Below, one piece after another: positions 1 to 38,288 of a DNA stretch of 38,288 bases; position 1 is the stretch's first letter; every line of letters starts with the position of its first letter. The DNA comes from a virus. The notes beneath the pieces were generated by a model. That model was not told the origin of the DNA. It saw nothing but the letters and a program-made list of their open reading frames with translations, and did no database searches. The stretch covers positions 1 through 38,288 of IMG/VR virus record IMGVR_UViG_3300042543_000416; one strand, written 5' to 3'. The position numbers and the translations under genes are program-made.

Positions 1-33
1 CTCATGGCTGCGTGGGGGGTGGGAGTGATCTGC

Positions 34-51
34 GGGCCCCCTGTGGGGCCC
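34..51. other. Perfect hairpin, left edge
   Basis: GGGCCCC (34-40) and GGGGCCC (45-51) form a perfect 7-bp stem with a CTGT loop. With the stem at 67-90 it makes a tandem pair of GC-rich hairpins just past the stop of the leftward gene at 69-287. No T-run follows on either strand, so a classical intrinsic terminator is not shown. It could instead be an mRNA-stabilising structure or a protein site. Confidence 0.4.
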
Positions 52-66
52 TGTGTCGCGGATGGG

Positions 67-90
67 GGTCACCCCTGTGGTGGGGTGACC
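67..90 (-). terminator. Terminator-like hairpin over stop codon
   Basis: GGTCACCCC (67-75) and GGGGTGACC (82-90) form a perfect 9-bp stem with a 6-nt loop. The stop codon of the leftward 72-aa gene (69-71) lies inside it. The position fits a 3'-end structure of the leftward transcript. No T-tract follows, so Rho-independent termination is only a possibility. Confidence 0.4.
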
Positions 91-287
91 GTGTAGCCGT
101 GGCGCTCCAGGAGCGCGATGGCGGCGGCGATGTCGTCGCCTGGCAGCGCCGGCTTGGCGGGTGCGGCGCCCAGCTCGGCGGCGAGCCCCCGGTAGAGCCG
201 AGCGTCGGCCTCGGCCAGGTCGCGCAGGGTGGCGCGGAGTGTGTCTGCAATGACGCCCATGGGGTGGTGTGCGGGTGACTCCTTCAT
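69..287 (-). CDS. Hypothetical 72-aa protein
   Basis: This small, alanine-rich, probably all-helical protein is not recognised. It starts MKESPAHH and ends TVTPPQG. I chose the ATG at 287 because the reading frame upstream of it runs through the low-GC, repeat-bearing gap. The segment RLYRGLAAELG resembles short Ala/Leu/Glu stretches in other small proteins of this arm (67-aa protein at 8591-8794, 118-aa at 8787-9143), which may mean a shared small helical fold. It is the last gene of the leftward arm in the window and is separated from the previous one by about 400 bp, so it probably has its own promoter. A GC-rich hairpin covers its stop codon. Confidence 0.6.
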   Translation of the reverse strand: MKESPAHHPMGVIADTLRATLRDLAEADARLYRGLAAELGAAPAKPALPGDDIAAAIALLERHGYTVTPPQG

Positions 288-372
288 TGTCCACCGTTCC
301 GCGACGGATTGATATACAGAACGTATGTACTGAAAACTCGAAACCCCTTGCGGCGCAATGGTTTTCAGCGGA

Positions 373-449
373 GTGTGCCAATTAGAAAGTGTCACCATAA
401 GCAGGAAGTGGCACACTACTGGCACACCCAAACCGTGAAAACTGGCACA
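373..449. repeat. Four TGGCACA(C) repeats, iteron-like
   Basis: GTGTGCCA at 373-380 is the inverse of TGGCACAC at 409-416 and 420-427; TGGCACA recurs at 443-449. The two central direct copies start exactly 11 bp apart, about one helical turn, as expected for protein binding on one face of DNA. The 10-bp inverted repeat at 428-466 encloses the last copy. Confidence 0.6.
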
Positions 450-565
450 AGGCCCGCACGGTTTGGTAGCGCGGTGATACCGTTTGGGGCCTGATAGTAC
501 AACTGCCCTACCGCTGAGATACATTGCAGCAACTAGGGTTTGGTCAGTTGTGTATCACGCTGTAC

Positions 566-587
566 TGTGGAAAACGAGTTATCCACA
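566..587. other. Two inverted DnaA boxes
   Basis: TGTGGAAAA at 566-574 is the complement of TTTTCCACA, the form common at cyanobacterial oriC regions. TTATCCACA at 579-587 is the classical bacterial consensus. They face each other with a 4-bp gap. The pair is also a TGTGGA/TCCACA inverted repeat, so a hairpin or another dimeric site is possible. Confidence 0.55.
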
Positions 588-688
588 GGGGTGTGACAGT
601 TGCCGTTACATTCGGTCACAATTCACGTTGTGCGGATGTACTACAGGGGCAGATCGACTGCGGCGTAAGGGGTTTGGGTGATAAGTGG

Positions 689-973
689 TCATCCTGGCCA
701 CCGATCCTCCCTGATCAGCCGCCCGCCAGTGGGCCGGGGCTTGGCCGGGGCGGGGCGCTCACCCACCGACACCGGCGCCACGTCGGGGAGGGCGTGCCGA
801 GCCAGGATGGCGCGGGCACGTTGCATCGGGCCGGCCAGATCATTGCCCTCCTCCCAGGCCTGCACCAGCTCAGCGCACAGGGCGCGGAAGTCGACCGATG
901 GCGGGCCAGGCGGTGGCGCCGGCTTGCCGCCGGGTGGTGGCGGGTTGGAGCCCCTTCGCTGATGCTCAGCCAT
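689..973 (-). CDS. Hypothetical 94-aa protein
   Basis: Not recognised. A proline-rich N-terminus (about 9-26, PPPP and PPPGPP runs) is followed by a helical segment (FRALCAELVQAWEEG, then MQRARAILARHALPD) and a basic, proline-containing tail. The start overlaps the stop of the upstream 154-aa gene as ATGGCTGA, the same 8-nt coupling seen at several joints in this phage. It ends at the edge of the 400-bp origin-like gap. The Ala/Leu/Glu helix resembles those in the 67-aa and 72-aa proteins. Confidence 0.65.
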   Translation of the reverse strand: MAEHQRRGSNPPPPGGKPAPPPGPPSVDFRALCAELVQAWEEGNDLAGPMQRARAILARHALPDVAPVSVGERPAPAKPRPTGGRLIREDRWPG

Positions 974-1430
974 TCAGGCCACCATCGGTTGCGGGCCCCT
1001 TCGCTGGCGGCTTCCATCCCCAGAGCTCCAGCCACTGGCGCAGGGCCTGGCCAGTGGCTCCGGTGCCGAGGGTGGTCTGGCGGAGCACCTCATCACCGGC
1101 GGCTTGCTCCAGTTGATCGGTCGCGACGCTGGGAGCGATCAGGATTGAACTGCCCCAGCCCACCTCCGACGGCTCAGCCAGCATCTGCGCCTCGCTGGCC
1201 ACGATGCGACTCCACCGCAGATACCGCGCCGGCCCCTGCCTGCGGACCTTCGCCCATGGGCAGGCGAACTCACGGGGGCGGAGGTCAACCCCTCCCCTGG
1301 TGGGCGATGGGATCAGCTCGGAGGGGTCTAGCCCCAGGGCCTCCAGGGCCCGACTGGTGGACAGGGACCACTGCAGGGCCCGACACAGCTCGGGGCGGGG
1401 GACCGTGAATAGGGTGCGTCCGTCACTCAT
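966..1430 (-). CDS. Hypothetical 154-aa protein
   Basis: Not recognised. The protein is mixed in character: an N-terminal helical part (ELCRALQWSLSTSRALEALGL), a central basic, Trp-containing segment (CPWAKVRR...RYLRWSR), and a helical C-terminus (ATGQALRQWLELWGW). It starts in an ATGA overlap with the stop of the 138-aa gene and is coupled to the next gene by an 8-nt overlap, so it belongs to the same leftward operon. No membrane segment or metal motif is visible. Confidence 0.7.
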   Translation of the reverse strand: MSDGRTLFTVPRPELCRALQWSLSTSRALEALGLDPSELIPSPTRGGVDLRPREFACPWAKVRRQGPARYLRWSRIVASEAQMLAEPSEVGWGSSILIAPSVATDQLEQAAGDEVLRQTTLGTGATGQALRQWLELWGWKPPAKGPATDGGLNG

Positions 1431-1843
1431 GGCCGACCACCAGGGGCGGGGAGTGCGCGGGCGATCTCGCGGCGCATGGTGGCGGGCAGTGCCTCTGAGC
1501 GGGCGTAGTGGGTAGCAAGCCTCAGGCTGCGGGCGATCGAATCCAGGGCGGCGCTATTCCATGCGACGACTGACGAGGGAAGTGGCGCGGAGTCCTCAAC
1601 CGCGCTGTCCGCGACGGCCGATGCCAGGTCCATTGCTGCACGAAGCAGAATCGTGAGTTCCGCCACCAGGGGAGCTGTGCGATGTCCCACGCCCTCGACA
1701 GGGGAGGGGGCAAGAGATGCCCGAATTCCTCGAAGAGTCTCCAGGAGGCGTTCCTCTGGGGTGGTGGGGGTGTAGGCCTCAGGCAGTCGCTCAACGACGC
1801 CTGGGTCGCAACTCTGGAGCGTGATGGTGTCGGCAATAGTCAT
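1427..1843 (-). CDS. Hypothetical 138-aa helical protein
   Basis: Not recognised. Apart from the first 25 residues it reads as amphipathic helices (PEERLLETLRGIRASL; LVAELTILLRAAMDLASAVADSAVE; LDSIARSLRLATHYARSEAL), ending in an Arg/Ala/Pro-rich tail. Its ATG lies in an ATGA overlap with the stop of the upstream membrane/coiled-coil gene, and its stop overlaps the next start in the same way. The coupling argues for co-translation with its neighbours. No catalytic motif is seen. Confidence 0.7.
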   Translation of the reverse strand: MTIADTITLQSCDPGVVERLPEAYTPTTPEERLLETLRGIRASLAPSPVEGVGHRTAPLVAELTILLRAAMDLASAVADSAVEDSAPLPSSVVAWNSAALDSIARSLRLATHYARSEALPATMRREIARALPAPGGRP

Positions 1844-2076
1844 TGTTTTTTTAGGCGGTCTTCAAGGGCTTTGACACGAGCATTTAGCCTGCGATTTATG
1901 GAGGTTTGCAGACCTAACTGTGTCTTGAGTTGATTTCTGATCTGATCGATCTGTGAATCTAAAGTTGGAGGGATGGGAAGATTGGGCCTAATCTCTCGGC
2001 TTTTAGGCTTAAATGTATCCCGGATCGTAAAATACAGCCCCAGGAGAATGAGGCCGATCCAAATAATCCAGATCAC
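1840..2076 (-). CDS. Small membrane + coiled-coil protein
   Basis: A 78-aa protein starting at GTG (2074-2076). Residues 2-18 (IWIIWIGLILLGLYF) form one membrane helix, followed by a basic turn and a predicted coiled coil at about 39-78 (DSQIDQIRNQL...RVKALEDRLKKQ). The GTG start overlaps the stop of the 48-aa membrane gene as GTGA, which decides the start; longer versions of the frame upstream are arginine/proline-rich and look non-coding. The N-anchored coiled-coil layout is shared by Rz-type inner-membrane spanins and by many unrelated small phage proteins, so a lysis role is only a guess, and the early-arm location argues against it. Confidence 0.65.
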   Translation of the reverse strand: MIWIIWIGLILLGLYFTIRDTFKPKSREIRPNLPIPPTLDSQIDQIRNQLKTQLGLQTSINRRLNARVKALEDRLKKQ

Positions 2077-2219
2077 CTGCCACCCCCCGCCAACCGGCGA
2101 ACGTGGTGGGCCCAGGCGACCCAGACCGCCAGGGCGGCCAGAAGGGCGCCCTGGAGGAACCCTGCGCAGGCGCCTGAGACATACAGGCCAAGGATGGAAC
2201 CATGCGTGAGGCAGGTCAT
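2073..2219 (-). CDS. 48-aa membrane peptide
   Basis: Translating leftward from the ATG at 2217-2219 gives MTCLTHGSILGLYVSGAC..., 48 residues ending RLAGGGR. The middle is strongly hydrophobic (about residues 8-38: GLYVSGACAGF, ALLAALAVWVAW), so one or two membrane helices are expected. Its start overlaps the previous stop as ATGA and its stop overlaps the next start as GTGA. These two couplings are the best support for a gene this short. Function is unknown; a holin-like or host-membrane-modifying peptide are both open. Confidence 0.6.
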   Translation of the reverse strand: MTCLTHGSILGLYVSGACAGFLQGALLAALAVWVAWAHHVRRLAGGGR

Positions 2220-2611
2220 GCGCCCCTCCCCAGCGACGGGTTGCGCTGCTCAGCCGTGAGGGCCTCGGGGCCCACGTCGTTGAACCGGTCATCGAAGGCA
2301 AGATCTTTGAGTTGTTCGACTATCTGTTGACGTGTCATTCCGGTGCAATCAATACCTCGCTTGGCAAGCATAGCTTTTAATGTGCGAAAATTTGTCGCAC
2401 GAATTACGTGCGCGGTGGTGATTGGAGTCACATTGTTCACAGTTGTTTCCCGTGGTAGCTCTATCGCGGCTGTGCGAGCAGGCTTCCACCCTGCGGCGGT
2501 GAGCACCAAGGAGACCAGGGGAACAAGGAGTTCCCTGACCACTGTGGCGATTGCCCAGCCGATGGCCAGGCAGGAGGCGATGATCACCTCCTCAGTCGTG
2601 TGTTGTTTCAT
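2216..2611 (-). CDS. Membrane-anchored protein with SAP-like helices
   Basis: A 131-aa protein starting at ATG 2609-2611 (MKQHTTEE). Residues about 9-42 are hydrophobic and can form one or two membrane helices. After a linker, residues about 76-103 (RTLKAMLAKRGIDC...MTRQQIVEQLKDL) have the helix-turn-helix spacing of a SAP-like DNA/RNA-binding motif. A membrane-tethered nucleic-acid binder would be consistent, for example for anchoring DNA, but this is inference from a short motif. A 73-bp gap separates it from the upstream 88-aa gene; downstream it overlaps the 48-aa peptide as ATGA. Confidence 0.6.
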   Translation of the reverse strand: MKQHTTEEVIIASCLAIGWAIATVVRELLVPLVSLVLTAAGWKPARTAAIELPRETTVNNVTPITTAHVIRATNFRTLKAMLAKRGIDCTGMTRQQIVEQLKDLAFDDRFNDVGPEALTAEQRNPSLGRGA

Positions 2612-2684
2612 GGCTGTAATCGGCGGTGAAGAGTGTGCCGATGGGTTGATACTAATCCCATCGGCTTTGGTGGACAACCACCCG

Positions 2685-2951
2685 TTACATTTCGGAACCT
2701 GGCCAGGCCAGCACGGAGACATGCCAGCCCCCAGGCAGGAGTGGCAGCAGGGCGGCCCGGGCCATGGCCAGGCCATGGCTGGTGGTGGTCCACGCCTGCT
2801 CGGCGGGGCCCAGGGTCAGCCCAGGCCGCCAGATCGGCTCCCCTGTGGCGGGGTAGATCAGGTGAGCCGGGATCGGAGGCACCTTGCGGCCACGGCGGCG
2901 AGGGGGAGCGCAGACCCATTGGCGGCCACGGATAAGTCCGTAGGTGGTCAT
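2685..2951 (-). CDS. Hypothetical 88-aa protein
   Basis: Not recognised. The protein opens MTTYGLIRGRQW and has a basic patch (PPRRRGRK), a short stretch LIYPATGEPIWRPG, and a more hydrophobic C-terminal third (ALLPLLPGGWHVSVLAW). The start lies in an ATGA overlap with the stop of the 129-aa gene. The 73 bp after its stop contain no obvious terminator. It belongs to the SSB operon by position only. Confidence 0.65.
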   Translation of the reverse strand: MTTYGLIRGRQWVCAPPRRRGRKVPPIPAHLIYPATGEPIWRPGLTLGPAEQAWTTTSHGLAMARAALLPLLPGGWHVSVLAWPGSEM

Positions 2952-3337
2952 GGGAGCGCCTTCCTCAGCATGGCCTCCCTATGGGCGCTCAGGGCCTGGT
3001 GGGCAAGGGTGCCGGGCTTCATTGCGGTCATTCGGCCATCGATGTCAGCGATGCACTCCCGCGCCATCTCGCTGCGGCCATCGCTGCGGCCCTCCTGGTA
3101 GGCCTGCTGCGATCCCGCGAGATTCCGGGCATCCCCTAGGATGCCGTCCTGCAGGGCGTCCAGGGCCTCGCACAGCTCAGCCGCTGCCCGGTCGTGGGCC
3201 TCGCGCAGTTCCATGACCCGCTGGGCGAGGTTGGGCTCGGGTTCGGGTTCTGGCTCGGGGAGGCTCCTCGGATCCCCAGCCCGCACCATGCCATAGGACT
3301 CCAGCATCATTTCCTCTGCGGGGTTGAGTTCGGTCAC
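2948..3337 (-). CDS. Hypothetical 129-aa protein, EP repeat
   Basis: Not recognised. An acidic N-terminus is followed by a PEPEPEPEP linker (about 27-35) and a long helical region (NLAQRVMELREAHDRAAAEL...), then QQAYQEGRSDGRSEMAREC and a C-terminal helix ending LRKALP. It starts in ATGA overlap with the ssb stop and ends in ATGA overlap with the next gene. Being directly behind ssb suggests an accessory of the recombination set, but no domain supports that. Confidence 0.7.
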   Translation of the reverse strand: MTELNPAEEMMLESYGMVRAGDPRSLPEPEPEPEPNLAQRVMELREAHDRAAAELCEALDALQDGILGDARNLAGSQQAYQEGRSDGRSEMARECIADIDGRMTAMKPGTLAHQALSAHREAMLRKALP

Positions 3338-4023
3338 AGCGCACCTCCGGATGGCGGGGCCCAGCCACCAGCGGATGGGGGTGTCCAGCTGGCGGAAGCG
3401 GCGGGCTTGGAGGTCTCGGTCCCGTGGGTACCGTGGGTCTCGGAGTCGCGGCGGGAGCCGATCAGGTCAAGCCGGTCAACCTTGACCACGGGCTTGCTAC
3501 GGACCTCACCTGTCGCCTTGTCTGCCCATGACTCCATGGCCAGCGAGCCGGTGATCCCCAATAGTGACCCCTTCCGCACATAGTCGGCCGCCACCTGGGC
3601 TTGCTTGCCCCAGATCTCCAGGTTGAACCAGTCGGGTTCGTCGTCGCGGCTGCGTCGATTGACAGCAAGCCTCAGTTTGGCAACGAGGCTACCTGAATCG
3701 AAGAACTTCACCTCGGGATCGGCTCCAGCCCGGCCAACCAGTGAGATGGTGCCCATGGGGAAGGCGTTGAAAGCGCTCAGATGAAGCTCAATGGGCCCAC
3801 CCTTGGGCAGGTGGATCTGACCCCTGATCTCAACATCCCGTTGCAGTGGAAACTCTGCTGCAACCCTTTCGGCCAGCTTGCCCCAGGCCTTCACCAACAA
3901 CGTGACCGGGACTTCTTCATCCTTGAATGGCGGGATAACGGTTTCAAATGTACACGTGCCGTCCTGATTGCGCGTCAGGGCGGTTGTATGGGATGAGCTA
4001 ATGGTCGCTGAAAAGTTGTTCAT
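3334..4023 (-). CDS. ssb: Single-stranded DNA-binding protein, two OB-like halves
   Basis: A 229-aa protein. Residues about 91-190 are a recognisable SSB OB fold (GTISLVGRAGADPEVKFF..., LRLAVNRRSRDDEPDWFNLEIWGKQAQ, ADYVRKGSLLGITGSL). Residues about 5-86 look like a second, divergent OB fold: VKAWGKLAERVAAEF (44-58) parallels EIWGKQAQVAADYV (136-149), and EIRGQIHL parallels LLGITGSL. The C-terminus is Ser/Pro/Gly-rich and ends PPSGGAL, so the acidic tip that bacterial SSBs use to recruit partners is absent. I chose ATG 4021-4023: it makes an ATGA overlap with the Gp157 stop and has GGAG at a good distance. An ATG 12 nt upstream is the alternative. It acts with the adjacent Rad52-like and Gp157 genes. 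Confidence 0.88.
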   Translation of the reverse strand: MNNFSATISSSHTTALTRNQDGTCTFETVIPPFKDEEVPVTLLVKAWGKLAERVAAEFPLQRDVEIRGQIHLPKGGPIELHLSAFNAFPMGTISLVGRAGADPEVKFFDSGSLVAKLRLAVNRRSRDDEPDWFNLEIWGKQAQVAADYVRKGSLLGITGSLAMESWADKATGEVRSKPVVKVDRLDLIGSRRDSETHGTHGTETSKPAASASWTPPSAGGWAPPSGGAL

Positions 4024-4556
4024 TGAATGCTCCATGTGCGGCGCTCGATTAGTTCGGCGCCAGGGATTGATTGACCAGCCTTGAGGGCTTCCTTGATGGC
4101 GGTCTTGTCGGGTTCAACTGTGGTCTTGACCCGTCGGAACTGCTCGGGCAGATCCTCGGGGCGGGCGTCCACCTGAACGACGGTGGATCGTCGGCTGGCG
4201 AGCCGGTGGCCTGGCAGTCGCCATTCCGTTGCATCGGGCTTAACCTTCCTGAGGCAGGCAATGATCCTGTCTTGCAGCATGTTGGCCCTGATCTCGTCCT
4301 TGCGGGCTAAGTCCTTCAGCCTTTGTGCATGCTCATTGCGAGCCTCAGCCTGAGCCCTGAATTGATCAATGACCCAGCAGTAGGCATCGGCCTTGGTGGC
4401 CAAGGCTTCGAGTGTTGAGTGCTCTGCGTTCAGGAGGGCTTCCAATGCCTCTACGGCGTCGGGAAGCGTCTCTAGGTCATCCAGCAGGGCGGCGGATTCC
4501 TCGATCTGCCGTTGCAGGGCGAGGGCCTGGCCGGTCAGCGCGAACAGGTTGGTCAT
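4020..4556 (-). CDS. Siphovirus Gp157 family protein
   Basis: A 178-aa protein matching the Gp157 family from end to end. An N-terminal helical/coiled-coil half (LTGQALALQRQIEE...ALEALLNAEHSTLEALATKADAYCWVIDQ) is followed by the hallmark C-terminal part (EDLPEQFRRVKTTVEPDKTA, IKEALKAGQSIPGAELIERRT). The family is encoded in phage recombination clusters; the first characterised member was linked to phage resistance in Streptococcus thermophilus, and its biochemical role is unsettled. The start at ATG 4554-4556 (MTNLFALTG) matches family N-termini, which means the gene overlaps the end of the Rad52-like gene by 80 nt in another frame. Confidence 0.88.
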   Translation of the reverse strand: MTNLFALTGQALALQRQIEESAALLDDLETLPDAVEALEALLNAEHSTLEALATKADAYCWVIDQFRAQAEARNEHAQRLKDLARKDEIRANMLQDRIIACLRKVKPDATEWRLPGHRLASRRSTVVQVDARPEDLPEQFRRVKTTVEPDKTAIKEALKAGQSIPGAELIERRTWSIQ

Positions 4557-5313
4557 TGTGCTGTGTTGGCGGGGTGGGTGGTTCGTCGCCATCGGAGACC
4601 CACACGGGGCCCCCCAGGGTGCCGGAGGAGTCGCCGTTGCACTCATCCCGCGTGGCGGTGGAGATGCCTTTGCTGATGATCCCATTGAGGACGCCTGCTG
4701 GGGCGCTTGCCAGGTCCTCGAATAGGCCATTGGACAGCTTCAAGGCAAGGGCGGCAATGCCCAAGTCCGTCAGGCCATCGCGGCGGCAGCGGGCCAGGGC
4801 TTCCGCCAGGAGGGGGTTCGGGGGGTTGGCCACCTCCTTCTGCTCCTTGTCATAGAGGGCCAGCCCGAAGGGGTTGCCGAAGGTCATCAGGGCCCGCTTC
4901 ATGGCGTCGGTCTCCGCCTCCTTGATGGCGGATTCGTGGGCCTGCCCCTGGTCCACGTCGATGCCGTGGCCAGCGCCGCAACCCTCACGGGTGATTCGGT
5001 CGCGGTCCGTGCGGACCGTGATCCGAACCTTGGCGGTGTAGGTGACGCCCCAGCCTTCCTTTTGCGGTGGATCACCCTCCCTAACGGGGGGACGCCCAAT
5101 TGGTCGCTCGGCACAGTAGACGCATGCCACTTCCAGGGTGTGCCGATCCCATGCGCCAAACCCGAAGATTCGGTTGGCTTCGGCGATTGCGTGCCAGCCC
5201 TCCACATAGGAAACCGTTTTGCCTCCCTGCTTCCGCGTCTTGACGTGGTCGCGGGTGAGCGGTTGGCTGAGCTGCGTGACCTGCTCAGGTGAAAATCCTC
5301 CGGGCGGATCCAT
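4477..5313 (-). CDS. Rad52-type single-strand annealing protein
   Basis: A 278-aa protein of the Rad52/Rad22 family, which anneals complementary single strands in phage recombination. Visible signatures are YVEGW and EANRIFGFGAW (36-55), the strand pair TYTAKVRITVRTD (91-103), REGCGAG (109-115), and the long helix ESAIKEAETDAMKRAL followed by FGNPFGLALYDK (127-156). After residue 165 it is less conserved and ends in a Pro/Arg-rich tail overlapping the Gp157 start. I place the start at ATG 5311-5313 because GAGGGG lies 5-6 nt upstream; an ATG at 5337 would abut the operator (5338-5365). It heads the Gp157-SSB operon and is probably controlled by that operator. Confidence 0.9.
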   Translation of the reverse strand: MDPPGGFSPEQVTQLSQPLTRDHVKTRKQGGKTVSYVEGWHAIAEANRIFGFGAWDRHTLEVACVYCAERPIGRPPVREGDPPQKEGWGVTYTAKVRITVRTDRDRITREGCGAGHGIDVDQGQAHESAIKEAETDAMKRALMTFGNPFGLALYDKEQKEVANPPNPLLAEALARCRRDGLTDLGIAALALKLSNGLFEDLASAPAGVLNGIISKGISTATRDECNGDSSGTLGGPVWVSDGDEPPTPPTQHNDQPVRADRPGPRPATADRGIRRPAG

Positions 5314-5337
5314 TGGTCCCCTCGATTGCCTGCACAT

Positions 5338-5365
5338 CCTAGCATGTTCCTAGGATGATGCTAGG
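5338..5365. promoter_or_regulatory. 28-bp operator, copy 1
   Basis: The site reads CCTAGCA-N4-CCTAGG-N4-TGCTAGG and is palindromic around the central CCTAGG. CTAG cores start at 5339, 5350 and 5361, exactly 11 bp apart. A copy identical at 26 of 28 positions in inverse orientation lies at 10083-10110. It sits 25 nt upstream of the Rad52-like start and overlaps the stop codon of the VRR-NUC gene. Equal one-turn spacing fits stacked binding by a small dimeric repressor. Confidence 0.75.
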
Positions 5366-5795
5366 CCTGTCGGAACAGTTGTCTCGCCTCAGCCTCGGAC
5401 CGGGCGAATCCGGCGATGCCACCAGCCGCCCGCACCTGCTTGGCCCAGTTGAGCTGAGCGGCCCTGGCGCGGCCCGTGGCGGACTTCACCTCCACCGAGG
5501 CGAACACGGCAAGGCGCTGCCCCACCATGGCGGGAGTGATCAGCCGCGACTCCCAGCCGATCAGGTCGCCTGAGCCCTCCTCCAGGCCCGCGTGGAGGGG
5601 ACGGGCGGAGGGAACCACCACGTCACCGGGGCGCAGTTCGGCGCGGAGGCGGTGGATGTTGTCTGGCGTGACCCTGGTGGCCCTACGCTTCCCGCCACCC
5701 CCTGCCCAGCCGGTGCCGACGTTGTTCCGGTGCAGGCGGATCTTCCCCCGCGAGAGAGCGGATCGGATGTCCTCTTGGATCTGGCGCTCGAGCAC
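5361..5795 (-). CDS. VRR-NUC nuclease
   Basis: A 144-aa PD-(D/E)XK-fold nuclease of the VRR-NUC type, found alone in phages and thought to act on branched or flap DNA. Seen here are GSGDLIG (74-80, catalytic Asp 77), the EVK core (102-104) and the following AAQLNWAKQVRAAGG helix with Gln 114; the N-terminal helix carries acidic residues (Glu 3, Glu 8). The start is GTG 5793-5795 and lacks a Shine-Dalgarno, having a C-rich leader instead. It lies 26 bp behind the 105-aa gene, and its stop is inside operator copy 1. It probably works with the Rad52-like protein in recombination or genome resolution. Confidence 0.88.
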   Translation of the reverse strand: MLERQIQEDIRSALSRGKIRLHRNNVGTGWAGGGGKRRATRVTPDNIHRLRAELRPGDVVVPSARPLHAGLEEGSGDLIGWESRLITPAMVGQRLAVFASVEVKSATGRARAAQLNWAKQVRAAGGIAGFARSEAEARQLFRQA

Positions 5796-5821
5796 GGGAT
5801 GGGGGGCGGGGTGGTTGGAGG

Positions 5822-6139
5822 TTAGTCCTGCTTGGCCTGGACGATGGCCTCAAGCATCGGGGTCAGTTCCCCGATCACAGCGCCGAGCTGCTCGATGGTG
5901 ACTCCCAGGGGCATGGGGTCGCCGGGAAGGAGCTGGACAGGGGGTGGTGACGGCGTCAGTTCCATCAGCACTTCGGAAAATGTTTCGCTGACCTCGATGA
6001 AATACTCTCGGTCTCCTTTTAAAAAAATTCGCGTGTGTTGGTTGTTGGCGGAAGGTCCGCAGATGGTTTGCACTTCGCCGATTTTGACTGCCAGGTCTTC
6101 GCCCTGGCTACTTGTAAAGATTGCGAAATCAGAAGACAT
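5822..6139 (-). CDS. Hypothetical 105-aa protein
   Basis: Not recognised. The N-terminal half reads as beta strands (DLAVKIGEVQTICG, TRIFLKGDREYFIEV) and then a helix (SETFSEVLMEL); the second half is a proline-rich linker and a helical C-terminus (IGELTPMLEAIVQAKQD). It is the first gene after the best leftward promoter in the window (6215-6243), with a leader of about 70 nt that contains a strong hairpin (6178-6205). The bases before the ATG are C-rich with no Shine-Dalgarno. Confidence 0.7.
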   Translation of the reverse strand: MSSDFAIFTSSQGEDLAVKIGEVQTICGPSANNQHTRIFLKGDREYFIEVSETFSEVLMELTPSPPPVQLLPGDPMPLGVTIEQLGAVIGELTPMLEAIVQAKQD

Positions 6140-6177
6140 GGGGGGAATGGGGGTGGGTTGGGTTGAGACGGAGCGGT

Positions 6178-6205
6178 CACCACTGCACGGCGACGTGGGG
6201 TGGTG
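6178..6205 (-). other. Leader hairpin
   Basis: CACCAC (6178-6183) pairs with GTGGTG (6200-6205), and CACG (6186-6189) with CGTG (6194-6197), across a 4-nt loop with one 2x2 internal mismatch. It lies between the promoter and the ATG of the leftward 105-aa gene, so the transcript would start with a strong stem-loop. It may control translation or stability. Confidence 0.45.
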
Positions 6206-6214
6206 GCTGAAGAC

Positions 6215-6243
6215 ATAGTAACGCTAGCGTGACGGATGTGCAA
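6215..6243 (-). promoter_or_regulatory. Leftward sigma70-type promoter
   Basis: On the leftward strand TTGCAC (6238-6243) is followed by exactly 17 bp and TACTAT (6215-6220). The spacer GTCACG-CTAGCGT nearly matches GTCACG-TAGGCGT of the rightward promoter modules at 12541 and 14398. It overlaps the end of the helicase gene, including its stop codon, and would drive the 105-aa and VRR-NUC genes. Confidence 0.65.
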
Positions 6244-8257
6244 CCCCCCGCTTCGAGCGCAGGCCGAAGCGCACGCGAGCCCAGCCGACGGGGTTGGCGT
6301 AGTTCCGATGCCGCCCCAAGCTGATCCAATCTTCCAGGGTCCGGCACTGGGATTCTTGGCGGGAGCGGTTTTTCCATGCTTTCCATGCTTGCTCCAGGCC
6401 TTCCCGGACAACCATTTGCCTTGTGCCAACGTACTTTCCTGGAATTGCAGAAACAGACATAGCACGGTATAGTTGTTGCATTTTTATACCGAGAATATCT
6501 ATTGCCTCCTCTCTGGTTATCAGGCCGGGTGTGTCTTCTGCCCGTATCAATGATCGCCCAAAGTTGCCTATGGTTGCTCCTGGTTTCTTTAGGTGCTTTG
6601 CTAGATCATCTCCCAAGGCAAGATGTTCAGCGGGCCACAGCGAATAACAATGGCCTCCCTCAAGTTTTCTCTTGCTTAGCTTGACTCCTAGACCTTCTGC
6701 GCGGGCCGTGATAGTGCCGTGACTGGCCACCCCCCATCGCTCACAACATTCATGAATCGTCAAATCAAGCAAAAGATCTTCTTGTTGATCTATCGGCGCC
6801 TGAGGCGTCAGTGATCGCCCGAAGCCGGCTATGGTTGCCCCCGGTTTCTTGAGATGCTCTGCCAGGTCATCTCCCAGGGCCACATATTCGGCGGGCCAGA
6901 GCACCCGCTGACGGGTTTCCCGGCGAAATTCAACTCCTAACGCCTTGGCGCGGGCCTTGATGGCATTGGGACTGGCCACTGCCCAGCGCTTGCAACATTC
7001 CTTGAAGGTCAGATCGGAATACTTCTCCTCCTGGTGATCCACTGGCACCAGCTCGCCATCCACCACCCGCATCCCTGGGGGGATTCGCAACTCTTTGACA
7101 TGACCGCATTCGTTACAACGATTCCCGGTCATATCGCATGAATAACATTTCTCGCAATACTTGGCGGGCAATATATCGTCCCAAGGATTCTTCCTGCCGC
7201 CACGGCCAACCCCTGGCACACCATCCAGGGACCATAGGTGCATCCTGCGTTCCAGCGGGTGCCCCAGGCCAGGGCGGCGACAATTGCCCGCGTGATCGTG
7301 CAGGTAGCAATCCGGCCACACATTGGACTTCCTGAGGCCCCTGCCCACCATCTGCAACCAGACAACCAGGGAATCGGTGGGGCGCAGGCAGACCACGCAG
7401 CCCAGGTCGGGCAGGTCTAGCCCGGCGACGTACAGATCGGCGCAGACCAGTGCATCGATCGCGTGGGCGCGGGCGGCTGCCAGGGCGTCGCGGCGGTCGT
7501 TGGCGCTGGATTTCCCGTCGACTGCCAGGGCCCGGAATCCATTCCGCCGCCACTCCTCCGCCGTGTCCTTGGCGGCCGGTACACCATCGCAGAATATAAC
7601 CGTGGGGCGCTCCCGTGCGCGATCTGCCCAATGCTCCAGCGCGTTGCCCAGGAGGTAGCGGCCCTCCATGATCTGCCCGCCAACGAGTGAACCGGGCTGT
7701 GGGAATGACCATGCCTTGAGCGGGCTCAGTCTTCCAGCTTCGATTAGATCAATGGTGTCCGATGTGCGGATTAGCGCATCGAACCCACCATGGCGCAGGG
7801 GGCGGCCGTCGAGTCGAATCGGGGTGCCGGAGAGACCCATGACCAGGGGGCGGCCCAGCGCGTCTAGCACGGCCTGATAGGTGGGAGCCGTTGCGCGGTG
7901 GCACTCATCGATGATGACCAGGCCTGGCCGTGGACCCAGCGATCCGAGCCGGGCGGCGGCGGACTGGAGGGACACCAGCTGGCAGCCTGCGCGGGGGTTG
8001 TAAGGCCGATCGGCCCAGATCCAACTGGGCTCAATCCCATCCTCGGCGAGCCGTGCGGCGGTGTCGATCAAGAGTTCCTGCAGGTGAGCGAGGAACCAGA
8101 CGCGGCCACCAGCGGCAATGATCTGCGCCATTCGAGCGGCGGCCATGCGGGTTTTGCCAAATGCTGTCGGTGCCACGATGATCGGCGCACGGGCGCCAGC
8201 GTGAACGGCGGCGTCGAAATCGGCGAGGGCCTGGAGCTGATCCGGGAATAGGGGCAT
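6224..8257 (-). CDS. SF2 DNA helicase with DNA-binding tail
   Basis: A 677-aa helicase. The motor has Walker A APTAFGKT (29-36), DECH (117-120), SGTP (143-146) and motif VI QMVGRGLRKS (302-311). A C4 zinc knuckle follows (C368/C371, C381/C384). Residues about 414-482 and 498-570 are a near-duplicated domain, each with LTxxECCxRWxVAS and ending WPAEY/HxALGDDLAxHLKKPGATI. Residues about 578-631 are a MerR/excisionase-like helix-turn-helix that closely resembles the N-terminus of the small terminase at 19534. It probably unwinds DNA in replication or recombination, directed by the tail domains. The start overlaps the previous stop as TGATG. The UvsW/RecG-like functional class is inference. Confidence 0.9.
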   Translation of the reverse strand: MPLFPDQLQALADFDAAVHAGARAPIIVAPTAFGKTRMAAARMAQIIAAGGRVWFLAHLQELLIDTAARLAEDGIEPSWIWADRPYNPRAGCQLVSLQSAAARLGSLGPRPGLVIIDECHRATAPTYQAVLDALGRPLVMGLSGTPIRLDGRPLRHGGFDALIRTSDTIDLIEAGRLSPLKAWSFPQPGSLVGGQIMEGRYLLGNALEHWADRARERPTVIFCDGVPAAKDTAEEWRRNGFRALAVDGKSSANDRRDALAAARAHAIDALVCADLYVAGLDLPDLGCVVCLRPTDSLVVWLQMVGRGLRKSNVWPDCYLHDHAGNCRRPGLGHPLERRMHLWSLDGVPGVGRGGRKNPWDDILPAKYCEKCYSCDMTGNRCNECGHVKELRIPPGMRVVDGELVPVDHQEEKYSDLTFKECCKRWAVASPNAIKARAKALGVEFRRETRQRVLWPAEYVALGDDLAEHLKKPGATIAGFGRSLTPQAPIDQQEDLLLDLTIHECCERWGVASHGTITARAEGLGVKLSKRKLEGGHCYSLWPAEHLALGDDLAKHLKKPGATIGNFGRSLIRAEDTPGLITREEAIDILGIKMQQLYRAMSVSAIPGKYVGTRQMVVREGLEQAWKAWKNRSRQESQCRTLEDWISLGRHRNYANPVGWARVRFGLRSKRGVAHPSR

Positions 8258-8601
8258 CAGGGGGCCTTGCTGCGGGGCGGTTGGATGTTGAAATCAGGTG
8301 CTAACACCTCATGTGATGTGAACCGACATCCGCAGTTCTTGCACTCCAGGCGGCGGCGGGTATAACCAAGCCTGTCGCGTGATTCCTTACACCAATGGTT
8401 GCGCGATTGGCAATTGGGGCACAGCACTCCCGGCCCTGGTGGTCGCGGCCTAGCCGGCTCGCAGAGGGCATGAGTGTCTGTGAATTCTTGTATCAATGAC
8501 GCGGCCTTCAGTGTTGAGCATTGCAGTGGAATTTGCTGCGATGCCTTGCAGTGACGGCAGACAATCAGCCGTCCCAGGAACACACAATGATCAGCGTCCA
8601 T
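8257..8601 (-). CDS. NrdR-like zinc-ribbon protein
   Basis: A 114-aa protein with two Cys-rich modules. C15/C18 open a first knuckle, perhaps completed by C28 or C47. C61PNC64 and C87KNC90 enclose a segment (CKESRDRLGYTRRRLEC, then GCRFTSHEVL) very similar in layout to the zinc ribbon of the NrdR repressor, but NrdR's ATP-cone is absent. A DNA-binding or transcription role is likely; control of nucleotide metabolism would fit the dcd operon but is speculative. I chose ATG 8599-8601 because it overlaps the stop of the 67-aa gene by 11 nt; a start 24 nt upstream is possible. Confidence 0.75.
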   Translation of the reverse strand: MDADHCVFLGRLIVCRHCKASQQIPLQCSTLKAASLIQEFTDTHALCEPARPRPPGPGVLCPNCQSRNHWCKESRDRLGYTRRRLECKNCGCRFTSHEVLAPDFNIQPPRSKAP

Positions 8602-8794
8602 TGCGTCCCTCCAGCTCGGCGGCAAGGGCGAGGAATTCGGCGCGGATCTCGGGCAGCCCGCGATTCATTCGGGCCGGCAGCACCTGATCCGTAGCAACCC
8701 GCAGGACAGCGGCAGCGAGCGCCAGTGGTTCGTCGTACAGGTCGCTGGTCAGCTCCCTGATCTTCTGAGCAGCGGGTGAGAGAGGTTCAGCCAT
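8591..8794 (-). CDS. Hypothetical 67-aa helical protein
   Basis: Not recognised. It is fully helical in appearance (PAAQKIRELTSDLYDEPLAL..., LPEIRAEFLALAAELEGR). The C-terminal LAAELEG recurs at the end of the neighbouring alpha-CTD-like protein (DPLALAAELEGLADG), which hints at a shared small interaction helix. The start at ATG 8792-8794 overlaps the previous stop as ATGGCTGA; longer readings of this frame run against the alpha-CTD gene and look non-coding. Confidence 0.65.
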   Translation of the reverse strand: MAEPLSPAAQKIRELTSDLYDEPLALAAAVLRVATDQVLPARMNRGLPEIRAEFLALAAELEGRNGR

Positions 8795-9143
8795 CGGCCA
8801 GCCCCTCCAGCTCTGCAGCGAGGGCGAGGGGATCAACCGTCCCCACTGGGGAACGCAGGACGCGGGCCAGGGCGCGGCGCTGTTCGGGCCCATCCCCCAA
8901 GCCCATGTGAGCCAGGAGGAAGGCGGCGCGGGGGGAGAGGGGGCGCAGATCCCCTGCGGTGCTCCAGCGGTAACCACGAATGGCCAAGGCGGCGCCGATC
9001 TCCTGAATCCCCCTGATGCCGATCTGGCGGAAGCGGTGGACCCGCTCGGAGCCCAACTGCAGCAGATCGTCGACATATTCCACCCCGCCACGGCGCAGGG
9101 CGTTGTAGGTCATCGTGGACAATGACAGGCTATCGATCTTCAT
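8787..9143 (-). CDS. RNA polymerase alpha-CTD-like protein
   Basis: A 118-aa protein whose first 56 residues match the C-terminal domain of the RNA polymerase alpha subunit: LSLSTMTYNALRRGGVEYV, then DLLQLGSERVHRFRQIG, then IRGIQEIGAALAIRG. E. coli alpha has the same order of a short helix with Asn 268, a DLV/DLL helix, and a Gly-turn-helix. Asn 14 matches Asn 268, while the position of the DNA-contacting Arg 265 is Met 11, so promoter DNA binding may be altered. Residues 60-118 are a helical extension. It may redirect host polymerase or act as a plain helix-hairpin-helix DNA binder. It overlaps the 43-aa membrane gene by 14 nt. Confidence 0.72.
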   Translation of the reverse strand: MKIDSLSLSTMTYNALRRGGVEYVDDLLQLGSERVHRFRQIGIRGIQEIGAALAIRGYRWSTAGDLRPLSPRAAFLLAHMGLGDGPEQRRALARVLRSPVGTVDPLALAAELEGLADG

Positions 9144-9261
9144 TGTTATCCCGAAAGTAGATTCCTGCTGCTATTCCCGTCAGGAAAAATAAAATCATCA
9201 GTGGCAAAGCGGTGGTTGATCCTGCCAGAATGAAGAACGGCGCTGCAACGGATTGTTTCAT
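9130..9261 (-). CDS. 43-aa membrane peptide
   Basis: A peptide starting MKQSVAAPF, dominated by one long hydrophobic segment (about 6-35, ending GIAAGIYF) and a short charged tail RDNNEDR. It should insert as one or two membrane helices with the polar tail outside the bilayer. The ATG is in ATGA overlap with the stop of the 59-aa gene, which supports it as real despite its size. Function unknown. Confidence 0.6.
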   Translation of the reverse strand: MKQSVAAPFFILAGSTTALPLMILFFLTGIAAGIYFRDNNEDR

Positions 9262-9437
9262 GTGGTTTCCTTGTTCTTGTTTTCCTCGGCGGCCAGCTTG
9301 AGAACCTCTCCAAGGGTTGCCCTGGCCTGAGGCAATGGATCTTTGCATCGACCCATGGAGGCCTCGTAAATGGTCCATTTGCTGATTTCGTTAAAATCAG
9401 TTAGAAGCCGTCTAATCAGTTGATCGCTGATATACAT
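9258..9437 (-). CDS. Hypothetical 59-aa protein
   Basis: Not recognised. It starts MYISDQLIRRLL, is helical, and ends LPQARATLGEVLKLAAEENKNKETT. The last helix resembles the LPEIRAEFLALAAELEG end of the 67-aa protein three genes on. The ATG at 9435-9437 follows the dcd stop by 7 nt and has GAGGG upstream; starting further up would overlap dcd deeply. Confidence 0.6.
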   Translation of the reverse strand: MYISDQLIRRLLTDFNEISKWTIYEASMGRCKDPLPQARATLGEVLKLAAEENKNKETT

Positions 9438-9444
9438 CACACCC

Positions 9445-10053
9445 TCACACCTTCGCAGTGACGACACGCTCGGGCTGCCCCTGGTATTTCCCCTGTCTAT
9501 CCCGATAGGTGGTGTCACAGGGATCGCCCTCGAAAAACAATAGCTGACAAATGCCTTCTTCTGCGTACACCCGGCAATCAGCCCCGGAAGAATTGCTGAA
9601 CTCAAGCGTCAGGTGACCCTCCCAGCCGGCCTCGGCTGGCGTTGCGTTGACAATGATTCCCATGCGTGCATAGGTGCTCTTGCCAAGGCAGATCACAGTG
9701 ATATTTGGTGGCACACGCAACTTCTCCAGCGCCACGCCAAGGCCATAGGTATGACCCGGAAGAATGAAGAATTTCCCATCTTCATCCCGGTTGAGGTCTG
9801 CGGGCTCCAGGTTTCCAGGGTTGAACCGCTTAGGATTCATCACCATCCCTGGCACGTGGCGGAAGATCTGGAATTCCTCTGGTGACAGCCGAAGGTCGTA
9901 GCCGTAGGAGCCGGTGCCGTAGGAGAGTACGCGGCGAGTAGGGTCATTTCTGAAATTATCAGTGATCACCTGGCGCACCAAATGCGGCTCGAATGGGTTG
10001 ATCATCCCCAGGGCGGCTTGCTTCCTGATCCAGTGGTCGTTTTTGAGGCTCAT
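9445..10053 (-). CDS. dcd: dCTP deaminase
   Basis: A 202-aa enzyme that converts dCTP to dUTP, feeding dTTP synthesis during phage replication. Signatures are GSYGYDLRL (48-56), GKSTYARMGIIVNATPA (124-140) and GWEGHLTLEFSN (143-154); Glu 151 sits where the E. coli catalytic Glu 138 lies. The C-terminus (EGICQLLFFEGDP) is the conserved dUTPase-fold strand. No separate dUTPase is in the window, so a bifunctional enzyme is possible but not shown. It is first in the leftward arm, and its C-rich leader has no Shine-Dalgarno. Operator copy 2 lies 30 nt upstream. Confidence 0.95.
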   Translation of the reverse strand: MSLKNDHWIRKQAALGMINPFEPHLVRQVITDNFRNDPTRRVLSYGTGSYGYDLRLSPEEFQIFRHVPGMVMNPKRFNPGNLEPADLNRDEDGKFFILPGHTYGLGVALEKLRVPPNITVICLGKSTYARMGIIVNATPAEAGWEGHLTLEFSNSSGADCRVYAEEGICQLLFFEGDPCDTTYRDRQGKYQGQPERVVTAKV

Positions 10054-10082
10054 GGGCAGGATGGGTCGTTGGACCCGCTGAT

Positions 10083-10110
10083 CCTAGCATCATCCTAGGA
10101 AGGTGCTAGG
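10083..10110. promoter_or_regulatory. 28-bp operator, copy 2
   Basis: CCTAGCA-N4-CCTAGG-N4-TGCTAGG, with CTAG cores starting at 10084, 10095 and 10106 (11-bp steps). It sits in the 80-bp divergent gap between dcd (leftward) and the RHH gene (rightward), so one occupied site could control both. It matches copy 1 (5338-5365) in inverse orientation at 26 of 28 positions. Confidence 0.75.
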
Positions 10111-10133
10111 GTTGGGGTCAGATGGAATGAGCC

Positions 10134-10316
10134 ATGGCCGCCAAGCGCCGAAAATCGCCTCAGATCAATATCTGCCTCCCGCCACGGCTGATTGCCTGGC
10201 TGGACGGCCACCGCGACCCCAACGATCCCAGGCCATCTGGCAGGGGCCACCGGGCGGCGGTGATCATCCGGCTGATCTCTGAGGCCATGGCCCGCGAGCT
10301 CGCAGACCGCGCGTGA
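10134..10316 (+). CDS. Ribbon-helix-helix-type DNA-binding protein
   Basis: A 60-aa basic protein. A basic start (MAAKRRKSP) leads to a strand-like stretch QINICLPPRLIAWLDGHR and a later helix HRAAVIIRLISEAMA, the arrangement of ribbon-helix-helix (Arc/CopG-type) regulators. These bind DNA as dimers on evenly spaced short half-sites. Its own promoter region carries operator copy 2, whose three equally spaced CTAG cores are the type of target such proteins use, so it is the best candidate for the operator's ligand. The last four bases overlap the next start as ATGA. Confidence 0.7.
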   Translation: MAAKRRKSPQINICLPPRLIAWLDGHRDPNDPRPSGRGHRAAVIIRLISEAMARELADRA

Positions 10317-12538
10317 AACACAGCGACACCCTTCAGCGGGCCTCCGGCAGGTGGCCTGAGATTCTGGTCGCTATCGGCGGGATCACGCCGGATCAGCTGT
10401 GCCGCCGAGAGGGCCCCTGCCCGGCCTGCCAGGCGATGTTCGGCGACGCGGGGAACACACGGTTCAAATGGGATGACGACTCAGGGGATGGGGCGTGGCA
10501 CTGCTCCCACTGCGGCGGCAAAGGCGGCAAGAAAGGTGGCGGCAACGGAGTGGACCTGCTCTCGCGTCTGCGGGGGCTGGGGTGGGGGCCCTCGGCGCTG
10601 GCGCCCACCCTGAAGCTGGTGGAGGAGGAGTTCTTCGGGCGCTCGGGTCGGCGGCGGGCAGGGTCGAGGCGATCTGCGGGGCCGCAACCTCCGGCAGGGA
10701 CGCCACCACGGCCGCGGCCACCGTCGGATTGGGTGGCGTTCTGTTGGCTGGAGGCGGCGGATCAACTCGCAGACGGGGAGGGCTTCAACCCGGCTCATGC
10801 CAGGGGGGGCGCCTACGTTCGGCGCTGGCTGAGATGGTGTGAGGGGGCGGATCCCGATCTGGTGGCCGCTGCGGTATTGGAGGGCGACACCCAGGCCGGC
10901 GGGCGAGAGATTCCCGACCTGGAGGAGCCACCACCAGCGGCGAAGCAGACGGCGGGCCCCGCTGGCCCGATGTCGCGGGAGGAGGTTCGACGGCGGCTGG
11001 CGGCGGCGGTGGAGGAGGGGGCGCCCAGGCTGGACCTGGAGGGCCTGCTCCTTGAGCTCGGCGAGCTGGCAGAGATCAGCCCATCGAACCTCAGGGGGCT
11101 CCTGCAGGCGGTCCAACGGGAACACGAGGCCGCACGATCGGTCGAGGCGGAGGAGCAGCGGCTGGTCGTCGCGGCGGATCGGCAGGATGTGGGCCGGGCG
11201 CTCGTGACGCTGGACGGCCTCCTCCCGCCATCCCTGGCAGACGCCATCCGCCTGACGACCCAATACCTGCCAGCGGATGACGCGACCCGTGCGGGGGTGT
11301 TCCTGGCCGCAGCCTCTGGGGTGCTCAGGCTTGGGACGGAATTGGTAGCATCAAGGATTTGCAACTTCAAGGCGCCGCTTAATCTTTACTGCGCACTAGT
11401 TGGCAAGGTTTCCGTCAAGAAAGGCCCGGTATGGAAGGCACTTGCCAAGCATCCATTGGAGCCAATCGTCACGGAACTCAACAGAAGACATGAAACCGCT
11501 ATGGCAGCATGGCGGCAGGAGTGCCAGGGCAAGAAGCCACACGAGCGGGACGACCCACCACGCGCGGTTCGGCTGAGCATCGACGAATACACGGGGGAGA
11601 GCTTGGCGTCTCAGTTCCAAGTACAGGAGCAGGCGGGCGCAGGGATCATCCTCCTCCGTGATGAGATCGCCGGCCTGTTTGGTACGCTGAATAAATACAC
11701 AGGACGCGGCGACGATCAACAACGACTATTGGAAATGTACGAAGGTGGTGGATTTAGTTCCCTCAGAGTTGGTGTAGATGGTGGCGGTAGATTTTTCTCA
11801 AAATGTCACTTTTCTATACTTGGAACAATTCAGCCGGAGGTTCTGCAGTCCCTGGTGGCAGGTGGCGACCCTGGGGGTCTGTGGGCCCGGTTCCTATTCC
11901 TGCCCATGCCCCCTCGGGTGATCGAGCTTCCCGCCACGGAATCAGAAGAGGATGTGCGGGCGGTGCAACTGGCGGCCGAGACACTGGCGGCCACCATGCG
12001 GGCGCTACACCGGCTCCCGCCTATGTCCCTGGCGATGGACCCAGAAGCCAGGAGAATGTTTACGAAATATGAAGTGCGCTGTCAGCGGGACGCGCTGGCC
12101 TCCCCCATCGCCGCGCAGAGCGGGGCCTGGGGGAAGGCGCCCGGGAAAGCACTCCGGATCGCGGGAATCCTCCACCTGTTGCACCGGGTGTCTCCTGATG
12201 GGGATGTCGGCGACCTGGTGTCGAGTCGCACCCTGCAGGCGGCCTGCAACCTGGTCGATCACCTCACAGGATGGGCGCTCGGGATTCACGAGGCTGCAGC
12301 CGGAGGCGAGGCCAGCGATCTGATGGGCCAGATCCACCGCATCGCGCAGGCGGCGGGGCAGGCCATCGCCTGGCGCGATGTGTCCCGGCGGCTGTCGTTA
12401 CGCCAGCGGGCAGAGATCGATTCTGCGGCGGCCCACGTGGCTGTGGCGGCCCTGGCGCGGCTGGGGGTGGGCGAGGTTGGCGAGGGCAGGCGGCCCGGGA
12501 GCTGGACCTACAGGGCGACCGCTGACCTGCCGGGGTGA
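10313..12538 (+). CDS. Zinc-finger primase / DUF3987 helicase
   Basis: A 741-aa replication protein. The N-terminus is a P4-type primase zinc domain (GRWPEILVAIGGI 12-24, CPAC 36-39, CSHC 64-67, GNGVDLL 77-83). A Pro/Arg-rich and helical middle is followed, from about 300, by a DUF3987 ATPase-like domain: VGKVSVKKGPVWKAL (363-377) at the P-loop position, LLRDEIAGLFGTLNKY (447-462) at Walker B, and GTIQPEVLQSLV...GLWARFLF further on. The P-loop lacks the usual GxGK(S/T) form, so ATP use is uncertain. The last 80 residues look like a winged helix. It probably initiates or drives phage DNA synthesis. It starts in ATGA overlap with the RHH gene. Confidence 0.88.
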   Translation: MKHSDTLQRASGRWPEILVAIGGITPDQLCRREGPCPACQAMFGDAGNTRFKWDDDSGDGAWHCSHCGGKGGKKGGGNGVDLLSRLRGLGWGPSALAPTLKLVEEEFFGRSGRRRAGSRRSAGPQPPAGTPPRPRPPSDWVAFCWLEAADQLADGEGFNPAHARGGAYVRRWLRWCEGADPDLVAAAVLEGDTQAGGREIPDLEEPPPAAKQTAGPAGPMSREEVRRRLAAAVEEGAPRLDLEGLLLELGELAEISPSNLRGLLQAVQREHEAARSVEAEEQRLVVAADRQDVGRALVTLDGLLPPSLADAIRLTTQYLPADDATRAGVFLAAASGVLRLGTELVASRICNFKAPLNLYCALVGKVSVKKGPVWKALAKHPLEPIVTELNRRHETAMAAWRQECQGKKPHERDDPPRAVRLSIDEYTGESLASQFQVQEQAGAGIILLRDEIAGLFGTLNKYTGRGDDQQRLLEMYEGGGFSSLRVGVDGGGRFFSKCHFSILGTIQPEVLQSLVAGGDPGGLWARFLFLPMPPRVIELPATESEEDVRAVQLAAETLAATMRALHRLPPMSLAMDPEARRMFTKYEVRCQRDALASPIAAQSGAWGKAPGKALRIAGILHLLHRVSPDGDVGDLVSSRTLQAACNLVDHLTGWALGIHEAAAGGEASDLMGQIHRIAQAAGQAIAWRDVSRRLSLRQRAEIDSAAAHVAVAALARLGVGEVGEGRRPGSWTYRATADLPG

Positions 12539-12540
12539 TG

Positions 12541-12600
12541 TGACGATTTGTTAGCAGGATGCGGGGGTGTGGCCATATGGGTCACGTAGGCGTTACTGTG
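12541..12600 (+). promoter_or_regulatory. Promoter module P1
   Basis: The upstream element TGACGATTTGTTAG begins at 12541, 2 nt after the primase stop. GTCACGTAGGCGT lies at 12581-12593 and the -10-like TACTGT at 12594-12599. The start of the upstream element and the -10 are 53 nt apart, identical to P2, P3 and P4. No canonical -35 lies 17 bp upstream of the -10, so an activator is likely. Confidence 0.65.
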
Positions 12601-12651
12601 TGGTCATCGGGAGGAGAGATCCACCGGTTCCCACCCCACGGAGTTCGCACC

Positions 12652-12933
12652 ATGGCTAAATTCAAAACCACAATCAACTTCTGTGGAGATCGTCGGTTTG
12701 ATGATCCCGTTGAGGCTGTATTGACAGCACAGGATGAGCAGGAGGCCCGAATCAAGGCGTTGCGCCGCTGCTACAGAAATTCAAAGATCTGCACATTCAT
12801 CCCTTACAACTCGCTACCTGGCCAGTCTCCATCCGGCCAATCAGGCTGGGGCTATGAACGCGCTTCGCGCAAGTCTGGAGCTGATCTGGCCTCGGCGACC
12901 TCCATGCTTCGAGTGACAATAGAGCGCCTATAA
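12652..12933 (+). CDS. Hypothetical 93-aa protein
   Basis: Not recognised. It starts MAKFKTTINFCGD with strand-like residues, followed by a helix (AQDEQEARIKALRRCY) and a second half with YNSLPGQSPSGQSGWGYERASRKSG, finishing with a short strand MLRVTIERL. The strand-helix-strand order resembles the other small proteins behind P2 and P4. The start ATG follows CCACCCCACGGA by 10 nt; the same 12-mer precedes the next gene at the same distance. First gene after P1. Confidence 0.6.
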   Translation: MAKFKTTINFCGDRRFDDPVEAVLTAQDEQEARIKALRRCYRNSKICTFIPYNSLPGQSPSGQSGWGYERASRKSGADLASATSMLRVTIERL

Positions 12934-12984
12934 GGCTCCTAGCGATCCCTGCCTTCCACCCCCCCACCCCACGGAATTCACGTC

Positions 12985-13140
12985 ATGTTTTTTGTTCTTG
13001 CCCTCCCTGGTCGCCGTCTTCGCTATGGCGGTTTTATTTGGCGCCATGAGTGGCGCGGTTTTGCCTTTGGATTTCACCGCTTTGGGAATTGCCAAGGGGC
13101 GCTTGTTATCCCCCTCTGGCCACGTCTAGGCGCTGTCTAG
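12985..13140 (+). CDS. 51-aa Arg/Gly/Phe-rich peptide
   Basis: Translation from ATG 12985 gives 51 residues: MFFVLALPGRRLRYGGFIWRHEW, then RGFAFGFHRFGNC and a short hydrophobic end, stop at 13138-13140. It is aromatic and basic, with no known motif. The leader CCACCCCACGGA at 12964-12975 sits exactly as in front of the preceding gene, which is the main support for its being translated. It could be a host-takeover peptide, but nothing in it shows a function. Confidence 0.5.
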   Translation: MFFVLALPGRRLRYGGFIWRHEWRGFAFGFHRFGNCQGALVIPLWPRLGAV

Positions 13141-13181
13141 TTCCCGCCCCCGCCTGTAGCTAATCCCATCGCAATCACACA

Positions 13182-13391
13182 ATGACCCACCAAGTAACAC
13201 AACTCACCCAAGAAGAAGCTGTCAACGCATACGAAACTGACGCTTGGCGCAATTGGACTCCAGAGGTTCGCGCAAGTTTTCAGTTGTATCAAGAGCGCCT
13301 TTGCATGCCAATGAGTGTCTTTAGGGAGTCACTATCTCAAGCACTTGGAAGGCCAGTATCCTTGTTTGAAATGGCGTACTCTACATATTGA
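13182..13391 (+). CDS. Hypothetical 69-aa protein
   Basis: Not recognised. A polar, acidic N-terminus (MTHQVTQLTQEEAVNAYETDAW) is followed by helices (PEVRASFQLYQERLCMP, FRESLSQALGRPVS) and an end LFEMAYSTY. It is lower in GC than its neighbours. It has a C/A-rich leader without a Shine-Dalgarno. Part of the small-gene zone behind P1. Confidence 0.6.
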   Translation: MTHQVTQLTQEEAVNAYETDAWRNWTPEVRASFQLYQERLCMPMSVFRESLSQALGRPVSLFEMAYSTY

Positions 13392-13444
13392 GCACTGGGT
13401 TACCAGGGCCTGAGCATCACATCCACCCCATCTCACGCCACCCC

Positions 13445-13864
13445 ATGTCCACCAACACCACACATTCGCCACCCGTCGACCTATGGCACGAGCTGAGCCT
13501 GGCAAACTCAGCTCTGCTCCGGGCGTCCCGCCACATCGCCGTGGCGATCAGTGATCTTCATCCTGTGTTCCAGGCCACCCTTGTTGATCGTCTGCAGGAA
13601 TCCAGGGAGGCGCTCGCCAGCACTCTCCTCGCCCCGACGATGCTCGGTACTGATTCCTATCTGGTGGCCAGACTCGTTGCGGCGCTCCTGGGGGCGACTG
13701 AAGCCCTCCTGAAGGCAACCAAAATCATCGCTGACGAGGAAGGGTTCAACGGGCACGCGCGGGACGCACTCAGGGCCGTAAGGCGGGCGAACCATGTCGT
13801 CAGGGGCCACCTCCGGGCCAGGGGCCTCCTGCAGGAGAACCCGGGGGGCGATGGCGATGTGTGA
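13445..13864 (+). CDS. Hypothetical 139-aa helical protein
   Basis: Not recognised. Long amphipathic helices (LWHELSLANSALLRASRHIAVAI; LVARLVAALLGATEALLKATKII; ARDALRAVRRANHVVRGHLRARG) suggest a helical bundle. I chose ATG 13445 after the C/A-rich leader; a TTG at 13388 would add 19 unlikely residues. The end overlaps the next gene by 8 or 14 nt depending on the start used there. Confidence 0.6.
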   Translation: MSTNTTHSPPVDLWHELSLANSALLRASRHIAVAISDLHPVFQATLVDRLQESREALASTLLAPTMLGTDSYLVARLVAALLGATEALLKATKIIADEEGFNGHARDALRAVRRANHVVRGHLRARGLLQENPGGDGDV

Positions 13865-14177
13865 CTGCGGCGACTACGACCGCCCCGCAGTGTTCCAGGA
13901 GGTCACGCGGCGGGCAGCCAGGCGGCACAACTGCGGCGAGTGCCGAGTGCTGATCATGCCAGGCCAGTACTACTGGGAGAGCCGCTGCCTCTGGGACGAC
14001 GAATGGAGTACCCACAGGACCTGTGGAGCATGCCACCTGATCGGTTCCCAGCTGGCAGACTGCTATCCGTTCCGAGGCCTCGCCGATTGCTTGGCGGAGG
14101 ACCTGGAGGATCCCGATGCGGCCATCGCCCACGCTGGGATGCGTCGTCGCCAGGCTGCTGCGGGGGGCGATGGCTGA
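13851..14177 (+). CDS. Cys-rich (zinc-binding?) 108-aa protein
   Basis: Starts MAMCDCGDYDRPAVF at ATG 13851; ATG 13857 is the alternative and gives an 8-nt overlap. Cys pairs CDC (4-6), CGEC, later C, and CGAC suggest two or more metal sites, with a middle region MPGQYYWESRCLWDDEWSTH. This layout is common in small phage proteins that resemble restriction-type or HNH-type zinc-knuckle folds without their catalytic residues. Function unknown. It overlaps the next mini zinc-finger gene by 8 nt. Confidence 0.6.
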   Translation: MAMCDCGDYDRPAVFQEVTRRAARRHNCGECRVLIMPGQYYWESRCLWDDEWSTHRTCGACHLIGSQLADCYPFRGLADCLAEDLEDPDAAIAHAGMRRRQAAAGGDG

Positions 14178-14400
14178 CACCCCAGCCCAGCGGAAGCGCC
14201 GCCAGCGGCTGCGGGCGATCGGGCTGCTGCCTCCCCTCAGCGTGATCACTTGCCAGTCGTGCGGCTCTCCCGCCACGGGGCTCTACGACCCCCTCTGCTC
14301 CCACTGCTGGGAGCGCCAGACTCCTGAAGGGCTGGCAGCCGTGGCGGCACGGGTCGCGGCCTGGCGGGCGAGGCAGCGGCGGCGCCAGCGGGAATCGTGA
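14170..14400 (+). CDS. Mini zinc-finger protein, paralogue 1
   Basis: A 76-aa basic protein: an Arg/Lys-rich N-terminal helix (RKRRQRLRAIGLL), a CQSC...CSHCW zinc knuckle, ERQTPEG, and a second Arg-rich helix (WRARQRRRQRES). Two more copies of this design are at 15700-15927 and 17864-18061. The basic-finger-basic design suggests nucleic-acid binding. It starts inside the previous stop as ATGGCTGA, and its stop codon is the first TGA of promoter module P2. Confidence 0.65.
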   Translation: MADTPAQRKRRQRLRAIGLLPPLSVITCQSCGSPATGLYDPLCSHCWERQTPEGLAAVAARVAAWRARQRRRQRES

Positions 14401-14460
14401 CAGGTTGTGAAGCTGGCCCCCTGGTGGGGCCGACCGTGTCACGTAGGCGTTACTATGTGT
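14398..14460 (+). promoter_or_regulatory. Promoter module P2
   Basis: Upstream element TGACAGGTTGTGAA starts at 14398, GTCACGTAGGCGT at 14438-14450, and -10-like TACTAT at 14451-14456. The 53-nt offset is the same as in P1, P3 and P4. The upstream 14-mer is identical to that of P4 while the core matches P1, so the two parts look like exchangeable modules. Confidence 0.7.
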
Positions 14461-14509
14461 TCACCGGGGCAGGGATGCCTCGACTCTCACCCCCACCAGA
14501 GATCACACC

Positions 14510-14707
14510 ATGTCAACCCTCTACGTCGTCCAAGTCGCCGGTCCCCAGAAGGCCTGGATCGATTGGGATCAGAACCGCAACCTGCCCGCCTTCACCTTCA
14601 CCCAACCCGAGGGCGTCAGCCGGGAGGAGGCCAAGGCGCTCAAGGCCCGCGCCAACATCTGCTGCGGTGGCACCCTGAAGATCGTCAAGGCCCCCACTGC
14701 GGCCTGA
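14510..14707 (+). CDS. Hypothetical 65-aa protein, paralogue A
   Basis: Not recognised. A strand (STLYVVQVAG), a turn with DWDQNRNLPAFTF, a helix (SREEAKALKARANI) and a final strand (TLKIVKAPTAA). It resembles the 78-aa protein at 14776-15012, which has the same strand, DxD...PAF, DEAKxLLAR, LRIVSA order. First gene behind P2, with the C/A-rich leader. After its stop an 18-bp element (14712-14729) is shared with the end of the paralogue. Confidence 0.6.
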   Translation: MSTLYVVQVAGPQKAWIDWDQNRNLPAFTFTQPEGVSREEAKALKARANICCGGTLKIVKAPTAA

Positions 14708-14711
14708 GCGC

Positions 14712-14745
14712 CCACGGCCCGCCGGGAGCACTTCTCCGTGCTCCA
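14712..14745 (+). repeat. 18-bp intergenic repeat and hairpin, copy 1
   Basis: CCACGGCC-C/T-GCCGGGAGC occurs at 14712-14729 and 15016-15033, each time a few bases after the stop of one of the two related small genes. Here it leads into GGAGCAC/GTGCTCC (7-bp stem, 6-nt loop); at the second copy GCCGGGA/TCCCGGC forms the stem. A mRNA 3'-end stabiliser or weak terminator is plausible. Confidence 0.5.
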
Positions 14746-14775
14746 ACCCACCTTACCCACTTATTCACAACAACA

Positions 14776-15012
14776 ATGTTTTACGTTAAGGCAACTCTTC
14801 AAGCTCCCCCAGGCGTGCATGACTTAGCAGTCAGATCTAGTTTTCCACGCGATGTTTATGTCTGCTATAGGGATTGGGACACTCCTGCTTTCCGAAGCAT
14901 TGACCAGCCGCCAAAACCACTAACACTGGACGAAGCGAAAACACTTCTGGCCAGGTGTGAAGAAGTTCATGGATCTTTATATAACCACAATTTAAGAATT
15001 GTTTCCGCTTAA
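14776..15012 (+). CDS. Hypothetical 78-aa protein, paralogue B
   Basis: Not recognised. Starts MFYVKATLQAPPG; strands are followed by YRDWDTPAFRSIDQ, the helix LDEAKTLLARCEEVHG and a last strand NLRIVSA. Order and key residues match the 65-aa protein at 14510-14707, but the DNA is distinctly lower in GC, so the pair is not a fresh duplication. The leader is ACAACAACA-type with no Shine-Dalgarno. Confidence 0.6.
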   Translation: MFYVKATLQAPPGVHDLAVRSSFPRDVYVCYRDWDTPAFRSIDQPPKPLTLDEAKTLLARCEEVHGSLYNHNLRIVSA

Positions 15013-15015
15013 CTT

Positions 15016-15042
15016 CCACGGCCTGCCGGGAGCCCATCCCGG
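15016..15042 (+). repeat. 18-bp intergenic repeat and hairpin, copy 2
   Basis: Second copy of the 18-mer (15016-15033), with GCCGGGA/TCCCGGC forming a 7-bp stem around a 5-nt loop. It follows the stop of the 78-aa paralogue B, as copy 1 follows paralogue A. Confidence 0.5.
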
Positions 15043-15069
15043 CGGTTCCATCACCCTGTCTTACCACCC

Positions 15070-15243
15070 ATGGATTTTTTTAAGTTTTGCAGGCTACTTA
15101 GCTGGCTGCTGAATTCACTTGCTGTTTTCTTTATATCTGTGGCTATCCTGTACTGGGTTGTTGCCGGAAACATGAATGACCCGCCGGTAAAGTTACTATA
15201 TCTAAGTGTTGTATTGATTCTGCTTAACACACCAAGACTTTGA
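15070..15243 (+). CDS. 57-aa membrane protein
   Basis: Translation from ATG 15070 gives 57 residues with two hydrophobic segments: about 9-34 (LLSWLLNSLAVFFISVAILY, WVVA) and about 43-54 (LLYLSVVLILL), joined by a GNMNDPPVK turn. It reads as a small two-helix membrane protein with short polar ends. It is AT-richer than its neighbours. The C/A-rich leader (TTACCACCC) precedes the ATG. Function unknown. Confidence 0.55.
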   Translation: MDFFKFCRLLSWLLNSLAVFFISVAILYWVVAGNMNDPPVKLLYLSVVLILLNTPRL

Positions 15244-15251
15244 CAACAACC

Positions 15252-15527
15252 ATGTCAGTTCTGCCCACGATTCATCTGAAAGGCAATAGCCCCGCAGCCT
15301 TGGAGGAGAGGTATCGATTCGTGCGGCAGGCAATGAACGCTGCCTCTGCTGCACTGGAGGCCGCGACGTTCAGCCCCAGGGATTTCTACCCCCAGGGGCC
15401 TGACGCCTGGCAGCGGGCCCTTAATGACCGCGCCGAGGCCTTCCGCATGCTGCGGGCATTAGCGGACTACGCCGAGCAGTGGGAGACGCGCGCTGCCAAC
15501 CATCGCCACCCCCGCAACACACCATGA
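15252..15527 (+). CDS. Hypothetical 91-aa helical protein
   Basis: Not recognised. After MSVLPTIHLKGNSPAALEER come helices (YRFVRQAMNAASAALEAATF; AWQRALNDRAEAFRMLRALADYAEQW) and a basic tail. The ATG 15252 follows ACAACAACC; its end overlaps the next start as ATGA. Confidence 0.6.
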   Translation: MSVLPTIHLKGNSPAALEERYRFVRQAMNAASAALEAATFSPRDFYPQGPDAWQRALNDRAEAFRMLRALADYAEQWETRAANHRHPRNTP

Positions 15528-15703
15528 CCACCACACGCCTCACAATGCCCTTCCAGGTCGTCCTACGGGCCCCTGACGGGCAGACCGCCACCATCCCCCT
15601 CCAGGCCCGCGACAGGGCCCATGCCGTGGCCTCAGCGCTCGAGCTGGCAGGGCTGGGGCAGGGGGTGCTGGTGGTGCGCTGCCATCGCGTGGGGGAGTGG
15701 TGA
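15524..15703 (+). CDS. Hypothetical 59-aa protein
   Basis: Not recognised. Short beta-rich protein: FQVVLRAPDGQTATIPLQARDR, then a helix AHAVASALELAGLGQG and a strand VLVVRCHRVGEW. The strand-helix-strand order is like other small proteins in this zone. It starts in ATGA overlap with the previous stop, and its stop overlaps the next GTG start as GTGA. Confidence 0.6.
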   Translation: MTTTRLTMPFQVVLRAPDGQTATIPLQARDRAHAVASALELAGLGQGVLVVRCHRVGEW

Positions 15704-15927
15704 GCGACCCCACAGGGGCTGAGCGGTCCCGACGATGGCGTGCCAGGCAGGCTGGAAGGCTGCCACCAGCCGAGCGGCTGATCTGCGAGGCCTGTGGAGG
15801 GGGTCGCAGCGGACGTCACGGCAAGGTCTGCCGCTGTTGCTGGGAGCGGGTCACGCCTGAGGGCAGGGCAGCCAAGGCGTCTCGTGTGGCGCGGAGCAGG
15901 AGGAAAGCCAAGGGTGACGGATTGTGA
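15700..15927 (+). CDS. Mini zinc-finger protein, paralogue 2
   Basis: A 75-aa protein starting at GTG 15700 (GTGA overlap). It has RSRRWRARQAGRL, a CEAC...CRCCW knuckle, ERVTPEGRAAKASRVARSRRKAKG. The order basic helix, CxxC, CxxCW, TPEG, basic helix is the same as in the copies at 14170 and 17864. Its stop codon is the TGA of TTGTGA in the P3 upstream element. Confidence 0.65.
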   Translation: MSDPTGAERSRRWRARQAGRLPPAERLICEACGGGRSGRHGKVCRCCWERVTPEGRAAKASRVARSRRKAKGDGL

Positions 15928-15976
15928 ACAGGCCTAGCGATGCCACGGCAACCGCAACGGTACGCGCTACAGTATA
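15915..15976 (+). promoter_or_regulatory. Promoter module P3
   Basis: TGACGGATTGTGAA starts at 15915; core CAACGGTACGCGC ends just before -10-like TACAGT (15968-15973), 53 nt on. The bases continue as ATAAAG. The core matches P4, not P1/P2. It lies ahead of the GIY-YIG gene. Confidence 0.65.
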
Positions 15977-16021
15977 AAGACAACCGGGGAGGCCAGGCAC
16001 TACTTAACGAGACTCAAGGAC

Positions 16022-16402
16022 ATGAAAAACAATCGACATGCAAGATCAATCCGCTGGTTTCGTCTTGATATTTTGCAGCCACCGCAACAACCAGGAATCT
16101 ATGCAATAAAAAGCAAAACACATTGGCTTTATGTTGGGCGAGCCCTTAATATTGCCAGACGGATTAAAAATCCTTGTCATCCGATTCAAATCACAAAAGA
16201 TTTAGAAAATATTCAACTCACTTACTTGTGGCAGCCAGTCGCTCGGAATGCTTCGCTTGCCAAGCAAGAAAATGCAATGATTCGAGAATACAATCCACAA
16301 TGGAATGGAGGAACAGAATTTTATGGTCCGACGAAGTGGCCATCCTGCGCATTGCTTCTGCCCGTAAGCATGGAGGAGTTGTGTCAGGTGCTTGGCAATT
16401 AG
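16022..16402 (+). CDS. GIY-YIG-type nuclease
   Basis: A 126-aa protein with the GIY-YIG fold markers: PGIYAI (24-29), LYVGRALNIARRI (36-48, Arg 47), the metal-ligand-type Glu 83 in AKQENAMIREYNPQWN, and Asn 91. These enzymes cut DNA with one metal ion. It is a stand-alone catalytic domain with no DNA-binding tail, shorter than typical homing endonucleases. GC is clearly below that of its neighbours and it is bracketed by P3 and P4, which suggests a gene gained as a cassette. Roles as a host-DNA nuclease or a mobile element are both open. Confidence 0.75.
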   Translation: MKNNRHARSIRWFRLDILQPPQQPGIYAIKSKTHWLYVGRALNIARRIKNPCHPIQITKDLENIQLTYLWQPVARNASLAKQENAMIREYNPQWNGGTEFYGPTKWPSCALLLPVSMEELCQVLGN

Positions 16403-16451
16403 TTGGCAAATCATTTCATTGCCCCCTCTCATCGAGGAGCTTTTTCATGTG

Positions 16452-16514
16452 TGACAGGTTGTGAACTGATCCGCCGATGACGACCGAACCGCAACGGTGC
16501 GCGCTACATTGTGT
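16452..16514 (+). promoter_or_regulatory. Promoter module P4
   Basis: TGACAGGTTGTGAA starts at 16452; core CAACGGTGCGCGC precedes -10-like TACATT (16505-16510), again 53 nt on. The upstream 14-mer equals that of P2, the core that of P3. Confidence 0.65.
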
Positions 16515-16553
16515 GCATCGGGGGCGGAGGCGCTCCCACCACCCATCAGAACC

Positions 16554-16790
16554 ATGACCGCTGCCCCCCTCTGGAAAACTACCTTCATCTGGACCGCTAC
16601 CTTCACCTGCCCCGACGGTTACACCTATTACGCTCCCGACGGCTTCCCTTTTGCCACCTTCCGCAAGAACTGGCGCGATGAGTGGGAGCTGAACTTTTTC
16701 CACAGGACCGAGAGCTGCGCCATGGAGGCCATCTGCAAACTGCAAAACGAGCAGATTCCGGCTGCGCTTCGTTCCCTTAATGCCGCTTGA
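16554..16790 (+). CDS. Hypothetical 78-aa protein
   Basis: Not recognised. A beta-rich first half (TTFIWTATFTCPDGYTYYAPDG) is followed by NWRDEWELNFFHRTE, a helix (CAMEAICKLQNEQ) and LRSLNAA. It resembles other small P-module genes in being strand-rich with one helix. The ATG 16554 has the C/A-rich leader (CCACCACCCATCAG). It is the last gene before the repeat array. Confidence 0.6.
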   Translation: MTAAPLWKTTFIWTATFTCPDGYTYYAPDGFPFATFRKNWRDEWELNFFHRTESCAMEAICKLQNEQIPAALRSLNAA

Positions 16791-17354
16791 CCTGAGCCAC
16801 CACCGGGGCTTTACCGTATCCAGGCCCGGTCGGCCCATCATCCGCAAGGGGGGCGCCGTGGCTGGCTTTGTTGGGGCCGGCCTGGAACGGTACCGAAGAC
16901 CGGGCAACCAATGCGCCCTCGGGAGACCGGGGGCTTTGTCGGCTTTGTCGGCTGTTGTCGGCTGGCAGCCGACATTGAGATCCATTGCGCTGCAAGGGAT
17001 TTGGGGAAATGTCGGCTTTGTCGGCTATGTCGGCTGTAAAAATCAAAAAACAGGGTTTTATGTATCACCATGTTACAGAACAGGTAAAAAACGGGGAAGT
17101 GCCAAAAACAGCCGACAAACCGACAAAGTAATTAAGTAAGTAATTAAAAGTATTAGTATTAAAGGGTTTTAAGGGTTTTAGGGGCAGCCGACAAACAGCC
17201 GACAAACAGCCGACAAAACCGACATAGCCGACATTCCCGCCGCAGGGGGTAGCCTGGCCTCGGTCGGCCCGGGGTGCCATGGGGTGGGAGTCGGGGCCGG
17301 CCACCCATTCGCGGTGGGGTGTGGCATCATGGGAGCCCCCCCAGGAGCGATCGC
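16791..17354. other. Non-coding gap with repeat array
   Basis: No gene is supported in these 564 bp. The centre (16937-17233) is the TGTCGGCT repeat array, described separately. The left flank (16791-16936) and right flank (17234-17354) are GC-rich and carry no clear signal. A consensus cyanobacterial HIP1 octamer GCGATCGC lies at 17346-17353, just before the next gene. Confidence 0.6.
16937..17233. repeat. Convergent TGTCGGCT repeat array around AT-rich core
   Basis: Forward TGTCGGCT starts at 16937, 16946, 16956, 17010, 17019 and 17028. Inverse AGCCGACA starts at 16967, 17110, 17186, 17197, 17208 and 17226, with degenerate ACCGACA at about 17119 and 17218. Steps are 9-10 bp on the left and 11 bp on the right. 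The middle (17036-17185) is AT-rich, with runs such as GTAATTAAGTAAGTAATTAA. The layout resembles an iteron origin with an unwinding region; a multi-site operator or a large cruciform are alternatives. Confidence 0.75.
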
Positions 17355-17558
17355 ATGTCCCTGCTGCCCCATCAGATACGAGTTGTGGCGGAGAAGGGCG
17401 AGCTAGACGAGCGACTGCACCGCCTGGTGCCGTTCATGGCCACCGCCACCTTCGCCGAGCTGCCAGAGGCTGAGCAGGCACGGATGACCCACCAGCGCGA
17501 TCTGATGGAGCAATTGTCGGCGGTGCTCGGCGAACGGATCGAGGCATTCGGCGCCTAG
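17355..17558 (+). CDS. Small conserved phage protein, 67 aa
   Basis: A protein MSLLPHQIRVVAEKGELDER, LHRLVPFM...TFAELPEAEQARMTHQRDLM, ending GERIEAFGA. The pattern (Q-V..E...LD.KL..L..F......F..L...E...L..Q...M..Y..VL..RI) is widespread among small proteins of tailed phages, where no function is known. Unusually for this phage it has a good Shine-Dalgarno (AGGAG, 8 nt before the ATG). Confidence 0.75.
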   Translation: MSLLPHQIRVVAEKGELDERLHRLVPFMATATFAELPEAEQARMTHQRDLMEQLSAVLGERIEAFGA

Positions 17559-17564
17559 GCGTGC

Positions 17565-17673
17565 CATAATGGGCGGGTGATCACGGAAGGGCCGCGAACG
17601 GCTGCCGTGGTTTCAACCCCCCCGTACAAAGGCACATCCCCCCTCTCCGGCGCCAACCGGATGGGGGATTTTT
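17565..17673 (+). ncRNA. Candidate ~100-nt small RNA
   Basis: An extended -10-like TGC-CATAAT (17562-17570) lies just after the stop of the 67-aa gene; about 100 nt later there is a strong Rho-independent terminator (17636-17673). Nothing between looks coding: the one open frame runs straight through the terminator. A short independent RNA is therefore possible. No family is recognised, and the terminator may simply end the upstream operon. Confidence 0.35.
17636..17673 (+). terminator. Rho-independent terminator
   Basis: ATCCCCC pairs with GGGGGAT, with inner CCGG/CCGG around CGCCAA, followed by five T (17669-17673) and ATTT. It ends transcription from the small-gene zone just before the promoter at 17688. 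Confidence 0.8.
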
Positions 17674-17687
17674 ATTTGGCGGGATGG

Positions 17688-17716
17688 TTGACGGAGGGAA
17701 CGAAACCCATTACAAT
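17688..17716 (+). promoter_or_regulatory. Strong sigma70-type promoter
   Basis: TTGACG (17688-17693), exactly 17 bp, TACAAT (17711-17716). It is the closest match to the sigma70 consensus in the window and lies 15 bp behind a terminator. It would start transcription near 17723 and drive the 43-aa gene and those following. Confidence 0.8.
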
Positions 17717-17739
17717 ATGGGGACAACGACATCCACCCC

Positions 17740-17871
17740 ATGGACGACGTCATCGCAGCCTTCAACGCCTACCGCGACAGCAAAACCGAGGATGAGTGGT
17801 TCGATCTGATGGAGACTGACCCGAAGCTGTGGGCCCTCCTCGACGCGCTGACCGACCTGGCGGATGACTGA
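17740..17871 (+). CDS. 43-aa acidic peptide
   Basis: Translation from ATG 17740 gives MDDVIAAFNAYRDSKTEDEW, then FDLMETDPKLWALLDALTD and a stop at 17869-17871. It is strongly acidic and helical. It is the first gene after a near-consensus promoter, has the CCACCCC leader, and overlaps the next start by 8 nt (ATGACTGA). Small acidic phage proteins often inhibit or mimic DNA-binding targets, but nothing here proves it. Confidence 0.6.
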   Translation: MDDVIAAFNAYRDSKTEDEWFDLMETDPKLWALLDALTDLADD

Positions 17872-18061
17872 TCCATCCACGCCCCGCACGCGGGCCTACA
17901 GGGCCCGTCAGCGGCTGGGAGAGGTGTGGGTGGCCCCGACCTGCTCAGCGTGCGGTGCAGCCTGCCGTGGGGCGCTCTGCTGGCGGTGCCGGGCCAAGAC
18001 GCCTGAGGGACGGCAGCGGAACCGGAAGGCGGTCGCAGAGCATCGCAAGCGGAAGGGTTGA
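17864..18061 (+). CDS. Mini zinc-finger protein, paralogue 3
   Basis: A 65-aa basic protein: TRAYRARQRLGEVW, CSAC...CWRC knuckle, AKTPEGRQRNRKAVAEHRKRKG. Same order of parts as the copies at 14170 and 15700, with the shared TPEG. It overlaps the acidic 43-aa gene, an acid/base pair that may be co-made. A TTGACA at 18058-18063 covers its end. Confidence 0.65.
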   Translation: MTDPSTPRTRAYRARQRLGEVWVAPTCSACGAACRGALCWRCRAKTPEGRQRNRKAVAEHRKRKG

Positions 18062-18109
18062 CATATTTCTCAATGGTGGCCAGGGTGGCGGGTTACAGCA
18101 CACCACCCC

Positions 18110-18346
18110 ATGGCGCGGCAGTTACAGCTCGAGCCCTACGGGCCCCACCAGGAGAGACGACCTGAGGGCACGCGGGGGAAGGCGCCCCGGTATCCCCTAG
18201 CCATGGCGGCTGTGGGGGATTGGTTCGTGGTGGAGGCGCCTGAGGAGGCCCGCACGGTGCGGAAATGCGCTGGGAGGCTCAGGGAGCTCCATGGGAAGCG
18301 GTTCTCACTGCTGCGGACCACTGGCCCGGCTGGTGAGAGATACTGA
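18110..18346 (+). CDS. Hypothetical 78-aa protein
   Basis: The second half, AAVGDWFVVEAPEEARTVRK, then RLRELHGKRFSLLRTTG, has the form of small phage proteins with a GDWF/GESF strand followed by a helix and an HGKRF strand; function unknown. ATG 18110 has the CCACCCC leader. A TTGACA at 18058 is 17 bp ahead of CAGGGT, a poor -10, so a promoter there is doubtful. Confidence 0.6.
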   Translation: MARQLQLEPYGPHQERRPEGTRGKAPRYPLAMAAVGDWFVVEAPEEARTVRKCAGRLRELHGKRFSLLRTTGPAGERY

Positions 18347-18376
18347 GTCTGCACCCGCGTGGAATAAGGAATACTG

Positions 18377-19234
18377 ATGGCCAACCCGCCGGGAATAGAT
18401 ATAGTTTTTGATCTAGGAGATATTCCGGCGACTGCGCGCAACTTTGGAGTGTTGCCTAGGCAGATGCCCATGATCATGGGTAAGGCGATGACATTGGGGG
18501 TTAAGGCGGCCAAGGATAAGATTCGTGCTGATATATTTCCAATGATTAAGGGTGGTCCAACGCGGTGGACAGAGCGTGGGCTGATTGCGAAATTCGCCAA
18601 GCCCACGGATCTTCGCGTGCAAGTCGGATTTAATTTTGGCGAAGGAAGATTTGAGGATGATGAATTCACGCGGAAAGGTATTGGCATACCTTCTGGTAGG
18701 TACATGGAGATCAACGCCAGGGGTGGACCAAGGAAACCAAAGTCTACAGAATTGCAACTCAGGCGGTCGGGAAAGATAGCGGGAAACAAGTTTCTTACGC
18801 CTAATAAAAACTTGCCAGAGATAGATTCACACGGTAACTTGCCGGGCTATCTATACACTCAGATCGGCTCGCGTCTTCGTGGGTTGTCTACACCAGGATC
18901 AACTCAGAACGCACCGTATGGACCGGGTTCACGGGGGCGTACGGCGAAGAAGCGGGCGCAAGTTGATTATTTTATCATGCGATATTCTGGCGGCCGTCCT
19001 ATTGGTCCGAGGCAGCTTGGTGGCGAGCCAGCGTTCATTGCAAAACGTGAAGGATTAGGTAAAGGCAAGAAGCGGGGATTCTCTGTAGCTTTGTGGATTG
19101 TTGATCAGCCTATGTATAAGCGAAGGTTTCCTGTCAAGCCTATAGCCTTGAGAGAGTTTGCACGGGTGTTTGATATAGAGTTTGTTAAAGGAGTTAATGA
19201 CTCGATTGCATGGCGGATTAGACATGGGAAGTAG
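18377..19234 (+). CDS. Minor tail protein Z-like
   Basis: A 285-aa protein. The N-terminal region (ARNFGVLPRQMPMIMGKAMTLGVKAA, then PTRWTERGLIAKFAKPTDLR, VQVGF) follows the pattern of lambda gpZ-type proteins: a helix LP..m..A......A, then PT.fT..g......A.....l.a.V. The rest is basic and Gly-rich. In such phages it takes part in tail completion. It is AT-richer than its neighbours, uses AGGA before the ATG, and is placed before the terminase rather than with the tail genes. Confidence 0.55.
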   Translation: MANPPGIDIVFDLGDIPATARNFGVLPRQMPMIMGKAMTLGVKAAKDKIRADIFPMIKGGPTRWTERGLIAKFAKPTDLRVQVGFNFGEGRFEDDEFTRKGIGIPSGRYMEINARGGPRKPKSTELQLRRSGKIAGNKFLTPNKNLPEIDSHGNLPGYLYTQIGSRLRGLSTPGSTQNAPYGPGSRGRTAKKRAQVDYFIMRYSGGRPIGPRQLGGEPAFIAKREGLGKGKKRGFSVALWIVDQPMYKRRFPVKPIALREFARVFDIEFVKGVNDSIAWRIRHGK

Positions 19235-19533
19235 CGGGCGATTGCATTAGTAATATCATTGCGATAAAGCTGCAATTGTATTGTGAATAAACAACGATTG
19301 GACGGCTATAGCGGTTAGCTTCAATCGTAGATATTTTTTATTGTTATAGAGAATTGATTGGGTCCTTCCAGGGTAGCCCAGGCGTGGGTATATTCGAACC
19401 TCGGCTAAAGTGCTCATACTGATTATTTTTATGTCGTTACCGGCCCCACTAGGCAACCGGCCATCCTACAGCCTGCAAGCAGGTAACGGAAACTGTCGGA
19501 TAGGATGAGTAACACTCGACTGTTACCCCATCC
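19235..19533. other. AT-rich gap before terminase
   Basis: No gene is supported. It holds a terminator-like stem at 19295-19339, the sequence TAGGAT (19501-19506) as a possible -10 without a -35, and GTAAC/GTTAC arms around 19509-19526. Promoter or packaging (cos/pac) sites could lie here, directly upstream of the small terminase, but none can be named from the sequence. Confidence 0.5.
19295..19339 (+). terminator. Terminator-like hairpin
   Basis: CGATTG (19295-19300) pairs with CAATCG (19322-19327), with an inner GCTA/TAGC, followed by a run of six T (19334-19339). The outer loop is long (21 nt), so strength is uncertain. It would end the transcript of the gpZ-like gene. Confidence 0.45.
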
Positions 19534-20148
19534 GTGGCGGTGCCCAGCCCCCCAGGCCTGATCGGCCCAAACGAGGCAGTCAAAATCCTGAAGATCTTCA
19601 AGCCTCAGCTCTACCGGGCGATGGAAGCTGGCGCAATACCAACCAAGGAAGTGAATGGCAAGCGGATGATCATCCGCGAAGGACTGGAGGAGGCATGGGA
19701 GAACCGTCCCCGGCGACTTGTGCGAGTGCCCACCAGTGAAGCCGGGAAGGCCCGCGCCAAGGAACGGCGGCCACCACCACCACAAACAGACCAGGATTGG
19801 CCGGAGCCCCCCGGCGAACGCCCGGATGGACTGCCGCCTAGGCCTGGTGCCGATGAAACCCCAAACCTGGAGGTGCAGAAGGCGTGGAGGGAATATGAAC
19901 TGCGCCGCAAGGCACATCGAGAAAATCTGGTCAGTGAAGGAATTCTTATTTTCAAGTCAGACATGCAAGCAGCATTCAATGGTGTTTTGGCGGAATTACT
20001 CAACCGTGCGCACGAAGTAGGGCGCCAAATTGCCCTGCAAATTCCACAACTTAAAACAGAAGAAGTCGAAATCATTGACAAAGTTGTGCTTCAGCTTTTT
20101 GAAGAAGTATCAAAGCTAGATTTTGAGAATCTAAAACATGATCAATAG
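19534..20148 (+). CDS. Terminase small subunit
   Basis: A 204-aa protein, GTG start. Residues 8-55 are a MerR/excisionase-like helix-turn-helix (GLIGPNEAVKILKIF, LYRAMEAGAIP, MIIREGLEEAW) of the type that binds DNA in lambda Nu1-like small terminases. A Pro-rich linker (about 78-105) is followed by the family's helical core (EVQKAWREYELRRKAHRENL...) and an oligomerisation end. It recognises the packaging site and recruits the large subunit, encoded next with an 11-nt overlap. The same HTH ends the helicase at 6224-8257 (27/48 identical). Confidence 0.82.
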   Translation: MAVPSPPGLIGPNEAVKILKIFKPQLYRAMEAGAIPTKEVNGKRMIIREGLEEAWENRPRRLVRVPTSEAGKARAKERRPPPPQTDQDWPEPPGERPDGLPPRPGADETPNLEVQKAWREYELRRKAHRENLVSEGILIFKSDMQAAFNGVLAELLNRAHEVGRQIALQIPQLKTEEVEIIDKVVLQLFEEVSKLDFENLKHDQ

Positions 20149-22138
20149 AGATATTCCAGCCCTTGCAAGGGATTTTGCCGGCCTGTTAAAGCCAAGGCCG
20201 CCGATTAGTGCGTTGCAATACGCAGAGGAACATTTTTATGTTACTGGCGGAGAAATAAGCATGCGATGGATAACTAGGCCTTATCAGCGTGATTGGTTTC
20301 TGGCGGTTTCTGATCCCAATGTGCAGTGCATTATCTGCAAAAAGCCCGCAAGGATCGGATGGAGTGAGTTTGTCAAATTCGTCATTCAATGGTTTGTGGA
20401 TTGGAAACGCAAAAAGGTCCTTGTTGTTCACCCTACAGATTCTGATTCCGAGATATTCGTCAGCGAACATATAGATGACGGCCTGTTTCATCCATTGAAA
20501 GCCCCGCCAAGGCTTAGGGGTTTGTTTGATTACTCTGGAAGCAAAAACGCAAGACCAAATAACAAAAAATTTAAGTCGGCCGCAAACGGCGCTGCGGTTC
20601 AGTTTGTCAACGCCGGCTCCCCCAGTTCAGCCCGTGGTATCAACCGACCCGTAATCATCATGGAAGAAGTGTCTGGTTGGTACGAAATCAAGGAAGGAAA
20701 CGCGGTTGAAAACTATAAAAAACGAGCGGATACGTCTGTAAGTCCATTCTACACAATCGGCGCAACCCCTGTTCACGTTGGCGACCACATTGAAGTAGCC
20801 TTTCTAATGGGCGATCAACAATACAGGTACTATCCCTGTCCGCATTGCGGAAATTATGACGAACTGATGACCCGTGATGCGTGGAAACGGTTCATCACTG
20901 AGGGCGAACACGCCGGCAAGAAGCGCTGCGGCTATTGCGAGGAACTGATTGAATATAAGCACTTGCGTTGGATGGATGAAAACGCAGGATGGGCATGTCC
21001 GCTGGGCTTGGATCGCGAGAATCAGGTCAAGGATGATGAAGGCCAGCCGATCTGGCGGTCACAGCAGCACGGCCCCGGCCAGAGCTACCACACTGGACAG
21101 AAATGGACCAATATAGCCAGGGAACATCGAATTGCAAAAGAAGAACTGCGAAAAGGCAGGCCCGAACGAATGATGTCATTCCACATGACCATGATGGGCA
21201 TCGCGTGGGAGCCCTCCTACGCATCTCAGATCACTGCCGAGGGCCTGACCAAGCGCCGCCTTGACGAGCAGGCCGGCAACAACTACCCCCCCGAGGGCGC
21301 CACCTGGGAGGCCCCGCGCGGGGTCTTGGCGGTCACGATCGGTGTTGACACCCAGGGCGGTGGTGGCGAAACCGTCGGGGAGGGGTTTGTGGTTCACGTC
21401 TGGGGCTGGGGAGCGGGGGAGGAGAGCTGGCACCTGGCGCAGTTCGAGATCAGCGGCGACCCGCGCCAGGAGGGCACGCTGAATCAGCTGGACGCGATCC
21501 GAGAGAGCATCTGGCATCGCGAAGACGGGGCCCAACTGAACGCCGCACTTGGCGGGATTGACGAGGGCGGCCATGCAACCGAGGCCGTGCGCCGCTGGTG
21601 CGCCTCACGTGGCGGCCTATGGGTGCCCACCCGGGGCTTGCCGGGAGACAAGCCAATCCTCGGCAAAGGCACGCCGGTCACGTTTGATGCCAAAAATAAA
21701 GCAAAAGCAAAAGTTGGCAGAGACACCCTGATGTACGGAATCGGTTATGAGGCCTCCGTCAACCGCTGGGCTGCTCAGCTCGCGGTGAAGGCCCCAGGCC
21801 CTGGATATGTGCATCTAGGGCGTGCCACCAGCGATCAGACCCTGAACGAGCTGTTCCCATGGAAACGGGCCCTGTCGTCCGCTCGATCGAACCGCGCCAC
21901 CTGGAAGCTACCCCCAGGCAGCCGCGACGAGGCGGGAGACTGCAGGCGGATAGCCTACGCGGCCCTCGGCCTGATCGGCAGGCGCTACGCCCGCCCTGAC
22001 GTGATGTGGGCGGAGCTGGAGCGGAAGGCGCTGGAGACGATTGGCAGTCGCCAGCCAAAGGCTCCCGCCCCGCGCGATCCATCCGCGCCTGAAAATTGGA
22101 TTGATCGTGACAGGGTTCGCAACTGGCTTAGGCGGTAG
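20138..22138 (+). CDS. Terminase large subunit (GpA family)
   Basis: A 666-aa packaging motor/nuclease. The ATPase half has ITRPYQRDWF, the deviant P-loop KKPARIGWSEF (68-78), HPTDSDSEIF and Walker-B-like VIIMEEVSG (172-180). A CPHC...CGYC zinc knuckle follows. The nuclease half shows TIGVDTQGGG and GGIDEGGHATEAV, the acidic motifs of the RNase-H-like domain. The AT-rich first part and GC-rich second part differ in base use, a possible mosaic join near 21200. It belongs to the lambda-type group that cuts at cos sites, so cos packaging is likely. Confidence 0.93.
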   Translation: MINRDIPALARDFAGLLKPRPPISALQYAEEHFYVTGGEISMRWITRPYQRDWFLAVSDPNVQCIICKKPARIGWSEFVKFVIQWFVDWKRKKVLVVHPTDSDSEIFVSEHIDDGLFHPLKAPPRLRGLFDYSGSKNARPNNKKFKSAANGAAVQFVNAGSPSSARGINRPVIIMEEVSGWYEIKEGNAVENYKKRADTSVSPFYTIGATPVHVGDHIEVAFLMGDQQYRYYPCPHCGNYDELMTRDAWKRFITEGEHAGKKRCGYCEELIEYKHLRWMDENAGWACPLGLDRENQVKDDEGQPIWRSQQHGPGQSYHTGQKWTNIAREHRIAKEELRKGRPERMMSFHMTMMGIAWEPSYASQITAEGLTKRRLDEQAGNNYPPEGATWEAPRGVLAVTIGVDTQGGGGETVGEGFVVHVWGWGAGEESWHLAQFEISGDPRQEGTLNQLDAIRESIWHREDGAQLNAALGGIDEGGHATEAVRRWCASRGGLWVPTRGLPGDKPILGKGTPVTFDAKNKAKAKVGRDTLMYGIGYEASVNRWAAQLAVKAPGPGYVHLGRATSDQTLNELFPWKRALSSARSNRATWKLPPGSRDEAGDCRRIAYAALGLIGRRYARPDVMWAELERKALETIGSRQPKAPAPRDPSAPENWIDRDRVRNWLRR

Positions 22139-22157
22139 CAGGGGCTAGAATCCCGGC

Positions 22158-22358
22158 ATGGCTTACACATTGCAACAACTCCAGGAACTCAGGGCGGCCA
22201 TTGCTGAGGGCGTCCTGATGATTCGCACGGTTGATGGGCAGGAAGTGCGCTACAGAAGCCTGGTGGAAATGAGGCGGATCGAAGCGGCCATGGTTGCGGA
22301 ACTTGAGCCAAGCGCCTCCAGAATCAAGAGAACAGTCTTTACATTTGAGAGAGGATAA
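22158..22358 (+). CDS. gpW-like head-tail joining protein
   Basis: A 66-aa protein: LQQLQELRAAIAEGVLMIRT, then GQEVRYRSLVEMRRIEAAM. The order helix, short strand pair, YRS, helix is that of lambda gpW, which lies at the portal and lets the tail attach. Position between terminase and portal is canonical. TAGAAT (22146-22151), a -10-like hexamer, lies just before the ATG. It overlaps the portal start by one base (TAATG). Confidence 0.8.
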   Translation: MAYTLQQLQELRAAIAEGVLMIRTVDGQEVRYRSLVEMRRIEAAMVAELEPSASRIKRTVFTFERG

Positions 22359-23785
22359 TGGGAAAAAATAAGAAAAAACCAGCAAAAATAGTCAAAGTCT
22401 ACAGCAACTTTGAAGGTGCAAGACAGGATCGCAGAACGGCTAATTGGTACTCTCAAGACACGGGGCCAAATAATACCTTGCGCAGGGATTGGCGCTGGCT
22501 TGTCAAGCGTCATCAAGACCTTGCAGATAATGATGGGCTAGCAAAGCAAGCCGTTGGTGTGATCGTTCAAAACTGGATCGGTGATGGGATCATGTCCAAT
22601 CCTGTCAATTCCACCAAAAGATACGCCAACGCATACACTAATTGGTCAAGAATGATTGAGGCTGATTACTATGAAACATTTAACAATTATGGAATGCAAG
22701 CATTGGGAGCGCGAACGGCCACCGTCCGTGGCGCTTATTTGTTGCGCAAAAGAATCAATCCAGACCTGTTTGATAAATACGGAGTTGTACCATTGCAGCT
22801 GCAAGTCCTAGAGGCTGAGTGGCTAGACACTACAAAGGATAATGGTGTCGATATACTCTTTGGCCAGCAGTTCGACAAAAGCGGAAGACTGCTGGGTTAT
22901 TGGATCAGAGACCAGCATCCCAATGAAAGCGTGTTGGGGCGCGGGATTTCGATTCAATCAACCTTTGTATCAAAAGACGAAATCAAGCTGGTTTTTGATT
23001 GCTTGAGGCCAGGGCAACGCATGGGCCTACCGTTTGGTACGGCGGCAATTCTTACCCTGCGTGACATGGGTGACATCAGGGAAGCGCAGCAGATGAAAGA
23101 CAAGATTGCTGCGTGTTTCTTTGGTGTAACAACCGGGGAAGAGCCAATTTTTCCCAATTCGGGAGATACAACCGAAGTTGTGGAAGATGCAAGGTTGTTT
23201 GATACGATTTCACCTGGCACGGTTGAGCATATTCCCAACGGCAGAAGCTTCCAGGCCTTCCAGCCGCCACCCTCTGGCGACTTCTATCAAACCCAGAAAG
23301 TCTATGCTCGCATCGTCGCGGCCGCATACGAAATTCCTTACGAATCACTAACCGGAGATACTTCAGACGCCAACTTCTCAACATATCGCGGTCGCTGGCT
23401 GGAATTCCATCGTCGGATTGCTCACCTCCGATGGAACGTGTTCATTCCCAGTCACTGCACCACGGTCTGTAAGTGGCATGACGAGCTAGCGCGTGTGGCG
23501 GGGCTGCTGCGGGGACCCGCTACCTGGGAGCACACGCCACCACGGAGGGAGATGATTAATCCCGCCGAGGAGATTCCTGCGCTGATAGACGCGGTCAAGG
23601 CCGGGTTTTTCAGTCTCTCTGAGGTTCAGAAGTCCTTTGGCTTTGTTCCTGAGGAGGTTATGGATGTCTTGGTGAAAGACATCACGCGGGCCAGGAATGC
23701 CGGCCTGATGCTCTCCGTTGATGGCAAAAGCGATCAACGGGCTTTACCCCCGGTAGAATCACCACCACCAGTAGGCAACCCATGA
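22358..23785 (+). CDS. Portal protein (lambda type)
   Basis: A 475-aa portal subunit. Conserved stretches are RDWRWLVKRHQDLADNDGLAK, WIGDGIM, RGAYLLRK, LQVLEAEWLDT, and the C-terminal EIPYESLTGDTSDANFST, YRGRWLEFHRR. Twelve copies form the ring at the capsid vertex through which DNA passes. It follows gpW-like directly and overlaps the protease/capsid gene as ATGA. Confidence 0.92.
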   Translation: MGKNKKKPAKIVKVYSNFEGARQDRRTANWYSQDTGPNNTLRRDWRWLVKRHQDLADNDGLAKQAVGVIVQNWIGDGIMSNPVNSTKRYANAYTNWSRMIEADYYETFNNYGMQALGARTATVRGAYLLRKRINPDLFDKYGVVPLQLQVLEAEWLDTTKDNGVDILFGQQFDKSGRLLGYWIRDQHPNESVLGRGISIQSTFVSKDEIKLVFDCLRPGQRMGLPFGTAAILTLRDMGDIREAQQMKDKIAACFFGVTTGEEPIFPNSGDTTEVVEDARLFDTISPGTVEHIPNGRSFQAFQPPPSGDFYQTQKVYARIVAAAYEIPYESLTGDTSDANFSTYRGRWLEFHRRIAHLRWNVFIPSHCTTVCKWHDELARVAGLLRGPATWEHTPPRREMINPAEEIPALIDAVKAGFFSLSEVQKSFGFVPEEVMDVLVKDITRARNAGLMLSVDGKSDQRALPPVESPPPVGNP

Positions 23786-25860
23786 ACACTGTTATCAAGG
23801 AGCCCTCGCAGGGGTTTGCGGTCAACGCCTTTGCCAATGGCGTCACGATGTCTCTGTACGGGGATGTGGGCTTTGATGTGCTTGCCTCTGACGTAGCCGA
23901 AGCGCTGAAGAATGCCAGTGGCAAGCCGGTTTCGGTCCACATCTTCAGCTTTGGCGGTAGCGCTGGCGAAGGCTTGGCGATTTACAACATTCTCGACAGT
24001 TATCAAGGGGAAGTCACAACCGTAATCGATGGCATTGCCGCATCCGCTGGCGGTCTGATCTTCATGGCTGGCAAGAATAGGATCATGCCGGCTAATTCCC
24101 TCTTTCATCTTCATTCAGTCTGGGGAAATGCAAGTGGAAATGCGGAGAGAATGAGGACCGCTGCGGATCAATTCGACGCGCACGAAGCGATTTACAAAAA
24201 CATCTATGCACAGAAAAGCGGCCAAGAGGAGGCCGTCCTACAGGAGTGGATGGATGTTGGGCAAGGTGCGGGGACGTGGTTTAACGCCTCTGAGGCACTG
24301 GCGGCCGGGTTTGCCACAGAGGTAGCGGATGCCCTGCCTGCACGGGCCTCTGTGCCCCTCCCTGAAGGTCGTTTTGCTGTATTGCCGGAGGCCGCATTAG
24401 CATGGGTTGGGGATTCGGTTAGAATCCCCACAAATCCAGACATTGGAGCAATGGCCACTTCCGCCAGCGCCGCAGAAGCGGCCACCCCTGAACCTCAAGC
24501 GCCTCCTCTTGCGTTGGCCGTTGAGCCTCCTGCCGCCGCTGTTCAAGTTCAGCCTGAGCAGGGCGCCGATGCTGCGGCTGTAAGGCGTGAGGTTGAGATC
24601 CGCCGCGCCGCTGCCTACGCCAAGATCAGTCCGGAGGAGGTTGACGCCCTGGTGGCCAGTGGCAAGCCTCTGAACGAGGTCACCATCGAACTCATCAAGG
24701 CGCACGCCAAGGCCACCGAAAGCCCCAGCCCCGCAGGCCACCCTGCCCGCATGGGCGTCACCCGCGACCAAGGCGACACCCTGGCGCAGGCCTTTGGGGA
24801 CGAGCTGGCACGTCGTGCTGGCCTGATCAGCGCCCCCACGGATGTCGGCAAGCAGGTCTACGGATTCAGCGCTCGGGAGCTGTGCCGCGCCTGGCTTGAC
24901 CGCAATGGCGTGCAGACCGCAGGCAGGAGCGTCAACGAGCTTATTTCGATGGCGTTTCATTCGACGTCCGATCTAACGGCATTGTTTGAAGATACGGCTA
25001 AAAAAGCATTACGGGCTGGCCACGAAGAGGAGCCTCAAACCTGGACCCCTTTGTCTAGCAGGAGTGATCTTCCCGACTTCAAGAAAGCCACCGAAGTTGA
25101 CTTTAGTGCTCGTCTCATCCCCAAGCCGATTATGGAGGGCGGTGGATACAAGACCGGCGTACTGAATGACGGCAAAGGTACGTGGCAACTGTTTTCCTAT
25201 GGCCTGGAGGTCGGTCTGACACGGCAGGCTGTGATCAACGACGATCTCAGCGCCCTCGGGGAGGTTCCAATGATGCAGGGGCGAGGATGCCGTCTGCTGG
25301 AGTCCAACCTGATTTGGGCTTTGTTGACGACCGGCAGCCTTGGCGCAACGGTGACCTTGGATAACAAGGCGCTGTTTCATGCCGATCACAACAACACCAT
25401 TTCTGGTGGGACTTCCGTGATTGGTATTCCTGGAATGACCGCAGCAGAGCTTAAGCTCAGCACGCAGACTGACGCATCAGGGAACAGCCTAAACCTTGAG
25501 CCCGCTTTCATCCTGGCGCCTCGCCAGTTGAAGACCGAAGTCCTGCAGTTCCTTTATCCGATCAATTACTCTCCAACGGTGTTGACTGGAGCAAACGGCT
25601 CCAATCCGTATGCCGGTGCTGTGCAGCCCATCTTTGAGAATCGCCTGGCGGAAGCTACCAACGGCACTAAGATGTGGTATCTGGCCGCGTCTCCCTCTCG
25701 TGTTCCCATGCTTCGTCACGGCTATCTGCAGGGCGAAGCAGGCCCCGTGCTCACCCAGGAAGAGAAGCGCAATCCTGACGTAATCAGTATGTTGGTTCGC
25801 ATGGACTTCGGCTGCTCAATCCGCGACTGGCGCGGTTTTGTTCGCTCCGCTGGGGAGTGA
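23782..25860 (+). CDS. ClpP-type prohead protease fused to major capsid protein
   Basis: A 692-aa fusion. Residues about 12-185 are an S14/ClpP-like protease: FSFGGSAGEGLAIYN (56-70), DGIAASAGG with Ser 88, FHLHSVWG with His 111, TWFNASEALAAGF. Residues about 215-340 are an Ala/Pro-rich linker and a scaffold-like helical segment (EVEIRRAAAYAKISPEEV). Residues about 390-692 are a Mu-like/HK97-fold major capsid protein (FSYGLEVGLTRQAVINDDL, ALFHADHNN, LAPRQLKTEV, DFGCSIRDWRGF). Self-cleavage would release the shell subunit. TAGAAT at 23755-23760 precedes it. Confidence 0.9.
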   Translation: MNTVIKEPSQGFAVNAFANGVTMSLYGDVGFDVLASDVAEALKNASGKPVSVHIFSFGGSAGEGLAIYNILDSYQGEVTTVIDGIAASAGGLIFMAGKNRIMPANSLFHLHSVWGNASGNAERMRTAADQFDAHEAIYKNIYAQKSGQEEAVLQEWMDVGQGAGTWFNASEALAAGFATEVADALPARASVPLPEGRFAVLPEAALAWVGDSVRIPTNPDIGAMATSASAAEAATPEPQAPPLALAVEPPAAAVQVQPEQGADAAAVRREVEIRRAAAYAKISPEEVDALVASGKPLNEVTIELIKAHAKATESPSPAGHPARMGVTRDQGDTLAQAFGDELARRAGLISAPTDVGKQVYGFSARELCRAWLDRNGVQTAGRSVNELISMAFHSTSDLTALFEDTAKKALRAGHEEEPQTWTPLSSRSDLPDFKKATEVDFSARLIPKPIMEGGGYKTGVLNDGKGTWQLFSYGLEVGLTRQAVINDDLSALGEVPMMQGRGCRLLESNLIWALLTTGSLGATVTLDNKALFHADHNNTISGGTSVIGIPGMTAAELKLSTQTDASGNSLNLEPAFILAPRQLKTEVLQFLYPINYSPTVLTGANGSNPYAGAVQPIFENRLAEATNGTKMWYLAASPSRVPMLRHGYLQGEAGPVLTQEEKRNPDVISMLVRMDFGCSIRDWRGFVRSAGE

Positions 25861-25895
25861 TCTGCACACCAATCATTAACCTCTGAGCACCTCCA

Positions 25896-26237
25896 ATGAA
25901 GAACGCAATTCAGTTTGAAGCCGATTTCATCGACTACACCAACGGCACGGGCTCCGCCATTGCCTCCGGTCAGTTGGTGCAGTTTGGAGAGATCCACGGC
26001 ATTGCCGTAGCTGGCATTGCCGTCGGCGACACGGGCTCCCTTGCCCTGGAGGGGATCTACACGGTCCCCAAGCTCACCGGTGCATCGGCTGATGCCACCA
26101 CTGCCGGCGGCGCTGTCTATTTCTCCGCTGGCTCCGTGTCTGGGAGCGATTCCAGCGGCACGCGGAAAAAAGTGGGCCATGCCATGGCGGTAGCTGCACA
26201 AGCTGCTACGACCGTGGCCGTGCGCTTGCTCAACTGA
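25896..26237 (+). CDS. DUF2190 head decoration protein
   Basis: A 113-aa protein: GSAIASGQLVQFGEIHGIAV, GDTGSLALEGIYTVPK, GGAVYFSAGS, VGHAMAVAAQAATTVAVRLLN. This is the standard DUF2190 pattern, a beta-tulip-like capsid cement protein found beside major capsid genes. The start at 25896 follows ACCTCCA. Its TGA overlaps the next ATG. Confidence 0.88.
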   Translation: MKNAIQFEADFIDYTNGTGSAIASGQLVQFGEIHGIAVAGIAVGDTGSLALEGIYTVPKLTGASADATTAGGAVYFSAGSVSGSDSSGTRKKVGHAMAVAAQAATTVAVRLLN

Positions 26238-26620
26238 TGAGCTGGGCCAGCCGCCAAGAATTGTTGGTTCGCCTGGCCAACCGGCACTTTGACGCCGTCT
26301 CAGTCATCTGGGGCGGCGTTCAAGGTGAGGGCCTATTGCGCCTGAATTCACAAGCGGTAGTCAATGGCGAAATCATTGAAGTTGATGCGGTCATTGAGAA
26401 TCTACCTTTCGATCTATTTGGAACGATTAAACATGGGGATGAGATTGTCGCTGGTGGCGTGAATTACGCGGCAATCCATGATGCTTTGCGACTTGGTGAT
26501 GGCGCTTACTGCCGCCTCCCGGTCAAACGCCTCGACCCAGAGGAGGCCCGCGAGGTGATCATCTGGGGTGGCGGTGCGGAGCCCATCGAAGGCCTGATCT
26601 ATTCCGGGGGTGGGGCATGA
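26237..26620 (+). CDS. Head-tail attachment protein (gpFII-like)
   Basis: A 127-aa protein with a helix first (SWASRQELLVRLANRHFDAV) and then beta strands (IEVDAVIENL, TIKHGDEIVAGGVNYAAI, GDGAYCRLPVKRL). Such a strand-rich, GD.V..GG..Y pattern after DUF2190 is typical for lambda gpFII-type head-tail connectors. The call rests mainly on position and this weak pattern. Confidence 0.6.
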   Translation: MSWASRQELLVRLANRHFDAVSVIWGGVQGEGLLRLNSQAVVNGEIIEVDAVIENLPFDLFGTIKHGDEIVAGGVNYAAIHDALRLGDGAYCRLPVKRLDPEEAREVIIWGGGAEPIEGLIYSGGGA

Positions 26621-28014
26621 CAGCAGAACCACTGATCTACCTTGCCAGGCAACGGCAGAGATGCGACACAGCGGCCAATTGGGAAGAGGAAGATCCGGAG
26701 TTGCTACCGGGTGAGTTCGGGGTGCAGTTCGACCCGGAAGCGCCAGAGGAAATTCAGATCAAGTTGGGCCAGGGAGCGCATTGGAGCGAGACGCCGTTCT
26801 TCTCTGGTGGCGGCGGCGGTGGGCCCACCAACCTGTCTTATGACCCTGCAACCCGCCTCCTGGGGTCGTCCTCCGGCTCGGATGTCACCCTGCCACTGGT
26901 GGGAACCGTGGTTGCCGGTCAACCCGTGGCGGGCCTCCAGACCGCCGCCGAGGCTGCCAGGTTGGCGGAGAGCGGCAGTCCAACGTTTGCGAACCTGACG
27001 GTCAGCGGCACGGCCTACCTGAGCCACATCCACGGCAACATAGCCGGATTGCTCTACCACCACGTCCGCAACTCCTCCGGAGCATCCCTGGCGGCCCTGA
27101 CCCCCTACCGGATCGTGGACACCCAGGGTGATACCGACCGGGCGAACATCATTGCCGCCAGGGCGGATACAGCGTCAGCGATGCCGGCGTCAGGGATCCT
27201 GATTTCCGCCCTGGGGAACAATGGTGATGGTCATGGAGCGGTGGTCGGCGAGCTGCTGGGCGTCAACACCACGGGCCGCACATCCGGCGAGTCCCTCTAC
27301 GTGGGCCTCGCCGGAGGCCTGACCCCCACGGCCCCTTCGGAGAGGGCTCAGGTGGTGGCGATCGTGGGGCGGGTGCATGCGACTACGGGCTCGATCATCG
27401 TTCAGATCGGCACGGTGCGGCCCACGGCGGCTGAGGTTGGGGCTGATCCTGCAGGGACGGCAGCAGGGGCGATCACTACTCACCTGGCGGCGGCGACGCA
27501 CCTGACCGCACAACAGGCGGCGGCGGCGGCCCCGGTGCAGTCGGTGGCTGGGAAGACAGGGAGCGTCACCCTGTCCGCAGCCGACATCTCAGGCCTGGGT
27601 ACTGCCGCCACAACGGACGCCACGGCCTACGCCACGGCGGCGCAGGGCGCCTTGGCCGCCAGCGCTGTGCAGCCGGCGGATCTGGCGGTCTACCAGCCTC
27701 GGACACTGGAGGTTGTTGATGTTGCCTATGCGGCAGTGGTAAACATTGATTTTTCAGCCTATAACGGAAGGCTGGTTGTGGTAGGCACGTTAACCGGGAA
27801 TATCCAGTTTACGTTTAGCAATATAGCGGTTGGAAAGAACTGTGCAATCAGGCTGACCGCTGATTCTTCAGCCAGGAATATAACCGTGCCTCCGTCTGCG
27901 CCTTATTTTGCCGGCTCCAAGGTGGTCCCTGCGTCTAAGGCCGCACGCCTGTCTTTTGAGTGTACCGGAACTACCGAGGCTTCCGTAGATATTGCCTTTG
28001 CGTTGCAACAGTGA
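26617..28014 (+). CDS. Tail fibre protein
   Basis: A 465-aa structural protein. Residues about 5-62 (LIYLARQRQRCDTAANW, LLPGEFGVQFDPE, IQIKLGQGAHWSETPFF) match the N-terminal domain of the major tropism determinant/fibre group, which joins the fibre to the particle. A GGGGGG linker follows. The middle is beta-rich. Residues about 305-350 contain PVQSVAGKTGSVTLSAADI and ATTDATAYATAAQG, typical fibre-shaft repeats. It probably binds the host surface. Position between head and tail genes is unusual. Confidence 0.78.
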   Translation: MTAEPLIYLARQRQRCDTAANWEEEDPELLPGEFGVQFDPEAPEEIQIKLGQGAHWSETPFFSGGGGGGPTNLSYDPATRLLGSSSGSDVTLPLVGTVVAGQPVAGLQTAAEAARLAESGSPTFANLTVSGTAYLSHIHGNIAGLLYHHVRNSSGASLAALTPYRIVDTQGDTDRANIIAARADTASAMPASGILISALGNNGDGHGAVVGELLGVNTTGRTSGESLYVGLAGGLTPTAPSERAQVVAIVGRVHATTGSIIVQIGTVRPTAAEVGADPAGTAAGAITTHLAAATHLTAQQAAAAAPVQSVAGKTGSVTLSAADISGLGTAATTDATAYATAAQGALAASAVQPADLAVYQPRTLEVVDVAYAAVVNIDFSAYNGRLVVVGTLTGNIQFTFSNIAVGKNCAIRLTADSSARNITVPPSAPYFAGSKVVPASKAARLSFECTGTTEASVDIAFALQQ

Positions 28015-28805
28015 GAAACTTCACCTTTCGCGATATTCCATTTCTTGCTAGTCAGCGCAGTCTTTGGACACCCTCGCAGATCAACACGGCACTATGGTTG
28101 GATCCGAGTGATCAAAGCACAATCACAGCATCATCAACCTTGGCGGATGAATGGCGCGATAAAAAAGGAAATGGCATAAAAGCTACCGCAACTGGAAGTA
28201 ATAGGCCGGCAACCGGCACTCGCACAATCAACTCTCTTAATGTAATTGATTTTAATAACAATAGCTCAACAACACATCAGATGATTCTCTCCGCTGTCCC
28301 CTTGGCTGGAACAACGTCAGCAATGGCGGTCTACGTTTTTCAACTTGATTCTGATCCGCCCCCGACACCTCCCCAGGCCGGCCCAGTTCTTAGCGACTGG
28401 GGTGGTGACGTGTCTGGAGCCAATCACTTCCCATGGACTGATGGCAATATCTACGAGGACTTCATGACTAGTATTCGCAAAAACCCTGGCAATCCAGTGC
28501 CTTCAATGTCAGCCAATGCTTGTATAGCTGCCATGACCAGTGCCAACGGCTTATGGGAGGTGTATATCAATGGGTCTCTTTTATACAGTACAACAACAAA
28601 CACTTACGCCATAGGTAGCTCTCCTACAATTGGGCGCTCTATGGCCTTTGGTTTAGATGGACGTGTTGGGGAAATTGTTGTAGTTCCAAATGATACATCA
28701 AGTGCCACTCGGCAACTGCTAGAAGGATACATGGCGGGTCCCAATAGGTGGGGGCTGGCATCCTTGCTACCTGCCAACCACCCTTATAGGCCAGCCGCAC
28801 CGTAA
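28011..28805 (+). CDS. Lectin-like (LamG/ConA-fold) fibre protein
   Basis: A 264-aa protein, GTG start in GTGA overlap with the fibre gene. It has WTPSQINTALWLDPSDQST, ADEWRDKKGNGIKA, a middle WEVYINGSLLY, and ends GEIVVVPNDTSSATRQLLEGY, HPYRPAAP. This is the layout of concanavalin-A-like domains in phage adhesins, which bind sugars. It is AT-richer than neighbours, as receptor-binding genes often are after exchange. Together with the fibre it likely sets host range. Confidence 0.75.
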   Translation: MRNFTFRDIPFLASQRSLWTPSQINTALWLDPSDQSTITASSTLADEWRDKKGNGIKATATGSNRPATGTRTINSLNVIDFNNNSSTTHQMILSAVPLAGTTSAMAVYVFQLDSDPPPTPPQAGPVLSDWGGDVSGANHFPWTDGNIYEDFMTSIRKNPGNPVPSMSANACIAAMTSANGLWEVYINGSLLYSTTTNTYAIGSSPTIGRSMAFGLDGRVGEIVVVPNDTSSATRQLLEGYMAGPNRWGLASLLPANHPYRPAAP

Positions 28806-28891
28806 CAACAATTATGTCCACCATTTCCAGCGTATCTTTTTAACCATGGCCAGGCATTCTATGATGGTGGCCTTGCCTCTGCGCTCCCGCC

Positions 28892-29473
28892 ATGGCTGAC
28901 TTCTACCGTCTGCAGGCCGGCACCCCGGAGTCCTACGGCGTGGCGCAGTTCCGAGCCGACTACCCCCGGCTCTCGATCAGCGACCTTCCCCACGATGGCG
29001 AGCTGGCCGCCTTCGCGGCGTGCGATCCGCCGATCCTGTTGTTCCGCCCCCAGCCCACGCCTCCCCCGCCATGGGATCCGGCCACACAGGCGTTGGTGGA
29101 GGATCTCCCGATCCTGGTGGGTGACCAGTGGCACCAGGCCTGGCGGGTGGAGGACCTGCCGCCGCCACCCCCAGCGCCTGATTTCGCGGCCTTGCGGGAG
29201 GGGATCCGTCAGGAGAACGGATTCCGGCCCGCCTTCATGGCGGCCATTGCCGCTGATTTCATGGAGGTGGCGCCCATTGTGTCTCGGTTGGATGATTGGG
29301 AGCAGCAGGGGAACTGGCGGCCGTTCTTGGAATCGCTGATGACGGCCCTGGCCAAGATCGGGCAACAGGATGCGGCCCATACTGCCTGGGAGTTCCTGGC
29401 CCTGGCCACCCGCTGTCACATGGACCAAGCCTTCCTGGAAGCCCTGCAGGCGGAACTGCCCGATGCCGGGTAG
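28892..29473 (+). CDS. Hypothetical 193-aa protein, fibre-linked
   Basis: An acidic, Pro-rich protein. MADFYRLQAGTPESYGVAQF, a PTPPPPWDP linker, VEDLPILVGDQWHQAWRVED, a second PPPPPAP linker and a helical end (DFMEVAPIVSRLDDWEQQG..., LEALQAELPDAG). It may be a fibre-assembly chaperone, since such proteins follow fibre genes and are of this size, but no chaperone domain is certain. A possible -10 TATGAT (28860-28865) precedes it without a clear -35. Confidence 0.55.
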   Translation: MADFYRLQAGTPESYGVAQFRADYPRLSISDLPHDGELAAFAACDPPILLFRPQPTPPPPWDPATQALVEDLPILVGDQWHQAWRVEDLPPPPPAPDFAALREGIRQENGFRPAFMAAIAADFMEVAPIVSRLDDWEQQGNWRPFLESLMTALAKIGQQDAAHTAWEFLALATRCHMDQAFLEALQAELPDAG

Positions 29474-29501
29474 AATCGGGCCAACTCTGGAGGGTAGGTA
29501 G

Positions 29502-29804
29502 GTGGCGTCGTCGCACGGGGGGGAGACCAATCAGGATCCGCGTGTGAATGACTTCTTGCGGTGGAGCGCGGCGCTGTCCACCCCAATTGTGTTAGGAGCG
29601 GCGGCAATGCTGATCGGCCTACTTGTTTCCCTGAGGGATGCAACAAGAGATCTGAATACAAAGGTGACCCTGATCGCAGAAAGTGATAGGAGGCAAGATG
29701 TGCAGATTGAAAAATACAATAATGCCGAGCAAGTGCAAAACCGAGAAATTGACAGATTGAAGGATCGGGTGATGCAGCTGCAGACCAGGGTAGGCCTCAG
29801 ATGA
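29502..29804 (+). CDS. Membrane + coiled-coil protein
   Basis: A 100-aa protein with GTG start behind GGAGG. A polar N-terminus is followed by one membrane helix (about 22-44: AALSTPIVLGAAAMLIGLLVSL) and a coiled coil (about 46-97). The layout fits either a holin-type or an inner-membrane spanin-type lysis protein, and the late location supports such a role, but no family is recognised. TAGAAT (29472-29477) lies upstream. It overlaps the next gene as ATGA. Confidence 0.65.
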   Translation: MASSHGGETNQDPRVNDFLRWSAALSTPIVLGAAAMLIGLLVSLRDATRDLNTKVTLIAESDRRQDVQIEKYNNAEQVQNREIDRLKDRVMQLQTRVGLR

Positions 29805-30013
29805 GAATAGTAAACCAAGAAATCCTTTTGGCCTGCGGCGCCCTTGCCATCGCCGCATTCCTGCCAACTCTTGATTGGCTGAGCTGTTGGCTCCATGGCG
29901 GCGGCAGGGCCTGTCATGCGCAGATGGCTGCGGCTATCACGGAATGGCGGAACATCTCCGGCTTCCTGGCTGGCCTGGCGATCACACCTGTCTCCCCCCG
30001 CAACCCCCGATGA
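29801..30013 (+). CDS. 70-aa membrane protein
   Basis: Residues about 8-25 (ILLACGALAIAAFLPTL) and 52-62 (ISGFLAGLAI) are hydrophobic, joined by a Trp/Cys-containing polar loop. It is coupled on both sides by ATGA overlaps to the coiled-coil membrane gene and the tail gene. A partner of the previous protein in lysis is possible. Function unknown. Confidence 0.6.
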   Translation: MRIVNQEILLACGALAIAAFLPTLDWLSCWLHGGGRACHAQMAAAITEWRNISGFLAGLAITPVSPRNPR

Positions 30014-30489
30014 GCGACAGCCTCCCCCTGCAGTATCTGGAGGCCACCAAGACGGCCATTGAGACCGCCCTGAGGGATGCCGAGCTGGTGGGCCCCACGC
30101 AGCCCTGCGCGTACCTCGATCGACTGCAGTCGGTAGGGGAGAACGAAACGAGGCCTCTGGTCGTTGTTCGCCGGGGCCAGACCGACAACGCCCTCGACTC
30201 GTCAACCTGTGGACTTGATCACACCATGCGGTTCCAGGTGTTGATCCACGTCAGGCGACCCAACCTGACCCTTCCATTCTCACGAATTGTCGATCCCGTG
30301 TGGCAGGTCGTTCATTCCGCCGTGATGGGAACCCTGAATTCGTTCCCGTGGGTGCAAGAGGTAACCCCGGTTGGAAACCAGCCTGAGCCTGCCGATCCAG
30401 AAAACGGCCAGACTGTAGCAGGTTTGATGGTGCTGTTCTACAGTGTCCAGATGATGACCAATCGGTCAGATTTAACCGCCGTTCCATGA
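30010..30489 (+). CDS. Tail terminator-like protein
   Basis: A 159-aa protein: LEATKTAIETALRDAEL, RPLVVVRRGQTDN, MRFQVLIHVRRPNL, VWQVVHSAVMGTL, QTVAGLMVLFYSVQMMT. Helix first, then strands with internal VQVLI and YSVQ, is the pattern of gpU-type tail terminators that cap the tail tube. The location just before the tube gene agrees. Motifs are weak, so the call is mostly by context. Confidence 0.55.
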   Translation: MSDSLPLQYLEATKTAIETALRDAELVGPTQPCAYLDRLQSVGENETRPLVVVRRGQTDNALDSSTCGLDHTMRFQVLIHVRRPNLTLPFSRIVDPVWQVVHSAVMGTLNSFPWVQEVTPVGNQPEPADPENGQTVAGLMVLFYSVQMMTNRSDLTAVP

Positions 30490-30665
30490 GTCGCCTCGCC
30501 CGCCCGATTCGGCCAACCAAGCCTGGTCTATACCGTCGGCTTGCCGATGGGGACCTGAGCGATGTGCCCCCCGCGCCGCCGGAGCCGGAGGCCCCGCCAG
30601 TGGCCCTGCTGGAGGCGGCGGCCGAACCTGACCACAAACCTGAATCCCTCGAAGACGAGCCATGA
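30486..30665 (+). CDS. 59-aa Pro/Glu-rich protein
   Basis: Translation from ATG 30486 gives MSRLARPIRPTKPGLYRRLA, then an acidic Pro/Ala/Glu-rich part ending LEDEP, stop at 30663-30665. ATGA overlaps at both ends support it as a real link between the terminator-like and tube genes. It looks disordered: basic first third, acidic remainder. Function unknown. Confidence 0.6.
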   Translation: MSRLARPIRPTKPGLYRRLADGDLSDVPPAPPEPEAPPVALLEAAAEPDHKPESLEDEP

Positions 30666-31621
30666 CCTCCGCACCCAAGGCTGGTGATCTGCTGTTTGCC
30701 CGGCCCTATGTGGCCCCGCCGGGTACGCCTGGAGCCTTTCAGCCGATCCTCACGACGGGTGAGATCAACTGGACAACTTATGAGGCCGACCCCGTGGAAC
30801 GGCCGGTGGTTGGCCTGATGGGTGCGCAGCTCCCGGCCCTCCATGCGGCTCAACGAGCCACGGCCACATTCCCGGTCGGACTGGCGGGATCCGGCACTCA
30901 AGGCGTTGCCCCGGCGGCCGGCCCCCTGTTCGAGGCCTGCGCCATGGGGGAAGCCGTAGTCGAGGATGAATCGGTGACCTACACCTTCATCAACCTGATG
31001 GAGACTGCAGAGACCCCAGCCTGTGACTTGATCTGCTACGAATCAGGGCAAAAGCAACAGTGCAAGCAGGCGCGGGGAACCGCTACGTTGACATTTCCCG
31101 CCGCAGGGATTCCCACCGCTGAATTCAATTTCATAGGGAACTATGCAACGCCAGAAACCGAGGCCATAGCAAGTCCTCCCGACTTTGGCGGCCAATCACT
31201 GTATAAATTGGTCGGGCAAAATACAACGCTAACCCTTATCAGTGACGGGGATGAGTTTCCCGTGTGCTTTGAGAGCTTCGCCTTCACCTTCGGCGCGGCT
31301 GTGGAAATGTCTACTCTTGGAAACTGTGAACAGCGGCCTGAGCACAACGACATCGTGGCGACGTGGAATGCCACGGCAATCAGGTCGGCCTCTGACCTGG
31401 ATTTCTGGTCGATTCTTGAGGATCGATATGAGCAGGATCTTTCCATCGAACTCCGCCATGGAGTCTTCAGCGGACCCAATGCAAACCCTGGCTATCGGGT
31501 GAGTTTGGATCTGACGCAGGTGTTCCTTGATGGGATCACCAAGGCTCAGATCAAGCAGCGAGCCGCCAGAGGCCTCTCCGGCACCCTAAAGGGAATCGGA
31601 GTTGCGCTAACATTCGACTGA
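30662..31621 (+). CDS. Major tail tube protein
   Basis: A 319-aa beta-rich protein. It opens LLFARPYVAPPGTPGAFQPI, continues with many short strands (TATFPVGLAGSG, YTFINLMETAET, GTATLTFPAAGIPTAEFNFIG), and includes GAAVEMSTLGN, where tube proteins carry their conserved turn, and ends GTLKGIGVALTFD. Size, strand content and place before two assembly genes and the tape measure identify it as the tube subunit. Confidence 0.75.
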   Translation: MTSAPKAGDLLFARPYVAPPGTPGAFQPILTTGEINWTTYEADPVERPVVGLMGAQLPALHAAQRATATFPVGLAGSGTQGVAPAAGPLFEACAMGEAVVEDESVTYTFINLMETAETPACDLICYESGQKQQCKQARGTATLTFPAAGIPTAEFNFIGNYATPETEAIASPPDFGGQSLYKLVGQNTTLTLISDGDEFPVCFESFAFTFGAAVEMSTLGNCEQRPEHNDIVATWNATAIRSASDLDFWSILEDRYEQDLSIELRHGVFSGPNANPGYRVSLDLTQVFLDGITKAQIKQRAARGLSGTLKGIGVALTFD

Positions 31622-31639
31622 TCACTTCACCCCCACCCC

Positions 31640-32104
31640 ATGTTTAACATCAAGGAAGAACGCGAAACCTTCAACTGGGTTGTAAATGGCGTCTGTCTTG
31701 GCGAGAAATTTAAGTTTATCGGTGAGTACAAAGTCTTAACCTTTGATGAATTTATTGCATTCAGGGATGAAGTCCTGAAAGGGATTAAGACTTTTGAGAA
31801 TGGAGTTGATGACTCCTGGCGGCCGTATGCAAAAAGGATTTGCCTTGGCTGGGTCAATCTTCCGGGCCAACAGGACACATGGATTGGAGAGGATGGCGCC
31901 CCGATTGATTGCACGCCTGCCTCGTATGAGCAGTTGCTCAACCGCAATGGCGTAGCACAGGCGATTGTATACAGCTTCATGGATGCCTGCCGCGCCACCG
32001 AGATGGCGCCCATCGCCCAAGGCCAGGACGACGGCCTGGGAAACTCGCCAGCATCGCCCGACGCTGGCACTACGGAGACCAGCGAGCCAGGGAGCGCTCC
32101 CTGA
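31640..32104 (+). CDS. Tail assembly protein 1
   Basis: A 154-aa protein starting MFNIKEERETFNW, with LTFDEFIAFRDEVLKG and YAKRICLGWVNL, and an acidic disordered end. Its place between tube and tape measure is that of lambda gpG, the tail-assembly chaperone. The leader is CACCCCCACCCC. It stops in TGATG with the next start; no slippery heptamer is seen near the end, so re-initiation rather than frameshifting is likely. Confidence 0.6.
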   Translation: MFNIKEERETFNWVVNGVCLGEKFKFIGEYKVLTFDEFIAFRDEVLKGIKTFENGVDDSWRPYAKRICLGWVNLPGQQDTWIGEDGAPIDCTPASYEQLLNRNGVAQAIVYSFMDACRATEMAPIAQGQDDGLGNSPASPDAGTTETSEPGSAP

Positions 32105-32487
32105 TGCGCGAGCGCCTGGCCACCATTGCCACGGCCTGGGGCCAGGAGTGGGCCGAGTGGACCCGGCGTCAGCACGAGGCGCAGGCCCCGGCGGTCGCCC
32201 CCTTCGACCCTGTGGAGGATCTGTTCCTCACCAGTGATGGCCTGGTGCGGGTGTGGCCGGTCAACCTGCCTGTGATTCACATCTGGCGGCTGATCCAAGA
32301 TCAGTGGATCCGTGCGGGCCTGGAGGGGCAGCCTGTGGCCTTCGACATGGCCCAGGCGCTGGCCTATGCCCAGGCGTGGTGTGCTGAGCATGGCGGTGCC
32401 GTCATCCCCCTGGTGGAGCGGCTGCGGTTCCTGGCGGACACCATGCTCGGGTTCATCCATGCCGAGATCGAGGGGAGGAAGACCTGA
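32104..32487 (+). CDS. Tail assembly protein 2
   Basis: A 127-aa protein: TAWGQEWAEWTRRQHEAQ, VEDLFLTSDGLVRVWPVNL, IWRLIQDQWIRAGLEG, MAQALAYAQAWCAEHGG. By position it stands where gpGT/DUF1799-type proteins lie. It is joined by TGATG to the previous gene and by ATG/TGA overlap to the tape measure. Confidence 0.55.
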   Translation: MRERLATIATAWGQEWAEWTRRQHEAQAPAVAPFDPVEDLFLTSDGLVRVWPVNLPVIHIWRLIQDQWIRAGLEGQPVAFDMAQALAYAQAWCAEHGGAVIPLVERLRFLADTMLGFIHAEIEGRKT

Positions 32488-35400
32488 TGGCGGGTCTTAA
32501 TGCAATCCTGAGGATCGCCGCGCAGGTGTCTGGCGCGGCGGCCATCGGTCAGTTGTCATCGCAGCTGGCAGGCGTGGGCCCTGCGGCCAACTCCTCAACG
32601 CCTCCCGTGAAGAGGTTGGGGAGCGCCATAGGCGACATGGCGAAGATCGCGGCTGGGATACAGCTCAGCCGGTTTATTAACGGCCTGGAAGGGTTTGCGA
32701 GGAATGCCTTCAGGACGGGTGATGAATCTATCCGGCTTGAGTACAGGATGAAGTCCATGGGGGAGCAGTTTGACGAGACCGCCGCCATTATGGATATGGC
32801 GACAAGGTTTGCTGATAAGTTCACGTATTCCCAGATAGAGGCGCAAGAAATTACTGCTGGCATGGTGGGCAAGTTGCGCCAGTTGAATATCGAACTACCG
32901 CAGATCGAAAAAACAATGTTTTCCATGGGCGAGGCCAGCCGGATCATAGGCCTCACCACGGAAGACACCACCGAGTTCATCCGGCAGATGTCACAGGCCC
33001 TGGGCCAGGGGCGCCTGAACGGCCAAGAACTAGTCACGATGCTGGAGCGCGTGCCGCCATTTGCCCAGGCACTGGTGAATGCCTTCAACAACATCGCCAA
33101 GGATAAAGGAATTATCCAGATCACCAAGCAGCGCGCAGATGAGATCATAAAGGCAACGCAAAAGGCGGAGAAAGAACAGATCAAGATCTTAAAGAACTCG
33201 GCACGCGAAAAAGAGGATCTGATTCAAAAGGAAGCCAACGCCAAGCTAGAAGGAATCCGCGAAAGCTACGAGCGGGAAATCACTCTTCTAAGGGATAAAA
33301 ACGAGAGGGAAATAAGACTCCTGCAAGACCGGTTCGACGATGAAGACAGGATCCGCGCACGAGCCGAGCGCGACGCCAGGAACCGCCTGTTCGAACGGAT
33401 GGACGATGAGCAGCGGGCAGTGCTGACCGCATTCAATCGCAGGCGGCAAGACCTAGAGGAGTGGCGGGATTATTACAATGACCTTAACGGAATTAACGAA
33501 TATGTGCAGAAAGAAATCAGGCGCAGAGATGACGACTGGTGGGATGCGCAGGAGCGCAACCTGATACGTGGGTTCGACCGCCAGAGGCAGGCACAGGAAG
33601 ACCGCATAGAGGATGAGAAGGTCATCCGCGACCGTCTATTACGAGATCAGCGACAGGCGGAGGAGAAGAGCATTAATAGCGCCTTGGCGGGCCAAGAGAA
33701 CGCACTAGCCAAGCGCCAGGCCGTGGAAGAGGAGGCCGTCAAGGTTGCCTCAGAGGCCAGGTTGCGCGGCGTGCAAGACGCGCTGGACAAGGAAATAGAG
33801 ATGGTGAAAGAAGCGAATGCAAAGATAATCGCAGACACGAAGGCGCGAACAATAGCAACATTGGGTGATCTCAAAAATATGGCGGCGGCAGGAATGCTCA
33901 CTCCTGACGTTGTTCTCCGTGCCGCTGGTGTTGAGCTGACGAAGCTCCTCGGTAAAATGCCTGAGCCGACTGCTATCCAGAAATGGAATGCAACCTCAAA
34001 GGATTTTGCTAAAACAGTCGGACAAGATCTGAACCCAGCCCTAGAAAAGCTAGTCGATATTATTGGCTGGTTAGAGGATCGCTTCCAGGGCCTGGATAAA
34101 ACTATACGCACAACCCTCACTGTCGCTGGTGGCATTGCCGGGATCGCGCTCGCAATCAAGGCCGCCACCGGCACATTCGACGCGTTGCGCGGGGGAAGGG
34201 CAGCCAGGGCGCCCGCCGCGCCGCCGCCACCTTCGGCGCCGATGCCGCCAACCAACATCCTCCAGCGGCTGGGGCCCAAGGCCTACTCTGGCCCCGTCAC
34301 CCTTCCCCCGCCCCCGCCACCGCCGCCACCCTTGCCCGGCCCGTGGCTGCGGTTCATTGGGGTCCTGGGTAATGCCACCAGCGCGGTCGGCGGATTCCTC
34401 GGGAACCTCGGGAAAATCCCCGGTGCGATCAGCGGGATCAGCAATGCCATTGCCGGGACACGGATCGCAGCCACCATCGCAGGATGGGCGGCGGTGCTCG
34501 GGCCATCGGGGCCCATTGCAGGGGCAATCAACGGCACCATTGCCTGGATTGGCGGAACCGCCGTCCCAGCGCTGCTGGGCTTTTTCTCTGGCCCTGCAGG
34601 TTGGGCTGTGCTGGCCGGTGCGGCCACCGTGGCAGCAGTCTTCACCTGGCGGGAGCCAATCGCAGGCTTCATCACCTGGCTCGGGGGCCAACAGGAAAAA
34701 ATTGCCGCGAACTTCACCCGCCCCATGGCGCAGGAAATGGCCGATAGCGTGAGCGAAGGCCTGTTGGGTGCCGGGAAGGCATTCGAAGACTTCACCGCTG
34801 ACGTTCAACGCGGTGTTGATGAGTTCGGCACTGGAATTGGCAGGGGGCTGGAAGGGTTCTTCAGGGGTGTCGCCACCAAAGCCGATGAGATGAGCACTGC
34901 CATTGGCAAGGGCTGGGATGATTTCGTCCGGGGTATTGAGCGCGGTGCTGATGCCCTGGGGCGCAGTATTGCAAGGGGATTCTCTGCTGCTGGCGGATGG
35001 ATCAAAAACGAGCTGAATTACATCCTTGGCCTGTGCGAATCTTCGATCAACGCATTCTCCAGGGAAGTCAATCGCCTAATTGAATCCACTAACTCGATCA
35101 CCGGCCGCATTGGTGTAAACATCCCATTCCGCCTACAGCCAGTTGACATCCCCCGTCTCGCCCGTGGCGGCTGGACTGATCAGCCCACGCTGGCCATGAT
35201 CGGCGAAGGTGGCGATCCCGGCGGTGAATACGCGATCCCAGCGTCGCGGATGCCCCAGGCGATCGACGCATGGCAGGGCGGTGCCAGAGGGAACGCGCTG
35301 ATTCAGGCGATGCAATCCCCTGGCCTCGCCCCTGGACGCGGTGGCACGGGCCCGGCCTATTCCGCCCCCTCTGGCGGATCTTCGGCCCCGCCAGTGATCA

Positions 35401-35516
35401 ACCTCTCGATTCGACCTCAGGCGATGCTGCAGACGCCCGACAATCGCCAGTGGCTCTCTGCCGATGATCTCCCGCAGATCATCGCGGCAGCGGTAGCAGC
35501 CGGGAGGGGTCGATGA
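32487..35516 (+). CDS. Tape measure protein
   Basis: A 1009-aa protein. The N-terminus has the tape-measure domain (IQLSRFINGLEGFARNAF, EYRMKSMGEQFDETAAIM, ITAGMVGKLRQLNIELPQIE, MSQALGQGRLNGQELVTMLE). Residues about 218-470 are a highly charged coiled coil rich in Arg/Glu. A run of ten prolines, one Leu inside, is at about 607-617. Residues about 630-740 are hydrophobic with Gly/Ala. The C-terminus (RLARGGWTDQPTLAMIGEGG) is a conserved tape-measure end. By the usual rule of about 0.15 nm per residue the tail would be near 150 nm. Confidence 0.92.
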   Translation: MAGLNAILRIAAQVSGAAAIGQLSSQLAGVGPAANSSTPPVKRLGSAIGDMAKIAAGIQLSRFINGLEGFARNAFRTGDESIRLEYRMKSMGEQFDETAAIMDMATRFADKFTYSQIEAQEITAGMVGKLRQLNIELPQIEKTMFSMGEASRIIGLTTEDTTEFIRQMSQALGQGRLNGQELVTMLERVPPFAQALVNAFNNIAKDKGIIQITKQRADEIIKATQKAEKEQIKILKNSAREKEDLIQKEANAKLEGIRESYEREITLLRDKNEREIRLLQDRFDDEDRIRARAERDARNRLFERMDDEQRAVLTAFNRRRQDLEEWRDYYNDLNGINEYVQKEIRRRDDDWWDAQERNLIRGFDRQRQAQEDRIEDEKVIRDRLLRDQRQAEEKSINSALAGQENALAKRQAVEEEAVKVASEARLRGVQDALDKEIEMVKEANAKIIADTKARTIATLGDLKNMAAAGMLTPDVVLRAAGVELTKLLGKMPEPTAIQKWNATSKDFAKTVGQDLNPALEKLVDIIGWLEDRFQGLDKTIRTTLTVAGGIAGIALAIKAATGTFDALRGGRAARAPAAPPPPSAPMPPTNILQRLGPKAYSGPVTLPPPPPPPPPLPGPWLRFIGVLGNATSAVGGFLGNLGKIPGAISGISNAIAGTRIAATIAGWAAVLGPSGPIAGAINGTIAWIGGTAVPALLGFFSGPAGWAVLAGAATVAAVFTWREPIAGFITWLGGQQEKIAANFTRPMAQEMADSVSEGLLGAGKAFEDFTADVQRGVDEFGTGIGRGLEGFFRGVATKADEMSTAIGKGWDDFVRGIERGADALGRSIARGFSAAGGWIKNELNYILGLCESSINAFSREVNRLIESTNSITGRIGVNIPFRLQPVDIPRLARGGWTDQPTLAMIGEGGDPGGEYAIPASRMPQAIDAWQGGARGNALIQAMQSPGLAPGRGGTGPAYSAPSGGSSAPPVINLSIRPQAMLQTPDNRQWLSADDLPQIIAAAVAAGRGR

Positions 35517-35986
35517 GTGCACCGGTCATCAGGGCCTCGGCGGCAATGGTTGAGCTGCGGCGCCCCGGGGGCTCCGTGGCCGCGCGTTGGTGCTCGTGTT
35601 GGCCCGGTCCAGACGCGATCACCTGGGATGGCGAGGAGTGGACCCCTCGGCAGTTCGCCTGGTCTGCCCTCGACAGCCACGCATCAGCGGGATCTCAGGC
35701 GACACTGAGCATGGGCTGGCTGCCCTCCTCGTGGCAGTTCCTGCAGGTGGCGGCACGGGAACAATGGACCGCGTTCCTGCAGATCCTGCAGTTCGACGAA
35801 TCCGACGGCGAAACCGGCCCCCCGGCCGATGCTGTGGTGATCGCCTCCTACCTGGGGCAGGTGCAGGGCCTGGCGCTGGCAGCCACCCCGCCCACGATCA
35901 CCTGGCGGCTGGGGATTGATGATGGTGGGAAGTTCCCGCCAATGGTCGCAACAACCTATCGGGTCGGCACCCCCTGCGTTCTATGA
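35513..35986 (+). CDS. Minor tail protein
   Basis: A 157-aa protein: SAAMVELRRPGGSVAARW, ITWDGEEWTPRQFAW, TLSMGWLPSSWQFLQVAAREQW, and GQVQGLALAATPPTITWRLG. Strand-rich with Trp repeats, of the type found as a tail-tip adaptor behind tape measure genes. Exact homology to lambda gpM or gpL is not certain. ATGA overlaps link it to both neighbours. Confidence 0.55.
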   Translation: MSAPVIRASAAMVELRRPGGSVAARWCSCWPGPDAITWDGEEWTPRQFAWSALDSHASAGSQATLSMGWLPSSWQFLQVAAREQWTAFLQILQFDESDGETGPPADAVVIASYLGQVQGLALAATPPTITWRLGIDDGGKFPPMVATTYRVGTPCVL

Positions 35987-38288
35987 GCCCCCCATCCGGC
36001 GGATTCTTCCCATCCCAGCCACCCATTGTCAACGTTGATCTGTCTGGCGGCGCGCCGTCCGCTCGGGAGCTGCGGCAGAACCTGGCCACCACCAGGGCAG
36101 CGGTCGATCAGCTGATCGCGAATCAGGGCGCCCTGTCCGCTCAGATCAGCGGGGCCTCGGCTCAGCTGGTTATCGAATCGGCCCGGCGACACGCGGATCA
36201 ACTGGCGGCCCTCCTGGCCGATGCCGAGCGGCTCGAAGCGGCCACACCCCCGCCCCTGGTGCCACCTGCTCAGCTCCTGGCCAGCGCACAGGCGGCCCTT
36301 GCCCTTGGCCAGCCCATCCCCATCGTGTTCTGCCGACGGCGCGGCGGGCGCGGCGGAGCGCTTCATTTCCCTCCCGCCACAGAGGCGGCCTTCGAGGCCT
36401 CCCCCTCGGGATTCTCGGCGGCCTACCACTGCGTGCTCACGCAGGGGCAGATGGCATCCCTGGCGACGTGGCAGGTTCGCCAGGGCCCTTGCCGTGTCGG
36501 CGAGTTCAGTCAGAACTACGACCGCCGTGCGGGGGCGTGGGAGCCAGGGAATCAGGCCGTTCCCCAGGAGACCTACGAACTGCCAGATCTGCCGTCCCAG
36601 TGCGGTGGTGGTGGTGATTACCGGGGCCTGTCAACAATTGAGTTTCGTAACTCATATCCACCGGGATACCAAGGCTGGAACCGGGCCAGGAATGTTTTCA
36701 TCGAGTCCGGGATGGAGATTGAGCGCGGCAGGATCCTGGATGATGTAGTCGGGCCCAGTGACAATATCGTAGATCTCTGGTTATTCTGGCGGCAACAGAA
36801 TAATAGAATTCCTGATGATTTGATTGACTTCCCGTCATTGCTGACGGCGGCAAAATTCATCGAAGAATACGGATTGCTTTGTAATGCCGTATTTTCGGTG
36901 GAAACTGACATCGCAAACGATGTACTGCCCTGGTTCCTCCTGCAGGAACGCACCGTCGGCGGGAAACTAACACTGGTGCCCATGGTGCGCACGGACGAGG
37001 ATGGAATCGTGCCAGAGATCGCAACGAACCCTGATTGGGTGCTCACTGATGATGAAGTCGTGATGTCATTGTCTCTGGAGTCGCCAGACTTCAAGACGCT
37101 GGCCGATCAGCCGCTCATCGTGATGTGGCGGCAACAGTCTACAGAATATGATGTACCATTCAACCGCACGCTATACGTCAGCTCAACAGGGAACGGCCTG
37201 CAGGATGCGGCCACTACCTCCGCGCTGGATGTCATAGATCTATCGGCATGGTGCGACAATGAACAGCACGCTGCAAGGGTTGGCGCCTTCCACCATGCCA
37301 AGAAAATTCAGCAAAGATATTTCGGCACGCTGAACCTTCGCCCCGGTTCCCATACCGGTAGTATCACAAAGGGACAGATTGTGCAGGTTAAAATCACAAT
37401 CAGGTCGGATAGTGAGCCTGATTATCTCTATAATGAGTTCTTCATTGTTGACAACGTCTCCTATGCACCTGATGGGGGCGAGGCCCTGACGGTGGCTCAC
37501 TGGCCCGTTGATGGCGGTGGGCGGGGGCTATTGGACCTGGCGTTCCTGTTCGCCGCCGCCCCTGGGGAGATCCTCCCCCATCCGCCGGTTGGGGATTGCG
37601 ACCTGCCGGGGAGGGCTGATGACGAGACTATCCCAGAGGAGCAGACCACCACGATCCTGCCGTTTTCCCAGGGCGGTAGCGGGACCTTCGTCCCATCTGG
37701 CACCCCAGCCGGCGAGGGGGACACCAGCGGCCCCGGCCAGTCGTCCGAGGATCCCCCTGGGGACCTTGGCGGCGGAACCTATGGCCCTGCAGGCGCTGAG
37801 CCGCCAGAGGATACGGGCGGGAGGAAGGCCAAGGGTGATGGGAAGCCCGGCGGGCCATCCATTGGTGGGGCGGGAGGCTATGGCGAATACTGCACCGACG
37901 GGAAGGTGTTGCAGTATTCCTATCAGCTAAGGCGGCAGATTGAGATAGGCGGTACGGTTGAATGGATTCCGCTCACCGCCTATGGCAATCCGTTGGTCGC
38001 GGGTCTTGATAGTACAAGCTCCAGCGGATTGGAGACATACAGGCTGGTCTTTGGCGGAGAGACTGGCGGATTCGTAGAAACCAATCATTCAACATATCCA
38101 CCCTTTGAGATACTTGGCGGAACCGCAGTCTGTGGCGATGCACCCCCCGGCGCCCCACCAGTTGAGACCCCTGGGGTCGTGGTGAAGAAAGGCGACACCC
38201 TCTGGGGCATCGCCGGTCAGCAGCTGGGCGATCCGCAGCGGTGGCCTGAGATCCATGCACTGAATCTCAGGCACGTTCCCGACCCACG
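35983..38288 (+). CDS. Tail tip/hub protein with LysM domain (partial)
   Basis: An open frame of 768 codons from ATG 35983 with no stop before the window's right end, so its true length is unknown. Residues 1-100 are helical (RELRQNLATTRAAVDQLI...). Residues about 107-160 (ALGQPIPIVFCRRRGG, YHCVLTQGQMASL) follow the form of tail-tip attachment proteins of the gpJ type. A large mixed domain follows to about 500, then Gly/Pro-rich linkers (about 520-640). Residues about 731-768 (VVVKKGDTLWGIAGQQLGD, WPEIHALN) are a LysM peptidoglycan-binding domain. It probably forms the tail tip and contacts the cell wall. Confidence 0.8.
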   Translation, partial: MSPPSGGFFPSQPPIVNVDLSGGAPSARELRQNLATTRAAVDQLIANQGALSAQISGASAQLVIESARRHADQLAALLADAERLEAATPPPLVPPAQLLASAQAALALGQPIPIVFCRRRGGRGGALHFPPATEAAFEASPSGFSAAYHCVLTQGQMASLATWQVRQGPCRVGEFSQNYDRRAGAWEPGNQAVPQETYELPDLPSQCGGGGDYRGLSTIEFRNSYPPGYQGWNRARNVFIESGMEIERGRILDDVVGPSDNIVDLWLFWRQQNNRIPDDLIDFPSLLTAAKFIEEYGLLCNAVFSVETDIANDVLPWFLLQERTVGGKLTLVPMVRTDEDGIVPEIATNPDWVLTDDEVVMSLSLESPDFKTLADQPLIVMWRQQSTEYDVPFNRTLYVSSTGNGLQDAATTSALDVIDLSAWCDNEQHAARVGAFHHAKKIQQRYFGTLNLRPGSHTGSITKGQIVQVKITIRSDSEPDYLYNEFFIVDNVSYAPDGGEALTVAHWPVDGGGRGLLDLAFLFAAAPGEILPHPPVGDCDLPGRADDETIPEEQTTTILPFSQGGSGTFVPSGTPAGEGDTSGPGQSSEDPPGDLGGGTYGPAGAEPPEDTGGRKAKGDGKPGGPSIGGAGGYGEYCTDGKVLQYSYQLRRQIEIGGTVEWIPLTAYGNPLVAGLDSTSSSGLETYRLVFGGETGGFVETNHSTYPPFEILGGTAVCGDAPPGAPPVETPGVVVKKGDTLWGIAGQQLGDPQRWPEIHALNLRHVPDP

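Follow-up and report, generated by a model that had tools for sequence, protein, structure and literature searches.

A two-orientation iteron array, very probably a replication origin, in a tailed phage with a DUF3987 primase-helicase

Introduction

P4 is a satellite that needs two cis regions, ori1 and crr, and in SCCmec the iterons bound by Cch2, located downstream of the Cch2 gene, are 5 nt long. In SaPI it is the C-terminal domain of Rep that recognizes the short-iteron origin directly downstream of the rep gene (PMC7581432). In PICIs the origin is 3' of rep and has two sets of iterons around an AT-rich region, an organization described as occurring in "no other known bacterial replicon" (PMC6092414). 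In the Vibrio PLE the exchange of an initiator domain together with its iteron module has been proven, and it helps the element to escape the origin-cutting nuclease Odn (PMC8263062). DUF927 and DUF3987 have been predicted to be helicases that are associated with mobile-element primases, for which a C-terminal winged helix has been suggested to serve in origin recognition (PMC5862659). In the open-access literature we found no description of such arrays in tailed phages with DUF3987 proteins.

The locus described here is part of a stretch of 38,288 nucleotides (the window; IMG/VR record IMGVR_UViG_3300042543_000416), which belongs to a tailed phage and encodes a terminase, portal, head protease and tail genes. 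P4 alpha and crr resemble it in combining a primase-helicase that carries a PF08273 Zn ribbon with short words in both orientations, and crr lies directly 3' of the alpha gene, the same position as the arrays of the relatives of the window. The P4 helicase, however, is of the D5/DUF5906 type with a Pox_D5 C-terminus, whereas that of the window is DUF3987; the P4 domain set of Zn ribbon, TOPRIM, D5-type helicase and Pox_D5 C-terminus is not that of the window protein, and the P4 word TGTTCACC shares only TGT with the word TGTCGGCT of the window.

SaPI and PICI are similar to the window family in that the origin lies by the rep gene, two iteron sets flank an AT-rich region, and the iterons differ between elements (PMC6092414, PMC7581432). 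Their C-terminal domain reads the iterons, and its proposed counterpart in the window is a predicted winged helix. They are satellites, whereas the window belongs to a full tailed phage with its own structural and packaging genes, its helicase is DUF3987, and a cassette of ~4.3 kb separates the gene from the putative origin. SCCmec Cch and Cch2 share with the window a self-loading MCM-like/AAA+ helicase, but they belong to a chromosomal cassette, have few iterons and come from another helicase sequence family. The RepA-ori of the Vibrio PLE is like our proposal in that the DNA-binding domain of the initiator and the iterons swap as cognate modules (PMC8263062); it differs in that the RepA_N initiator binds via its N-terminus and is not a helicase, and in its ~30-bp iterons.

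The repeat array and its AT-rich core

The features of the array are as follows.

16937, 16946, 16956, 17010, 17019 and 17028: forward copies of TGTCGGCT
16967, 17110, 17186, 17197, 17208 and 17226: inverse copies of TGTCGGCT
17118-17125 and 17217-17224, minus strand: degenerate copies in inverse orientation, both TGTCGGTT
16937..16974: outer left iteron cluster, forward at 16937, 16946 and 16956, inverse at 16967
16980..17000: imperfect palindrome ATCCaTTGCgctGCAAgGGAT, read from the sequence, with the outer left sites before it and the inner left sites after it
17010..17035, plus strand: inner left iteron cluster, three forward copies in 9-bp steps
17036..17185: AT-rich core (66% AT), proposed melting region
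17110..17125, minus strand: inner right iteron pair, 17110 exact and 17118 degenerate
17186..17233, minus strand: outer right iteron cluster of five inverse copies, all exact except the degenerate copy at 17217

A sequence-only reading of the window had noticed 12 exact and two degenerate repeats here, and the array is confirmed as real. The 12 exact copies of TGTCGGCT fall within 297 bp (16937-17233), where 1.3 are expected in the whole window; with a 13th copy at 27579 the total of 13 was reached in 0 of 100 shuffles. The arms are arranged as that reading described, forward on the left and mostly inverse on the right, except for the inverse copy at 16967 in the left arm, which is conserved in the layout of relatives. 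The AT-rich stretch of 150 bp between the arms is equally borne out: AT content is 66% there and 30-35% to either side, and nowhere in the 38-kb window is a 60-bp segment richer in AT than within 17121-17182 (0.77 AT). Steps of 9-11 bp, thought to place the sites on one helical face, were found as steps of 8-11 bp and within clusters only. Counted from the first site, the offsets are 0+ 9+ 19+ 32-, 73+ 82+ 91+, 175- 183-, 251- 262- 273- 282- 291-; with cluster gaps of 43, 68 and 82 bp and a best common period of ~9 bp (R 0.70), a single helical face is not established.

The array is overlapped by ORFs in a mechanical sense, and that at 16780-17139 has no PHROG match. The array matched no RNA family in Rfam, and a blastn search against phage records returned nothing. 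An exact-word search of IMG/VR for TGTCGGCT triplets led to three unrelated places, so the word itself is not shared. Only one array was found in the window, where P4 needs two cis regions. Cumulative GC skew, which had been suggested as a check, has no turning point and is uninformative.

Arrays at the stop codon of related genes

The detector was applied to P4 as a positive control and, given no prior information, picked out both crr and the ori1 region; the type 1 repeats read TGTTCACC, a word similar to that of the window, and crr occupies nt 51-315 past the alpha stop codon. For the comparison, viral contigs, phage records and genomes supplied relatives of two helicase clades, gathered by means of the helicase itself, and 80 of 363 helicase-domain loci were kept. 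An array was considered significant when a two-orientation 7-mer array scored above 3 in 550-bp windows. By this measure 80% of 87 non-redundant loci, which share ancestry and are not independent samples, carry a significant array at the primase-helicase stop codon, as compared with 1.05% of 1,517 control windows; three loci with a displaced array (the window, ZRG1 and L005) were scored at that array and not at the stop codon. The array is immediately 3' of the primase-helicase gene in nearly all relatives, and it is weak or not detectable in L004 and six other non-redundant loci.

Altogether 34 different 7-mers came out on top, a number that includes shifted readings of a single word. Words among relatives include TGTCGGC, TGTTGGC, TGTGGGC, GTAGGGC, TGTTACG (as in L008), TGTTCCG (L007) and TGTCCCG (L005 and L006), and those of the window's own DUF3987 clade include TGTCGG, TGTTGG, TGTGGG and GTAGG. 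Relatives of the window's primase Zn ribbon do not share TGTCGGCT but have arrays of other words close after the primase gene. Most of the genomes matched by the window's own clade are Cyanobium/Synechococcus assemblies, and the host is therefore probably a picocyanobacterium. Separately, L046 has a dense TGTTACACC array (10652-10876) directly after a true DUF927 primase-helicase gene.

These comparisons of sequences link the array to the DUF3987 primase-helicase gene family. The interpretation as an iteron origin, already offered by the sequence-only reading, is strongly supported by the usual position of the relatives' arrays right after the primase-helicase gene and by P4 crr, for which this test gave the same outcome. 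The array might instead be a set of operators, bound by a repressor or other regulator that controls the late genes to the right and has no role in replication; repeated sites in intergenic AT-rich regions can be operators, and an HTH_17 protein is encoded at 19534-20148. However, the array follows the primase-helicase gene in many phages, its position is matched by crr, a cis-acting replication region, and its word changes together with the C-terminal domain of the primase-helicase (see below), all of which makes a purely regulatory array improbable. A packaging (cos/pac) or recombination site with repeated contacts for terminase or recombinase would fit the terminase gene at 20138-22138, ~3 kb to the right, but the array tracks the replication helicase, and relatives with unrelated terminases (those of L007 and L008 differ in type) have the same kind of array; we give this explanation hardly any weight.

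Conserved layout of the arrays

For the sequence-only reading, repeats not conserved in related phages would have counted against an origin. What is conserved is their layout (outer +++-, inner ++, core, inner --, outer ---), while the letters of the word change. The same +++- outer cluster is present in L134, L135, L142, L145, L152, L155 and Bdellovibrio phage phi1422 (L017), whose word TGTTACC occurs at offsets 0+ 9+ 19+ 34-, 97+ 105+, 195- 203-, 281- 291- 300-. In clade members such as L142 and L134, an extra forward site in the right arm mirrors the inverse site of the left arm.

The arrangement of complementary arms raises the possibility of a long RNA hairpin acting as a terminator, antiterminator or processing site, which the sequence-only reading had named as its alternative. 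The window fold is very stable (z -8), and in most relatives too the array folds more stably than shuffled sequence, but any inverted word array folds in this way. Hairpin strength is not kept among relatives (z of -1.6 in L139, -2.7 in L135 and -3.1 in L128), whereas the sites and their order are; moreover, the spacing of the left arm is not mirrored in the right, and inverse words within an arm would compete with each other. An RNA hairpin is thus very improbable as the function of the array.

Other motifs recur independently of the word. An element like the palindrome at 16980..17000, of the form GATCCCTTGC..GCAAGGGAT, is present in some relatives with other words; ATCCCTTGC occurs in 12 of 77 arrays and in 9 of 1,893 control windows, and a loose hairpin pattern (TTGC..GCAA) is weakly enriched (9/77 arrays, 73/1,893 control windows). 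Arrays of the second clade (L124, L125, L116 and others) share the central motifs CCCCCTATA, TAGAGAGAG and TATGTATCT, which are independent of the word and rare elsewhere and represent a candidate common melting element. Second arrays, with the word ATGGCTA/ATAGCCA mostly in one orientation, were seen in L145 and L112 (~3.8 kb and ~3.4 kb, respectively, upstream of the primase stop); these may be operators or, as with ori1 in P4, a second cis region.

The primase-helicase and its C-terminal domain

10313..12538, plus strand: DUF3987 primase-helicase, 741 aa, proposed initiator, with N-terminal Zn ribbon, disordered linker and AAA+/MCM-like helicase
12302..12535, plus strand: C-terminal winged-helix domain (residues 664-741, AlphaFold2), proposed iteron-binding part

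The protein matches DUF3987 in Pfam (E 8e-35) and Zn_Ribbon_Prim just below the cutoff (E 1e-4), with no match to TOPRIM or D5. In its AlphaFold2 model the Zn ribbon at the N-terminus is joined by a disordered linker to an AAA+ helicase, which is followed by a C-terminal winged helix with pLDDT mostly above 90. The best solved Foldseek matches of the helicase model are MCM subunits and SCCmec Cch (5dgk), with E-values from 6e-4 to 4e-3. The closest solved folds to the winged helix are generic, with no match below E 0.02; it has no sequence link to P4 alpha, the C-terminus of which is not alignable with it.

A natural exchange points to the part of the protein that probably reads the word. L124 and L132, a near-sister pair, are 94.9% identical in DNA over the helicase and 92.3% downstream, as compared with 62.8% over the C-terminal domain and 54.2% over the array. 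The divergence comprises the last ~95 residues, with a break after TRTIGELV in the protein, and the words differ (TGTTACG and TCT[TG]ACG); judged from these sequences, the C-terminal domain and the array were exchanged together. Between L004 and L005 the whole helicase half and the intergenic region have been exchanged between near-identical flanks, although the L004 array itself is weak. In the larger clade, same-word and different-word pairs are separated better by identity of the C-terminus (AUC 0.81) than by that of the helicase core (0.70) or the N-terminus (0.65); the "different word" calls for L070/L071 and L132/L128 were judged to be classification artefacts of near-palindromic or mixed words and were left unused. 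In the DUF3987 clade the C-terminus is no better a tracker of the word than the helicase core (AUC 0.83 vs 0.88), and it is therefore from the other clade that the domain is assigned. Proteins of the TGTTGG class can be told apart from the others by residues 691 and 692; shared ancestry can explain this separation, and a specificity code is not claimed from it.

The C-terminal winged helix is the likely binder of the iterons. The sequence-only reading had nominated the primase N-terminus, the RHH protein and the mini zinc-finger proteins; the primase-helicase is retained, by way of its other end, and the Zn ribbon, RHH protein and mini zinc fingers are less likely binders. The Zn ribbon was rejected as the word binder, as it stays 65-70% identical while the words change.

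The N-terminal primase is exchangeable as well. L134 has an AEP/PrimPol primase domain (6zp9, E 7e-29) and L028 a Zn ribbon, and both have TGTTGG arrays. L134, L143, L147, L156, L157 and L159 have the same DUF3987 helicase, and a Zn ribbon was not found by Pfam at their N-termini. The N-termini of the L134 group suggest that helicase and origin form a constant unit to which different primase modules are fitted.

Probable displacement of the array from its gene

12559..16790, plus strand: small-gene cassette between the primase-helicase gene and the array, probably inserted, absent at that place in L024 and L030
14116-14400, 15697-15927 and 17864-18061: mini zinc-finger-like ORFs
16022-16402: small GIY-YIG nuclease gene in the cassette (Pfam E 6e-5), ~540 bp left of the putative origin
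18377..19234, plus strand: gene following the array, as do its homologues in L024 and L030

A distance of 4.4 kb separates the array of the window from the primase-helicase gene. Homologues of the gene at 18377-19234 begin 767 nt after the primase stop in L024 (42% identity) and 596 nt after it in L030 (41% identity), and both loci have the array without the cassette. This synteny accounts for the shift: an inserted small-gene cassette of ~4.3 kb probably pushed the origin away from its gene. Cassette ORFs recur elsewhere in L137, L145 and L149, and Pseudomonas phage ZRG1 has a similar displacement, with its array ~4.6 kb downstream.

L137, L145 and L149 have relatives of the mini zinc-finger ORFs at 14116-14400 and 15697-15927, upstream of the primase in the first two loci and downstream of it in the third, and these ORFs may constitute a mobile small-gene set. 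The origin-cutting nuclease Odn of ICP1 carries a T5orf172 (GIY-YIG-type) nuclease domain; by analogy, a link of the GIY-YIG gene in the cassette to origin targeting or homing is conceivable. Elsewhere in the window, a dCTP-deaminase-like gene (9445-10053) adjoins the primase, and 3334-5337 on the opposite strand holds an SSB, Mu-Gam-like and recombinase block.

Proposed mechanism and implications

We consider it highly probable that 16937-17233 is the replication origin of this phage, with iterons served by its own DUF3987 primase-helicase, and that the origin and the C-terminal domain of this protein form a cognate, exchangeable pair. The C-terminal winged helices of several primase-helicase copies would recognize TGTCGGCT, and on the mirror-image arms two helicase rings would come to sit face to face over the AT-rich core. 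The core would then melt, the helicases would unwind in both directions, and host polymerase would copy the strands. Binding, the two rings, melting and bidirectional replication are all predicted, as is the continued service of the displaced array by this protein. The origin and the C-terminal domain would be exchanged between phages as a unit, which would explain why the word differs between phages while the layout is constant.

Judged by its sequence, this is the origin anatomy known from the P4 and SaPI/PICI satellites, here in tailed phages. More tentatively, and with somewhat less than even confidence, we propose a general origin system of tailed phages, in which the layout is fixed and winged helix and iteron word move together as one cassette, so that phages sharing hosts would use many mutually incompatible "dialects". 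Competition between co-infecting phages could drive this diversity, or nucleases that target origins could do so, as with Odn of ICP1.

The origins of most environmental phages are unmapped, and a two-orientation word array just after the primase-helicase stop codon is offered as a rule for locating them. The correspondence between a winged helix of ~90 residues and a word of 7-8 bp would be a testable code, for which the natural swaps are ready-made controls. An origin organization described as unique to satellites would now be found in tailed phages, which bears on the exchange of replication modules between satellites and phages.
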